Virus record (IMG/VR): IMGVR_UViG_3300020187_000091
Coordinates: 1 to 36,587 of that record
From: a virus
Strand: one strand, 5' to 3'
DNA: 36,587 nucleotides
Within the stretch, counting starts at the first letter, position 1; each line of letters begins with the position of its first letter. The notes below the pieces were generated by a model. The model made no database searches, was not told the origin of the DNA, and saw only the letters and a list, made by a program, of their open reading frames with translations. A program made the translations under genes and the position numbers. Positions 1 through 36,587 of the stretch are shown in pieces.

Positions 1-1
1 A

Positions 2-124
2 AACCCAGGATCATATATGACTACCTTAAATGAAGGTAAAAATATAGTTACTTATGATTATACAAATGTTAATAAAGTAATACACGAAATCCTTTGTTCA
101 AAGGGTTCATGTCCTATCATATAA
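2..124 (+). CDS. C-terminal end of an unidentified protein (5' truncated)
   Basis: An open frame enters from the left edge and stops at TAA 122-124, giving about 40 C-terminal residues that end in CSKGSCPII. It is followed 40 nt later by a strong terminator, so it closes an upstream transcription unit. In T4-like genomes the gene before the scaffold is usually the prohead protease (gp21), but nothing in these 40 residues lets me assign that. The two cysteines near the end are the only distinctive feature. No function is claimed. Confidence 0.5.
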   Translation, partial: NPGSYMTTLNEGKNIVTYDYTNVNKVIHEILCSKGSCPII

Positions 125-165
125 AAATATTTTCTTCGGACGCTACCGACGGATTATAAACATTA

Positions 166-186
166 GACGCCTTTTTGGCGTCTTTT
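166..186 (+). terminator. Rho-independent terminator
   Basis: Stem GACGCC (166-171) pairs perfectly with GGCGTC (177-182) across a T5 loop and is followed by TTTT. It separates the upstream partial gene from the scaffold/capsid operon. Confidence 0.85.
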
Positions 187-206
187 GTGTTCTTGAAAAA
201 TGTTTA

Positions 207-216
207 TATATTTATA
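207..216 (+). promoter_or_regulatory. Candidate late promoter for the scaffold/capsid operon
   Basis: TATATTTATA lies 20 nt after the terminator and resembles the ATATTTATAA box seen before other virion genes in this window. Unlike those, it lies about 96 nt before its gene, leaving room for a structured leader (225-287). It has no -33 element. Role inferred from position and motif recurrence. Confidence 0.5.
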
Positions 217-224
217 CGCATAAT

Positions 225-287
225 ACACCATCTCTTATATGGTGTCAATAAAACAAATTAATTCTATTACGGTTCCTAATAACCGTA
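225..287 (+). promoter_or_regulatory. Two tandem hairpins in the 5' leader of the scaffold/capsid mRNA
   Basis: Hairpin 1: ACACCAT (225-231) pairs with ATGGTGT (239-245), 7 bp with a 7-nt loop. Hairpin 2: TACGGTT (268-274) pairs with AACCGTA (281-287), 7 bp with a 6-nt loop. Neither is followed by a T-run, so they are not terminators. If transcription starts just after the box at 207-216, hairpin 1 sits at the extreme 5' end of the mRNA, where it could protect the capsid message from decay. The pairing is directly visible; the role is inferred. Confidence 0.5.
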
Positions 288-312
288 TTTCACAAATTTA
301 AATTTTGCGATT

Positions 313-1341
313 ATGTCAAACAACAGAGATTTGCTCAAAGAAGCAATTGCTGATGCTAAATCGGTTAAAGAAACCGCAATAGCAAACGCTAAAGCTGCTT
401 TAGAAGAAGCATTTACACCCCACTTAAAATCTATGTTATCTGCTAAATTGGAAGAAATGGATAGAGACGATGAAGACATCGACGAAACTATTACTAACGA
501 AGTAGAAGAACTAGAAGAAGTAGAAGAAGTAAATGAAACTGAAGAAGTAGAAGAAGCTAAAAAAGAAGAGATTGAAGAAATCAATCTTGACGAGTTACTT
601 GCAGAACTCGAAGGAAGTAAAGAAAAAGAAGAAGTTAAAGAATCTGAAGAAATTGAAGAAACTGAAGAAGTAACTGAAGAAGAAGAAGTTGAAGATGTAG
701 AAATCGAAGACGAAGAAGCTGAAGGTGAAATGGAAGAAGAAGTTGATTTAGAAGACATGACTGAAGATGATCTTAAATCTTTTATCGAGGATGTAATTAA
801 GGACATGGTAGAAGCTGGTGAGTTAGAAGCTGGAGAAGAAGTAGAATCAGAAGAAGAAGGCGAAGAAGCTGGATTAGAAGATGAAATGGATATCGAAATC
901 GAAGACGAAGTAGAACCTATGATGGAAAAAGAAGAAGAAGTAGAAGAAGTAGTAGTAAGCGAAAAAGAAGAAGAAGTAGATGAAAGTCAAGTTTTATCTG
1001 CATTATCTGAAATTGAGGAACTTAAAAAGGAACTTAATGAAGTTAACTTATTAAACGCTAAATTACTTTATACTAACAAAATCTTCAAAGCTAAAAACTT
1101 ATCAGAAGATAAGAAAGTAAAAGTGTTGAAAGCTTTTGATAAAGCCGCAACCGTAAAAGAAGCTAAAGTTATTTTTGAAACATTAAACGAAGGTATTTCA
1201 TCTCAGATGACAAGACCATCAGTTAATGAAGTAAAAGGTAGTGCTTCAAAAGCAACAGGATTAACTCCTAATGCAAAACAACCAATCGTTGAAAACGATG
1301 CATTCATGAGAATGCAAAAATTGGCTGGTATTATTAAATAA
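313..1341 (+). CDS. Prohead core scaffold protein, gp22-like
   Basis: This 342-residue, extremely Glu-rich protein lies directly upstream of the major capsid gene, the position of T4 gene 22, whose product forms the inner prohead core and is later degraded. Residues about 55-225 are almost entirely E, with D, V and I. The N-terminal 45 residues are basic and Ala-rich and look helical. From about 225 the chain becomes a predicted coiled coil with a more ordinary composition, ending in NDAFMRMQKLAGIIK, an ending like that of scaffolds in other T4-like phages. Long GAA repeats encode the acidic core. It is likely co-transcribed with the capsid gene, since only 29 nt separate them. Identification rests on composition, gene order and the C-terminus. 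Confidence 0.75.
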   Translation: MSNNRDLLKEAIADAKSVKETAIANAKAALEEAFTPHLKSMLSAKLEEMDRDDEDIDETITNEVEELEEVEEVNETEEVEEAKKEEIEEINLDELLAELEGSKEKEEVKESEEIEETEEVTEEEEVEDVEIEDEEAEGEMEEEVDLEDMTEDDLKSFIEDVIKDMVEAGELEAGEEVESEEEGEEAGLEDEMDIEIEDEVEPMMEKEEEVEEVVVSEKEEEVDESQVLSALSEIEELKKELNEVNLLNAKLLYTNKIFKAKNLSEDKKVKVLKAFDKAATVKEAKVIFETLNEGISSQMTRPSVNEVKGSASKATGLTPNAKQPIVENDAFMRMQKLAGIIK

Positions 1342-1370
1342 AAATAATTAAAAACTTAAAACTTAAAAAA

Positions 1371-2990
1371 ATGAGCTTAAATTCATTATTAGAAAGCGCA
1401 AACCCTTATCACTCAGTACAGAGTGACGCGGCTAGATTATCTAGCAAATGGGAAAAAACAGGATTATTAGAAGGAATTAAAGGTGCCCACAAAACAAACA
1501 TGGGTATTATCCTTGAAAACCAAGCTAAGCAATTAGTAGTTGAGTCTTCTCAATCAGGTGGTGGTGTAGCAGGTGCTAGTTTCGCTACAGGAACAGGAGA
1601 ACAATGGGCTGGTGTAGCTTTACCATTAGTACGTAAAGTATTTGGTCAAATCGCTGCTCAAGAATTTGTATCAGTACAACCAATGAACTTACCTTCAGGT
1701 CTTGTATTTTATTTAGATTTCCAATACGGAACTGGTAAATCAGGACAAGCTGAAAATGGGTCATTATATGGTACTGTAGACGGGTTTGCTTCAAATGACA
1801 CTTCAGGTGGTCTTTATGGTGCAGGTCGTTTCGGATACTCAATTAATGAAGTAACAAAAACCGGAGCAACTGTTACTGAAGCTTCTGCTTCTTGGTCTGA
1901 CTTAAATTTCGATTCAGAATATTCTGCATCTGTAATTGCTGGATCTTCTTTGTATCAAACTATCACAGTTGCTGATACTGAATTAGTAAACTTAGATAAA
2001 GAAGGTGTAAGAGCTTTTCAATTGAAAGATGGTGCTAATGACGTACAAATTTCTGCTTTCACTAAAAGAAATGCTGCTGACACTGCAACTGTATTTGTTG
2101 CTTTATTAGCAGATGTTACTGGTGCTACTTTAGATGTTGCTTATCAACTACAAACAAAAGATAATGCACGTGGTGATTTCGAAGACGGAAATGCTGCCTT
2201 AACTCCAAAAGCTGCTGCAATCTCTATTCCAGAAATCAATGTACAGATGAAATCATCTGCAATCGTTGCTAAAACTAGAAAATTGAAAGCTGTATGGACT
2301 CCTGAGTTCGCACAAGATTTAAATGCATACCACGCTTTAGATGCTGAAGCTGAATTAACTTCTATCTTATCTGAATACATTTCTTTAGAAATCGATTTAG
2401 AGATCTTAGATATGTTAATGGAAAATGCTTCTGCTGGTAGCGAAGTATGGTCTGCAGTAAACAACAGATCAATCGTTGACAATGGTGCTGGTGGTGACAT
2501 CAACAATAACTTAGGATTCTTTAATTCACAAGGACAATGGTTCCAAACATTAGGAACTAAAATCCAGAAATTATCTAACGTTATTCACCAGAAAACTCTT
2601 AGAGGTGGTGCTAACTTTATGGTACTTTCTCCAGCAGTTTCTACAATCATCGAATCTATTCCAGGATTTGCAGGTGACGTAGATGGTGATGTTGAAAAAT
2701 CAAACTATGCTTTTGGTGTACAGAAGATGGGTGCATTAGGTGGTGGTAAGATCAAGGTTTACAAAAACCCTTACATGACTGAAAACCAAATCTTATTAGG
2801 ATTTAGAGGAACACAATTCTTAGAATCAGGTGCAGTATTTGCTCCATACATTCCATTAATTATGACTCCTTTAGTATACGATCCAGATACTTTCACACCA
2901 AGAAAAGGATTGTTAACTAGATATGCTAAGAAAATGGTTCGCCCGGAATTCTATGGTACAATCAAAGTAGAAGGTTTAAATACTATCTAG
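1371..2990 (+). CDS. gp23: Major capsid protein, gp23-like
   Basis: This 539-residue protein is close to T4 gp23 in length (521) and forms the hexameric capsid lattice. The N-terminus has the family pattern of a short helical leader (SSKWEKTGLLEGIKG, then ILENQAKQL), which in T4 is the region removed by the prohead protease. The C-terminus YAKKMVRPEFYGTIKVEGL is characteristic of T4-type capsid proteins, preceded by LVYDPDTFTPRKGLLTR. A Thr/Ser/Ala-rich stretch at about residues 160-270 may correspond to a surface insertion domain. The start ATG follows an A-rich stretch with no Shine-Dalgarno site. A strong terminator follows the stop, so this is the last gene of the scaffold/capsid unit. 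Confidence 0.92.
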   Translation: MSLNSLLESANPYHSVQSDAARLSSKWEKTGLLEGIKGAHKTNMGIILENQAKQLVVESSQSGGGVAGASFATGTGEQWAGVALPLVRKVFGQIAAQEFVSVQPMNLPSGLVFYLDFQYGTGKSGQAENGSLYGTVDGFASNDTSGGLYGAGRFGYSINEVTKTGATVTEASASWSDLNFDSEYSASVIAGSSLYQTITVADTELVNLDKEGVRAFQLKDGANDVQISAFTKRNAADTATVFVALLADVTGATLDVAYQLQTKDNARGDFEDGNAALTPKAAAISIPEINVQMKSSAIVAKTRKLKAVWTPEFAQDLNAYHALDAEAELTSILSEYISLEIDLEILDMLMENASAGSEVWSAVNNRSIVDNGAGGDINNNLGFFNSQGQWFQTLGTKIQKLSNVIHQKTLRGGANFMVLSPAVSTIIESIPGFAGDVDGDVEKSNYAFGVQKMGALGGGKIKVYKNPYMTENQILLGFRGTQFLESGAVFAPYIPLIMTPLVYDPDTFTPRKGLLTRYAKKMVRPEFYGTIKVEGLNTI

Positions 2991-3020
2991 TAGATATTTA
3001 AATATTTCTTAATAAAATTA

Positions 3021-3044
3021 ACCCGGCTTAGGCCGGGTTTTTTT
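3021..3044 (+). terminator. Rho-independent terminator after the capsid gene
   Basis: ACCCGGC (3021-3027) pairs with GCCGGGT (3032-3038) over a TTAG loop and is followed by T7. It is the most GC-rich hairpin in the left part of the window and ends the scaffold/capsid transcript. Confidence 0.92.
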
Positions 3045-3053
3045 ATCCTTTTC

Positions 3054-3064
3054 ATATGTATAAT
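3054..3064 (+). promoter_or_regulatory. ATATGTATnAA box downstream of the capsid terminator
   Basis: ATATGTATAAT lies just after the terminator T-run and about 115 nt before the phoH-like gene. The same ATATGTATnAA core recurs at 12007 and 30887, each time after a terminator and before a gene. The 3045-3177 spacer is otherwise AT-rich with nothing else recognisable. Confidence 0.3.
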
Positions 3065-3177
3065 AAAAGTAATATGTTATAGTTAAAATGTATGTTATAT
3101 TATTAAAATTTATGTTTTTTAATGTATCTACAACATTACTATCCATCTTACATTTAATCTATCACTAAAACCAATAT

Positions 3178-3867
3178 ATGGCATCAAAACACCATACTGA
3201 CGAAGTTTTCACACAAAAACGTAGACCAAATAAAAACCCTATTAAGTTTCAAGTACAACTAAATGAAGAACAAAAAGAAGCTAAAGCTCTAGTGGTAGAC
3301 AACCCAATAACTGTTATACGTGGTTTAGCAGGTTCGGGTAAAACATTAGTAGCAACACAGGCGGCATTAGATTTTTTCTTTACAAAACAAGTAGAAAAAA
3401 TAATAATTACAAGACCTACAGTTTCTAAGGAAGACATAGGTTTCCTACCTGGAGATTTAAAAGAAAAAATGGATCCTTGGTTAGCCCCAATATATCATAA
3501 TCTTTATATGCTATATAATAGAGAAAAAATCGACAAACACTTAGAAAAGGAAGATATAGAAATTGTACCCTTTGCTTTTATGAGAGGTAGAACTTTTACT
3601 AATTCCTTCATTATTGTAGATGAGGCACAAAATGTAACACACTCTCAAATGGAAACAGTAATAGGTAGACTTGGGAAAGGTTCTATTATGGTAATTTGTG
3701 GGGATATGGGTCAAATAGATCTTAAAGATAAAAGAGAAAGTGGTTTTTCATTTCTAAGTAGACTTGAAGAACAAGTGGAGGGTTTCAAAACTATTACACT
3801 AGAAAAAAATCATAGACATAGTATAGTATCCCCAATACTTGGAGTATACCAGAAATTTAGGGATTAA
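3178..3867 (+). CDS. phoH: PhoH-like ATPase
   Basis: This 229-residue P-loop protein has a Walker A motif GLAGSGKT at residues 49-56 (K55, T56), a Walker B with DEAQ at about 148-151 in FIIVDEAQN, and the helicase-like segment ICGDMGQIDL near 180. This is the PhoH pattern. PhoH genes are common in phages of marine bacteria and often lie among structural genes; their role in infection is unsettled (phosphate stress and RNA metabolism have both been proposed). Here it sits between capsid and neck genes. The N-terminal 20 residues are basic and poorly conserved in style. The family assignment is firm, the biological role is not. Confidence 0.88.
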   Translation: MASKHHTDEVFTQKRRPNKNPIKFQVQLNEEQKEAKALVVDNPITVIRGLAGSGKTLVATQAALDFFFTKQVEKIIITRPTVSKEDIGFLPGDLKEKMDPWLAPIYHNLYMLYNREKIDKHLEKEDIEIVPFAFMRGRTFTNSFIIVDEAQNVTHSQMETVIGRLGKGSIMVICGDMGQIDLKDKRESGFSFLSRLEEQVEGFKTITLEKNHRHSIVSPILGVYQKFRD

Positions 3868-3878
3868 CTATTTTTATC

Positions 3879-3888
3879 ATATTTATAA
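3879..3888 (+). promoter_or_regulatory. Late promoter box ATATTTATAA
   Basis: An exact ATATTTATAA followed by CAAAAA lies 12 nt before the ATG of the neck gene. The same ten bases, with a similar A-rich downstream flank, precede five other virion genes at 12-25 nt. A start site a few bases downstream would leave a leader of only about 6-10 nt. Confidence 0.6.
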
Positions 3889-3900
3889 CAAAAATATAGT

Positions 3901-5040
3901 ATGGCAAACATTCCCATATACGATGGTAGTCCAAGTTGGACCACAGGTTTAACACCTTTTGGTTTTTACGATAATGACCCTCAATTTCAAACTGATGCAG
4001 TTAAAGTAGCAAAATTTTGTGCTCAACGCTTAGGATACCCCCTAACTGATGTAGAACTCCAGGATATGAGTTTCTTTACAGCATTTGAAGAAGCAGTAAC
4101 TGTATACGGTAATGAGTTATACTCTTACCAAATTAGAGATAACCAACTTACATTAGAAGGATTACCAACTGGTAGTAACTTGAATACAAGTGTTATTACT
4201 CCTAGTTTTGAACCTATTGTTAAGTTAACTGAAATGTATGGTGCTGAAGCTGGTACAGGGGGTAATGTAACTTATTATACTGGTTCTTTCCCCTTAACAG
4301 CAAGTAAACAAACTTACGATTTAAAAGAATGGGCCATAGATCAAGGAATAACAGGTAGTATTGAAATTAAAAGAGTGTTTTATGAAAGCTCCCCAGCAAT
4401 AGGTAAGATATATGATCCTTATTTAGGAAATGGTCTTAACTTAATGAGTAGCTTTGGTTTTGGTGGAATGAGCCCTGGTATTGGTGCATTTATGATGATG
4501 CCTACTAACTTCGATATGGCAATGATACAAGCTATAGAGATAAGTGAACAAGTTAGAAGATCAAATTATAGCTTTGAATTAAAAAATAATAATTTAACCA
4601 TTTTTCCAGTCCCAACAACAGGAAGTGGTAATTTTAGGTTTGAATATATTAATAGGGAAGAAAGAATAGCAGGTAGTGCTACAAACACTCCTGGAAATGT
4701 TACTAATGTTTCTAACTCTCCATATTCAAACCCAACATACACAAACATAAACTCAGTTGGTAGACAATGGATTTTTGAATATGCTCTAGCAATATCTAAA
4801 GAAATGTTAGGTTACGTTAGAGGTAAATATAGTAATATTCCAATTCCTAATGCCGATGTTACTTTAAATCAAGGGGACTTAATTACGGCGGCAACAGCCG
4901 AAAAGAATTCATTAATTGAAAGGTTAAGATCTTATTTTGATGAAACATCTAGAAAGTCATTACTTGAAAGAAGATCACAAGAAGCAGAATTTAAACAAAC
5001 GGAATTAAAACAAGTTCCATATACAATCTATATTGGTTGA
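3901..5040 (+). CDS. Head-neck protein, probably gp13-like
   Basis: This 379-residue protein is probably the T4 gene 13 counterpart, which closes the head after DNA packaging. It heads a trio (this gene, 5100 and 5630) whose order matches T4 genes 13-14-15. The N-terminus (PSWTTGLTPFGFYDNDPQFQ, then AKFCAQRLGYPLTDVEL and FFTAFEEAV) is a pattern I associate with neck proteins of distant T4-like phages. The middle (about 170-215) is Met/Gly/Phe-rich, and the C-terminal 60 residues are helical and charged. It has its own late box 12 nt upstream. The gp13 name comes from synteny and remembered family appearance rather than a diagnostic motif. Confidence 0.6.
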   Translation: MANIPIYDGSPSWTTGLTPFGFYDNDPQFQTDAVKVAKFCAQRLGYPLTDVELQDMSFFTAFEEAVTVYGNELYSYQIRDNQLTLEGLPTGSNLNTSVITPSFEPIVKLTEMYGAEAGTGGNVTYYTGSFPLTASKQTYDLKEWAIDQGITGSIEIKRVFYESSPAIGKIYDPYLGNGLNLMSSFGFGGMSPGIGAFMMMPTNFDMAMIQAIEISEQVRRSNYSFELKNNNLTIFPVPTTGSGNFRFEYINREERIAGSATNTPGNVTNVSNSPYSNPTYTNINSVGRQWIFEYALAISKEMLGYVRGKYSNIPIPNADVTLNQGDLITAATAEKNSLIERLRSYFDETSRKSLLERRSQEAEFKQTELKQVPYTIYIG

Positions 5041-5099
5041 TGAAAAGTTATTTAGTATATATAACAACTAACATTATTAATGGGAAAAAATAGATAAAT

Positions 5100-5630
5100 A
5101 TGGCAATGTTTGGTCGCTCACGAGATGTGAGTTTAATACGAGGGTTAAATAGAGAGTTATTACATGACATTGTAACTCAACAAGCCGCTATCTATAAATT
5201 TAAATTAGAAGAAACTGGTGTAAGTATTTATGGGGAAGCAGCCGGTGAAAAATATTATGATGGTCCCTTCTTATTTAATTGTTTAATAAATAGACAAGAC
5301 CAAGCATATACTGAAGGAGATGAAGGAGTTGGGTTTAATCAAGGGATTGAATTTTCATTTTTTAGAGATGATTTAGTAGATGCCAATGTGGTTCCTGAAA
5401 TAGGAGATATTATACTATACCAAAAAAGTTATTATGGTGTAGATTCTACAGTATCTAACCAATATTTTGTAGGTAAAAACCCAGATTACCCAAATAATAA
5501 TTCAGATGGTACTGCGAATCCACTAAACCCAGGTTTAGAAGATTTTGGAGTTAGCTTATCTATTATAATTAAAACATATAAAATTCCTGACGATAAAGTA
5601 GCAATTTCACCTTATAAAGAAAGATTTTAA
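5100..5630 (+). CDS. Neck protein, gp14-like
   Basis: This 176-residue protein is likely the T4 gp14 counterpart, which together with gp13 forms the neck connecting head and tail. Visible features are an N-terminal helix (about residues 15-45, LIRGLNRELLHDIVTQQAAI), then IYGEAAGEKYYDGPFLFNCLI, and later SFFRDDLV, EIGDIILYQKSYYGVD and NQYFVGKNPDY, a sequence of motifs I recognise from gp14 proteins of marine T4-like phages. It is shorter than T4 gp14 (256). Its stop overlaps the next start (TAATG), so it is translationally coupled to the gp15-like gene. A weaker ATATATAACA box lies about 33 nt upstream. Confidence 0.65.
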   Translation: MAMFGRSRDVSLIRGLNRELLHDIVTQQAAIYKFKLEETGVSIYGEAAGEKYYDGPFLFNCLINRQDQAYTEGDEGVGFNQGIEFSFFRDDLVDANVVPEIGDIILYQKSYYGVDSTVSNQYFVGKNPDYPNNNSDGTANPLNPGLEDFGVSLSIIIKTYKIPDDKVAISPYKERF

Positions 5631-6508
5631 TGGCTGATTTTAAACCATACCCTAAAAAACAAGTAGAAATTAGTAAAGGATTGCAAACCGCATTTGATAC
5701 TGAAAGGGGAAATCCCAATAAAGATGTTAACCCCAATAAATCTCAAACTGGAATTGAATTTAATAGATCAACTAAGATCAGCCAAAAAGGAGATACTTCA
5801 AAAACATTTTCAGTAGGACTTAAAGATATTGATGAGGCTGTATTTTACTATTTTAATAATGTAATTCAACCCTTTGTATATCAAAATGGAGAAAGAAGAA
5901 CAGTCCCTATAATATATGGTAATCCTGAAAGATGGAAATCATATCAAAGAGATGGGTATTATAGAGATAAAGGAGGATCAGTAATGCTTCCAATTATAAT
6001 AATAAAAAGAGATTCTATAGAAAAAGATAGAAGTACTTACAATAAACTAGACTCTAATTCACCCAACTTATATGGAACTTTCCAACAGGGTTTCAATGCC
6101 AAAAACTCATATAATAACTTTAACTTATTAAATAATAGAACCCCTACTAAACAATTTAACACCATAGTAGTTCCTGATTACCTTAATGTAACTTATAGTT
6201 GTATTGTTCAAACTTACTACATGGAACAATTAAATAATATAATTGAGGCCGTAGAATATGCTTCTGATTCATATTGGGGTGATCCGGAAAGGTTTAAATT
6301 TAATACTAGGGTAAATTCTTTTACTACGGCTGCTGAAATGACAGCTGGTCAAGATAGACTAGTTAAAAGTACTTTTGATATTAACTTAAGGGGTTATATC
6401 ATCCCGGACGTAATGCAGAAAGATTTAAATTCCATTAAAAAACTGAATTCAAGATCCAAAATAAACATTACTACTGAAACTACTGGAAACATTAATGAAA
6501 TTCCGTGA
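5630..6508 (+). CDS. Tail completion and sheath stabiliser, gp15-like
   Basis: This 292-residue protein is the likely T4 gp15 counterpart (272 residues), the hexameric cap on top of the finished tail that lets it join the head. The most telling region is about residues 185-270: TYSCIVQTYYMEQLNNIIEA, followed by a phenylalanine- and threonine-rich strand region and FDINLRGYIIPDVMQ, a pattern shared with gp15 proteins. The N-terminal 60 residues are polar and repeatedly use NPNK. Start and stop overlap with the gp14-like gene (TAATG). Placement third in the 13-14-15 order supports the call. Confidence 0.65.
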   Translation: MADFKPYPKKQVEISKGLQTAFDTERGNPNKDVNPNKSQTGIEFNRSTKISQKGDTSKTFSVGLKDIDEAVFYYFNNVIQPFVYQNGERRTVPIIYGNPERWKSYQRDGYYRDKGGSVMLPIIIIKRDSIEKDRSTYNKLDSNSPNLYGTFQQGFNAKNSYNNFNLLNNRTPTKQFNTIVVPDYLNVTYSCIVQTYYMEQLNNIIEAVEYASDSYWGDPERFKFNTRVNSFTTAAEMTAGQDRLVKSTFDINLRGYIIPDVMQKDLNSIKKLNSRSKINITTETTGNINEIP

Positions 6509-6539
6509 TAAATTGAATTAGGTTCATTATGTTGTACCT

Positions 6540-7622
6540 ATGAAAGTTTTATTTATAGCACCACATTTAAGTACGGGTGGAATGCCCGCATTCTTATTAA
6601 AACGTATACAAGCTCTACAACAATATAACGACAATATTGAAATATTTGTTGTAGAATGGAAAATGTATAGTCCTACATTTGTGGTACAACGCAACCAAAT
6701 CCAAGAACTATTGGGTGACAACTTTATCCCTCTTCATGGAAATAAAGAATTTCAACAAAATATTATAAAAATATGTTATGATAATAACATAGACGTAGTC
6801 CATATAGAAGAAATACCTGAAGGATTTGATGGTCATAACCCGTTTCCATTTGAAATACAAGAACAACTATATGACTCCTCCCATCCTTGGGTCGTAGTAG
6901 AAACATGCCATAACATTTACTTTAATCCTAACGAACAAAAGAAATTAGAACCTAATGGGTATGCTTTTGTAACACCTCACCATTTAGAAAATACATTTAA
7001 AGATACAAAGGCATCAAAATCATTAATCCCATTCCCAATAGACCCTAGCATCCAATCAGACAAAACTCGAGAAGAAATTTTAGACGAAATAGGATATAGA
7101 CATAAGGGAGAATTTCATATTCTTAATTTAGGACTATGGACCCCAGGGAAAAATCAAGCTTATGCTCTTAATATAGCTAAAAATTTATATGAAAAATATG
7201 GGTTTACTTACATATTTCATTTTGTAGGTAATCAAGCCCCCAATTTTAAAGAATATTGGGGTCCCTTAATGGAAGATATCTCACCAAATGTTTTAATTTG
7301 GGGTGAAAGGAGTGATACCGCAGAATATTTAAAACTAGCAGATTTAATGTTATTTACTTCTACGTGGGAGTGTAATCCCATTGTATTAAAAGAAGCTATT
7401 GCAAATAATCTTAAAATCATGGCTAATAATTTGGACCATTACGGAGATGAATATAAACCATTCATTACAGACATAACTGGAAACGATATTACTGATGTTA
7501 ATAACTTAATTGATATCATCCATTCACCCATTAAATATTTAGATTACGACATAGGAAATAATATGCAAAAATTTGCTAAAAACCATATTGAATTTTACAC
7601 CTCTTTACTAAATGAAAAATAA
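6540..7622 (+). CDS. Glycosyltransferase, GT4-type (GT-B fold)
   Basis: This 360-residue protein has the GT-B layout. The N-terminal Rossmann-type half begins MKVLFIAPHLSTGGM, with the Gly-rich acceptor-side loop (STGGMP, about 11-16). The C-terminal half carries ILNLGLWTPGKNQ (about 195-207) and the retaining-GT signature E-x7-E at E277 to E285 (ECNPIVLKE), which binds the donor nucleotide sugar. It is most probably a retaining sugar transferase of the GT4 clan. The gene overlaps the next glycosyltransferase by 11 nt and both lie between neck and sheath genes, so they probably act together, on a virion protein or on a host surface glycan. The donor and target cannot be read from sequence. 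Confidence 0.85.
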   Translation: MKVLFIAPHLSTGGMPAFLLKRIQALQQYNDNIEIFVVEWKMYSPTFVVQRNQIQELLGDNFIPLHGNKEFQQNIIKICYDNNIDVVHIEEIPEGFDGHNPFPFEIQEQLYDSSHPWVVVETCHNIYFNPNEQKKLEPNGYAFVTPHHLENTFKDTKASKSLIPFPIDPSIQSDKTREEILDEIGYRHKGEFHILNLGLWTPGKNQAYALNIAKNLYEKYGFTYIFHFVGNQAPNFKEYWGPLMEDISPNVLIWGERSDTAEYLKLADLMLFTSTWECNPIVLKEAIANNLKIMANNLDHYGDEYKPFITDITGNDITDVNNLIDIIHSPIKYLDYDIGNNMQKFAKNHIEFYTSLLNEK

Positions 7623-8700
7623 AATATTAATTTCTTTTCACTATGAACCTAAAGTAGAAATTAAGGGGGATATTGATAAAGAATATTTTGTAGAATTTAT
7701 TAATGGTTACACTAATAAAGTAATCCACTCCACCACTATTAGAAATAATATGTGGGCTAAATGTAATAAAAAATGGCATATTCCGTGGACTATTAAGATA
7801 AATGGTAATATCCACCATACTTGGGATTTGGAAAAACAAAATGTTAGAATTACATTAGATTCAAAATCTGTAGGAGATACATTAGCCTGGGCACCCCAAG
7901 CTGTTGAATTTGCTAAAAAATATAAATGTAAAGTAACTTTATCTACATTCCATAACTCATGGTTTAAAAATTTACCAATATATAACGATATTAACTTTAT
8001 AGAACCTGGAGAAAATGTAGAATGTTATGCCTCGTATAAATTGGGGTGGTATATAACTAATGATAAATGGGATGAAGGTGAATATCATCCAACATCACCT
8101 AATACTATACCACTTATTCAGGCGGCTACTGATATATTGGATTTACCTTATAAAGAAATAAACCATGGTGTTAATTTCAAACCTGGTAAACGTCCTATAA
8201 AAGAAAAATATATTTGCATAGGTCCACGTTCAACTGCGGGGTTAAAAGAATGGCCTTATTATTATTGGGAACACTTAGCTAAAATGTTAAATGACATAGG
8301 TTATAAAGTAGTTAATATATCTTATGAGGGGTTTAACCATGCTAATATAATAAATAAGGAAAAATTAAATTGGCAAGATACTTATAACCATCTCCACCAT
8401 GCTGAATATTTTATAGGATTAGGATCAGGTTTATCTTGGTTCAATTGGTCCATGAATAAACCAACATTAATGGTAAATAATTTTATTCCATATGGTTATG
8501 AGTTTACAAAGGGGTTAACTAAAGTAGAAGACTATTCAGTATGTAATAATTGTTGGGTAGATAAAAGAGTCCAATTTAATAAAGGAAAATGGGATTGGTG
8601 TCCAAGACATCAAGGCACTAATTCTGAACATATATGTCATAAAAATATTAAACCTGAAAAAGTTTATGAAGTATTATTAAAACTATTAAAATTTAAATAA
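7612..8700 (+). CDS. Autotransporter-heptosyltransferase-like glycosyltransferase (TibC/Aah type)
   Basis: This 362-residue protein matches the family of O-heptosyltransferases that hyperglycosylate autotransporter adhesins. Motifs in order: VRITLDSKSVGDTLAWAPQ (about 79-97), the YASYKLGW segment (about 138-145), IPLIQAATDILDL (about 164-176), YICIGPRSTAGLKEWP (GT-B donor half), YFIGLGSGLSWFNW (about 265-278), and a four-cysteine finger at C311, C314, C330 and C342, with the family's WDWCPRHQGT around C330. In TibC this CX2CX15C finger binds iron. All four cysteines are present, so the enzyme looks intact. The N-terminal 75 residues are less conserved. It is translationally coupled to the upstream GT4 gene. 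Assignment to the family is strong; the sugar and acceptor in a phage are unknown. Confidence 0.85.
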   Translation: MKNKILISFHYEPKVEIKGDIDKEYFVEFINGYTNKVIHSTTIRNNMWAKCNKKWHIPWTIKINGNIHHTWDLEKQNVRITLDSKSVGDTLAWAPQAVEFAKKYKCKVTLSTFHNSWFKNLPIYNDINFIEPGENVECYASYKLGWYITNDKWDEGEYHPTSPNTIPLIQAATDILDLPYKEINHGVNFKPGKRPIKEKYICIGPRSTAGLKEWPYYYWEHLAKMLNDIGYKVVNISYEGFNHANIINKEKLNWQDTYNHLHHAEYFIGLGSGLSWFNWSMNKPTLMVNNFIPYGYEFTKGLTKVEDYSVCNNCWVDKRVQFNKGKWDWCPRHQGTNSEHICHKNIKPEKVYEVLLKLLKFK

Positions 8701-8708
8701 AAATACAC

Positions 8709-8718
8709 ATATTTATAA
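8709..8718 (+). promoter_or_regulatory. Late promoter box ATATTTATAA
   Basis: Exact motif with the flank TTAAAACAATT, 16 nt before the ATG at 8735. Confidence 0.58.
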
Positions 8719-8734
8719 TTAAAACAATTAAACA

Positions 8735-8986
8735 ATGAAGTTATCTAAAGAAGAATTACAATCAATTAATGATTTACAGTTACAAAGCGATCAAATTAAA
8801 TTTGCTTTTGGAGAGTTAAAAATCCAAGAATTAAATTTATTTGAACAACTTAAAAGTGTAGGTGTGCAACAAAACGAATTAGGGGTAGTCCTTACTGAAA
8901 AATATGGAAATGGCCGAATTGACTTATCAACTGGGGAAGTTACACCTCTTGATGAAGAAAATACCACAACTCCAGAAACACCTTAA
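8735..8986 (+). CDS. Small coiled-coil protein next to the tail sheath gene
   Basis: This 83-residue protein is mostly helical. Residues 2-60 have heptad-like leucine and isoleucine spacing (LSKEELQSINDLQLQSDQI and on), followed by EKYGNGRIDLSTGEVTPL and an acidic, Thr-rich tail. The short GxGxIDLxTGExTP segment resembles the ending of small hypothetical proteins found beside sheath genes in other T4-like phages. No function is known to me; a chaperone or minor tail role would fit. It has its own late box, and a terminator overlaps its stop codon, so it can be a single-gene transcript. Confidence 0.75.
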   Translation: MKLSKEELQSINDLQLQSDQIKFAFGELKIQELNLFEQLKSVGVQQNELGVVLTEKYGNGRIDLSTGEVTPLDEENTTTPETP

Positions 8987-9004
8987 TTTTTTGAGGTTTT
9001 TTTT
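8980..9004 (+). terminator. Weak Rho-independent terminator overlapping a stop codon
   Basis: ACCTTAA (8980-8986) pairs with TTGAGGT (8991-8997), including one G-T pair, over a TTTT loop and leads into T8. The stem contains the TAA stop of the preceding gene. It is AT-rich, so termination may be partial. Confidence 0.55.
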
Positions 9005-9005
9005 A

Positions 9006-9015
9006 ATATTTATAA
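9006..9015 (+). promoter_or_regulatory. Late promoter box for the tail sheath gene
   Basis: Exact ATATTTATAA directly after the terminator T-run and 25 nt before the sheath ATG. Confidence 0.6.
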
Positions 9016-9040
9016 ATAAATACAATAAATAACATATAAA

Positions 9041-11290
9041 ATGGCAGAAACATTAATATCACCTGGTGTATTGGCTCGCGAAAATGATCAATCTTTTATT
9101 CAAGGTCAACCAGTAGAAGCAGGAGCGGCTGTAGTAGGACCAGCGGCTAAAGGTCCTGTTGGCATTCCAACATTAGTAACTTCATTTAGTGAGTACAGAG
9201 CAATTTTTGGTGGAGCTATTACTAGTGGATCATCAGAATACACTTACTTAACATCAATCTCAGCAAATAATTATTTTTCTCAAGGAGGAAAGTCATTATT
9301 AGTAACTAGAGTAGCAAAAGGTACATTTACCGATGCTACATCTACGGATTTATATAATTCTGTAGAAACTGGGGATTTAGCATTAAAAACTTTATCTGTT
9401 ACAGGTGGTGTAGGAGGAGTAGCTTCAACTTATAGTAATGTTCCTTTAACAGCATCAAATGGTACTGAAGGTATTATTACTATTGTAAAAGGTTTAGCAG
9501 CAGGTAAATTAGACACCTCAGCAGATGCTTTGTTAAGTTCAATTTCACAACAATCTACAGGAGTAGCAGCTTCTACTTACGCAAGTGTTGCAACAACAAC
9601 AAATGGCGCAGGTTCAGGAGCAGTATTAACTTTAGTAGCTGATGGAACTGTTTCTTCAGTTACAGTAACGACACAAGGAAGTGGATATGCTGTTGGAGAT
9701 GAGTTAGTTGTAGCAGGAAGTGCTATTGGATCATCATCAGATATTAAATTTATATTAGTAGCAGATGATATAGTAGTAGAAGTAGAAAGTGCAACTATTA
9801 CTACAGCAGGAAGTGGATATGTTGTAGGAGAAACAATTTCAGTAGGATCAGCGGCGTTAGGAGGAGGAACAGATGTTTCTTATACTTTAACTGCTGGAGA
9901 TATTGTAAATCAAGTTCCTTTTGTATTATCTACTATATCTGAAGGAGTTATAATGAATAGTTCAGGTTCAGAAGTAGGAAATGGCGCTTTATCTTTAGGT
10001 ACACAAGACAACATTCGATGGGAAATTGTTTCATCAAACGTAAATTCTGGTACATTTAGCTTATTAGTTCGTAGTGGTAATGATACTAACCGAAATAAAT
10101 CAATTTTAGAAACTTGGACAAACTTATCATTAGATCCAAAAGCACCTAATTATTTAGAAAAAGTAATTGGTAACACAAGCTATTCTATAGTAGTTGATGG
10201 TGTTGATTCTTACGTACAATCACAAGGAGAATATATTAATAAAAGTAAATACTTAAGAGTATCTGCAGTAACAGCAAAAACACCAGATTATTTCGATAAT
10301 GCTGGAAATGCAAAATCAGCATATACTTCAAGCTTACCATTTGTAGGTTCAGGTTCATTTAGTGGAGCCGTAGGTACATTATTTGGTGCTGGAGCTAAAT
10401 TTTATGATCAAATCACAGCAGCTGATATCCAAGGATTAAGCCCTAGTGATTATACATCATCAATCACTTTATTAAATAATAAAGATGATTATAAATTTAA
10501 TTTACTTACAGCCCCAGGATTAAATTCATCTGATCACTCAACACCAGTAAATTTATTGGTTACAACAGCAGAAGCACGTCAAGATTGCATCGCTGTAGTA
10601 GACCTAGATGGGTATGGGACAGGAATTAGTACTGTAATTAATAACGCAGCTTCGTTTGATAGTTCATATGCAGCTACATATTTCCCTTGGTTACAAACAT
10701 TAGATCCAAATACGGGACAAGCAGTATTCGTACCAGCTTCAACATTGATACCTGGTGTATATGCTTTCACAGATGCTTCAAGTGATGCATGGTTTGCACC
10801 TGCAGGTTTAACAAGAGGTGCTCTTGGAAATGTAACTAAAGCAGAAAGAAAATTAACAACAACAAACAGAGATTCACTATATGAAGCTAATGTAAATCCA
10901 ATTGCAACATTCCCAGGAAATGGAGTTGTAGTATTTGGACAAAAAACATTACAGAAACGAGCTAGCGCATTAGATCGTGTGAATGTACGTAGATTATTGA
11001 TTGCTCTAAAAGGCTATATATCTCAGGTATCTGACAACTTAGTATTTGAACAAAACACGATTGCTACAAGAAATACTTTCTTAGCACAAGTAAACCCATA
11101 CTTAGAATCAGTACAACAAAGACAAGGATTGTATGCATTCAAAGTAGTAATGGATGATACTAATAACACTCCAGATGTAATCGATAGAAACCAACTAGTA
11201 GGTCAAATCTATTTACAACCAACTAGAACAGCAGAATTTATTATGTTAGATTTTAATGTTTTACCAACAGGAGCAGTTTTTCCGGAATAA
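9041..11290 (+). CDS. gp18: Tail sheath protein, gp18-like
   Basis: This 749-residue protein is the contractile sheath subunit (T4 gp18 has 659). The N-terminus SPGVLARENDQSF, followed by AAVVGPAAKGPVGIPTLVTS and FSEYRAIFGG, is the standard opening of sheath proteins. The C-terminal region (about 610-749) holds the conserved fold: NPIATFPGNGVVVFGQKTL, ALDRVNVRRLLIALKGYI, NTFLAQVNPYLESVQQRQGL and FIMLDFNVLPTGAVF. The middle carries extra surface domains, including a duplicated GSGY.VG unit at about residues 210-288. The gene has its own late box. T4-type sheaths tolerate variation in the outer domains, so the extra length is not surprising. Confidence 0.95.
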   Translation: MAETLISPGVLARENDQSFIQGQPVEAGAAVVGPAAKGPVGIPTLVTSFSEYRAIFGGAITSGSSEYTYLTSISANNYFSQGGKSLLVTRVAKGTFTDATSTDLYNSVETGDLALKTLSVTGGVGGVASTYSNVPLTASNGTEGIITIVKGLAAGKLDTSADALLSSISQQSTGVAASTYASVATTTNGAGSGAVLTLVADGTVSSVTVTTQGSGYAVGDELVVAGSAIGSSSDIKFILVADDIVVEVESATITTAGSGYVVGETISVGSAALGGGTDVSYTLTAGDIVNQVPFVLSTISEGVIMNSSGSEVGNGALSLGTQDNIRWEIVSSNVNSGTFSLLVRSGNDTNRNKSILETWTNLSLDPKAPNYLEKVIGNTSYSIVVDGVDSYVQSQGEYINKSKYLRVSAVTAKTPDYFDNAGNAKSAYTSSLPFVGSGSFSGAVGTLFGAGAKFYDQITAADIQGLSPSDYTSSITLLNNKDDYKFNLLTAPGLNSSDHSTPVNLLVTTAEARQDCIAVVDLDGYGTGISTVINNAASFDSSYAATYFPWLQTLDPNTGQAVFVPASTLIPGVYAFTDASSDAWFAPAGLTRGALGNVTKAERKLTTTNRDSLYEANVNPIATFPGNGVVVFGQKTLQKRASALDRVNVRRLLIALKGYISQVSDNLVFEQNTIATRNTFLAQVNPYLESVQQRQGLYAFKVVMDDTNNTPDVIDRNQLVGQIYLQPTRTAEFIMLDFNVLPTGAVFPE
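9668..9904 (+). repeat. Tandem 44-residue repeat inside the sheath gene
   Basis: Two units start at residues about 210 and 254, with GSGY at 213 and 257. Each reads TT.GSGY.VG(D/E), then a small-residue strand, then a DI ending (VADDI, TAGDI). The preceding segment GSGAVLTLVADGTVSSVTV looks like the lead-in strands of the same module. Ser/Gly/Val-rich beta repeats of this style occur in virion surface proteins; this is probably a decoration domain on the outside of the sheath. Confidence 0.7.
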
Positions 11291-11305
11291 AAACAAAATA
11301 TTTAA

Positions 11306-11315
11306 ATATTTATAA
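11306..11315 (+). promoter_or_regulatory. Late promoter box for the tail tube gene
   Basis: Exact ATATTTATAA, 17 nt before the ATG at 11333, in the 42-nt gap between sheath and tube genes. Gives the abundant tube protein its own transcript. Confidence 0.6.
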
Positions 11316-11332
11316 TAAAATAAACACATAAA

Positions 11333-11821
11333 ATGGCAGTATTAGATCCTAACGAAATATTTTATACGGCATTTGAGCCGAAACAAAAGAACAGATTCAT
11401 CATGTATATTGATGGTTTCCCTTCATACCTTATGAAAGGTGTAGGAGCTGTAACTGTATCACAAGGAACAGTACCTTTAAATCACATTAACGTTCAACGT
11501 TTTGTGAAAGGTAAAACAACTTGGGGTACTATTCAATTTACATTATTTGATCCAATCACTCCATCTGGTGCACAATCAGTAATGGAATGGGTTAGATTAC
11601 ATCACGAATCAGTAACAGGTAGAGATGGGTATAGTGATTTCTATAAAAAAGATTTAACTATTAACGTATTAGGACCTGTAGGTGATATCGTATCTGAATG
11701 GATTATCAAGGGAGCATTAATTACAGAAGCTTCATTTGGAGATTACAACTGGGATACTGAAAATGCTGCTCAAGAACTTACAATGACAGTACAACCTGAT
11801 TATTGTGTATTAAATTTCTAA
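11333..11821 (+). CDS. gp19: Tail tube protein, gp19-like
   Basis: This 162-residue protein is nearly identical in length to T4 gp19 (163) and forms the inner tube through which DNA passes. Position immediately after the sheath gene, and the features KNRFIMYIDGFPSYLMKGVG, the strand KTTWGTIQFTLFDPI, WVRLHHESVTGRDGYSDFYKKDLTI and LITEASFGDYNWDTENAAQELTMTVQPDYC, are all typical of T4-type tube proteins. A strong terminator follows 30 nt after the stop. Confidence 0.95.
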   Translation: MAVLDPNEIFYTAFEPKQKNRFIMYIDGFPSYLMKGVGAVTVSQGTVPLNHINVQRFVKGKTTWGTIQFTLFDPITPSGAQSVMEWVRLHHESVTGRDGYSDFYKKDLTINVLGPVGDIVSEWIIKGALITEASFGDYNWDTENAAQELTMTVQPDYCVLNF

Positions 11822-11851
11822 TTTTTCATTTTACTTTAAATAATAAACAGA

Positions 11852-11882
11852 AGGAGCTTGATTTGTCAAGCTCCTCTTTTTT
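11852..11882 (+). terminator. Rho-independent terminator after the tail tube gene
   Basis: AGGAGCTTG (11852-11860) pairs perfectly with CAAGCTCCT (11867-11875) over ATTTGT and runs into CTTTTTT. Ends the tube transcript. Confidence 0.92.
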
Positions 11883-11893
11883 ATTCATATTAT

Positions 11894-11999
11894 CCCTTTA
11901 AGTAAGGGTGGAAGCTTCTACTATACCAACACCCAACCCTTAACTGTAGAAGAGAACAGAAAAAAGAAAGATAGGTTGGATATTAGATAGATTTTTTTT
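11894..11999 (+). other. Structured non-coding spacer with a possible H-type pseudoknot
   Basis: Between the tube terminator and the next promoter-like box I see interleaved complementary segments: TAAGGGT (11903-11909) with ACCCTTA (11936-11942), and CTTCTAC (11915-11921) with GTAGAAG (11946-11952), which together would form a pseudoknot. Alternatives are CCCTT (11894-11898) with AAGGG (11904-11908), and CCAACC (11933-11938) with GGTTGG (11974-11979). The stretch ends in T8 (11992-11999). It has no open frame of note. It could be a small RNA or a processed terminator region. Confidence 0.35.
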
Positions 12000-12006
12000 A
12001 TATTAC

Positions 12007-12017
12007 ATATGTATTAA
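12007..12017 (+). promoter_or_regulatory. ATATGTATnAA box before the gp26-like gene
   Basis: ATATGTATTAA lies 8 nt after a T8 run and about 30 nt before the ATG at 12047. It shares its core with boxes at 3054 and 30887. Confidence 0.35.
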
Positions 12018-12046
12018 CGAACAAAACGTTTTAATAAATAAAGATT

Positions 12047-12772
12047 ATGACTGAATTTAAATTCCCAACAGAAGAAATTGAATTACCCTCTAGAGGATTA
12101 ATATACCCTCCCGACAACCCACTATCCAGTGGTAAAGTAGAAATTAAATATATGACTGCTAAAGAAGAGGATATTCTAACCAACCAATCTTACATACAGA
12201 AAGGTACAGTTTTAGATAAATTGCTAGAATCTGTAATAGTATCTAAAATTAACATTAATGACTTAATTGTAGGTGATAAAAATGCACTTTTAATAGCAAC
12301 TCGTATATTAGGGTATGGTAGTAATTATGAAATCACCATTAATGGAAATGTAGAAAGTATTAACCTTACAGATATCGAAAATAAACCCTTTAGTGAAGAT
12401 AAGGTACAAAAAGGAGTAAATGAATTTTCTTTTACTTTACCTCATAGTGATACACCAATCACTTATAAAATTTTAACTGGTAAAGATGAAAAAAATATAG
12501 AAAGGGAACTAATTGGACTTAAAAAAATAAACAAAAATTCTTCCCCTGATTTATCAACAAGATTAAAATACGTAATAACCTCAGTTAATGGGGATACAGA
12601 AACAAAAACTATTAGAGAATTTGTGGATGGGTATCTATTAGCTAGAGATTCTAGAGCACTACGAGAACACATCAAAAATACCCAACCTGATGTAGACCTT
12701 AATGTAATTCTAGATTCAGGAGAGGAGGCTAAAGTGCCCATTGGGCTTAACTTTTTTTGGCCTGACGCCTAG
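12047..12772 (+). CDS. gp26-like baseplate assembly / tail chaperone protein
   Basis: This 241-residue protein has the hallmark opening of the T4 gp26-type family: FPTEEIELPSRGLIYPPDNPLSSGKVEIKYMTAKEEDILTN at about residues 4-46, followed by GTVLDKLLESVIV. The C-terminus VPIGLNFFWPDA is also family-like. In T4, gp26 is needed for baseplate hub assembly; in related phages genes in this position before the tape measure act as tail assembly chaperones. The last coding stretch crosses a T7 run (12752-12758), and an open frame shifted by +1 continues past the stop for 92 more codons. It is therefore probably the first half of a frameshift pair with the 12741-13049 frame. Confidence 0.7.
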   Translation: MTEFKFPTEEIELPSRGLIYPPDNPLSSGKVEIKYMTAKEEDILTNQSYIQKGTVLDKLLESVIVSKININDLIVGDKNALLIATRILGYGSNYEITINGNVESINLTDIENKPFSEDKVQKGVNEFSFTLPHSDTPITYKILTGKDEKNIERELIGLKKINKNSSPDLSTRLKYVITSVNGDTETKTIREFVDGYLLARDSRALREHIKNTQPDVDLNVILDSGEEAKVPIGLNFFWPDA

Positions 12773-13049
12773 TCTAGCACCCCAAATAAGAATAAATTTA
12801 TTTAGACAGATCCACCAAATAATTTTCCATGGAAAGGGTGGGTATGATCACCATACTGTATATAATATGCCATTATGGCTTCGTAAATTTACATTTTCTG
12901 AAATTCAAAAGTTTTATGACGATGAAAAGGAAGCACAAGAAAAACCAACTTCAGGTAAATCAAATTTAATAAATTCCGATGGTACTGTAAACGCCCCTGA
13001 TTTTAAAAAAGCATCACAAGATTACAAAGGAAGGAGCAGCTATAAATAG
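12741..13049 (+). CDS. Second tail-assembly frame, probably expressed by frameshift
   Basis: This 102-codon frame overlaps the end of the gp26-like gene by 32 nt. The frame is open from 12714. The only candidate initiator before its conserved part is TTG at 12741; the first ATG (12867) would cut off half the protein. Its core, IHQIIFHGKGGYDHHTVYNM followed by PLWLRKFTFSEI, resembles the downstream half of tail assembly chaperone pairs. The upstream frame reads AAC TTT TTT TGG; sliding forward by one base gives TTT GGC, so a fused product of about 340 residues is possible. A purine-rich AGGAGAGGAGG (12718-12728) lies upstream and could serve either as a ribosome site for the TTG or as a stimulator. 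A terminator overlaps its stop codon. Confidence 0.6.
   Translation: MGLTFFGLTPSLAPQIRINLFRQIHQIIFHGKGGYDHHTVYNMPLWLRKFTFSEIQKFYDDEKEAQEKPTSGKSNLINSDGTVNAPDFKKASQDYKGRSSYK
12750..12761 (+). other. Candidate +1 (or -2) ribosomal frameshift site
   Basis: The T7 run at 12752-12758 lies in the overlap of the two frames, 12 nt before the zero-frame stop at 12770-12772. Both frames encode F-F here, so the pairing of Phe-tRNA is preserved after the slip. The downstream frame is +1 relative to the upstream one, so this is not the common -1 arrangement. Confidence 0.45.
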
Positions 13050-13060
13050 TTGCTCTTTTT
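13034..13060 (+). terminator. Rho-independent terminator overlapping a stop codon
   Basis: GAGCAGCTA (13034-13042) pairs with TAGTTGCTC (13047-13055), with one G-T pair and a TAAA loop, followed by T5. The TAG stop of the preceding frame lies in the 3' arm. Immediately followed by the late box of the tape measure gene. Confidence 0.85.
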
Positions 13061-13061
13061 G

Positions 13062-13071
13062 ATATTTATAA
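13062..13071 (+). promoter_or_regulatory. Late promoter box for the tape measure gene
   Basis: Exact ATATTTATAA followed by CAAAAT, 12 nt before the ATG at 13084 and directly after a terminator. Confidence 0.6.
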
Positions 13072-13083
13072 CAAAATACCTTT

Positions 13084-15414
13084 ATGGCATCCGAACAAGA
13101 CTTAAATAGAGCTAAAGAACTTCTTGCTACTGAAGAAGCAAGATTATCTATAAAGCAAAAACAGAACAACTTAGATTCTGATTCTGTTGGCCTTGCTTCT
13201 TCCCTAGTTGACTCTATTAAAGAAATTCAAGGTATAAGTACTAAAAGAACAACTTTTGATACTAATATACTTAAGATTAATAAAGATATTTCTAAAGAAA
13301 TATTAGGGCAAAAAAGGGGTCTTGCTTCGGTTGAAGCTATAGATAAACAACTACTCAAAAATAAAGAATCCCTTAATAAAGCTTCAAAAATAGAAAATGC
13401 TTTAATCTCTTCTTTATCTTCTAAAGAACAAAAAAGGGTAAAATATGCTAATGATAGAGCTAGCGATATTTTAAAGGAAAAATCAATTCAAGAAGATTTA
13501 CTAGCAGCCGCGGAAACAGGAGCAGGGTTTGACCGAATAGCATTTGAAGCCTCTGAAAAAAGACAATTAAATGCTGAAGATACATTATCTTATCATACTA
13601 GATTATTGGGTCCTTTAGGTCAACAAGCAGTATTTACTAAACAAAATGCTGATGAATTAGAACGTCAGAATAAGATAAGAGAAAAAGAAAAGGGTATTAT
13701 TGAAGCCAATGAAAAAAAATTAGGAGCTTTTGGTGGTATTTTAAAAGGTATAAGTAAAATACCTATATTAGGGGACTTAGTAGACACGGACGCCATATTA
13801 GGTAAGGCCATGGATAAAATAAAAGATGGAGGAAGTGGTGTTGCCGGTTTAGGTGCGGGGTTGAAAGAAGCAGGAAGTCAAATGCTATCAAGTCTTACAA
13901 ACCCTGCTAACATAGCTTTATTCGCTTTTACTCAAATGCTTTCCCTACTAAAAACAATGGGTGAGCTCATACTAGGGAATAATGCAAAAATAACTCAGTT
14001 TGAGAAAACTATGGTTATGTCTAGTAGTGAAGCTAAAACTCTTGCAGGTACTTTTTCTGAAACCGCTGGGGAATTAGATGATATAAATGTAACAAGTAAG
14101 GGTATGATCCATACCTTTATGGATATGAGCCAACAATTTGGCTTTATGGCCAAATTTTCACAAGACACATTAGCAACTGCTACTAGGTTACAAGCAACAA
14201 CCGGTATAACTGCTGAAGCAGCAGGATCACTAGCTGCATCTTCAGAAATAACTGCCGGGAGTTTTGATGACCAATATAAAAACGCACTAGCTACCAGTTA
14301 CGAATTACAAAGACAAACAGGAGTTCAGTTTGATATGAAAGGAATTTTAGAAGAAACTTCTAAAGTAACTGGAACTGTTAGAGCTAACTTAGGTGGAAAT
14401 ATAGAAGCAATTGCAAAAGCAGTTACTCAAGCTAAACTATTTGGTGCCTCCTTAGATGATGTCGCGTCTGCGGGAAATGCCTTGTTAGATTTTGAAAGTT
14501 CAATAACCAAGGAACTAGAAGCTGAATTACTAATTGGTAGAAATATTAATTTAGAGAAAGCAAGGGCAGCGGCCTTAGCCGGTGATCAAGTAACACTAGC
14601 ACAAGAATTACAAAAGGAAGCAGGTACCTTATCTGAATTCCAAGATATGAATGTTATACAACAACAGGCTTTAGCTGCTGCCATGGGTATGACTTCTGAT
14701 CAAATGGCTGATATTTTATTTCAACAAGAAATACAAGGAAAATCAGCAGAAGATTTAAGAGCATTAGGTAAAGACGAATTGGCAAATAGGTTAGAGCAAC
14801 AAACAGCTCAAGAATCTTTAGCTGCCTCAATGGAATCGGCTAAATCAGCCTTGGGTGATATGTTAAAATTTATAGACCCTTTACTACAAGGAGTTGCTTT
14901 ATTTGCAACAACACTTTCGGGTATGGTTCCTATTATAGGAGCATTAGGTGCTGGTTTTGCTTTTATTAAAATTTCCCAAATGGCCACATCAGGTGCATTA
15001 ATGAAAAATTTAGGTCTTATGTGGGGTCAAGTAAAGGCATTAGCTGCTCAAGCTGTTGCTTTTGCTGTTGCAAACCCCTTTACGGCACTTGCTGGTTTAG
15101 CAATTGCGGGGGGTGTAGGTGCCTATTTATACTCTCAAGCAGATGATATGATGTCTCCTGGTGGAGCTGGAGGTGGATATGGTAAACGTACTCTAATGGG
15201 TCCTGAAGGGGCAATTGCCCTAAATAATAAAGATACTGTTATAGCAGGAACTAATTTATTTCCTAAAGAAAATGGATCATCTCAACAAAGTGTAACAAAC
15301 ACTACTGTAGTTAAACCCGATAATGGTAAAATGGAAAGCCTATTATCTAAATTAGTTATGCAAAACGATAAAAAACAAGAAATATCACCAGTTGGTTTAT
15401 ATGAAATTGCTTAA
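13084..15414 (+). CDS. Tape measure protein
   Basis: This 776-residue protein follows the tube and tail-chaperone genes, the usual place of the protein that sets tail length (T4 uses gp29, 590 residues). Residues about 1-225 are highly charged coiled coil. A short Gly/Ala-rich hydrophobic stretch follows at about 215-300. Residues 300-590 are helical with many Ala, Gln and Glu. A cluster of hydrophobic helices at about 600-690 (GVALFATTLSGMVPIIGALGAG, AVAFAVANPFTALAGLAIAG) resembles the membrane-active part of tape measures that helps DNA cross the inner membrane. The Gly-rich linker near 695-705 and the polar C-terminus complete the protein. No lytic domain is visible. Assigned by size, composition and position. 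Confidence 0.8.
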   Translation: MASEQDLNRAKELLATEEARLSIKQKQNNLDSDSVGLASSLVDSIKEIQGISTKRTTFDTNILKINKDISKEILGQKRGLASVEAIDKQLLKNKESLNKASKIENALISSLSSKEQKRVKYANDRASDILKEKSIQEDLLAAAETGAGFDRIAFEASEKRQLNAEDTLSYHTRLLGPLGQQAVFTKQNADELERQNKIREKEKGIIEANEKKLGAFGGILKGISKIPILGDLVDTDAILGKAMDKIKDGGSGVAGLGAGLKEAGSQMLSSLTNPANIALFAFTQMLSLLKTMGELILGNNAKITQFEKTMVMSSSEAKTLAGTFSETAGELDDINVTSKGMIHTFMDMSQQFGFMAKFSQDTLATATRLQATTGITAEAAGSLAASSEITAGSFDDQYKNALATSYELQRQTGVQFDMKGILEETSKVTGTVRANLGGNIEAIAKAVTQAKLFGASLDDVASAGNALLDFESSITKELEAELLIGRNINLEKARAAALAGDQVTLAQELQKEAGTLSEFQDMNVIQQQALAAAMGMTSDQMADILFQQEIQGKSAEDLRALGKDELANRLEQQTAQESLAASMESAKSALGDMLKFIDPLLQGVALFATTLSGMVPIIGALGAGFAFIKISQMATSGALMKNLGLMWGQVKALAAQAVAFAVANPFTALAGLAIAGGVGAYLYSQADDMMSPGGAGGGYGKRTLMGPEGAIALNNKDTVIAGTNLFPKENGSSQQSVTNTTVVKPDNGKMESLLSKLVMQNDKKQEISPVGLYEIA

Positions 15415-15418
15415 TTCA

Positions 15419-15428
15419 ATATTTATAA
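15419..15428 (+). promoter_or_regulatory. Late promoter box before the baseplate gene cluster
   Basis: Exact ATATTTATAA followed by CAAAATAAAA, 12 nt before the ATG at 15441, in the 26-nt gap after the tape measure gene. It may drive the whole 15441-21690 cluster, which has almost no further gaps. Confidence 0.6.
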
Positions 15429-15440
15429 CAAAATAAAATT

Positions 15441-15650
15441 ATGGGAATATTAGACAAATTACAATCTGCAGGTTCAGTATATTCAAGAGATAATGGAGCA
15501 ACTCCAGTAACTCCAAGATTTGCTGATTCTACTTTACACAAAGAATACTCTATAACGGGAGCACCCGCTGTATTAGGAAAACCTTCACCATCACAATTAG
15601 ATTTAAATGGTAGTTCTCCTGACAAATATATAGATAATTTACCAGAATAA
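15441..15650 (+). CDS. Small protein at the head of the baseplate cluster
   Basis: This 69-residue protein opens MGILDKLQSAGSVYSRDNGA and has a low-complexity, Pro/Ser/Thr-rich remainder (TPVTPRF, GAPAVLGKPSPSQLDLNGS) with no membrane segment or recognisable motif. It has a late promoter box directly upstream and the next gene starts 11 nt after its stop, so it is probably a minor virion or assembly protein. The opening MG..L is shared in style with the next gene. No function can be assigned. Confidence 0.7.
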   Translation: MGILDKLQSAGSVYSRDNGATPVTPRFADSTLHKEYSITGAPAVLGKPSPSQLDLNGSSPDKYIDNLPE

Positions 15651-15661
15651 ATACTTTTTAA

Positions 15662-17476
15662 ATGGGACTAGTTAATTTAACAACAAACTTAAAGTCCTTA
15701 CGTTACGGAAAAGATAGAATAGGTGGGGGATCTAGTGGTCAACCTTATATCAAAACAGATATACCTGATAGCTTTTCGGATGTAGGGAAGACCGGAGGAC
15801 CTGATGTCATTTTACGAGGTGGAACTTTAGTACCTGGTAGAGCGGCTAAAGATGTCTCTAGGTTAACTCAAATGTTTTTTGATTTTAAATCAATTGGAGG
15901 TCCTTTATTCATAGCCAAAGAAAATATCCTTTCTCGAACATCGGTTGCCATAGATGGTCAAGGTAAAGCACTAAATAACGGTGTATACTTGCCGACCTCT
16001 ACTCTGTTACAATCCGCTGGTAATTCTTTAGGTTTACATTTAAATAAGCAAGGAATTGATCCTTTTAAAGGTATAGGAAAAGACGGTGGTGGTATATTTG
16101 AATTATTTGGGGGTACAGATCCATTAGGACAACCTAGCTACTCAGCAATAACCTCTAATCCCAGATATGAAAGTAAATTAAAAGGGTTTGTTAATAGTAA
16201 AATTAATACTAAAACAACCGATACAGAACTTCTTAATTATCAAGGAGGACCTGGATCTGTATTAGGAATTGGTAGAACTAGAATACCTTTAGCTAAAAAC
16301 AGAACAGGAGTTAACAATAGTAAATTATTCTACACTCTAGGTAAAGTATCAGGAGATCTTAATAACCCTGATTCTTCCTTTACCTACACCCCATCAGTAT
16401 ATGATAAACAAACTGATACTACGGGTTTACAAGGAAAAAGAGATAATGATTTCTTCTTAAGAACAGGGGCATCAATAAAATACCTTGAATTAGGAGTTGA
16501 CCCCAAAGATAAAGCAATTTTATCAAGTGGTGTTAACGGAGATGGTAGTATAAAATATCCTACTGTTGAAACTTATAAACAAAAAGAAGTTGATAATAAA
16601 GTTTTAGAAGACTTTAGAAGTAAAAATAATAAAACCTTTAGTCTAGATTATACAAAAGATAACATTGAAACCCGAGTAAATCTAGGTAACCCTGGAAAAA
16701 AAGGAAATATTTCAAATTATCAAATAGGAAAAAGGGATGCTGCTGGTAAAAAAATAGGAGCTACTGATAAAATAAACGCCTTTCCTCTTTATAAATCTGG
16801 TGTAGTTACTCAAGATGAAGCAAAAAATGATTTAGTAAAATTTAGAATTGGTATTATTCAAAATGACAATCCTGCTGAAAAGGTATTTATACACTTTAGA
16901 GCACTTTTAGATGGTATGAGTGATAGCTATTCAGCCGATTGGGCAGGTGATAGTTTAATGGGTAGAGGGGAAAAATTTTATAGATATAATGGGTTTGAGA
17001 GAAGCATTTCATTAGGGTGGACAGTAGTAGCTCAATCCAAGGATGAATTAATTCCCATGTATCAAAAACTAAATTATTTAGCATCAACTCTAGCCCCTGA
17101 TTATTCTAAATCCTCAGGTTATATGAGAGGTAATTTAGCAACATTAACAGTAGGGGGGTATTTATATGAACAACCTGGTATTATTACAGGTTTAAGTTAC
17201 AATGTTCCCGAAGAATCACCTTGGGAAATTGCAATTCCAGCTTTAGGAGGAGCAGATAAAAATAATAAAATAAAATCAGATAAATCGGTAAAGGAAATGC
17301 CTCACATGATAAAAGTTTCTGGTTTTAATTTTATACCTATTCATGAATTTGTCCCATCTGTTCAAAAGAATGATTTTGATTCTAATGGTAAGTTAAGTAA
17401 ATTCGGCCAAGAAAGATATATATCTCTAAAAAACGGAGTAAATGATAACTATGATGATGTAAATTATATTAAATAA
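15662..17476 (+). CDS. Baseplate / tube-junction structural protein, possibly gp48/gp54-like
   Basis: This 604-residue protein lies between the tape measure and the gp53-like gene. The first 370 residues are Gly/Asn/Lys-rich and look extended. The C-terminal third appears to be a folded, tube-like domain: FIHFRALLDGMSDSYSADWA, then GRGEKFYRYNGFERSISLGW, MYQKLNYLASTLAPDYS, YMRGNLATLTVGGYLYEQPG and SPWEIAIP. The position fits a protein that starts or caps the tail tube on the baseplate (T4 gp48 or gp54), but I see no diagnostic motif, so this is an inference. The stop overlaps the next start (TAATG). Confidence 0.6.
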   Translation: MGLVNLTTNLKSLRYGKDRIGGGSSGQPYIKTDIPDSFSDVGKTGGPDVILRGGTLVPGRAAKDVSRLTQMFFDFKSIGGPLFIAKENILSRTSVAIDGQGKALNNGVYLPTSTLLQSAGNSLGLHLNKQGIDPFKGIGKDGGGIFELFGGTDPLGQPSYSAITSNPRYESKLKGFVNSKINTKTTDTELLNYQGGPGSVLGIGRTRIPLAKNRTGVNNSKLFYTLGKVSGDLNNPDSSFTYTPSVYDKQTDTTGLQGKRDNDFFLRTGASIKYLELGVDPKDKAILSSGVNGDGSIKYPTVETYKQKEVDNKVLEDFRSKNNKTFSLDYTKDNIETRVNLGNPGKKGNISNYQIGKRDAAGKKIGATDKINAFPLYKSGVVTQDEAKNDLVKFRIGIIQNDNPAEKVFIHFRALLDGMSDSYSADWAGDSLMGRGEKFYRYNGFERSISLGWTVVAQSKDELIPMYQKLNYLASTLAPDYSKSSGYMRGNLATLTVGGYLYEQPGIITGLSYNVPEESPWEIAIPALGGADKNNKIKSDKSVKEMPHMIKVSGFNFIPIHEFVPSVQKNDFDSNGKLSKFGQERYISLKNGVNDNYDDVNYIK

Positions 17477-17778
17477 TGAAAAGATATCAAAATACAGAAA
17501 TATTAAATGATCCACAAGGAAAGAGATATTATGGTACTACTAAATACCCTGAAATCCCTTTATCTCTAGAAGATATTTATGTTTATACTACCCAAGGAGA
17601 TAGATTTGATTTATTAGCACAACAATATTACAGCGATTCTTCCTTATGGTGGATAATTTCTTCATCAAACAGTGACCTCCCACAAAATTCTTATTACATT
17701 CCAGAGGGTAGGCAAATTAGAATCCCTCAAAATATAGCAGCAGTGATTTCCCAATTTAGGGCCTTAAATGAAAGATAG
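17476..17778 (+). CDS. LysM-containing baseplate wedge protein, gp53-like
   Basis: This 100-residue protein contains a LysM-type module at about residues 33-85: YVYTTQGDRFDLLAQQYYSD, then SLWWIISSSN and YYIPEGRQIRIP. T4 gp53, a baseplate wedge subunit, carries a LysM-like domain, and small LysM proteins are typical of contractile baseplates, where they bind neighbouring baseplate subunits rather than peptidoglycan. It is half the length of T4 gp53, so it keeps essentially only the LysM part plus a short N-terminal arm. The gene overlaps its upstream neighbour and is 2 nt from the hub gene, which points to tightly coupled expression. Confidence 0.75.
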   Translation: MKRYQNTEILNDPQGKRYYGTTKYPEIPLSLEDIYVYTTQGDRFDLLAQQYYSDSSLWWIISSSNSDLPQNSYYIPEGRQIRIPQNIAAVISQFRALNER

Positions 17779-17780
17779 TT

Positions 17781-20700
17781 ATGAATGGAAATATAGTAGG
17801 AGAAGAATTTGAAGATTATGTATTTGATCAAATATCTCAAAGACAAACCAACCAATATGCGGGTTACGAAACACCTCGTACACCGGAACAAATTCAATAT
17901 TTAAATAACACTACAGCTTGGGTAAAATTAGCATCCGGGGTTAAGATTGATGAGTCTAACGGAGGGCTTGATCGACTTAGAACTATATTAAATGGTGATT
18001 CGGAAAACGGATTTAAAGGAACCGAATTAGCAAAAAGTACCGTATTATTTAATGGTTTATCTGAAACAGATCCTGCTACATATAAAGATGGAAAAAAAGT
18101 AGAAAAATTAGCAGAGTATAATTTTAGATCCGGATACTCAAAAACAAATACTATATGGAACTCAACATCAGCCTATGGGTTAGGTGGTCCTGAATTTGGA
18201 CAACAACCAATGCCTGGAATCCAATCAGTTAATGTTAAATCCTTAAACCGAGGCTCAATTAGAGAGGCTAATGTTAAAATAAAAGCATACAATAAAATCC
18301 AATTTGCAATCATCGAATTCTTATATTTAAGAATAGGTTTTAGTATGATGTTAGAATGGGGGAATGATAAATTTATCAACAACAAAGGTGAATTTCAACC
18401 CACTGGAAACACTATTATTGAAGATTTATGGTTTGATGATAATGGATATACTCAATTGAGTATGATTGACGCTATAGAAAGGTATAGAAATATATATTCT
18501 GGAAATTATGATGGTTTCTTTGGTAAAGTAGTAAATTTTACATGGACCTTCGGGGCGGATGGAAGTTATGATATTGATTTGAAATTAATAACAGTAGGTG
18601 ATATAATAGAATCACTCCAAGCAAATATCCCTGTAAACTCATCAGAAGTATCAACAATAGATTCACAAGTTTCATCCTCAGTTAAAGACACAGGAGTTTA
18701 TCAAAATCTTGCAGAATCATCAATAGTAAATGCTGCACAAAACAATAAAATAGGAAAATATTTATTTACTAGTATAGGAGATAAAACTTTATGGGATGAT
18801 TCCAACCCAGAATATTTCTCCCTAAAAGAACAAAACATATCAACTTCAAACCGCAGAGGTAGAAATAGTAATAATTTCCAATTAGACCAAAAAATAAACG
18901 ATAAATATAACTATTTTATGACATTTGGGGAGTTATTATATATTTTTAAAAATAATTGTATTCCGGGTATAGAAACAAGTAAGGGTATCGAACCTTTATT
19001 AAATATGGAATCTGATGAAAATTCTAATAAAATTTCATATTACCCAAACCAAACCTCTTTAGACCCTAGAATTTGTATTTTTAATTATGTTTTTGGTAGT
19101 ATAGGGGAAGAAAACCCTAAATACAGCATAAGTGGTATTAAAAGTCCCCCATACTTAAAAACCCTAAAAGAATATATAGGAGTTGAAGGAACAGATGTAA
19201 TATATGGGAAATTAATGAATATATATTTAAATTATGATTTTATTTCTAAATGTTTAATATCTAACACTAAAGATGGAAAGTTATCCATGTTTAAATTTTT
19301 TCAAAAAATATGTGATGGGATTAATTCATCTTTAGGAGGCGTAAACAATATAGAACCTGTTATAAAAAATGATAAAATTGTAACTTTTATAGACCAAAAC
19401 CCTATCCCCGGATATTTAGAATTAATAGGTAAAGATAAAACGGTTGTAGATTTAGAAGTATATGGTTATAATCAATCTAAGAAATCTTCAAACTTTGTAA
19501 AAGATATTTCCTTTAAAACCGAAATTACACCTCAATTAGCTTCTATGATAACCATAGGAGGGGGAGGTGGTGAAAATGAAGATGGAACTGCCTTTTCTTA
19601 CTGGAATGAGGGTTTAATAGATAGGTTCCAACCAAAAATAAATGAAACTAAAGATAAGGTTACTCCCCAAGAAAAATTAAAAAAGGATAGAGTAGAATAT
19701 TTAATTAACTACTTTAATTCAAATTCATCATGGAATGCATTTTCTAGTACTGATTCTTCCGACCCTACAGGTAAAACATACCCCAATAAATTTGGAGGTG
19801 AAAGAAGGAATATAAGGTTAGATGTTATACGGGGTGTATATTCTTGTAAACAATTTATAAAACAAGTTTTAGATAACGACGCTTACCTAAAAAAATACAA
19901 AAACCTAATTTCTCAATCACAATTAGCAGGAGAAAAACAAAATAATTATGCTGCCTATTTAGCTGAAGCCTTTGGGGGTTCAACTGGTATAGTAGTTCAA
20001 TCTAGGGAAGAAAGAAGGAGGTCAAGTTCTAAAACAAAAATTATAAACAAAACCTTACAACCCATTCCTCTTAGTAAAGCAAAATATACTTTATTTGATA
20101 GCAAGTTTATAAGTAGAGCTAAATCTACCTATACCGTTTATATAAATTCAATGATGCGAGCTCAATTTGATAGTGATGGTAAAGATAAATCTCCTTCAAA
20201 TCAAATTGGTTTTATCCCTGTGGGTTTTGGGGTTCAATTACAAGGTATTTCGGGTGTAAAAATTTATAATAAATTAAATATTAACAATACTTTTCTACCC
20301 TCACAATATCCTAAGGCCTTAAAGTTTTTAGTAAAATCTGTTAGTCATACAATAGAAAATAACACTTGGACTACAAGCCTAGATACCTTATCCATTCCTA
20401 AAGTTAGAAAAACACCACGAAAAGGTGCACAGAAGTTTATAGATGCCTACCAAGTCCAAATTGGGGGGACTCCACTTGTTCCTTTTGATCAACAAGGTCC
20501 TGAAGTTCCAAAAGATAGTACTAAATCATACATGATTGGAGAAATTAGATATAAAGGAAAGTATTATAATTATGATGAAGCATCTAAGTTTATGAACATT
20601 GATGCCCAACCTACCTTCAGAGCCTTTTTCAAAGATTTTGTAAAAAACTGGCGCGGGTACACTATGCAAATAAATGCTATAGATAGATCAATTGCTAAAT

Positions 20701-21029
20701 CACTAGGTCTAAACACATTTAACTCACAAAACGCCGAACCAGGTTATTCCAAACATAACTATAGTGCGGCTATAGACTGTAATATAATAACTCCATCAAA
20801 CTATATGCTTCCTAAAAAAGGAATGAAGAATGGATGGATAAACCATGGATTTAGAAAACTTGCTGAAACCCATAACATAGAATGGGGAGGTAACTTCGGA
20901 ACGTATGAAGATTGTGTCCATTTTGCATATAACTTCAACATCAATAAAGCAGTAGCCAATGCAACTGAAGTTTATGGGTCAGTTTATAACCTCCCTTCAT
21001 CTAAGGGAAAAGAAATTAAATTAACGTAA
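17781..21029 (+). CDS. Baseplate hub protein with C-terminal M15-type peptidase (tail lysin)
   Basis: This 1082-residue protein is the largest in the window. Residues about 140-275 (IQSVNVKSLNRGSIREANVK, IEFLYLRIGFSMMLEWGND, VNFTWTFGADGSYDIDLKLI) look like a hub or spike-base domain. Residues about 275-890 are a long structural region. From about 910 there is a Zn peptidase domain of the VanY/M15 type: SKHNYSAAID supplies H992 and D999, and EWGGNFGTYEDCVHFAY supplies D1044 and H1047. These match the metal and catalytic positions of L-alanyl-D-glutamate and D-Ala-D-Ala peptidases; the usual Gly of SxHxxGxAxD is Ser here. In T4 the equivalent cell-wall-cutting role belongs to the gp5 lysozyme domain. 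It probably digests peptidoglycan under the baseplate during injection. Confidence 0.8.
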   Translation: MNGNIVGEEFEDYVFDQISQRQTNQYAGYETPRTPEQIQYLNNTTAWVKLASGVKIDESNGGLDRLRTILNGDSENGFKGTELAKSTVLFNGLSETDPATYKDGKKVEKLAEYNFRSGYSKTNTIWNSTSAYGLGGPEFGQQPMPGIQSVNVKSLNRGSIREANVKIKAYNKIQFAIIEFLYLRIGFSMMLEWGNDKFINNKGEFQPTGNTIIEDLWFDDNGYTQLSMIDAIERYRNIYSGNYDGFFGKVVNFTWTFGADGSYDIDLKLITVGDIIESLQANIPVNSSEVSTIDSQVSSSVKDTGVYQNLAESSIVNAAQNNKIGKYLFTSIGDKTLWDDSNPEYFSLKEQNISTSNRRGRNSNNFQLDQKINDKYNYFMTFGELLYIFKNNCIPGIETSKGIEPLLNMESDENSNKISYYPNQTSLDPRICIFNYVFGSIGEENPKYSISGIKSPPYLKTLKEYIGVEGTDVIYGKLMNIYLNYDFISKCLISNTKDGKLSMFKFFQKICDGINSSLGGVNNIEPVIKNDKIVTFIDQNPIPGYLELIGKDKTVVDLEVYGYNQSKKSSNFVKDISFKTEITPQLASMITIGGGGGENEDGTAFSYWNEGLIDRFQPKINETKDKVTPQEKLKKDRVEYLINYFNSNSSWNAFSSTDSSDPTGKTYPNKFGGERRNIRLDVIRGVYSCKQFIKQVLDNDAYLKKYKNLISQSQLAGEKQNNYAAYLAEAFGGSTGIVVQSREERRRSSSKTKIINKTLQPIPLSKAKYTLFDSKFISRAKSTYTVYINSMMRAQFDSDGKDKSPSNQIGFIPVGFGVQLQGISGVKIYNKLNINNTFLPSQYPKALKFLVKSVSHTIENNTWTTSLDTLSIPKVRKTPRKGAQKFIDAYQVQIGGTPLVPFDQQGPEVPKDSTKSYMIGEIRYKGKYYNYDEASKFMNIDAQPTFRAFFKDFVKNWRGYTMQINAIDRSIAKSLGLNTFNSQNAEPGYSKHNYSAAIDCNIITPSNYMLPKKGMKNGWINHGFRKLAETHNIEWGGNFGTYEDCVHFAYNFNINKAVANATEVYGSVYNLPSSKGKEIKLT

Positions 21030-21030
21030 T

Positions 21031-21690
21031 ATGTACTATCCTAAATCCCAAATCCAAGAAAACTTACACACCAATGGTGGGGAATTAAAACCCTTTAACT
21101 CTAACGATGAATATAAAGGATATTACTTTAAAACATCTAATGGGGAATTTTTCACTGGAAAATCCCCTTCTGATAAACCAAATATACCACTTGATTTCAT
21201 TGGTGAAGAACTTCCAATTACAAATTCCAACTCAAACAACCTTAATTCCAAAAGAAGAAATGCATTTCAACCCCCAGAATCAGAACCATTACCTGACAAT
21301 TATTTTATAATAGAAGATTCGTATTACAGCGCAAAGTTAATTCCAACAAATCGAGGAGAGGCACCTCGACTTCCCCAACAATCAAAACCAATACCTAATC
21401 AAGATGATTATAAAATAGGTGAATTTGAAAGATACTTTGTAAAAAAGGCTAATGAAAATAAGTTTATTGAAATTAATGAAGATGAATATAATTTGTTTGA
21501 AGTCCAAAATTCCAAAGTTCAATTTAATTTATATATTCCTATAAAATTTACATGGGCAATAACCGGAGATAGAACAGAGGTATTTAATAGGAATAAATCA
21601 ATATCCTTTTTATATGAAACAAGGGATAAATTACCTGGTTTTAGTCTATTATTCCAAAACAAATTTGATAAGTATTTTAAACCTTCCTAG
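21031..21690 (+). CDS. Unidentified protein ending the baseplate cluster
   Basis: This 219-residue protein starts 1 nt after the hub gene and its stop overlaps the -33 region of the next promoter, so it is the last gene of the late block. The N-terminus MYYPKSQIQENLHTNGGELK, followed by YKGYYFKTSNGEFFTGKSP, is a pattern I have the impression of seeing in distant T4-like phages, but without a known role. The middle is Pro/Asn-rich (residues 70-125), and the C-terminal half contains a strand-rich KVQFNLYIPIKFTWAITGD. No membrane segments. It is probably a virion component by position. Confidence 0.7.
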   Translation: MYYPKSQIQENLHTNGGELKPFNSNDEYKGYYFKTSNGEFFTGKSPSDKPNIPLDFIGEELPITNSNSNNLNSKRRNAFQPPESEPLPDNYFIIEDSYYSAKLIPTNRGEAPRLPQQSKPIPNQDDYKIGEFERYFVKKANENKFIEINEDEYNLFEVQNSKVQFNLYIPIKFTWAITGDRTEVFNRNKSISFLYETRDKLPGFSLLFQNKFDKYFKPS

Positions 21691-21718
21691 GCTACGCCAA
21701 TAATATTTCGTATATTTA
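21688..21718 (+). promoter_or_regulatory. Host-type promoter for the DNA polymerase unit
   Basis: CTAGGCTACGCC carries the -33-like TAG (21688-21690), then a 20-nt spacer, then TATATTTA (21711-21718) preceded by TTCG. It has the same architecture as four other promoters in the window (23453, 26509, 35606, 35890) and resembles the Bacteroidetes TTG / TAnnTTTG consensus. Confidence 0.65.
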
Positions 21719-21734
21719 GGTAAAATAAAGGTAT

Positions 21735-23006
21735 ATGTACTGGCTTGTAGAAAACGAGGAACAGTTAAATGTTTTGATAAATAGTGGTTATAAAAAAGCG
21801 TTCATTGAGGTAATACCTTATAATGATACAATACACCCCGTACTGAATCACGTAAGTTTAGTGTATATTAGACCAATTGAAGCGAGCAAAGGCTTTATGG
21901 TATGTATTACGCATAGTGAGTCTTTAAATGCTTTAAATACGCGTGTAAACGAATTGATAGATAAGTTTGAGGTGTTATATTGTCGTGATAAAAAGGAAAC
22001 ATTACATTATTTTCCAAACAAAACTCTTTATGACATAACACCACCACCTCATACGTATATACGTCCTACAACACAAACACACGATTTATACTATAGTAAA
22101 CACAAGGATAACCCACATTTAAACTTAATTATCCCGATTGTTAAACATTATGAAATATGCGAGAACATTTTTGGAGATCTAAAAGCGAATATTAACAGAG
22201 AAAAAACAAAATATGATGAATTCTTTAACAGTAAAACCTCAATGGTATTCAACGCCATCGAGAGAAATGGAGTACGAATACACAATGAAACCTTCAGTGA
22301 ATACTTCCATCCCGTTGATGGTGAATACATCTACACACAGTTCAACTTAAAAACAACAACAACAAGACCATCTAACTCATTTAAAAACGTAAATTATGCC
22401 GCACTTAATAAAGAAAACGGAAGTAGAAAAAGTTTTATACCACGTAATAATAGGTTTGTGGAAATTGATATTAGTGCTTATCATCCTAGTTTGGCTTCTC
22501 GTCTCATTGGTTATGACTTTGCCGATATTGATATCCACGCTCATTTTGCTACCCTATATAATGTGGATTACAAGAAATCGAAAGAACTTACCTTCAAGCA
22601 ACTCTATGGAGGTGTTTTCGAGAATTATAGACACTTGGAATTCTTTCAAGGGATTGAAAAATACGTAGGAGAAACGTGGAGTAAGTTCCAAAGAGATGGG
22701 TTTATAGAATGTCCTATTTCAAGTTTTATATATACAAAGGAAGGTTTGGGTGAAATGAACCCACAAAAACTATTTAATTATATACTCCAAAATTTAGAAA
22801 CTTCGCAAAATGTGTTGGTTTTGTGGGATATGTGTTGTATATTAAGGGGATGTAAAACGAAACTAGTATTATATACTTATGATAGTTTTACATTCGATCT
22901 GGATGACAGTGAAATAGAGGTTATTGAAGAAATTAGAGAAGTATTTAAAAAATATAAATTAAACATTAAAGAAGAAACAGGTTATGACTACAATTTTAAA
23001 GGGTAA
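21735..23006 (+). CDS. Compact family A DNA polymerase
   Basis: This 423-residue protein has the palm and fingers motifs of family A polymerases. Motif A is FVEIDISAYHPSLASRLIG with metal ligand D245. The O-helix is KKSKELTFKQLYGG, where K280, K283 and F287 align with R518, K522 and Y526 of T7 polymerase. Motif C is TYDSFTFD with D383, where HDE is replaced by YDS. A TTTTRPSNSFKNVNYAALN segment (about 214-232) matches the TGRLSS.PNLQ motif. The N-terminal 140 residues could be a degenerate exonuclease-like domain, but no DxE signature is visible. F287 is Phe, as in E. coli Pol I. At 423 residues it is short for the family. It begins the replication block and is presumably the phage replicase; T4 itself uses a family B enzyme. 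Confidence 0.75.
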   Translation: MYWLVENEEQLNVLINSGYKKAFIEVIPYNDTIHPVLNHVSLVYIRPIEASKGFMVCITHSESLNALNTRVNELIDKFEVLYCRDKKETLHYFPNKTLYDITPPPHTYIRPTTQTHDLYYSKHKDNPHLNLIIPIVKHYEICENIFGDLKANINREKTKYDEFFNSKTSMVFNAIERNGVRIHNETFSEYFHPVDGEYIYTQFNLKTTTTRPSNSFKNVNYAALNKENGSRKSFIPRNNRFVEIDISAYHPSLASRLIGYDFADIDIHAHFATLYNVDYKKSKELTFKQLYGGVFENYRHLEFFQGIEKYVGETWSKFQRDGFIECPISSFIYTKEGLGEMNPQKLFNYILQNLETSQNVLVLWDMCCILRGCKTKLVLYTYDSFTFDLDDSEIEVIEEIREVFKKYKLNIKEETGYDYNFKG

Positions 23007-23451
23007 TATCAATACGTATAATATGAATTACGACTCAGTAATTGATATAAATACAGTAAAAGATTTGAATAATAAATTATTTTGTACATTTACAGACTTA
23101 GAGGGTTTGGAAGTGTTAATAGAAGACATAAAGGCAAAATACGACATCATATATAATAAGTTATTTGTTTTAGAAATTGTGGGGAAAGATGAATATGTTG
23201 TTACATACAATGTAGACCAAACAAACCTTAATTCTATTCCAGAAAATACTATTTTGGTGCATAGAAAAAAAGAAACAAATACCTTATATACAATAAATGC
23301 CCTAAACGAGTTGATTAAAAAACTTAATGGTGGTGTTGTTGATACTAGGTATAGAGTTGATTGGCAACATTATAGAAATTGTATTTTACTTACGCAACAC
23401 AATGAGCTTAGCCAATTAAATACAAAAATTTACAAAATAATCGATCTATAG
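22984..23451 (+). CDS. Conserved-looking protein of unknown function, coupled to the polymerase
   Basis: This 155-residue protein overlaps the polymerase gene by 23 nt if the ATG at 22984 is used; a second in-frame ATG at 23023 would start after the polymerase stop. Two alpha/beta-looking halves are visible: VLIEDIKAKYDIIYNKLFVLEIVGKD, then PENTILVHRKKETNTLYTINALNELIKKLNGG and a C-terminal strand-rich YRNCILLTQ. There is no P-loop, zinc motif or membrane segment. Its coupling to the polymerase suggests a replication role, for example a polymerase accessory protein, but this is inferred from position only. Confidence 0.75.
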   Translation: MTTILKGNINTYNMNYDSVIDINTVKDLNNKLFCTFTDLEGLEVLIEDIKAKYDIIYNKLFVLEIVGKDEYVVTYNVDQTNLNSIPENTILVHRKKETNTLYTINALNELIKKLNGGVVDTRYRVDWQHYRNCILLTQHNELSQLNTKIYKIIDL

Positions 23452-23452
23452 T

Positions 23453-23483
23453 TTGGCTCCCCAAAATATAGTTCGTATATTCA
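23453..23483 (+). promoter_or_regulatory. Host-type promoter for the ssb-uvsX-exonuclease unit
   Basis: TTTGGCTCCCC with TTG at 23453-23455, a 20-nt spacer, then TATATTCA (23476-23483) preceded by TTCG. About 39 nt before the ATG at 23523. Confidence 0.72.
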
Positions 23484-23522
23484 GTTACATATAAACAGTT
23501 ATAATTAAAATAGAGTTACATT

Positions 23523-24359
23523 ATGGATTTAAATGCATTAAAAAAGAAATTGGATACCCTCCAATCAAACCCACAGGGTGGTCAAAAGACCGATTACACA
23601 ACCATTTTTTGGAAACCAACAGTAGGTAAACAACAAATTAGAATTGTACCATCAGCGTATGATGCTAATAACCCATTTACGGAGTTGAAATTTTACTATG
23701 GTATTACCAACAAAGTAATGATCTCACCAGCAAATTATGGTGATAAAGATCCAATTGCTTTATTCGCTGGGAAACTACGTGAAGGAGAGTATAACAAAGA
23801 AAATTATGTACTAGCTAAAAAGTTAGATGCTAAAAACCGTATTTTTGTTCCTGTAATAGTACGTGGAGAAGAAGATAAAGGTGTTAGATTATGGCAATTT
23901 GGTAAGTTAGTATACGAAGAATTATTAGCATTAGCTGTTGATGATGAAATTGGAGATTACACTGATATTGTAAATGGTAGAGACCTTACAGTTGAAACAG
24001 TAGGACCAGAAGCAACTGGAACTCCTTATAATAAATCATCAATTAGAGTAAGATTAAAAACCTCACCACTTAGTGAAGATGCTACTCAAGTAGAAACTTG
24101 GACAAATACACAACCAAATCCTAAAGAAGGATTATTTAAAGTGTATTCCTTTGATGAAATGAAATCAGCATTAGAGAAATGGTTATCACCAGAGGATAAC
24201 GAACCAGAAATTGCTCAAAATCCAAATTCATTCCCAACACAGGCAGCCGCTGCCCCATCAACAGGAAATTTTAGTTTAGATACTTCTCAAGCTAAAAAAA
24301 CGAAAGTAGATCAATTTGATAGTTTATTTGATACTCCAAAAGATGATCTTCCTTTCTAA
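23523..24359 (+). CDS. gp32: Single-stranded DNA-binding protein, gp32-like
   Basis: This 278-residue protein is close to T4 gp32 in length (301). The N-terminal basic stretch MDLNALKKKLDTLQ may match the self-association region of gp32. Residues about 25-210 form the DNA-binding core, with FWKPTVGKQQIRIVPSAY and RIFVPVIVRGEEDKGVRLWQ as in gp32 proteins of marine T4-like phages. After a Pro/Ala/Gln linker (about 225-255) the protein ends DSLFDTPKDDLPF. The protein contains no cysteine, so the zinc site of T4 gp32 is absent. It lies 2 nt upstream of uvsX, and recombination-dependent replication needs both. Confidence 0.85.
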   Translation: MDLNALKKKLDTLQSNPQGGQKTDYTTIFWKPTVGKQQIRIVPSAYDANNPFTELKFYYGITNKVMISPANYGDKDPIALFAGKLREGEYNKENYVLAKKLDAKNRIFVPVIVRGEEDKGVRLWQFGKLVYEELLALAVDDEIGDYTDIVNGRDLTVETVGPEATGTPYNKSSIRVRLKTSPLSEDATQVETWTNTQPNPKEGLFKVYSFDEMKSALEKWLSPEDNEPEIAQNPNSFPTQAAAAPSTGNFSLDTSQAKKTKVDQFDSLFDTPKDDLPF

Positions 24360-24361
24360 AT

Positions 24362-25435
24362 ATGGCGAAAAAATCAACAAAGTCTCTCTCGGCAGCAGTG
24401 TCTGCCGAGATCAAGAGCAAATTTGATCTTAATAAGTTTAAATCATCTAAAGGTTTAAATAAAAACGTTAAATTTAAGGAACAAAAATGGATTCCCTTAT
24501 CACCGGCATTCCAAGAAGTATCTGGAGTACCTGGTATTCCAATGGGACATATAGTATTACTTAGAGGACACTCTGATACTGGTAAAACTACTGCATTATT
24601 AGAAGCAGCAGTATCTGCACAATCTATGGGAATTTTACCTGTATTTATTATTACAGAGATGAAATGGAACTGGGAACACGCAGCACAAATGGGATTAAAG
24701 GTTAACTTAATCAGGGATGATGAAGGTAATGTTATAGATTATGAAGGTGACTTTATCTATGTTGATAGAGAAACTGTACATACTGTAGAAGATGTAGCTG
24801 CATTTATTATGGATCTACAAAACGAACAGAAAAATGGTAACTTACCAACAGATTTAGCTTTTTTCTGGGATTCTATTGGATCAATTCCTTGTGCTATGTC
24901 AGTTGAAAAACTGAAGAATAACAATGAATGGAATGCTGGCGCAATGTCAACACAATTTGGTAATACAGTAAATCAAAGTATTGTAATGTCTCGTAAAGAG
25001 TCATCACCCTATACTAATAGTTTAATTGCTATTAACAAAGTATGGACCGCTAAAGCAGAATCTCCTATGGGTCAACCAAAGATGATGAATAAAGGTGGAA
25101 TGGCTATGTGGTATGACGCAACATTTGTAGTTACATTTGGTAATGTTTCAAATGCCGGTACATCTAAAATTAAAGCAATTAAAGGTGGTAAGCAAGTAGA
25201 ATGGGGTAAACGTACCAACTTACAGATTGATAAGAACCATGTTAATGGTATCGCAGCAAGAGGTAAAATTGTTATGACTTCACACGGATTTATCGAAGAC
25301 ACAGATAAAGACAAAAATGCTTATAAAAAGGAACATGCAGATGAATGGTCCAGAATCTTAGGAGGAGGGACATTTAAGATTGTAGAAGATGATGAAGATG
25401 TAACACCTGTTCTTTACGACGTAGAGGACTTATAA
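24362..25435 (+). CDS. uvsX: UvsX recombinase (RecA/RAD51 family)
   Basis: This 357-residue protein has a Walker A motif GHSDTGKT at residues 69-76 (K75), preceded by GIPMGHIVLLRG, a Walker B-like FFWDSIGSIP at about residues 168-177, and the RecA-core segment NKVWTAKAESPMGQPKMMNKGG further on. It is close to T4 UvsX (391 residues). It loads on gp32-coated ssDNA and carries out strand exchange for repair and recombination-primed replication. The C-terminus is acidic (EDDEDVTPVLYDVEDL). It is transcribed together with the ssDNA-binding protein and the exonuclease. No UvsY mediator is recognisable in the window. Confidence 0.93.
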   Translation: MAKKSTKSLSAAVSAEIKSKFDLNKFKSSKGLNKNVKFKEQKWIPLSPAFQEVSGVPGIPMGHIVLLRGHSDTGKTTALLEAAVSAQSMGILPVFIITEMKWNWEHAAQMGLKVNLIRDDEGNVIDYEGDFIYVDRETVHTVEDVAAFIMDLQNEQKNGNLPTDLAFFWDSIGSIPCAMSVEKLKNNNEWNAGAMSTQFGNTVNQSIVMSRKESSPYTNSLIAINKVWTAKAESPMGQPKMMNKGGMAMWYDATFVVTFGNVSNAGTSKIKAIKGGKQVEWGKRTNLQIDKNHVNGIAARGKIVMTSHGFIEDTDKDKNAYKKEHADEWSRILGGGTFKIVEDDEDVTPVLYDVEDL

Positions 25436-25444
25436 AACAAAAAC

Positions 25445-26485
25445 ATGAAGCATAAAGAGTTATTTAGTCTCTTGGATAATATCCAGGAAGACCAGGAAGT
25501 ACCTACCCAAAATAGGCATGATAGAGTATTAATCTTAGATGGTTTAAATCTATTTTTTAGAAATTTCGCCATGATGAATATGGTTAATACTGATGGAGTT
25601 CATATTGGAGGGTTAGGTGGTTTTTTCCGCTCTTTAGGTGCCATGATTAGACAAACGAATCCAACTTCTGTTTATGTAGTATTCGACGGGCAAGGTTCTA
25701 CGGTAAATCGTAAAAACTTGCTCTCCGAGTACAAAGGAACAAGAAATTTATCAAGGATTACTAATTGGGAAGCATTTGATAATATTGAAGAAGAACATGA
25801 TTCAAAAATAGACCAAATCGTTCGTATCATTCAGTACCTAAAACTACTACCCGTTAAAACTACTATTTTAGATAAAGTTGAAGCGGATGATATTATAGCA
25901 GTATTAGCAGAAAAATTAGTAGAAAAACATGACTCAACCTGTTTTATTGTATCTAGTGATAAAGATTTCTTACAACTAGTGACTGATAAAATTATTGTGT
26001 ATAGACCAATGGAGAAAGAATATTATACTCCAAAAGTTGTAGAAGAAAAATTTGGTTTATTACCCCATAACTTTATTTTACACAAAACATTACTAGGAGA
26101 TAATTCAGATAATATTAAGGGGATTAAGGGATTAGGTGCAAAGGGTATATTTAAAAAATTTCCCGAATTAAAAACTCAAGAATTAAATTTAGAGGATATT
26201 TTTGACATCTCTGCTAGGAAATACAAGGAACATATCGTATATTCACGTATAGTTCAGGAACGATCTCGTATTGAAACCAATTATAAAGTAATGGATTTAA
26301 GTATACCAATGATCGATGATAGAGGTAAAGAACATATTGATAAGTTAATAACTGAGGATTTACCTGATTTCAACCCCGAAATGTTTACTTCATTTTATAA
26401 TGAAGACAAATTAGGAGGGATGATTAGAAATTTAGATTCGTGGTTAAAAGATATATTTGCTATGTTCCCAACTTACAAACAATAA
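25445..26485 (+). CDS. rnh: 5'-3' exonuclease of the FEN / T4 RNase H family
   Basis: This 346-residue protein carries the acidic metal-binding sites of the flap endonuclease family: LILDGLNLFFR (D32), VVFDGQGSTVNRK (D81), KVEADDIIAVLA (E146, D148, D149), FIVSSDKDFLQL (D172, D174) and LLGDNSDNIKGIKGLGAKG (D219, D222, with the helix-hairpin-helix at about 226-234). T4 RNase H (305 residues) removes RNA primers from lagging-strand fragments. It lies 9 nt after uvsX in the same transcription unit. All expected acidic residues are present, so it should be active. About 25 N-terminal residues precede the conserved start. Confidence 0.92.
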   Translation: MKHKELFSLLDNIQEDQEVPTQNRHDRVLILDGLNLFFRNFAMMNMVNTDGVHIGGLGGFFRSLGAMIRQTNPTSVYVVFDGQGSTVNRKNLLSEYKGTRNLSRITNWEAFDNIEEEHDSKIDQIVRIIQYLKLLPVKTTILDKVEADDIIAVLAEKLVEKHDSTCFIVSSDKDFLQLVTDKIIVYRPMEKEYYTPKVVEEKFGLLPHNFILHKTLLGDNSDNIKGIKGLGAKGIFKKFPELKTQELNLEDIFDISARKYKEHIVYSRIVQERSRIETNYKVMDLSIPMIDDRGKEHIDKLITEDLPDFNPEMFTSFYNEDKLGGMIRNLDSWLKDIFAMFPTYKQ

Positions 26486-26508
26486 ATAAATATATAGGTG
26501 GGTTTTAT

Positions 26509-26539
26509 TTGGAGATACGAGGAATAAGTCGTATATTCA
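26509..26539 (+). promoter_or_regulatory. Host-type promoter for the helicase-RNR unit
   Basis: TTTGG with TTG at 26509-26511, a 20-nt spacer, then TATATTCA (26532-26539) preceded by GTCG. It lies in the 94-nt gap before the helicase gene. The -33 flank is less conserved (TTGGAG instead of TTGGCT). Confidence 0.65.
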
Positions 26540-26579
26540 CACACAAGCAGGTTATAAACATTACTAAACAGATAGAAAA

Positions 26580-27953
26580 TTGACTCTTAATAGCATAAAC
26601 CAATACGGACACGATTTTCAGATTAAGGTGTTATCATCCTTGTTAACACATAAAGAATTTTTAGTAAATATCCATGATATAATATCAGAAGAATATTTTG
26701 AGAATCAGGCTCAGAAATGGGCTATTAAAGAGGTATTGAATTACTATGACAAATATCACACTACCCCCTCATTAGATATATTAAAAGTAGAATTACAAAA
26801 AGTAGATAATGAAGTATTACAAATCTCAATTAAAGAGCAACTAAAACAAGCATTTGTTACCTCTGATGATGATTTAGAATACGTACAAGAAGAATTTACA
26901 AATTTTTGTAAAAACCAACAATTGAAGAAGGCCTTAATGTCGTCTGTGGACTTATTGAAAGCAGGCGATTTTGATGGTATTCGTTTTATTGTAGATAATG
27001 CTCTAAAAGCAGGACAAGACAAAAACATAGGACATGAATACGCTAAAGATATTGAATCAAGGTATAGAGAAAATTCAAGAGAAATTGTACCAACACCTTG
27101 GCCGCGTATTAACGACTTACTTCAAGGCGGATTGGGAAATGGAGATTTTGGTCTTATATTTGGTAATCCAGGAGGTGGTAAATCGTGGTCGTTAGTTTCT
27201 CTAGGGGGACATGCGGTAAAAATGGGATACACAGTTCTACATTATACTTTAGAATTAGGTGAGGATTATGTTGGAAAAAGATACGATGCATTTTTCACAA
27301 AAATCCCCGTAAATAAAGTAGATGCCCACAAAGATCAAGTAGCAGAATTAATACCACAATTACCAGGAAAGTTAATAATTAAAGAATACCCAACAGGTAA
27401 GGCAACTGTCTCAACTATTGAATCACATATTGCGAAAGCAACAAGTATGGGTACTAAGCCTGATCTAGTAATTATTGATTATGTTGATCTTCTTTCATCA
27501 AGAAAAACAAATCGTGAACGTAAAGATGAAATTGATGATATTTATACTAGCACAAAAGGATTAGCTAGACAATTAGACATACCTATTTGGTCCGTTTCTC
27601 AAGTTAACCGTGCGGGAGCGAATGATAATGTCATTCAAGGAGATAAAGCAGCAGGATCGTATGATAAAATTATGATAACTGATTTCTGTATGTCTCTTTC
27701 TCGTAAAAAAGAAGATAAAGTTAACAATACAGGTAGATTTCACTTAATGAAAAATAGATACGGTATGGATGGTATTACTTTTGGTATTGAGGCTGATACT
27801 TCAACTGGTCATTTTACCATTAAAAATGAATATGATGAAGATGATGAATCAACAACCTTAGCACCAACTACTCGTTCAAACTCATTTGATACTGATGTTG
27901 ATACTTTTGATAAAGCACAATTACGAAAGAAATTTTTTGAATTAAATCCTTAA
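26580..27953 (+). CDS. gp41: Replicative DNA helicase, gp41 / DnaB-like
   Basis: This 457-residue protein (T4 gp41 has 475) has a small N-terminal helical domain (FQIKVLSSLLTHKEF, about residues 13-27), a RecA-type core with Walker A GNPGGGKS at about 195-202, Walker B LVIIDYVDLLSS near 300, and SVSQVNRAG with RYGMDGITFGIEAD as the arginine-finger and C-terminal elements. It unwinds the fork as a hexamer. The likely start is TTG at 26580: there is no ATG in frame upstream before the stop at 26565, and the sequence MTLNSINQYG from this codon looks like a natural start. No intein or intron is present. It leads a unit that also contains RNR. Confidence 0.9.
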   Translation: MTLNSINQYGHDFQIKVLSSLLTHKEFLVNIHDIISEEYFENQAQKWAIKEVLNYYDKYHTTPSLDILKVELQKVDNEVLQISIKEQLKQAFVTSDDDLEYVQEEFTNFCKNQQLKKALMSSVDLLKAGDFDGIRFIVDNALKAGQDKNIGHEYAKDIESRYRENSREIVPTPWPRINDLLQGGLGNGDFGLIFGNPGGGKSWSLVSLGGHAVKMGYTVLHYTLELGEDYVGKRYDAFFTKIPVNKVDAHKDQVAELIPQLPGKLIIKEYPTGKATVSTIESHIAKATSMGTKPDLVIIDYVDLLSSRKTNRERKDEIDDIYTSTKGLARQLDIPIWSVSQVNRAGANDNVIQGDKAAGSYDKIMITDFCMSLSRKKEDKVNNTGRFHLMKNRYGMDGITFGIEADTSTGHFTIKNEYDEDDESTTLAPTTRSNSFDTDVDTFDKAQLRKKFFELNP

Positions 27954-27973
27954 TATTAAAAATAAACACATAA

Positions 27974-28960
27974 ATGGGAAAAAGAGATATCACAAAAGAA
28001 AGAATTGTTTACAAACCCTTTGAATATCAAGAAGCATCTGATTATTGGTTAAAACAACATCAAGCACATTGGTTACACACAGAAGTACCTATGATGAGTG
28101 ATGTTAATGATTGGAAACAAAATCTTACTGAGTCTGAAAAAAACATTATTGGTACTATCTTAAAAGGATTTGCCCAAACTGAAACCGTTGTGAATGATTA
28201 CTGGACCAATTTAGTAACAAGTTGGTTTAAAAAGCCTGAAATAATTAAAATGGCTGTAACTTTTGGTGCCTTTGAAACCATACATGCCGAAGCATATTCT
28301 TTATTAAATGAAGAATTAGGATTAGACAATTTTAGTGAGTTTCTAGAAGATGAAGCTACAATGGCTAAAATATCAGCATTAACTGAAGTTAGAGATTCTC
28401 ATAATGGAGAAGCAAATTGGCATGAAAGAGCTAAATCATTAGCTATATTTTCTGCATTTACAGAGGGTGTTAATTTATTCTCATCGTTTGCCGTTTTATT
28501 ATCATTTAAATTAGATAATAAGCTTAAAGGAGTAGGTCAAATCGTAGAGTGGAGTATTAGAGATGAATCATTACATTCAGAAGCGGGTTGTTGGTTATTT
28601 AGAACTTTATTAGCAGAAAACCCAGAATTCAACACACCAGAACTAAAAGCAGATATTGAACAAGCAGCTTTATTATCTTTAAAACTAGAATTAGATTTTA
28701 TTGATAAAGTATATGAAATGGGAGACTTAAAAGGATGTCCAAAATATGATTTAGTATCCTTTATCAAACATAGAGTAAATACCAAAATGGGTGATTTAGG
28801 ATATGGTGAAATTGTTAATGGTATAGATAAAGATGCAGTAAAAAGAATGAAGTGGTTTGATAGCTTATCAGGTGGTAAACAACATACAGATTTCTTTGCT
28901 TCGAGGGTAACAAATTATAGTAAAGGTGTTCAAAATTGGGATGTAAATGATTTATTTTAA
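27974..28960 (+). CDS. nrdB: Ribonucleotide reductase class I small subunit, NrdB
   Basis: This 328-residue protein is the radical-generating di-metal subunit that supplies dNTPs. Metal ligands by eye are E70 (GFAQTETVVND), E101 and H104 (FETIHAEAY), E164 (TEGVNLF), and E198 and H201 (RDESLHSEAG). The radical tyrosine position is Y108 in HAEAYSLL. The first ligand is Glu where E. coli has Asp. The protein is close to bacterial NrdB in length. It precedes nrdA, the reverse of the common order, with a small membrane-protein gene between them. The subclass cannot be decided by eye, although retention of Y108 argues against the Tyr-less class Ic. Confidence 0.93.
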   Translation: MGKRDITKERIVYKPFEYQEASDYWLKQHQAHWLHTEVPMMSDVNDWKQNLTESEKNIIGTILKGFAQTETVVNDYWTNLVTSWFKKPEIIKMAVTFGAFETIHAEAYSLLNEELGLDNFSEFLEDEATMAKISALTEVRDSHNGEANWHERAKSLAIFSAFTEGVNLFSSFAVLLSFKLDNKLKGVGQIVEWSIRDESLHSEAGCWLFRTLLAENPEFNTPELKADIEQAALLSLKLELDFIDKVYEMGDLKGCPKYDLVSFIKHRVNTKMGDLGYGEIVNGIDKDAVKRMKWFDSLSGGKQHTDFFASRVTNYSKGVQNWDVNDLF

Positions 28961-28963
28961 AAT

Positions 28964-29104
28964 ATGGAATTAACACTACTAGCAATAATAGCAATTTTAC
29001 TTAGTTCGTTATCTTTAATGGGTAATTTATATATAGTAATTTTGATAATTAAAGAAACATACAAAAGTAAAAAACATAAAACTAAAAAACGTAAAAGAAA
29101 ATAA
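28964..29104 (+). CDS. 46-residue membrane microprotein between nrdB and nrdA
   Basis: A complete small frame starts with ATG at 28964, 3 nt after the nrdB stop, and ends with TAA at 29102-29104, overlapping the nrdA start (TAATG). It encodes MELTLLAIIAILLSSLSLMG followed by NLYIVILIIKETYK and a tail of Lys and Arg (KSKKHKTKKRKRK). One or two membrane helices followed by a strongly basic tail are clear. Exact fitting between two coupled genes argues that it is real. The function is unknown; the basic tail would face the cytoplasm and could contact nucleic acid or membrane-bound complexes. Confidence 0.65.
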   Translation: MELTLLAIIAILLSSLSLMGNLYIVILIIKETYKSKKHKTKKRKRK

Positions 29105-30819
29105 TGGAAAATAACGCATTACAGGTAGATTATACAAATTGGATAGCAGGTAAAGACTACCCTACTTTTATGGATGAAGTTTCTTTAGCCACAATTTCTA
29201 AAGGGTATTTACTCCCTGGTGAAACTGTAAAAATAGCTTATAGAAGGGTATCTAATGCCGCTGCTATGAGACTAAAAAAACCAGAACTAGCAAATAAATT
29301 CTTCAAAATAATGTGGAATGGTTGGTTAGGTTTAGCATCCCCAGTTTTATCAAACATGGGGACTGATAGAGGTTTACCTATTTCGTGTTTTGGTGTTGAT
29401 ACACCGGATTCAATACGTGGAATCGGTTTAACTAACGCGGAACTAATGAAGTTAACAGCATCCGGTGGTGGTGTGGGTATCTCATTATCTCGCATTAGAG
29501 AACGTGGAGATGAAATTACGGGAAATGGTAAAAGTGAAGGTGTAGTACCGTGGGCTAAAATATTTGATTCATCCATTATTGCTACTAACCAGGGAAATGT
29601 AAGAAGAGGAGCAGCATCTGTTAATTTAGATATTGAACATGGGGATATAGAAGAATTTTTACAAATTCGTAGACCTAAAGGAGATCCTAATAGACAATGT
29701 CTTAACTTACACCAATGTGTAGTAGTTGGAGATTCTTTTATGAGAAAATTAGAAGCAAGAGACCCTGAAGCCATGAATAGATGGGCTACAGTTTTAAAAT
29801 CAAGAATGGAAACAGGAGAACCTTATATAATGTATAAGGATAATGTTAATAAAGATAATCCAATTGCTTATAGACTAAATAATTTAGAAGTAAGTATGAC
29901 AAATATTTGTTCTGAAATTACCTTATTTACAGATGAAGAACATTCATTTATTTGTTGTTTATCTTCTATGAATTTAGCAAAATATGATGAATGGAAAGAT
30001 ACTGATGCAGTTGAATTAGCTACTTGGTTTTTAGATGGTGTAATGCAAGAATTTATTGATAAATCAGCAGGAAAAGATTCATTACAAAGAACTTACAATC
30101 ATGCTCGTAAAGGCCGTGCTTTAGGTTTAGGGGTAATGGGATGGCATTCATTCTTACAACAAAAAGGATTACCATTTAACTCTATTGCCTCTACCGCTCA
30201 TACTAAAAATATATTTTCTGATATTAGACAAGGGGCTGAAAAAGCATCTATGGAGATGGCTTTGGAGTATGGTGAACCTTTATGGTGTAGAGGAACAGGT
30301 ATGAGAAATACTCACTTACTAGCAGTAGCACCAACAGTATCAAATTCAGTAATTGTAGGTGGTATTAGTGCTGGTATTGAACCCTTACCTGCAAACATTT
30401 ACACATTTAATGGGGCTAAAGGAACATTTATTAGAAAAAATAAGGAATTACAGAAAATTCTAATAGAAAAAGGTGAAGATAAAGACCAATGGTGGGATCA
30501 AATGTTATCAGAAGATGGTTCAGCACAAGGATTACCAGATAATGTTTTAACACCTGAAGAAAAGGAATTATTTTTAACATTCCCTGAAATAAACCAATTA
30601 GAATTAATACGTCAAGCTGCTATTAGACAACGTTATATTGACCAAACCCAATCATTAAATTTATCATTTGATGTTAATGATTCACCAAAATGGATTAATC
30701 AAGTGCATTTAGAGGCATGGAAATTAGGTATAAAAACATTATATTATTTGAGAACAGATAGTGTAATTAAGGGAGATTTAGGATCTCGTATGAGTGACTG
30801 TGTTAGTTGTGAGGGATAG
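29104..30819 (+). CDS. nrdA: Ribonucleotide reductase class I large subunit, NrdA
   Basis: This 571-residue catalytic subunit is small compared with E. coli NrdA (761). Active-site elements are present: C95 in LPISCFGVD, the N267-C269-E271 triad in TNICSEI, the partner cysteine at C284 or C285 in FICCLSSMNL, and the Tyr pair Y547-Y548 in TLYYLRTDS for the radical path. The C-terminus DCVSCEG provides the shuttle cysteine pair. The N-terminal ATP-cone domain is missing, since the chain begins only shortly before the catalytic barrel, so overall dATP inhibition through a cone is not expected. It reduces nucleotides for phage DNA synthesis. A terminator follows. Confidence 0.93.
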   Translation: MENNALQVDYTNWIAGKDYPTFMDEVSLATISKGYLLPGETVKIAYRRVSNAAAMRLKKPELANKFFKIMWNGWLGLASPVLSNMGTDRGLPISCFGVDTPDSIRGIGLTNAELMKLTASGGGVGISLSRIRERGDEITGNGKSEGVVPWAKIFDSSIIATNQGNVRRGAASVNLDIEHGDIEEFLQIRRPKGDPNRQCLNLHQCVVVGDSFMRKLEARDPEAMNRWATVLKSRMETGEPYIMYKDNVNKDNPIAYRLNNLEVSMTNICSEITLFTDEEHSFICCLSSMNLAKYDEWKDTDAVELATWFLDGVMQEFIDKSAGKDSLQRTYNHARKGRALGLGVMGWHSFLQQKGLPFNSIASTAHTKNIFSDIRQGAEKASMEMALEYGEPLWCRGTGMRNTHLLAVAPTVSNSVIVGGISAGIEPLPANIYTFNGAKGTFIRKNKELQKILIEKGEDKDQWWDQMLSEDGSAQGLPDNVLTPEEKELFLTFPEINQLELIRQAAIRQRYIDQTQSLNLSFDVNDSPKWINQVHLEAWKLGIKTLYYLRTDSVIKGDLGSRMSDCVSCEG

Positions 30820-30856
30820 TATATAAATATATACAACATTAATTATAATTAATTTT

Positions 30857-30886
30857 AAGAGAGGCACATTAGTGTCTCTTTTTTTT
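30857..30886 (+). terminator. Rho-independent terminator after nrdA
   Basis: AGAGGCAC (30860-30867) pairs with GTGTCTCT (30872-30879), with one G-T pair, over an ATTA loop and is followed by T7. Ends the helicase-RNR unit. Confidence 0.88.
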
Positions 30887-30897
30887 ATATGTATCAA
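30887..30897 (+). promoter_or_regulatory. ATATGTATnAA box before the envelope block
   Basis: ATATGTATCAA starts exactly where the terminator T-run ends, 33 nt before the ATG at 30931. Third copy of this core in the window, and the third time it follows a terminator. Confidence 0.35.
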
Positions 30898-30930
30898 CAA
30901 ATGTAGTTTTTATCTAAAAATGTTATTATT

Positions 30931-31185
30931 ATGTTAAATTATTTAAAAAATAAATGGATGGCTTTTAAAGATATATTTAAAGACGAAAACGACATCAATG
31001 AAAAATCTGTAGTTGGGTTTTTATCTTTTGCTGTTATGGTAATATTTGCTGTTGTTGATCTAGCAACAGGATATTTAGGTAAAGATTTAGTAATTAATGA
31101 ATTTATTTATGATTCATTCTTATATATTACATTAGGAAGCTTTGGAATTGCCGAAGCCGGAAAAATATTTGGAAAAAAAGAATAA
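30931..31185 (+). CDS. Small two-helix membrane protein, possibly holin-like
   Basis: This 84-residue protein has a basic amphipathic N-terminus (MLNYLKNKWMAFKDIFKDE), then two hydrophobic helices: VVGFLSFAVMVIFAVVDLATG (about 28-48) and FIYDSFLYITLGSFGIAEAG (about 58-77), separated by a short charged loop, with a basic end (KIFGKKE). Size, two membrane segments and position at the head of a lysis/envelope block fit a small holin or holin partner. A stronger holin candidate lies at 33970, so an antiholin or an unrelated membrane role is equally possible. The next gene starts 2 nt after its stop. Confidence 0.7.
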   Translation: MLNYLKNKWMAFKDIFKDENDINEKSVVGFLSFAVMVIFAVVDLATGYLGKDLVINEFIYDSFLYITLGSFGIAEAGKIFGKKE

Positions 31186-31187
31186 AT

Positions 31188-32414
31188 ATGAAAAAAATAT
31201 TATTTATATTAGTAATTTTAATTTCAACTTTATCCTTTGGACAGGAAAAGAAGGAGGGATTTTTAAAGTCACTTTATACGGATTTCATTCAATATGGAAC
31301 AATATATGCTGCAGGGGATATATCAAATTCAATTGAAGCAGCAGAACCTACCTATTTTGTAAGAACAGGTGAAGGAGGTACATTATATGATATACCCAGA
31401 GTAGAAGATAATACCCCAGATTATCCATTTGATTATAGAATAGGTATTGGAATTAGAAAATTAGCTAGATTCGACTATGAAAGAAAACCTAAAAACTTTT
31501 ACGATGGTACAGAAAGTCAATTAGTATTTTCTTCTCCTACTTCAGCTATTCGAGGATTAGAATACCAACTCCATTGGGAAAAGGAAAGATGGATGGGAAT
31601 GGAATTCAGAAACCACAATGTGTTTATAAAACATACAGGTAAATATCACATACTAAAAGTACAGAGTAGAGAAGTACAAAAAATAAACCTAAATTACAAT
31701 TCAGCAGAACTTAGAGCTAGATTACCAATAGGTAAAAAGTTTTCTATATCAGCAGGAGCTATTGCTAGGGGTCATGATAGAGCATATGGTTATAATCCTA
31801 TAGAATTATGGTTAAATGAAACCTCAATGGATAACAATGGTAATATGATTCCAACTAATCCTTGGTATACTTTAGGATATGAATATGGATACCAAGATGT
31901 ATTTTATACTGAAACAAGTACTGATCCTATAACTGGAGAAGAAATGGTAAGGTATGATTGGTATTGGTTAAACCCAGAAGGTGATAGAGTAGCAGATTCT
32001 GATTTAGAATTTAGAGATACTTATTTTACTAGGTTAATGAATAGATATAATGGAGAAAAATGGAGCCAATTAGACCCTTGGGTAGAAATAGCTCCTATTA
32101 TTGGTTTTGATTTTTACCATTACAAAAGAAATTTTTGGCTTCATACTTACGGTAACATAATCTTACCAGCTCATAAGTACATTAAAGGAGATGTTCAATA
32201 TTCATACCTACATAGAAATGGGTGGGGTAAAGGAGGACATATGGAAGATCATGCAATGGGAGACGGAGAACAATGGACAGATTATTCTGCAGGTATTAGC
32301 TTAGGATGGAAAATTAACAGAAATTTAGGAATATTTGTTGAAGGTGAATTTGCTAAAATGTGGGATAGTGAGTTATATCAATCAACTTTTGGAATTAATT
32401 ATACATTTAAATAA
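31188..32414 (+). CDS. Exported protein, probable outer-membrane beta-barrel
   Basis: This 408-residue protein begins with a clear Sec signal peptide (basic MKK, hydrophobic core, ending STLSFGQ at about residue 19), the style usual in Flavobacteriia. The mature part is rich in Tyr, Trp, Gly and Phe with alternating strands, for example LEYQLHWEKERWMGMEFRN, NYNSAELRARLPIGKKFSIS, and the ending LGIFVEGEFAKMWDS then FGINYTFK. This alternation and an aromatic near the C-terminus fit an outer-membrane barrel. It is not a recognised virion protein. A phage-coded protein placed in the host outer membrane could block receptors or aid release. Function inferred; the signal peptide is seen directly. 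Confidence 0.75.
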   Translation: MKKILFILVILISTLSFGQEKKEGFLKSLYTDFIQYGTIYAAGDISNSIEAAEPTYFVRTGEGGTLYDIPRVEDNTPDYPFDYRIGIGIRKLARFDYERKPKNFYDGTESQLVFSSPTSAIRGLEYQLHWEKERWMGMEFRNHNVFIKHTGKYHILKVQSREVQKINLNYNSAELRARLPIGKKFSISAGAIARGHDRAYGYNPIELWLNETSMDNNGNMIPTNPWYTLGYEYGYQDVFYTETSTDPITGEEMVRYDWYWLNPEGDRVADSDLEFRDTYFTRLMNRYNGEKWSQLDPWVEIAPIIGFDFYHYKRNFWLHTYGNIILPAHKYIKGDVQYSYLHRNGWGKGGHMEDHAMGDGEQWTDYSAGISLGWKINRNLGIFVEGEFAKMWDSELYQSTFGINYTFK

Positions 32415-32415
32415 A

Positions 32416-32700
32416 ATGGCAAAACAAATAGGAGAAGATACTAAAATAACATTAGACCTAAAAACAATAGGTTTATTAGTAGTAGGACTATCTTCCTTAA
32501 TAGGTATGTGGTTTGCTCTACAAGCTGATATAGAGGAAGCTAAAGGACTCCCAGAACCAGAAGTACAAAGGATTGAATTCCAAATGAAAGATGAAGCCAT
32601 TAGAGAAGCTATCATCAATACCCAGGGTGATGTAGAAGAAATAAAGGAGCAGTTAAAGAAAATAGACGAGCGCCTTTACGAACTACAAACGAGAAAATAA
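32416..32700 (+). CDS. Single-pass membrane protein with coiled-coil tail
   Basis: The likely start is ATG at 32416, 1 nt after the upstream stop, giving 94 residues; the frame extends further upstream but that part lies inside the barrel gene. Residues about 17-37 (KTIGLLVVGLSSLIGMWFAL) form one membrane helix after a short N-terminus, followed by a charged helix with heptad spacing (VEEIKEQLKKIDERLYELQT). N-in topology with an outside coiled coil is the layout of inner-membrane spanin subunits, and the setting is a lysis-type cassette. There is no separate lipoprotein partner that I recognise, so the spanin idea is tentative. Confidence 0.7.
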   Translation: MAKQIGEDTKITLDLKTIGLLVVGLSSLIGMWFALQADIEEAKGLPEPEVQRIEFQMKDEAIREAIINTQGDVEEIKEQLKKIDERLYELQTRK

Positions 32701-32704
32701 AAAT

Positions 32705-33106
32705 ATGAAAAAGTTATTATTAATTATATTGTTATTCATTAGTTTTAATAGTTTTTCTCAAACTGTCATTACAGATGATAATTTTGAAAAAACAATTGAA
32801 GGTAGATCCGCATTCCAAGATGATGGGATTACAATAGTAGTAGTAGAATTTTGGGCTTCTTTCAATGATGCTAACTCATTTTCTAAATGGGACAAACTTA
32901 AAGGGATTAAATATTACAGATGTGATATAGCAAAATCACCAAAATCTAAAAAAAATTATAAAGTACGAACCATACCTCATATTATTATATTTAAAGAGGG
33001 GTATGACGAGCATCACTTTAAAGCAGGTTTAGATTTTTCAATCAAACAATCAGTTGAAGAAATACAAGAAGTGATTGATAATTTAAAAAAAGAAAGTAAA
33101 TTTTAA
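32705..33106 (+). CDS. Exported thioredoxin-fold protein lacking the CxxC
   Basis: This 133-residue protein has a signal peptide (MKKLLLIILLFISFNSFSQ, cleaved around residue 18-19). The mature part follows the thioredoxin pattern: ITIVVVEFWASFNDANSFSK at about 42-61, then IKYYRCDIAKSP, and the cis-proline loop VRTIPHIIIFKEG with P91. Where thioredoxins have WCxxC, this protein reads FNDAN: both cysteines are Asn (N54 and N57). It cannot perform dithiol exchange there and is presumably a binding module in the periplasm. It lies 4 nt after the membrane coiled-coil gene. The fold is a firm impression; the partner is unknown. Confidence 0.75.
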   Translation: MKKLLLIILLFISFNSFSQTVITDDNFEKTIEGRSAFQDDGITIVVVEFWASFNDANSFSKWDKLKGIKYYRCDIAKSPKSKKNYKVRTIPHIIIFKEGYDEHHFKAGLDFSIKQSVEEIQEVIDNLKKESKF

Positions 33107-33118
33107 AAAATAAAGATT

Positions 33119-33355
33119 ATGGCAGACGCAGTACAATGTATTATAGCAATTGACGACGTAAAGTCCTCAATTCAAGGTAATGATCCAAGAACTTGGATGA
33201 AAGCATGTGCAATAGAAACTTTACTAAAAGGTAAAAGTGGTAAGCATTTTAAAAATTGCCTGATAGGTAAAATGGAATCTACCAAAGAACACATCGAAGA
33301 CCCAGCAGGATATGCTGAGGAATTATATAGTAAAATAAAAAAGAAATGTACTTAA
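33119..33355 (+). CDS. Small cysteine-containing protein of unknown function
   Basis: This 78-residue protein, MADAVQCIIAIDDVKSSIQG and on, has four cysteines (residues 7, 30, 47 and 77) and a helical, charged C-terminus ending KKKCT. It has no signal peptide or membrane segment. The next gene starts 1 nt after its stop, so it is probably co-translated with the YkuD-like protein and may be its partner or inhibitor. No family is recognised. Confidence 0.7.
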   Translation: MADAVQCIIAIDDVKSSIQGNDPRTWMKACAIETLLKGKSGKHFKNCLIGKMESTKEHIEDPAGYAEELYSKIKKKCT

Positions 33356-33356
33356 T

Positions 33357-33962
33357 ATGAGCTGTTATACAAGAGAACAAATAAAATGTGCTGTAGAATC
33401 AAAAGAATATAAATGGTTCGAAGGTGGTAATTATAACTTAAATGTTGTTGGGGTTAGAAACTCTGAAACAAATAACAAAGTTACAAATAAATTTGACGAT
33501 TGTATTACAATATCTTATAGTGTAGATGGAGAAGAAAAATTCCACTGTTTCCCATGTACTACAGACCCAGGTAAATATTGGGAAGAAAATTTAATAAATA
33601 AAGATGGTGTAGCTATTTTAGTTCCCGGACAATATAGGAGTTCTCATACAATTAGAAAACATCAAGGAAAGTATGAGGCCCTATGTCAAAAAACCCCTAT
33701 TAAAGTCTACAGAGATAATAATAAGGATGGTAAATACGATATGTTAATAGAAAATATTCATGAAGGTATTTTTGGAATTAATATACATAAAGCAGGTTCA
33801 CGAGTAAATGGTTCAACTCAAATAGACAAATGGTCTGCTGGATGTCAAGTTATTTCAAAAGAAACTGATTTTAACCAATTAATGGAATTGGCTTATAAAT
33901 CAAAAAGTCTCTACGGTAATTCTTTTACATATACTTTAATTGAATCTAAAGACATATTCTAA
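33357..33962 (+). CDS. YkuD-like (L,D-transpeptidase fold) cell-wall enzyme
   Basis: This 201-residue protein carries the YkuD signature in its C-terminal part: FGINIHKAG with H144, then WSAGCQV with S160, G162 and nucleophile C163, separated by about 16 residues as in the HxnS.GC pattern. Upstream, DGVAILVPGQYR and KTPIKVYRDNNKDGKYD (a D/N-rich calcium-loop-like stretch at 120-128) precede the active site. There is no signal peptide, so it would need the holin to reach the wall. In a lysis block with a holin 8 nt downstream it is the best candidate for the phage endolysin, although YkuD enzymes usually cross-link rather than cut. It could act as an L,D-carboxypeptidase or endopeptidase. Fold call good, activity uncertain. 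Confidence 0.75.
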   Translation: MSCYTREQIKCAVESKEYKWFEGGNYNLNVVGVRNSETNNKVTNKFDDCITISYSVDGEEKFHCFPCTTDPGKYWEENLINKDGVAILVPGQYRSSHTIRKHQGKYEALCQKTPIKVYRDNNKDGKYDMLIENIHEGIFGINIHKAGSRVNGSTQIDKWSAGCQVISKETDFNQLMELAYKSKSLYGNSFTYTLIESKDIF

Positions 33963-33969
33963 GAATAAA

Positions 33970-34389
33970 ATGAAAACATCAATCTTTTATATAGCGATCC
34001 CATTGACATTTATAACATTTATATGTTCCTATTTTATGGAACTTACAGCATCAAATCTTGAACAATATTTGGCAATAGCTCTAGTAGTATTTGCTGATGG
34101 GTTCTTTGGAATTATTGGAGGAATAAAAAGAGAGGGGTTTAAAACCTACAAATCTCTTAGAATTCTTAAAACATTAATGTTTTGGGTTATAATGATTACT
34201 GTAATATTATCAATTGAAAAGGGATTTGATGGTGTTAATTGGCTAAGTGAAACTTTAATTGTACCCTTCCTAGTATTTCAATTAGCAAGCATAATTAAAA
34301 ATGCTTCAATGGCTGGTTTTATTACCAATGATTTAATGAATATCCTTCTCGATAAAATCGATAAACATAAAGGGGATAGAAAAGTATAA
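33970..34389 (+). CDS. Phage holin family membrane protein
   Basis: The start is taken as ATG at 33970, 7 nt after the upstream stop (an earlier ATG at 33940 lies inside the YkuD gene), giving 139 residues. Three to four hydrophobic segments are visible: FYIAIPLTFITFICSYFM, YLAIALVVFADGFFGIIGGI, TLMFWVIMITVILSI and TLIVPFLVFQLASIIKNAS. The D-G-x2-G element in the second segment, the following basic stretch KREGFKTYKSLRILK, and the conserved-looking end SIIKNASMAGFITND...LLDKIDKHK match the toxin-secretion/phage-lysis holin family. It forms the membrane lesion that releases the lysin. Confidence 0.78.
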   Translation: MKTSIFYIAIPLTFITFICSYFMELTASNLEQYLAIALVVFADGFFGIIGGIKREGFKTYKSLRILKTLMFWVIMITVILSIEKGFDGVNWLSETLIVPFLVFQLASIIKNASMAGFITNDLMNILLDKIDKHKGDRKV

Positions 34390-34421
34390 AAAACTAGTTG
34401 GATTCCAACTTCTCCTTTCCT

Positions 34422-34431
34422 ATATTTATAA
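34422..34431 (+). promoter_or_regulatory. Late promoter box immediately before the EF-hand membrane protein
   Basis: Exact ATATTTATAA, only 2 or 5 nt before the two nearest ATGs (34434, 34437). If it works like the other boxes, the message would be leaderless, or translation would begin at the ATG at 34458 (26 nt away). Confidence 0.5.
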
Positions 34432-34433
34432 CC

Positions 34434-35588
34434 ATGATGGATAAAATAAAACAAGGAATGTTCCCCTTCCTAATAGGGTTTGCTGCCTTATCAGTATCAG
34501 CATCTGCTGCATTTTACTCAGTTAGTGGTCTTAGTAAACTCTTTGCGGGTGCATCTTTAGAGGTTATTATAATGGCGGGTTCATTAGAATTTGCTAAGTT
34601 AGTAACTGCCTCACTCTTGTATCAATATTGGGATACTATCAACAAAACCTTAAGAACTTATTTATCTATTGCTACTGTAGTATTAGTATTAATTACTAGC
34701 ATGGGTATTTATGGTTTTTTAAGTGCTGCTTACCAAGAAACATACTCTAAATTATCAGCCGTAGAAAATCAAAAAGGATTTATCCAACAAAAAATTGACT
34801 TTTACCAAAATGATGTAACACGATATGATAAGCAAATTGAAAGAATTTCTAGTAATATTGGTACTTTATCTAATGCAAAAGCTTCGACCATCCAAGTACG
34901 AGACACCTCGGTATCTGGGGGCTTTAGACAAACCATATCCACAACTGAGCTTAGAATGGCGCAGAATCGTATTAACATTGAAGAGGAGAATCGTAAACTG
35001 GCACAACAAAAACGAATAGTAGCATCAGATAGCCTACAGAAATTCCAATTACAAGTATTGGAACTTGACAATAACACCGAGGTAGCTGGTGAATTGGGAC
35101 CACTGCAGTATCTATCGAGTTTGACGGGTTATTCCATGGATAAAATTATAAATGTATTACTACTTATTATAATATTTGTATTTGACCCTTTAGCAATATC
35201 TCTTGTAATTGCCTCTAACTTTGCTTTTGAAAAAGCATACCCTAAAAAGAAATACAAAGAAAACCTATATGGTGAGAAGATAGAAGATTTTGATATTACA
35301 CTTCAAGATGGTTTAGAATATATGGATGATAAAGATTGGGAAGAGGCAGAAAATAGAATGGACATTATAGGTCAGAATGGTAATGAAGGAGAACATTATT
35401 CCGAATTAGATTTAAATAAAGACGGGGTATTGGATAAAATAGAAATACAAACCGCAGAGGATAGAATTAAAAAATTAAAAAATAGACTATCAGAACCTTT
35501 ATCTCAATTCAGAAAAAGAAAAATCCAAGAGGAAATAGATTTTATAAAATCAAAGATACCAGATAACGACGAAACAAAAATTTATTAA
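34434..35588 (+). CDS. Four-helix membrane protein with central coiled coil and EF-hand
   Basis: This 384-residue protein, using ATG 34434 (34437 and 34458 are alternatives), has membrane helices at about 9-30, 37-61 and 70-95, a long charged coiled coil at about 100-210 (QQKIDFYQNDVTRYDKQIER and on), a fourth helix at about 232-260 (INVLLLIIIFVFDPLAISLV), and a polar tail. The tail contains a canonical 12-residue EF-hand loop DLNKDGVLDKIE at 326-337 with D326, N328, D330, D334 and E337 in the ligand positions. The overall layout resembles DUF4407-type membrane proteins. A late box precedes it. The role is unknown; a calcium-sensing or structural membrane role late in infection is an inference. 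Confidence 0.75.
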   Translation: MMDKIKQGMFPFLIGFAALSVSASAAFYSVSGLSKLFAGASLEVIIMAGSLEFAKLVTASLLYQYWDTINKTLRTYLSIATVVLVLITSMGIYGFLSAAYQETYSKLSAVENQKGFIQQKIDFYQNDVTRYDKQIERISSNIGTLSNAKASTIQVRDTSVSGGFRQTISTTELRMAQNRINIEEENRKLAQQKRIVASDSLQKFQLQVLELDNNTEVAGELGPLQYLSSLTGYSMDKIINVLLLIIIFVFDPLAISLVIASNFAFEKAYPKKKYKENLYGEKIEDFDITLQDGLEYMDDKDWEEAENRMDIIGQNGNEGEHYSELDLNKDGVLDKIEIQTAEDRIKKLKNRLSEPLSQFRKRKIQEEIDFIKSKIPDNDETKIY

Positions 35589-35605
35589 AGTAATACGCAG
35601 GAGGC

Positions 35606-35636
35606 TTGGCTACCCGGGATATCTTTCGTATCTTCA
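35606..35636 (+). promoter_or_regulatory. Host-type promoter for the 35678 gene
   Basis: CTTGGCTACCC with TTG at 35606-35608, a 20-nt spacer, then TATCTTCA (35629-35636) preceded by TTCG. Same architecture as the replication promoters. Confidence 0.7.
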
Positions 35637-35677
35637 CGTGTTGGTAAGAAAACCAACGATTAAAAACAATAAAGGTT

Positions 35678-35881
35678 ATGTTTAAATTAAATGGAGTTAT
35701 TGGTTATTTAAAGAATGTATTAAATTACACCCATTCTCAAGTATTAGAGTTTATTAATACCATTCCAGGTGAATGTCAAGGTGATGATGTTATGTTAAAA
35801 GGTAGTGATATCGAAAAATTATTAGGTGTTGCTGAACATAGAAAATTAGAGTGTAATGTTGTTCAACACATTAATTTATAA
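35678..35881 (+). CDS. Small protein of unknown function, probably early
   Basis: This 67-residue soluble protein has a mixed helical sequence (LKNVLNYTHSQVLEFINTIP), an acidic GDDVMLKGSDIEKLLGV centre and an ending with Cys and His (LECNVVQHINL). It stands alone between two host-type promoters, so it is likely an early or middle gene, a class often used by phages for host take-over. No motif allows a functional call. Confidence 0.65.
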   Translation: MFKLNGVIGYLKNVLNYTHSQVLEFINTIPGECQGDDVMLKGSDIEKLLGVAEHRKLECNVVQHINL

Positions 35882-35889
35882 TAAAAAAT

Positions 35890-35920
35890 TAGGCTCCCCT
35901 AAAGGGGAGTCGTATATTTA
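35890..35920 (+). promoter_or_regulatory. Host-type promoter with a perfect hairpin in its spacer
   Basis: TTAGGCTCCCC carries the -33 TAG at 35890-35892; TATATTTA lies at 35913-35920 after 20 nt. CTCCCC (35894-35899) and GGGGAG (35904-35909) form a perfect inverted repeat over TAAA inside the spacer. The element could be an operator, or a weak terminator for the preceding gene, although no T-run follows. Confidence 0.68.
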
Positions 35921-35944
35921 GGTATAATTAAAAAAATAGAGGTC

Positions 35945-36058
35945 ATGAAAGAATTTATCAAGTCAATTAAAGAAAATCCAAGAGAATTTAAAGAGAGTGT
36001 ATTGTTTATATCAACGGTATTTATATTGTTTTATTTTTCAATGTGGATTTTTTATTAA
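35945..36058 (+). CDS. 37-residue single-pass membrane peptide
   Basis: A short complete frame from ATG 35945 to TAA 36056-36058 encodes MKEFIKSIKENPREFKESVL followed by FISTVFILFYFSMWIFY. It has a charged N-terminal helix and one C-terminal membrane segment. The stop overlaps the next ATG (TAATG), and a promoter lies 24 nt upstream, which support expression. No function can be read; small membrane peptides are common among early phage proteins. Confidence 0.6.
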   Translation: MKEFIKSIKENPREFKESVLFISTVFILFYFSMWIFY

Positions 36059-36576
36059 TGAATAACCCATACAACCCAACAACTACCAGAAAACAACTAG
36101 ATGTAAAGTTTTCTAAATTACGTAAACTAAAATACAACGCCTTTAGATGGTGGAGAATGTATGATAATCCTAATAAACCCCTAGATAATAGAGCACTATT
36201 TCGTGATCGTATATTAAATGGTGATTTTGATTATTCACATTACAAATACCAAGCAGATTGGTGTGAGCATGAAATGAATGACGTTGCTGCTAAGTATGGT
36301 GATGATATAGGAAGATATGTTGAAGAAACATCATTATTACGTTCTCGTAGAAAACGTTTACTCGAGGATTTTGAAAAAGATGAAAATGGTAAATTAGAAT
36401 TATTAATAAAAGCATTTACTGTTCATTTTAGATGTAATGAAGAACAAGTTTATGAAGAAATTTTCAAATGTAGTGGAGAACTGATAGATCTTTATTATAT
36501 TATAGAAGAGAAATACAGAATAGTCCATATGCCCTATCCTTTAAAGCGTAGAGGACGACCAAAAAAAGTTATATAA
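36058..36576 (+). CDS. Protein with C-terminal AT-hook
   Basis: The start is taken as ATG 36058, which overlaps the stop of the small membrane-peptide gene, giving 172 residues. The body is helical and charged with many aromatic residues in the first third (YNAFRWWRMYDNP, DYSHYKYQADWCEHEM). The C-terminus PLKRRGRPKKVI contains a textbook AT-hook (core R165-G166-R167-P168), which binds the minor groove of AT-rich DNA, so the protein probably binds DNA. In an early-looking unit it could be a transcription modulator or a nucleoid-associated protein. I do not recognise the main domain. Confidence 0.75.
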   Translation: MNNPYNPTTTRKQLDVKFSKLRKLKYNAFRWWRMYDNPNKPLDNRALFRDRILNGDFDYSHYKYQADWCEHEMNDVAAKYGDDIGRYVEETSLLRSRRKRLLEDFEKDENGKLELLIKAFTVHFRCNEEQVYEEIFKCSGELIDLYYIIEEKYRIVHMPYPLKRRGRPKKVI

Positions 36577-36587
36577 ATGAAAGTATC
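36577..36587 (+). CDS. Possible start of the next gene (cut by the window edge)
   Basis: ATG at 36577 directly follows the TAA of the AT-hook gene and continues AAA GTA TC to the edge (M-K-V). Too short to judge, but the tight spacing matches the operon style here. Confidence 0.3.

Follow-up and report, generated by a model that had tools for sequence, protein, structure and literature searches.

The window analysed here, i.e. the whole 36,587-nt stretch of the IMG/VR record IMGVR_UViG_3300020187_000091, carries a 1082-aa open reading frame with an ATG start (17781..21029, + strand) within a T4-like gene set, which comprises a Gp23 capsid protein match (E 7.7e-71), a tail sheath, PhoH, gp32, a DnaB-type helicase and a UvsX-type recombinase. 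The ORF and its two motifs are as described in the first-pass annotation, SKHNYSAAID beginning at residue 990 and EDCVHF at residue 1043, and the positions it gave for H992, D999, D1044 and H1047 are correct. The features of the locus are as follows:

13084..15414, + strand: 776-aa ORF, putative tape measure, from gene order compared with phage immuto (NC_055915)
17476..17778, + strand: small baseplate gene of 100 aa ahead of the hub, assigned to PHROG 7145 (baseplate wedge subunit) at E 2.1e-12
17781..20402, + strand: baseplate hub body, residues 1-874, gp27/Mu gp44/VgrG-type fold with large insertions (AlphaFold and VIA-align)
20403..20522, + strand: linker, residues 875-914, low pLDDT; relatives with different modules cease to be homologous near here
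20523..21026, + strand: M15_4 (M15C-like) zinc peptidase domain, residues 915-1082 (PF13539 and fold match)
20748..20777, + strand: SKHNYSAAID, with S990 and the predicted zinc ligands H992 and D999, invariant in relatives
20910..20921, + strand: DCVH, containing D1044 (predicted catalytic base) and H1047 (predicted third zinc ligand), invariant in relatives
21031..21690, + strand: conserved downstream gene, 219 aa, MYYPKSQ... family, right-hand border of the exchange slot described below

The 776-aa ORF has no Pfam or PHROG match at E 0.1. A homologue of the 219-aa gene lies at most 60 nt after the hub in 81 of the 88 fused cases where one was found among the matches listed. Its product is predicted with a pLDDT of 86.7; it has no PDB match under E 0.001 and a best VIA-align Z of 2.8, and a spike identity is supported by neither search. 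Another IMG/VR contig (L003) encodes a protein 100% identical to the window hub-lysin, and nine further contigs carry full-length copies at 50-65% identity. With full-length copies on ten other contigs, the ORF is therefore not an assembly chimera.

Predicted fold and active site of the fused protein

In the AlphaFold monomer, from which the architecture was read and which contains weak stretches, residues ~37-876 fold like the gp27/VgrG-type hubs. VIA-align places many hub chains within residues 10-894 at Z 9-11.7, including T4 gp27 (1k28_D; Z 10.2, rmsd 4.6, 257 aligned residues, 11% identity), the R2 pyocin hub (Z 10.7) and the Mu chain 9ki1_G (Z 10.8). Nearly all hub alignment rows end at residues 871-876, the beginning of a low-confidence linker (pLDDT 60-72 for the blocks 871-920). 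A Foldseek search with the whole model gives one PDB match only at E ≤ 0.001, a VgrG. The hub body is conserved across 55 aligned hubs, and on the predicted model the N-terminal part of the window protein is a gp27-type baseplate hub, which would sit as a trimer at the tip of the tube, judging from its fold.

The C-terminal domain belongs to the M15_4-type (M15C-like) zinc peptidases by profile, predicted fold and active-site residues. The Pfam family PF13539 (Peptidase_M15_4) matches residues 988-1050 with E 1.5e-8 and 35.6 bits (40.6 bits in a second Pfam run), the curated cut-off being 25. The VanY family (PF02557) stays below its cut-off of 25, with 14.8 bits for the whole protein and 17.7 bits for the tail alone; D1044 moreover stands in a D-x-x-H motif, and a VanY-type identity was rejected on these two grounds. 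The model is confident over the domain (pLDDT 83-97 for every ten-residue block from 921 onward), and VIA-align matches it to 2vo9 (Ply500; residues 915-1082, Z 8.3, rmsd 4.5, 136 aligned), to 8q2g (LysECD7; residues 919-1059, Z 8.3, rmsd 2.9, 116 aligned) and to 5opz (ChiX; residues 912-1057, Z 8.1, rmsd 4.1, 127 aligned). Note that, with LysB4 and VanX included, the Z of these matches to the predicted model spans 6.8-8.3, and that Z values below 8 may reflect a common arrangement according to the VIA-align warning; the M15 case is therefore carried by the sequence profile. By phmmer, a single weak PDB match was obtained, again the L-alanyl-D-glutamate peptidase 2vo9 (E 0.29), with the motifs aligned.

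We take the roles of the M15C residues to be those of three zinc ligands in the order H, D, H (H992, D999 and H1047) and of a catalytic acidic residue, D1044, three positions before the last His. All 17 aligned relatives share S990, H992, D999, D1044 and H1047 without exception, and likewise Y994, W1035-G-G and F1048; the alignment takes in the whole M15_4 cluster of 18, near duplicates included, except L010, which is cut before the motif. Residue 995, the Gly position of SxHxxGxAxD, is variable in the same 17 tails, some of which are close kin (Y 9, G 3, A 3, S 1, N 1). The Ser at 995, which the first-pass annotation had singled out as an unusual Gly-to-Ser change, is thus not notable, since the position varies freely in relatives, and we discarded it as a functional oddity. 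The central proposal of that annotation, a hub protein fused to a C-terminal M15 zinc peptidase, holds under the profile search and the structure prediction that it had put forward as checks, the active site being intact and the hub body gp27-like. Its attribution of the metal and catalytic set to "VanY/M15" enzymes stands for M15, in the M15_4/M15C-like form with D-x-x-H, and falls for VanY. Peptide-bond cutting is the chemistry that would be expected of such a domain from its sequence.

A probable exchange slot behind the hub body

To the right of residue ~874, the relatives differ in kind. They are metagenomic and were taken as the best 80 of 131 and the best 80 of 347, a survey leaning toward close relatives; the whole window stood in for locus L001, only hubs with the C-terminal anchor were counted, and each tail was taken from the equivalent of residue 874 onward. 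The 165 hub C-termini obtained among the matches listed reduce to 111 distinct ones, the window and L003 forming one entry. Over these 111, the hub is conserved to about residue 874 and the sequence beyond is exchanged: 93 are fused tails of at least 90 aa (four cut by a contig end), 15 are complete and tail-less, and three are cut short. The exchange is illustrated by the pair L032 and L037, whose hub bodies match at 795 of 899 aligned residues (88%) and whose next genes match at 164 of 202, with the tails matching at 51 of 187; identity falls off just past the equivalent of residue 874 and the modules are unrelated.

The slot modules among the matches listed include M15_4, VanY, Amidase_2, tail lysozyme, SLT, SleB-type and GH19 domains, with weaker matches to M23, CHAP and glucosaminidase, and others of no known family. 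Counted over 108 slot proteins at E ≤ 0.01, where some matches lie below curated cut-offs and one protein may match several models, the Pfam families are M15_4 (20), VanY (10), Phage_lysozyme2 (9), Amidase_2 (9), Hydrolase_2 (4), Phage_lysozyme (3), DUF5715 (3), DUF5675 (2), SLT (2), GH19 (2), CHAP (2), Glucosaminidase (2) and M23 (1). Many slot proteins match no family (e.g. L046, L082, L064 and L066), so that lysin identity is shown for part of the modules.

Among the matches listed, 15 complete hubs stop at the boundary, and in 13 of them a separate gene occupies the gap. At least weak lysin evidence is available for seven of these 13 loci, from Pfam above the cut-off (L049, L080) or below it (L051, L054, L058), from PHROG (L081) or from cluster membership (L085); L062 is DUF5675, and no lysin evidence was assigned to L067, L076 (first gene), L078, L101 and L102. 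The 219-aa-type gene is found 655-2157 nt from the tail-less hub in 12 of 14 cases listed, with one or two genes between, and at 3 and 15 nt in the remaining two; the lineages of L087 and L093/L094 have no module in the slot. By single linkage at E < 1e-4, a procedure in which shared linkers or simple sequence may join proteins (two unlike L076 genes fall together), the slot proteins listed form 23 clusters, of which six mix fused and separate members. The M15_4 cluster is in frame with the hub in 18 of 18 members.

Module type was then placed on a hub tree built by a quick method from 58 hubs, near duplicates dropped, all from the best 80 of 131 relatives and none from the later survey; L070_10644 and L045 (hub split over two ORFs) are omitted, and some module labels were given by cluster or by eye (SGNH, the CHAP group, the L085 amidase and the second L076 gene as M23). 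At least 32 changes of the C-terminal module are required on this tree, with a floor of 20 for 21 states, each unfamiliar module being treated as a separate state; restricting the count to the 41 hubs with named modules gives 18 changes among 11 states. In 200 shuffles, the mean was 41.8 changes and the minimum 37, so that module type also follows descent. The M15_4 state requires at least five changes, and is fused in 8 of 8 hubs of the clade of the window. Overall, the C-terminus of the hub has the appearance of a slot in which entry lysins are exchanged, and not of a one-off replacement of the gp5 lysozyme.

Known entry devices and the proposed mode of action

The closest relative from a described phage is the hub of Flavobacterium phage vB_FspM_immuto (YP_010114650.1), whose body is homologous to that of the window protein (28% identity over residues 6-523) and whose gene order is shared: sheath, tube, tape measure, small gene, hub. 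It also ends in an M15-superfamily domain, annotated merely as "carboxypeptidase". This domain is VanY-like (SPHGWGGALD ... EMWHF), a form present in the immuto hub and its relatives, whereas that of the window is M15_4, i.e. a different module in the same slot. Among BFVD models, the best Foldseek matches to the whole model are the uncultured Caudovirales phage proteins A0A6J5LVA1 (E 2.6e-47, TM by query 0.50) and A0A6J5KUA7 (E 8.6e-39, TM by query 0.46), each at 19% identity, with a different enzyme or none named; A0A6J5LVA1 is named for a glucosaminidase-like domain and is thus a comparable hub with another wall-cutting module. The putative tail lysins A0A068CAS9 (Listeria phage LMTA-148, E 6.9e-8) and C1KFN1 (Lactobacillus phage Lb338-1, E 6.1e-6) match with low TM-scores of 0.17-0.23 and 8-9% identity.

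The closest known kind is that of the Gram-positive Tal lysins: the window protein has a hub-type N-terminal part followed by a wall-hydrolase domain and, by gene order, comes after the tape measure gene. A survey of enterococcal phages (PMC10194240) describes TAEPs that begin with a tail domain in the Tal position; behind it, some groups carry other lysin domains (PF18013 lysozyme, CHAP, M23 or amidase), and PF06605 is common to all five architecture groups. The window protein has no Pfam hit to PF06605 at E 0.1, though its hub is remote from any profile. Tal/TAEP phages infect Gram-positive hosts, whereas the window is from a T4-like contractile phage; compared with these enterococcal TAEPs, its lineage has a wider module set and a fused tail alternating with a separate next gene. 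The gp27-gp5 device of T4 has a like hub fold and cuts the wall at the tail tip, but it places its enzyme, a lysozyme, in gp5, a spike protein distinct from the hub that also has an OB domain, while the window has a predicted peptidase fused to the hub. The M15C enzymes Ply500, ChiX and LysECD7 share the fold and active-site motifs of the window domain; they are endolysins or a host enzyme, whereas the window domain sits in a hub and has the motif Gly replaced. Among the literature matches listed, a set with subscription journals largely outside its scope, we recognised no paper describing exchangeable lysins on contractile-phage hubs.

We infer that the host is Gram-negative; it may belong to the Bacteroidota, as suggested by the one isolated relative. 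A search of genome contigs for a host gave one divergent locus only (L177), in a MAG.

The best explanation, to which we give a probability of about 0.78, is that the window protein is the hub of a T4-like contractile phage with a C-terminal entry lysin, of predicted activity, in an exchangeable slot. A gp27-type hub trimer would close the tip of the tube and present three M15_4 zinc peptidase domains via the linkers. Upon contraction, once the outer membrane is crossed, these domains would cut a stem-peptide bond of the peptidoglycan, most likely L-Ala-D-Glu by likeness to Ply500 and ChiX, and so open the wall locally for passage of the tube. The position after residue ~874 is, on this reading, a recombination slot at which related phages exchange a module, fused or separate, between a retained hub and a retained downstream gene; separate lysins would attach to the hub.

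The first-pass annotation had instead read the protein as a single lineage-specific fusion, in which peptide cutting replaced the glycan cutting of T4 gp5. The gp5 OB profile (Gp5_OB, PF06714) indeed matches 0 of 10 records of the lineage, with T4 as positive control at E 1.8e-68, and the window protein itself has no Pfam hit to a gp5 OB or lysozyme domain; the uniform M15_4 fusion in the clade of the window also fits such an event. Phage_base_V and PAAR profiles likewise match 0 of the 10 records, with controls matched, though most of these records may be fragments and distant gp5 or PAAR versions may escape profiles. However, about ten other wall-hydrolase families occupy the same slot, relatives carry amidase-, lysozyme-, transglycosylase- and further peptidase-type modules, and M15_4 itself changes repeatedly on the tree. 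A one-off gp5 replacement, already weakened by this exchange pattern, was rejected and seems to us very unlikely; nothing in these data shows a gp5-type lysozyme to be the ancestral state.

The C-terminal domain could otherwise be a catalytically idle M15 fold that seals the tube as its tip or plug, another protein then cutting the wall. The slot proteins outside recognised enzyme families would fit this, as would the lineages with an empty slot, in which the module is dispensable. We consider it unlikely: the predicted zinc and catalytic positions are invariant while their neighbours vary, and the exchange of unrelated folds sharing wall-hydrolase chemistry is hard to fit to a structural role. 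A third reading, in which a release endolysin has become joined to a tail gene and acts at lysis rather than entry, is highly improbable; the domain matches endolysin families in PHROG and endolysins account for several of its nearest solved structures, but every member of the M15_4 cluster is in frame with its hub, a T4-type lysozyme gene lies elsewhere in 2 of the 10 lineage records, and in immuto a lysozyme gene is annotated about 10 kb from the hub.

Exchange of entry lysins on the hub may extend further. A segment Y-x-x-I-x-x-x-V-x-x-I-I is found in the separate genes at 7 of the 13 loci and in 10 of the 93 fused tails, of several families (≤ 1 in 1000 shuffles), among the matches listed; its seeds were picked by eye from the separate genes, so the scan tests the fused tails alone. 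The segment is absent from the protein of the window. We give roughly even odds to the view that the hub is a universal socket for a large T4-like clade, into which at least ten kinds of lysin have been plugged by linker recombination, whether as a fusion or as a separate gene product that would bind the hub through this short segment at its N-terminus. If so, a lineage could switch the bond cut at entry with the rest of its tail untouched.

These data suggest that the entry lysin of a contractile phage need not be a gp5-type lysozyme, and that it may be exchangeable like a tool bit on one hub. Natural swap pairs, such as the two 88% identical hubs with different modules, offer a means to probe what selects the bond that is cut, with host wall chemistry, competition and immunity as candidates. 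The slot also provides a repertoire of wall-cutting domains that are already linked to the tail, in phages whose hosts may be Bacteroidota.

Predicted hub and M15 domain of the window protein

The window carries a T4-like gene set, with a Gp23 capsid protein, PhoH, tail sheath, tail tube and baseplate genes, as well as gp32, a UvsX-like recombinase, a DnaB-type helicase and a ribonucleotide reductase, and is a fragment of a T4-like phage. The PhoH-like gene (3178-3867) lies within the structural cluster, adjoining the Gp23 capsid gene, and two glycosyltransferase genes (Glyco_trans_1_4, Glyco_transf_9; 6540-8700) have head genes on one side and the tail sheath on the other. The two genes central to this analysis are:

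17781-21029, + strand, hub-peptidase ORF, 1082 aa
21031-21690, conserved downstream gene, 219 aa, borders the slot described below, fold predicted with confidence and no PDB structure matched under E 0.001

An AlphaFold model of the window protein, built from a 55-sequence alignment, has a mean pLDDT of 76.5, with every ten-residue block from 921 onward at 83-97. Searched as a whole against the PDB, it gave a single Foldseek match at E ≤ 0.001, a VgrG. Using VIA-align, residues ~37-876 superpose on the gp27, Mu gp44, R-pyocin, eCIS and VgrG hubs with Z up to 11.7 (T4 gp27, 1k28_D: Z 10.2, rmsd 4.6, 257 aligned), in support of the baseplate hub proposed in the first-pass annotation; from this fold, the hub would be a trimer. 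The hub alignments stop at residues 871-876 in nearly all rows, and residues 912-1082 superpose on Ply500, LysECD7, ChiX, LysB4 and VanX with Z 6.8-8.3, a moderate range according to the tool's own warning. The best hits to predicted viral structures are proteins of uncultured phages; the name of the top one refers to a glucosaminidase-like domain (E 2.6e-47).

Pfam Peptidase_M15_4 matches residues 988-1050 over its curated cut-off (E 1.5e-8), as expected from the M15-type peptidase already proposed, while VanY stays under its own; the sole PDB sequence match is the L-alanyl-D-glutamate peptidase 2vo9 (E 0.29). The M15-like superposition together with the Pfam match indicates that the hub part runs straight on into an M15 peptidase. 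The motif positions had been read exactly (S990-K-H992, D999, D1044, H1047). Across 17 tails of the M15_4 cluster (an 18th member is cut), S990, H992, Y994, D999, W1035-G1036-G1037, D1044, H1047 and F1048 are invariant. Residue 995, the Gly of the classic motif, is Y in nine, G and A in three each, and S and N in one each, so that the Gly-to-Ser change is not the unusual feature it was taken for; by this alignment the position is free to vary, and Ser995 reflects drift.

The slot behind the hub body

Searches of IMG/VR yielded 17 relatives with the whole protein and 131 with an alignment, of which the best 80 were used; a second survey, seeded from another clade, used the best 80 of 347. Among named phages the only relative found is Flavobacterium phage vB_FspM_immuto, and an uncultured 484-kb phage gave one weak match. 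The hub body is conserved among relatives, but the tail past residue ~874 is not. From the best-matching relatives we collected 111 distinct hub C-termini: 93 carry a fused tail (truncated at a contig end in 4), 15 are complete but tail-less and 3 break off too early to be classed. A homologue of the downstream gene lies at most 60 nt behind the fused hub in 81 of the 88 cases where one was found, the exceptions being five loci with an extra separate ORF in the gap and two of the tandem hubs of L070 (L-numbers denote loci on contigs of relatives). Where the hub has no tail, the distance to this gene is 655-2157 nt in 12 of 14 cases, one or two separate genes filling the gap, and in L087 and L093 the gene comes directly after the hub; in L058 the contig ends within the separate slot gene. 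This spacing indicates that fused and separate modules are alternative states of one position, the slot, combined at the five loci with an extra ORF.

Single-linkage clustering sorts the 108 slot proteins, of which 93 are fused and 15 separate, into 23 clusters, six of which hold fused and separate members together. Pfam matches at E ≤ 0.01, with several models per protein possible and some matches under curated cut-offs, comprise the peptidases M15_4 (20), VanY (10) and M23 (1), then Phage_lysozyme2 and Amidase_2 (9 each), Hydrolase_2 (4), Phage_lysozyme and DUF5715 (3 each), DUF5675, SLT, GH19, CHAP and Glucosaminidase (2 each), SLT_4 (1) and five further models with one match each. In individual scans, many tails matched no family.

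Several loci depart from the simple layout. A fused module plus a separate ORF ahead of the downstream gene occurs in L083, L074, L113, L107 and L070 (16258-17037). In L087 (7998-10466) and L093/L094 the slot holds neither, the lysin being elsewhere or none being used. Two successive separate genes with the same kind of start segment follow one tail-less hub in L102 (8595-10069) and L076 (10529-12666), the second L076 gene being M23-like by eye. L016 (5902-10389) encodes a very long hub of about 1490 aa with large hub insertions and a SleB-type Hydrolase_2 tail, similar to L014, which is cut by the contig end. The hub of L045 (7667-10934) is in two ORFs of 380 and 718 aa, either because the gene is split or through a frameshift in sequencing. 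L070 (6061-16243) carries tandem hub-like ORFs whose three tails all differ:

6061-9180, full hub
9188-10636, N-terminal half of a hub in two ORFs
10650-12977, C-terminal half of that hub, with its own tail
12992-16243, full hub

Module exchange and a candidate docking segment

Mapped on a tree built from 58 hub bodies, the 21 module states require a minimum of 32 changes (floor 20); shuffled labels gave a mean of 41.8 and never fewer than 37 in 200 shuffles. Modules thus in part track descent, yet are often exchanged. Restricting the count to named modules (41 hubs, 11 states) gave 18 changes. M15_4 versus all other modules requires at least 5. The clearest exchange pair is L032 and L037, identical at 795/899 positions in the hub bodies, 51/187 in the tails and 164/202 in the next gene; similarity breaks directly past the common ...SIPKTEPY, and further downstream the aligned pieces have 81-94% DNA identity.

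Irrespective of the enzyme, 9 of 15 separate genes (7 of 13 such loci) share a start segment, Y-x-x-I-x-x-x-V-x-x-I-I. A matrix from eight separate-gene segments detects it in 10 of 93 fused tails, belonging to several families, at ≤ 1 of 1000 shuffles (0.14 expected); the same scan found none in the window's tail. The segment may be a docking element or may reflect common linker ancestry.

Comparison with T4 and proposed role in entry

Unlike T4, the tail of this lineage seems to function without a recognisable gp5, as none of ten records, namely that of the window, immuto and eight larger contigs, matched the Gp5_OB, Phage_base_V or PAAR profiles, although remote versions or missing contig parts could account for this. 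As controls, T4 matched Gp5_OB (E 1.8e-68), and the Phage_base_V and PAAR profiles matched in their own control genomes. Two of the 10 records have a T4-type lysozyme gene.

Tal-type proteins with added lysin domains are known in Gram-positive phages (PMC10194240), and the immuto hub gene is already annotated 'carboxypeptidase'. We found no earlier description of exchangeable hub lysins in the open-access literature searched; the T4-like setting, the breadth of module exchange and the alternation between fused and separate modules are new. With hub and M15 folds and active site as predicted from model and alignment, the hub would present M15 peptidases at the tube tip, where they would cut stem peptides during entry, with activity, bond and timing as expected from the family. 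This role in entry is the most likely one.
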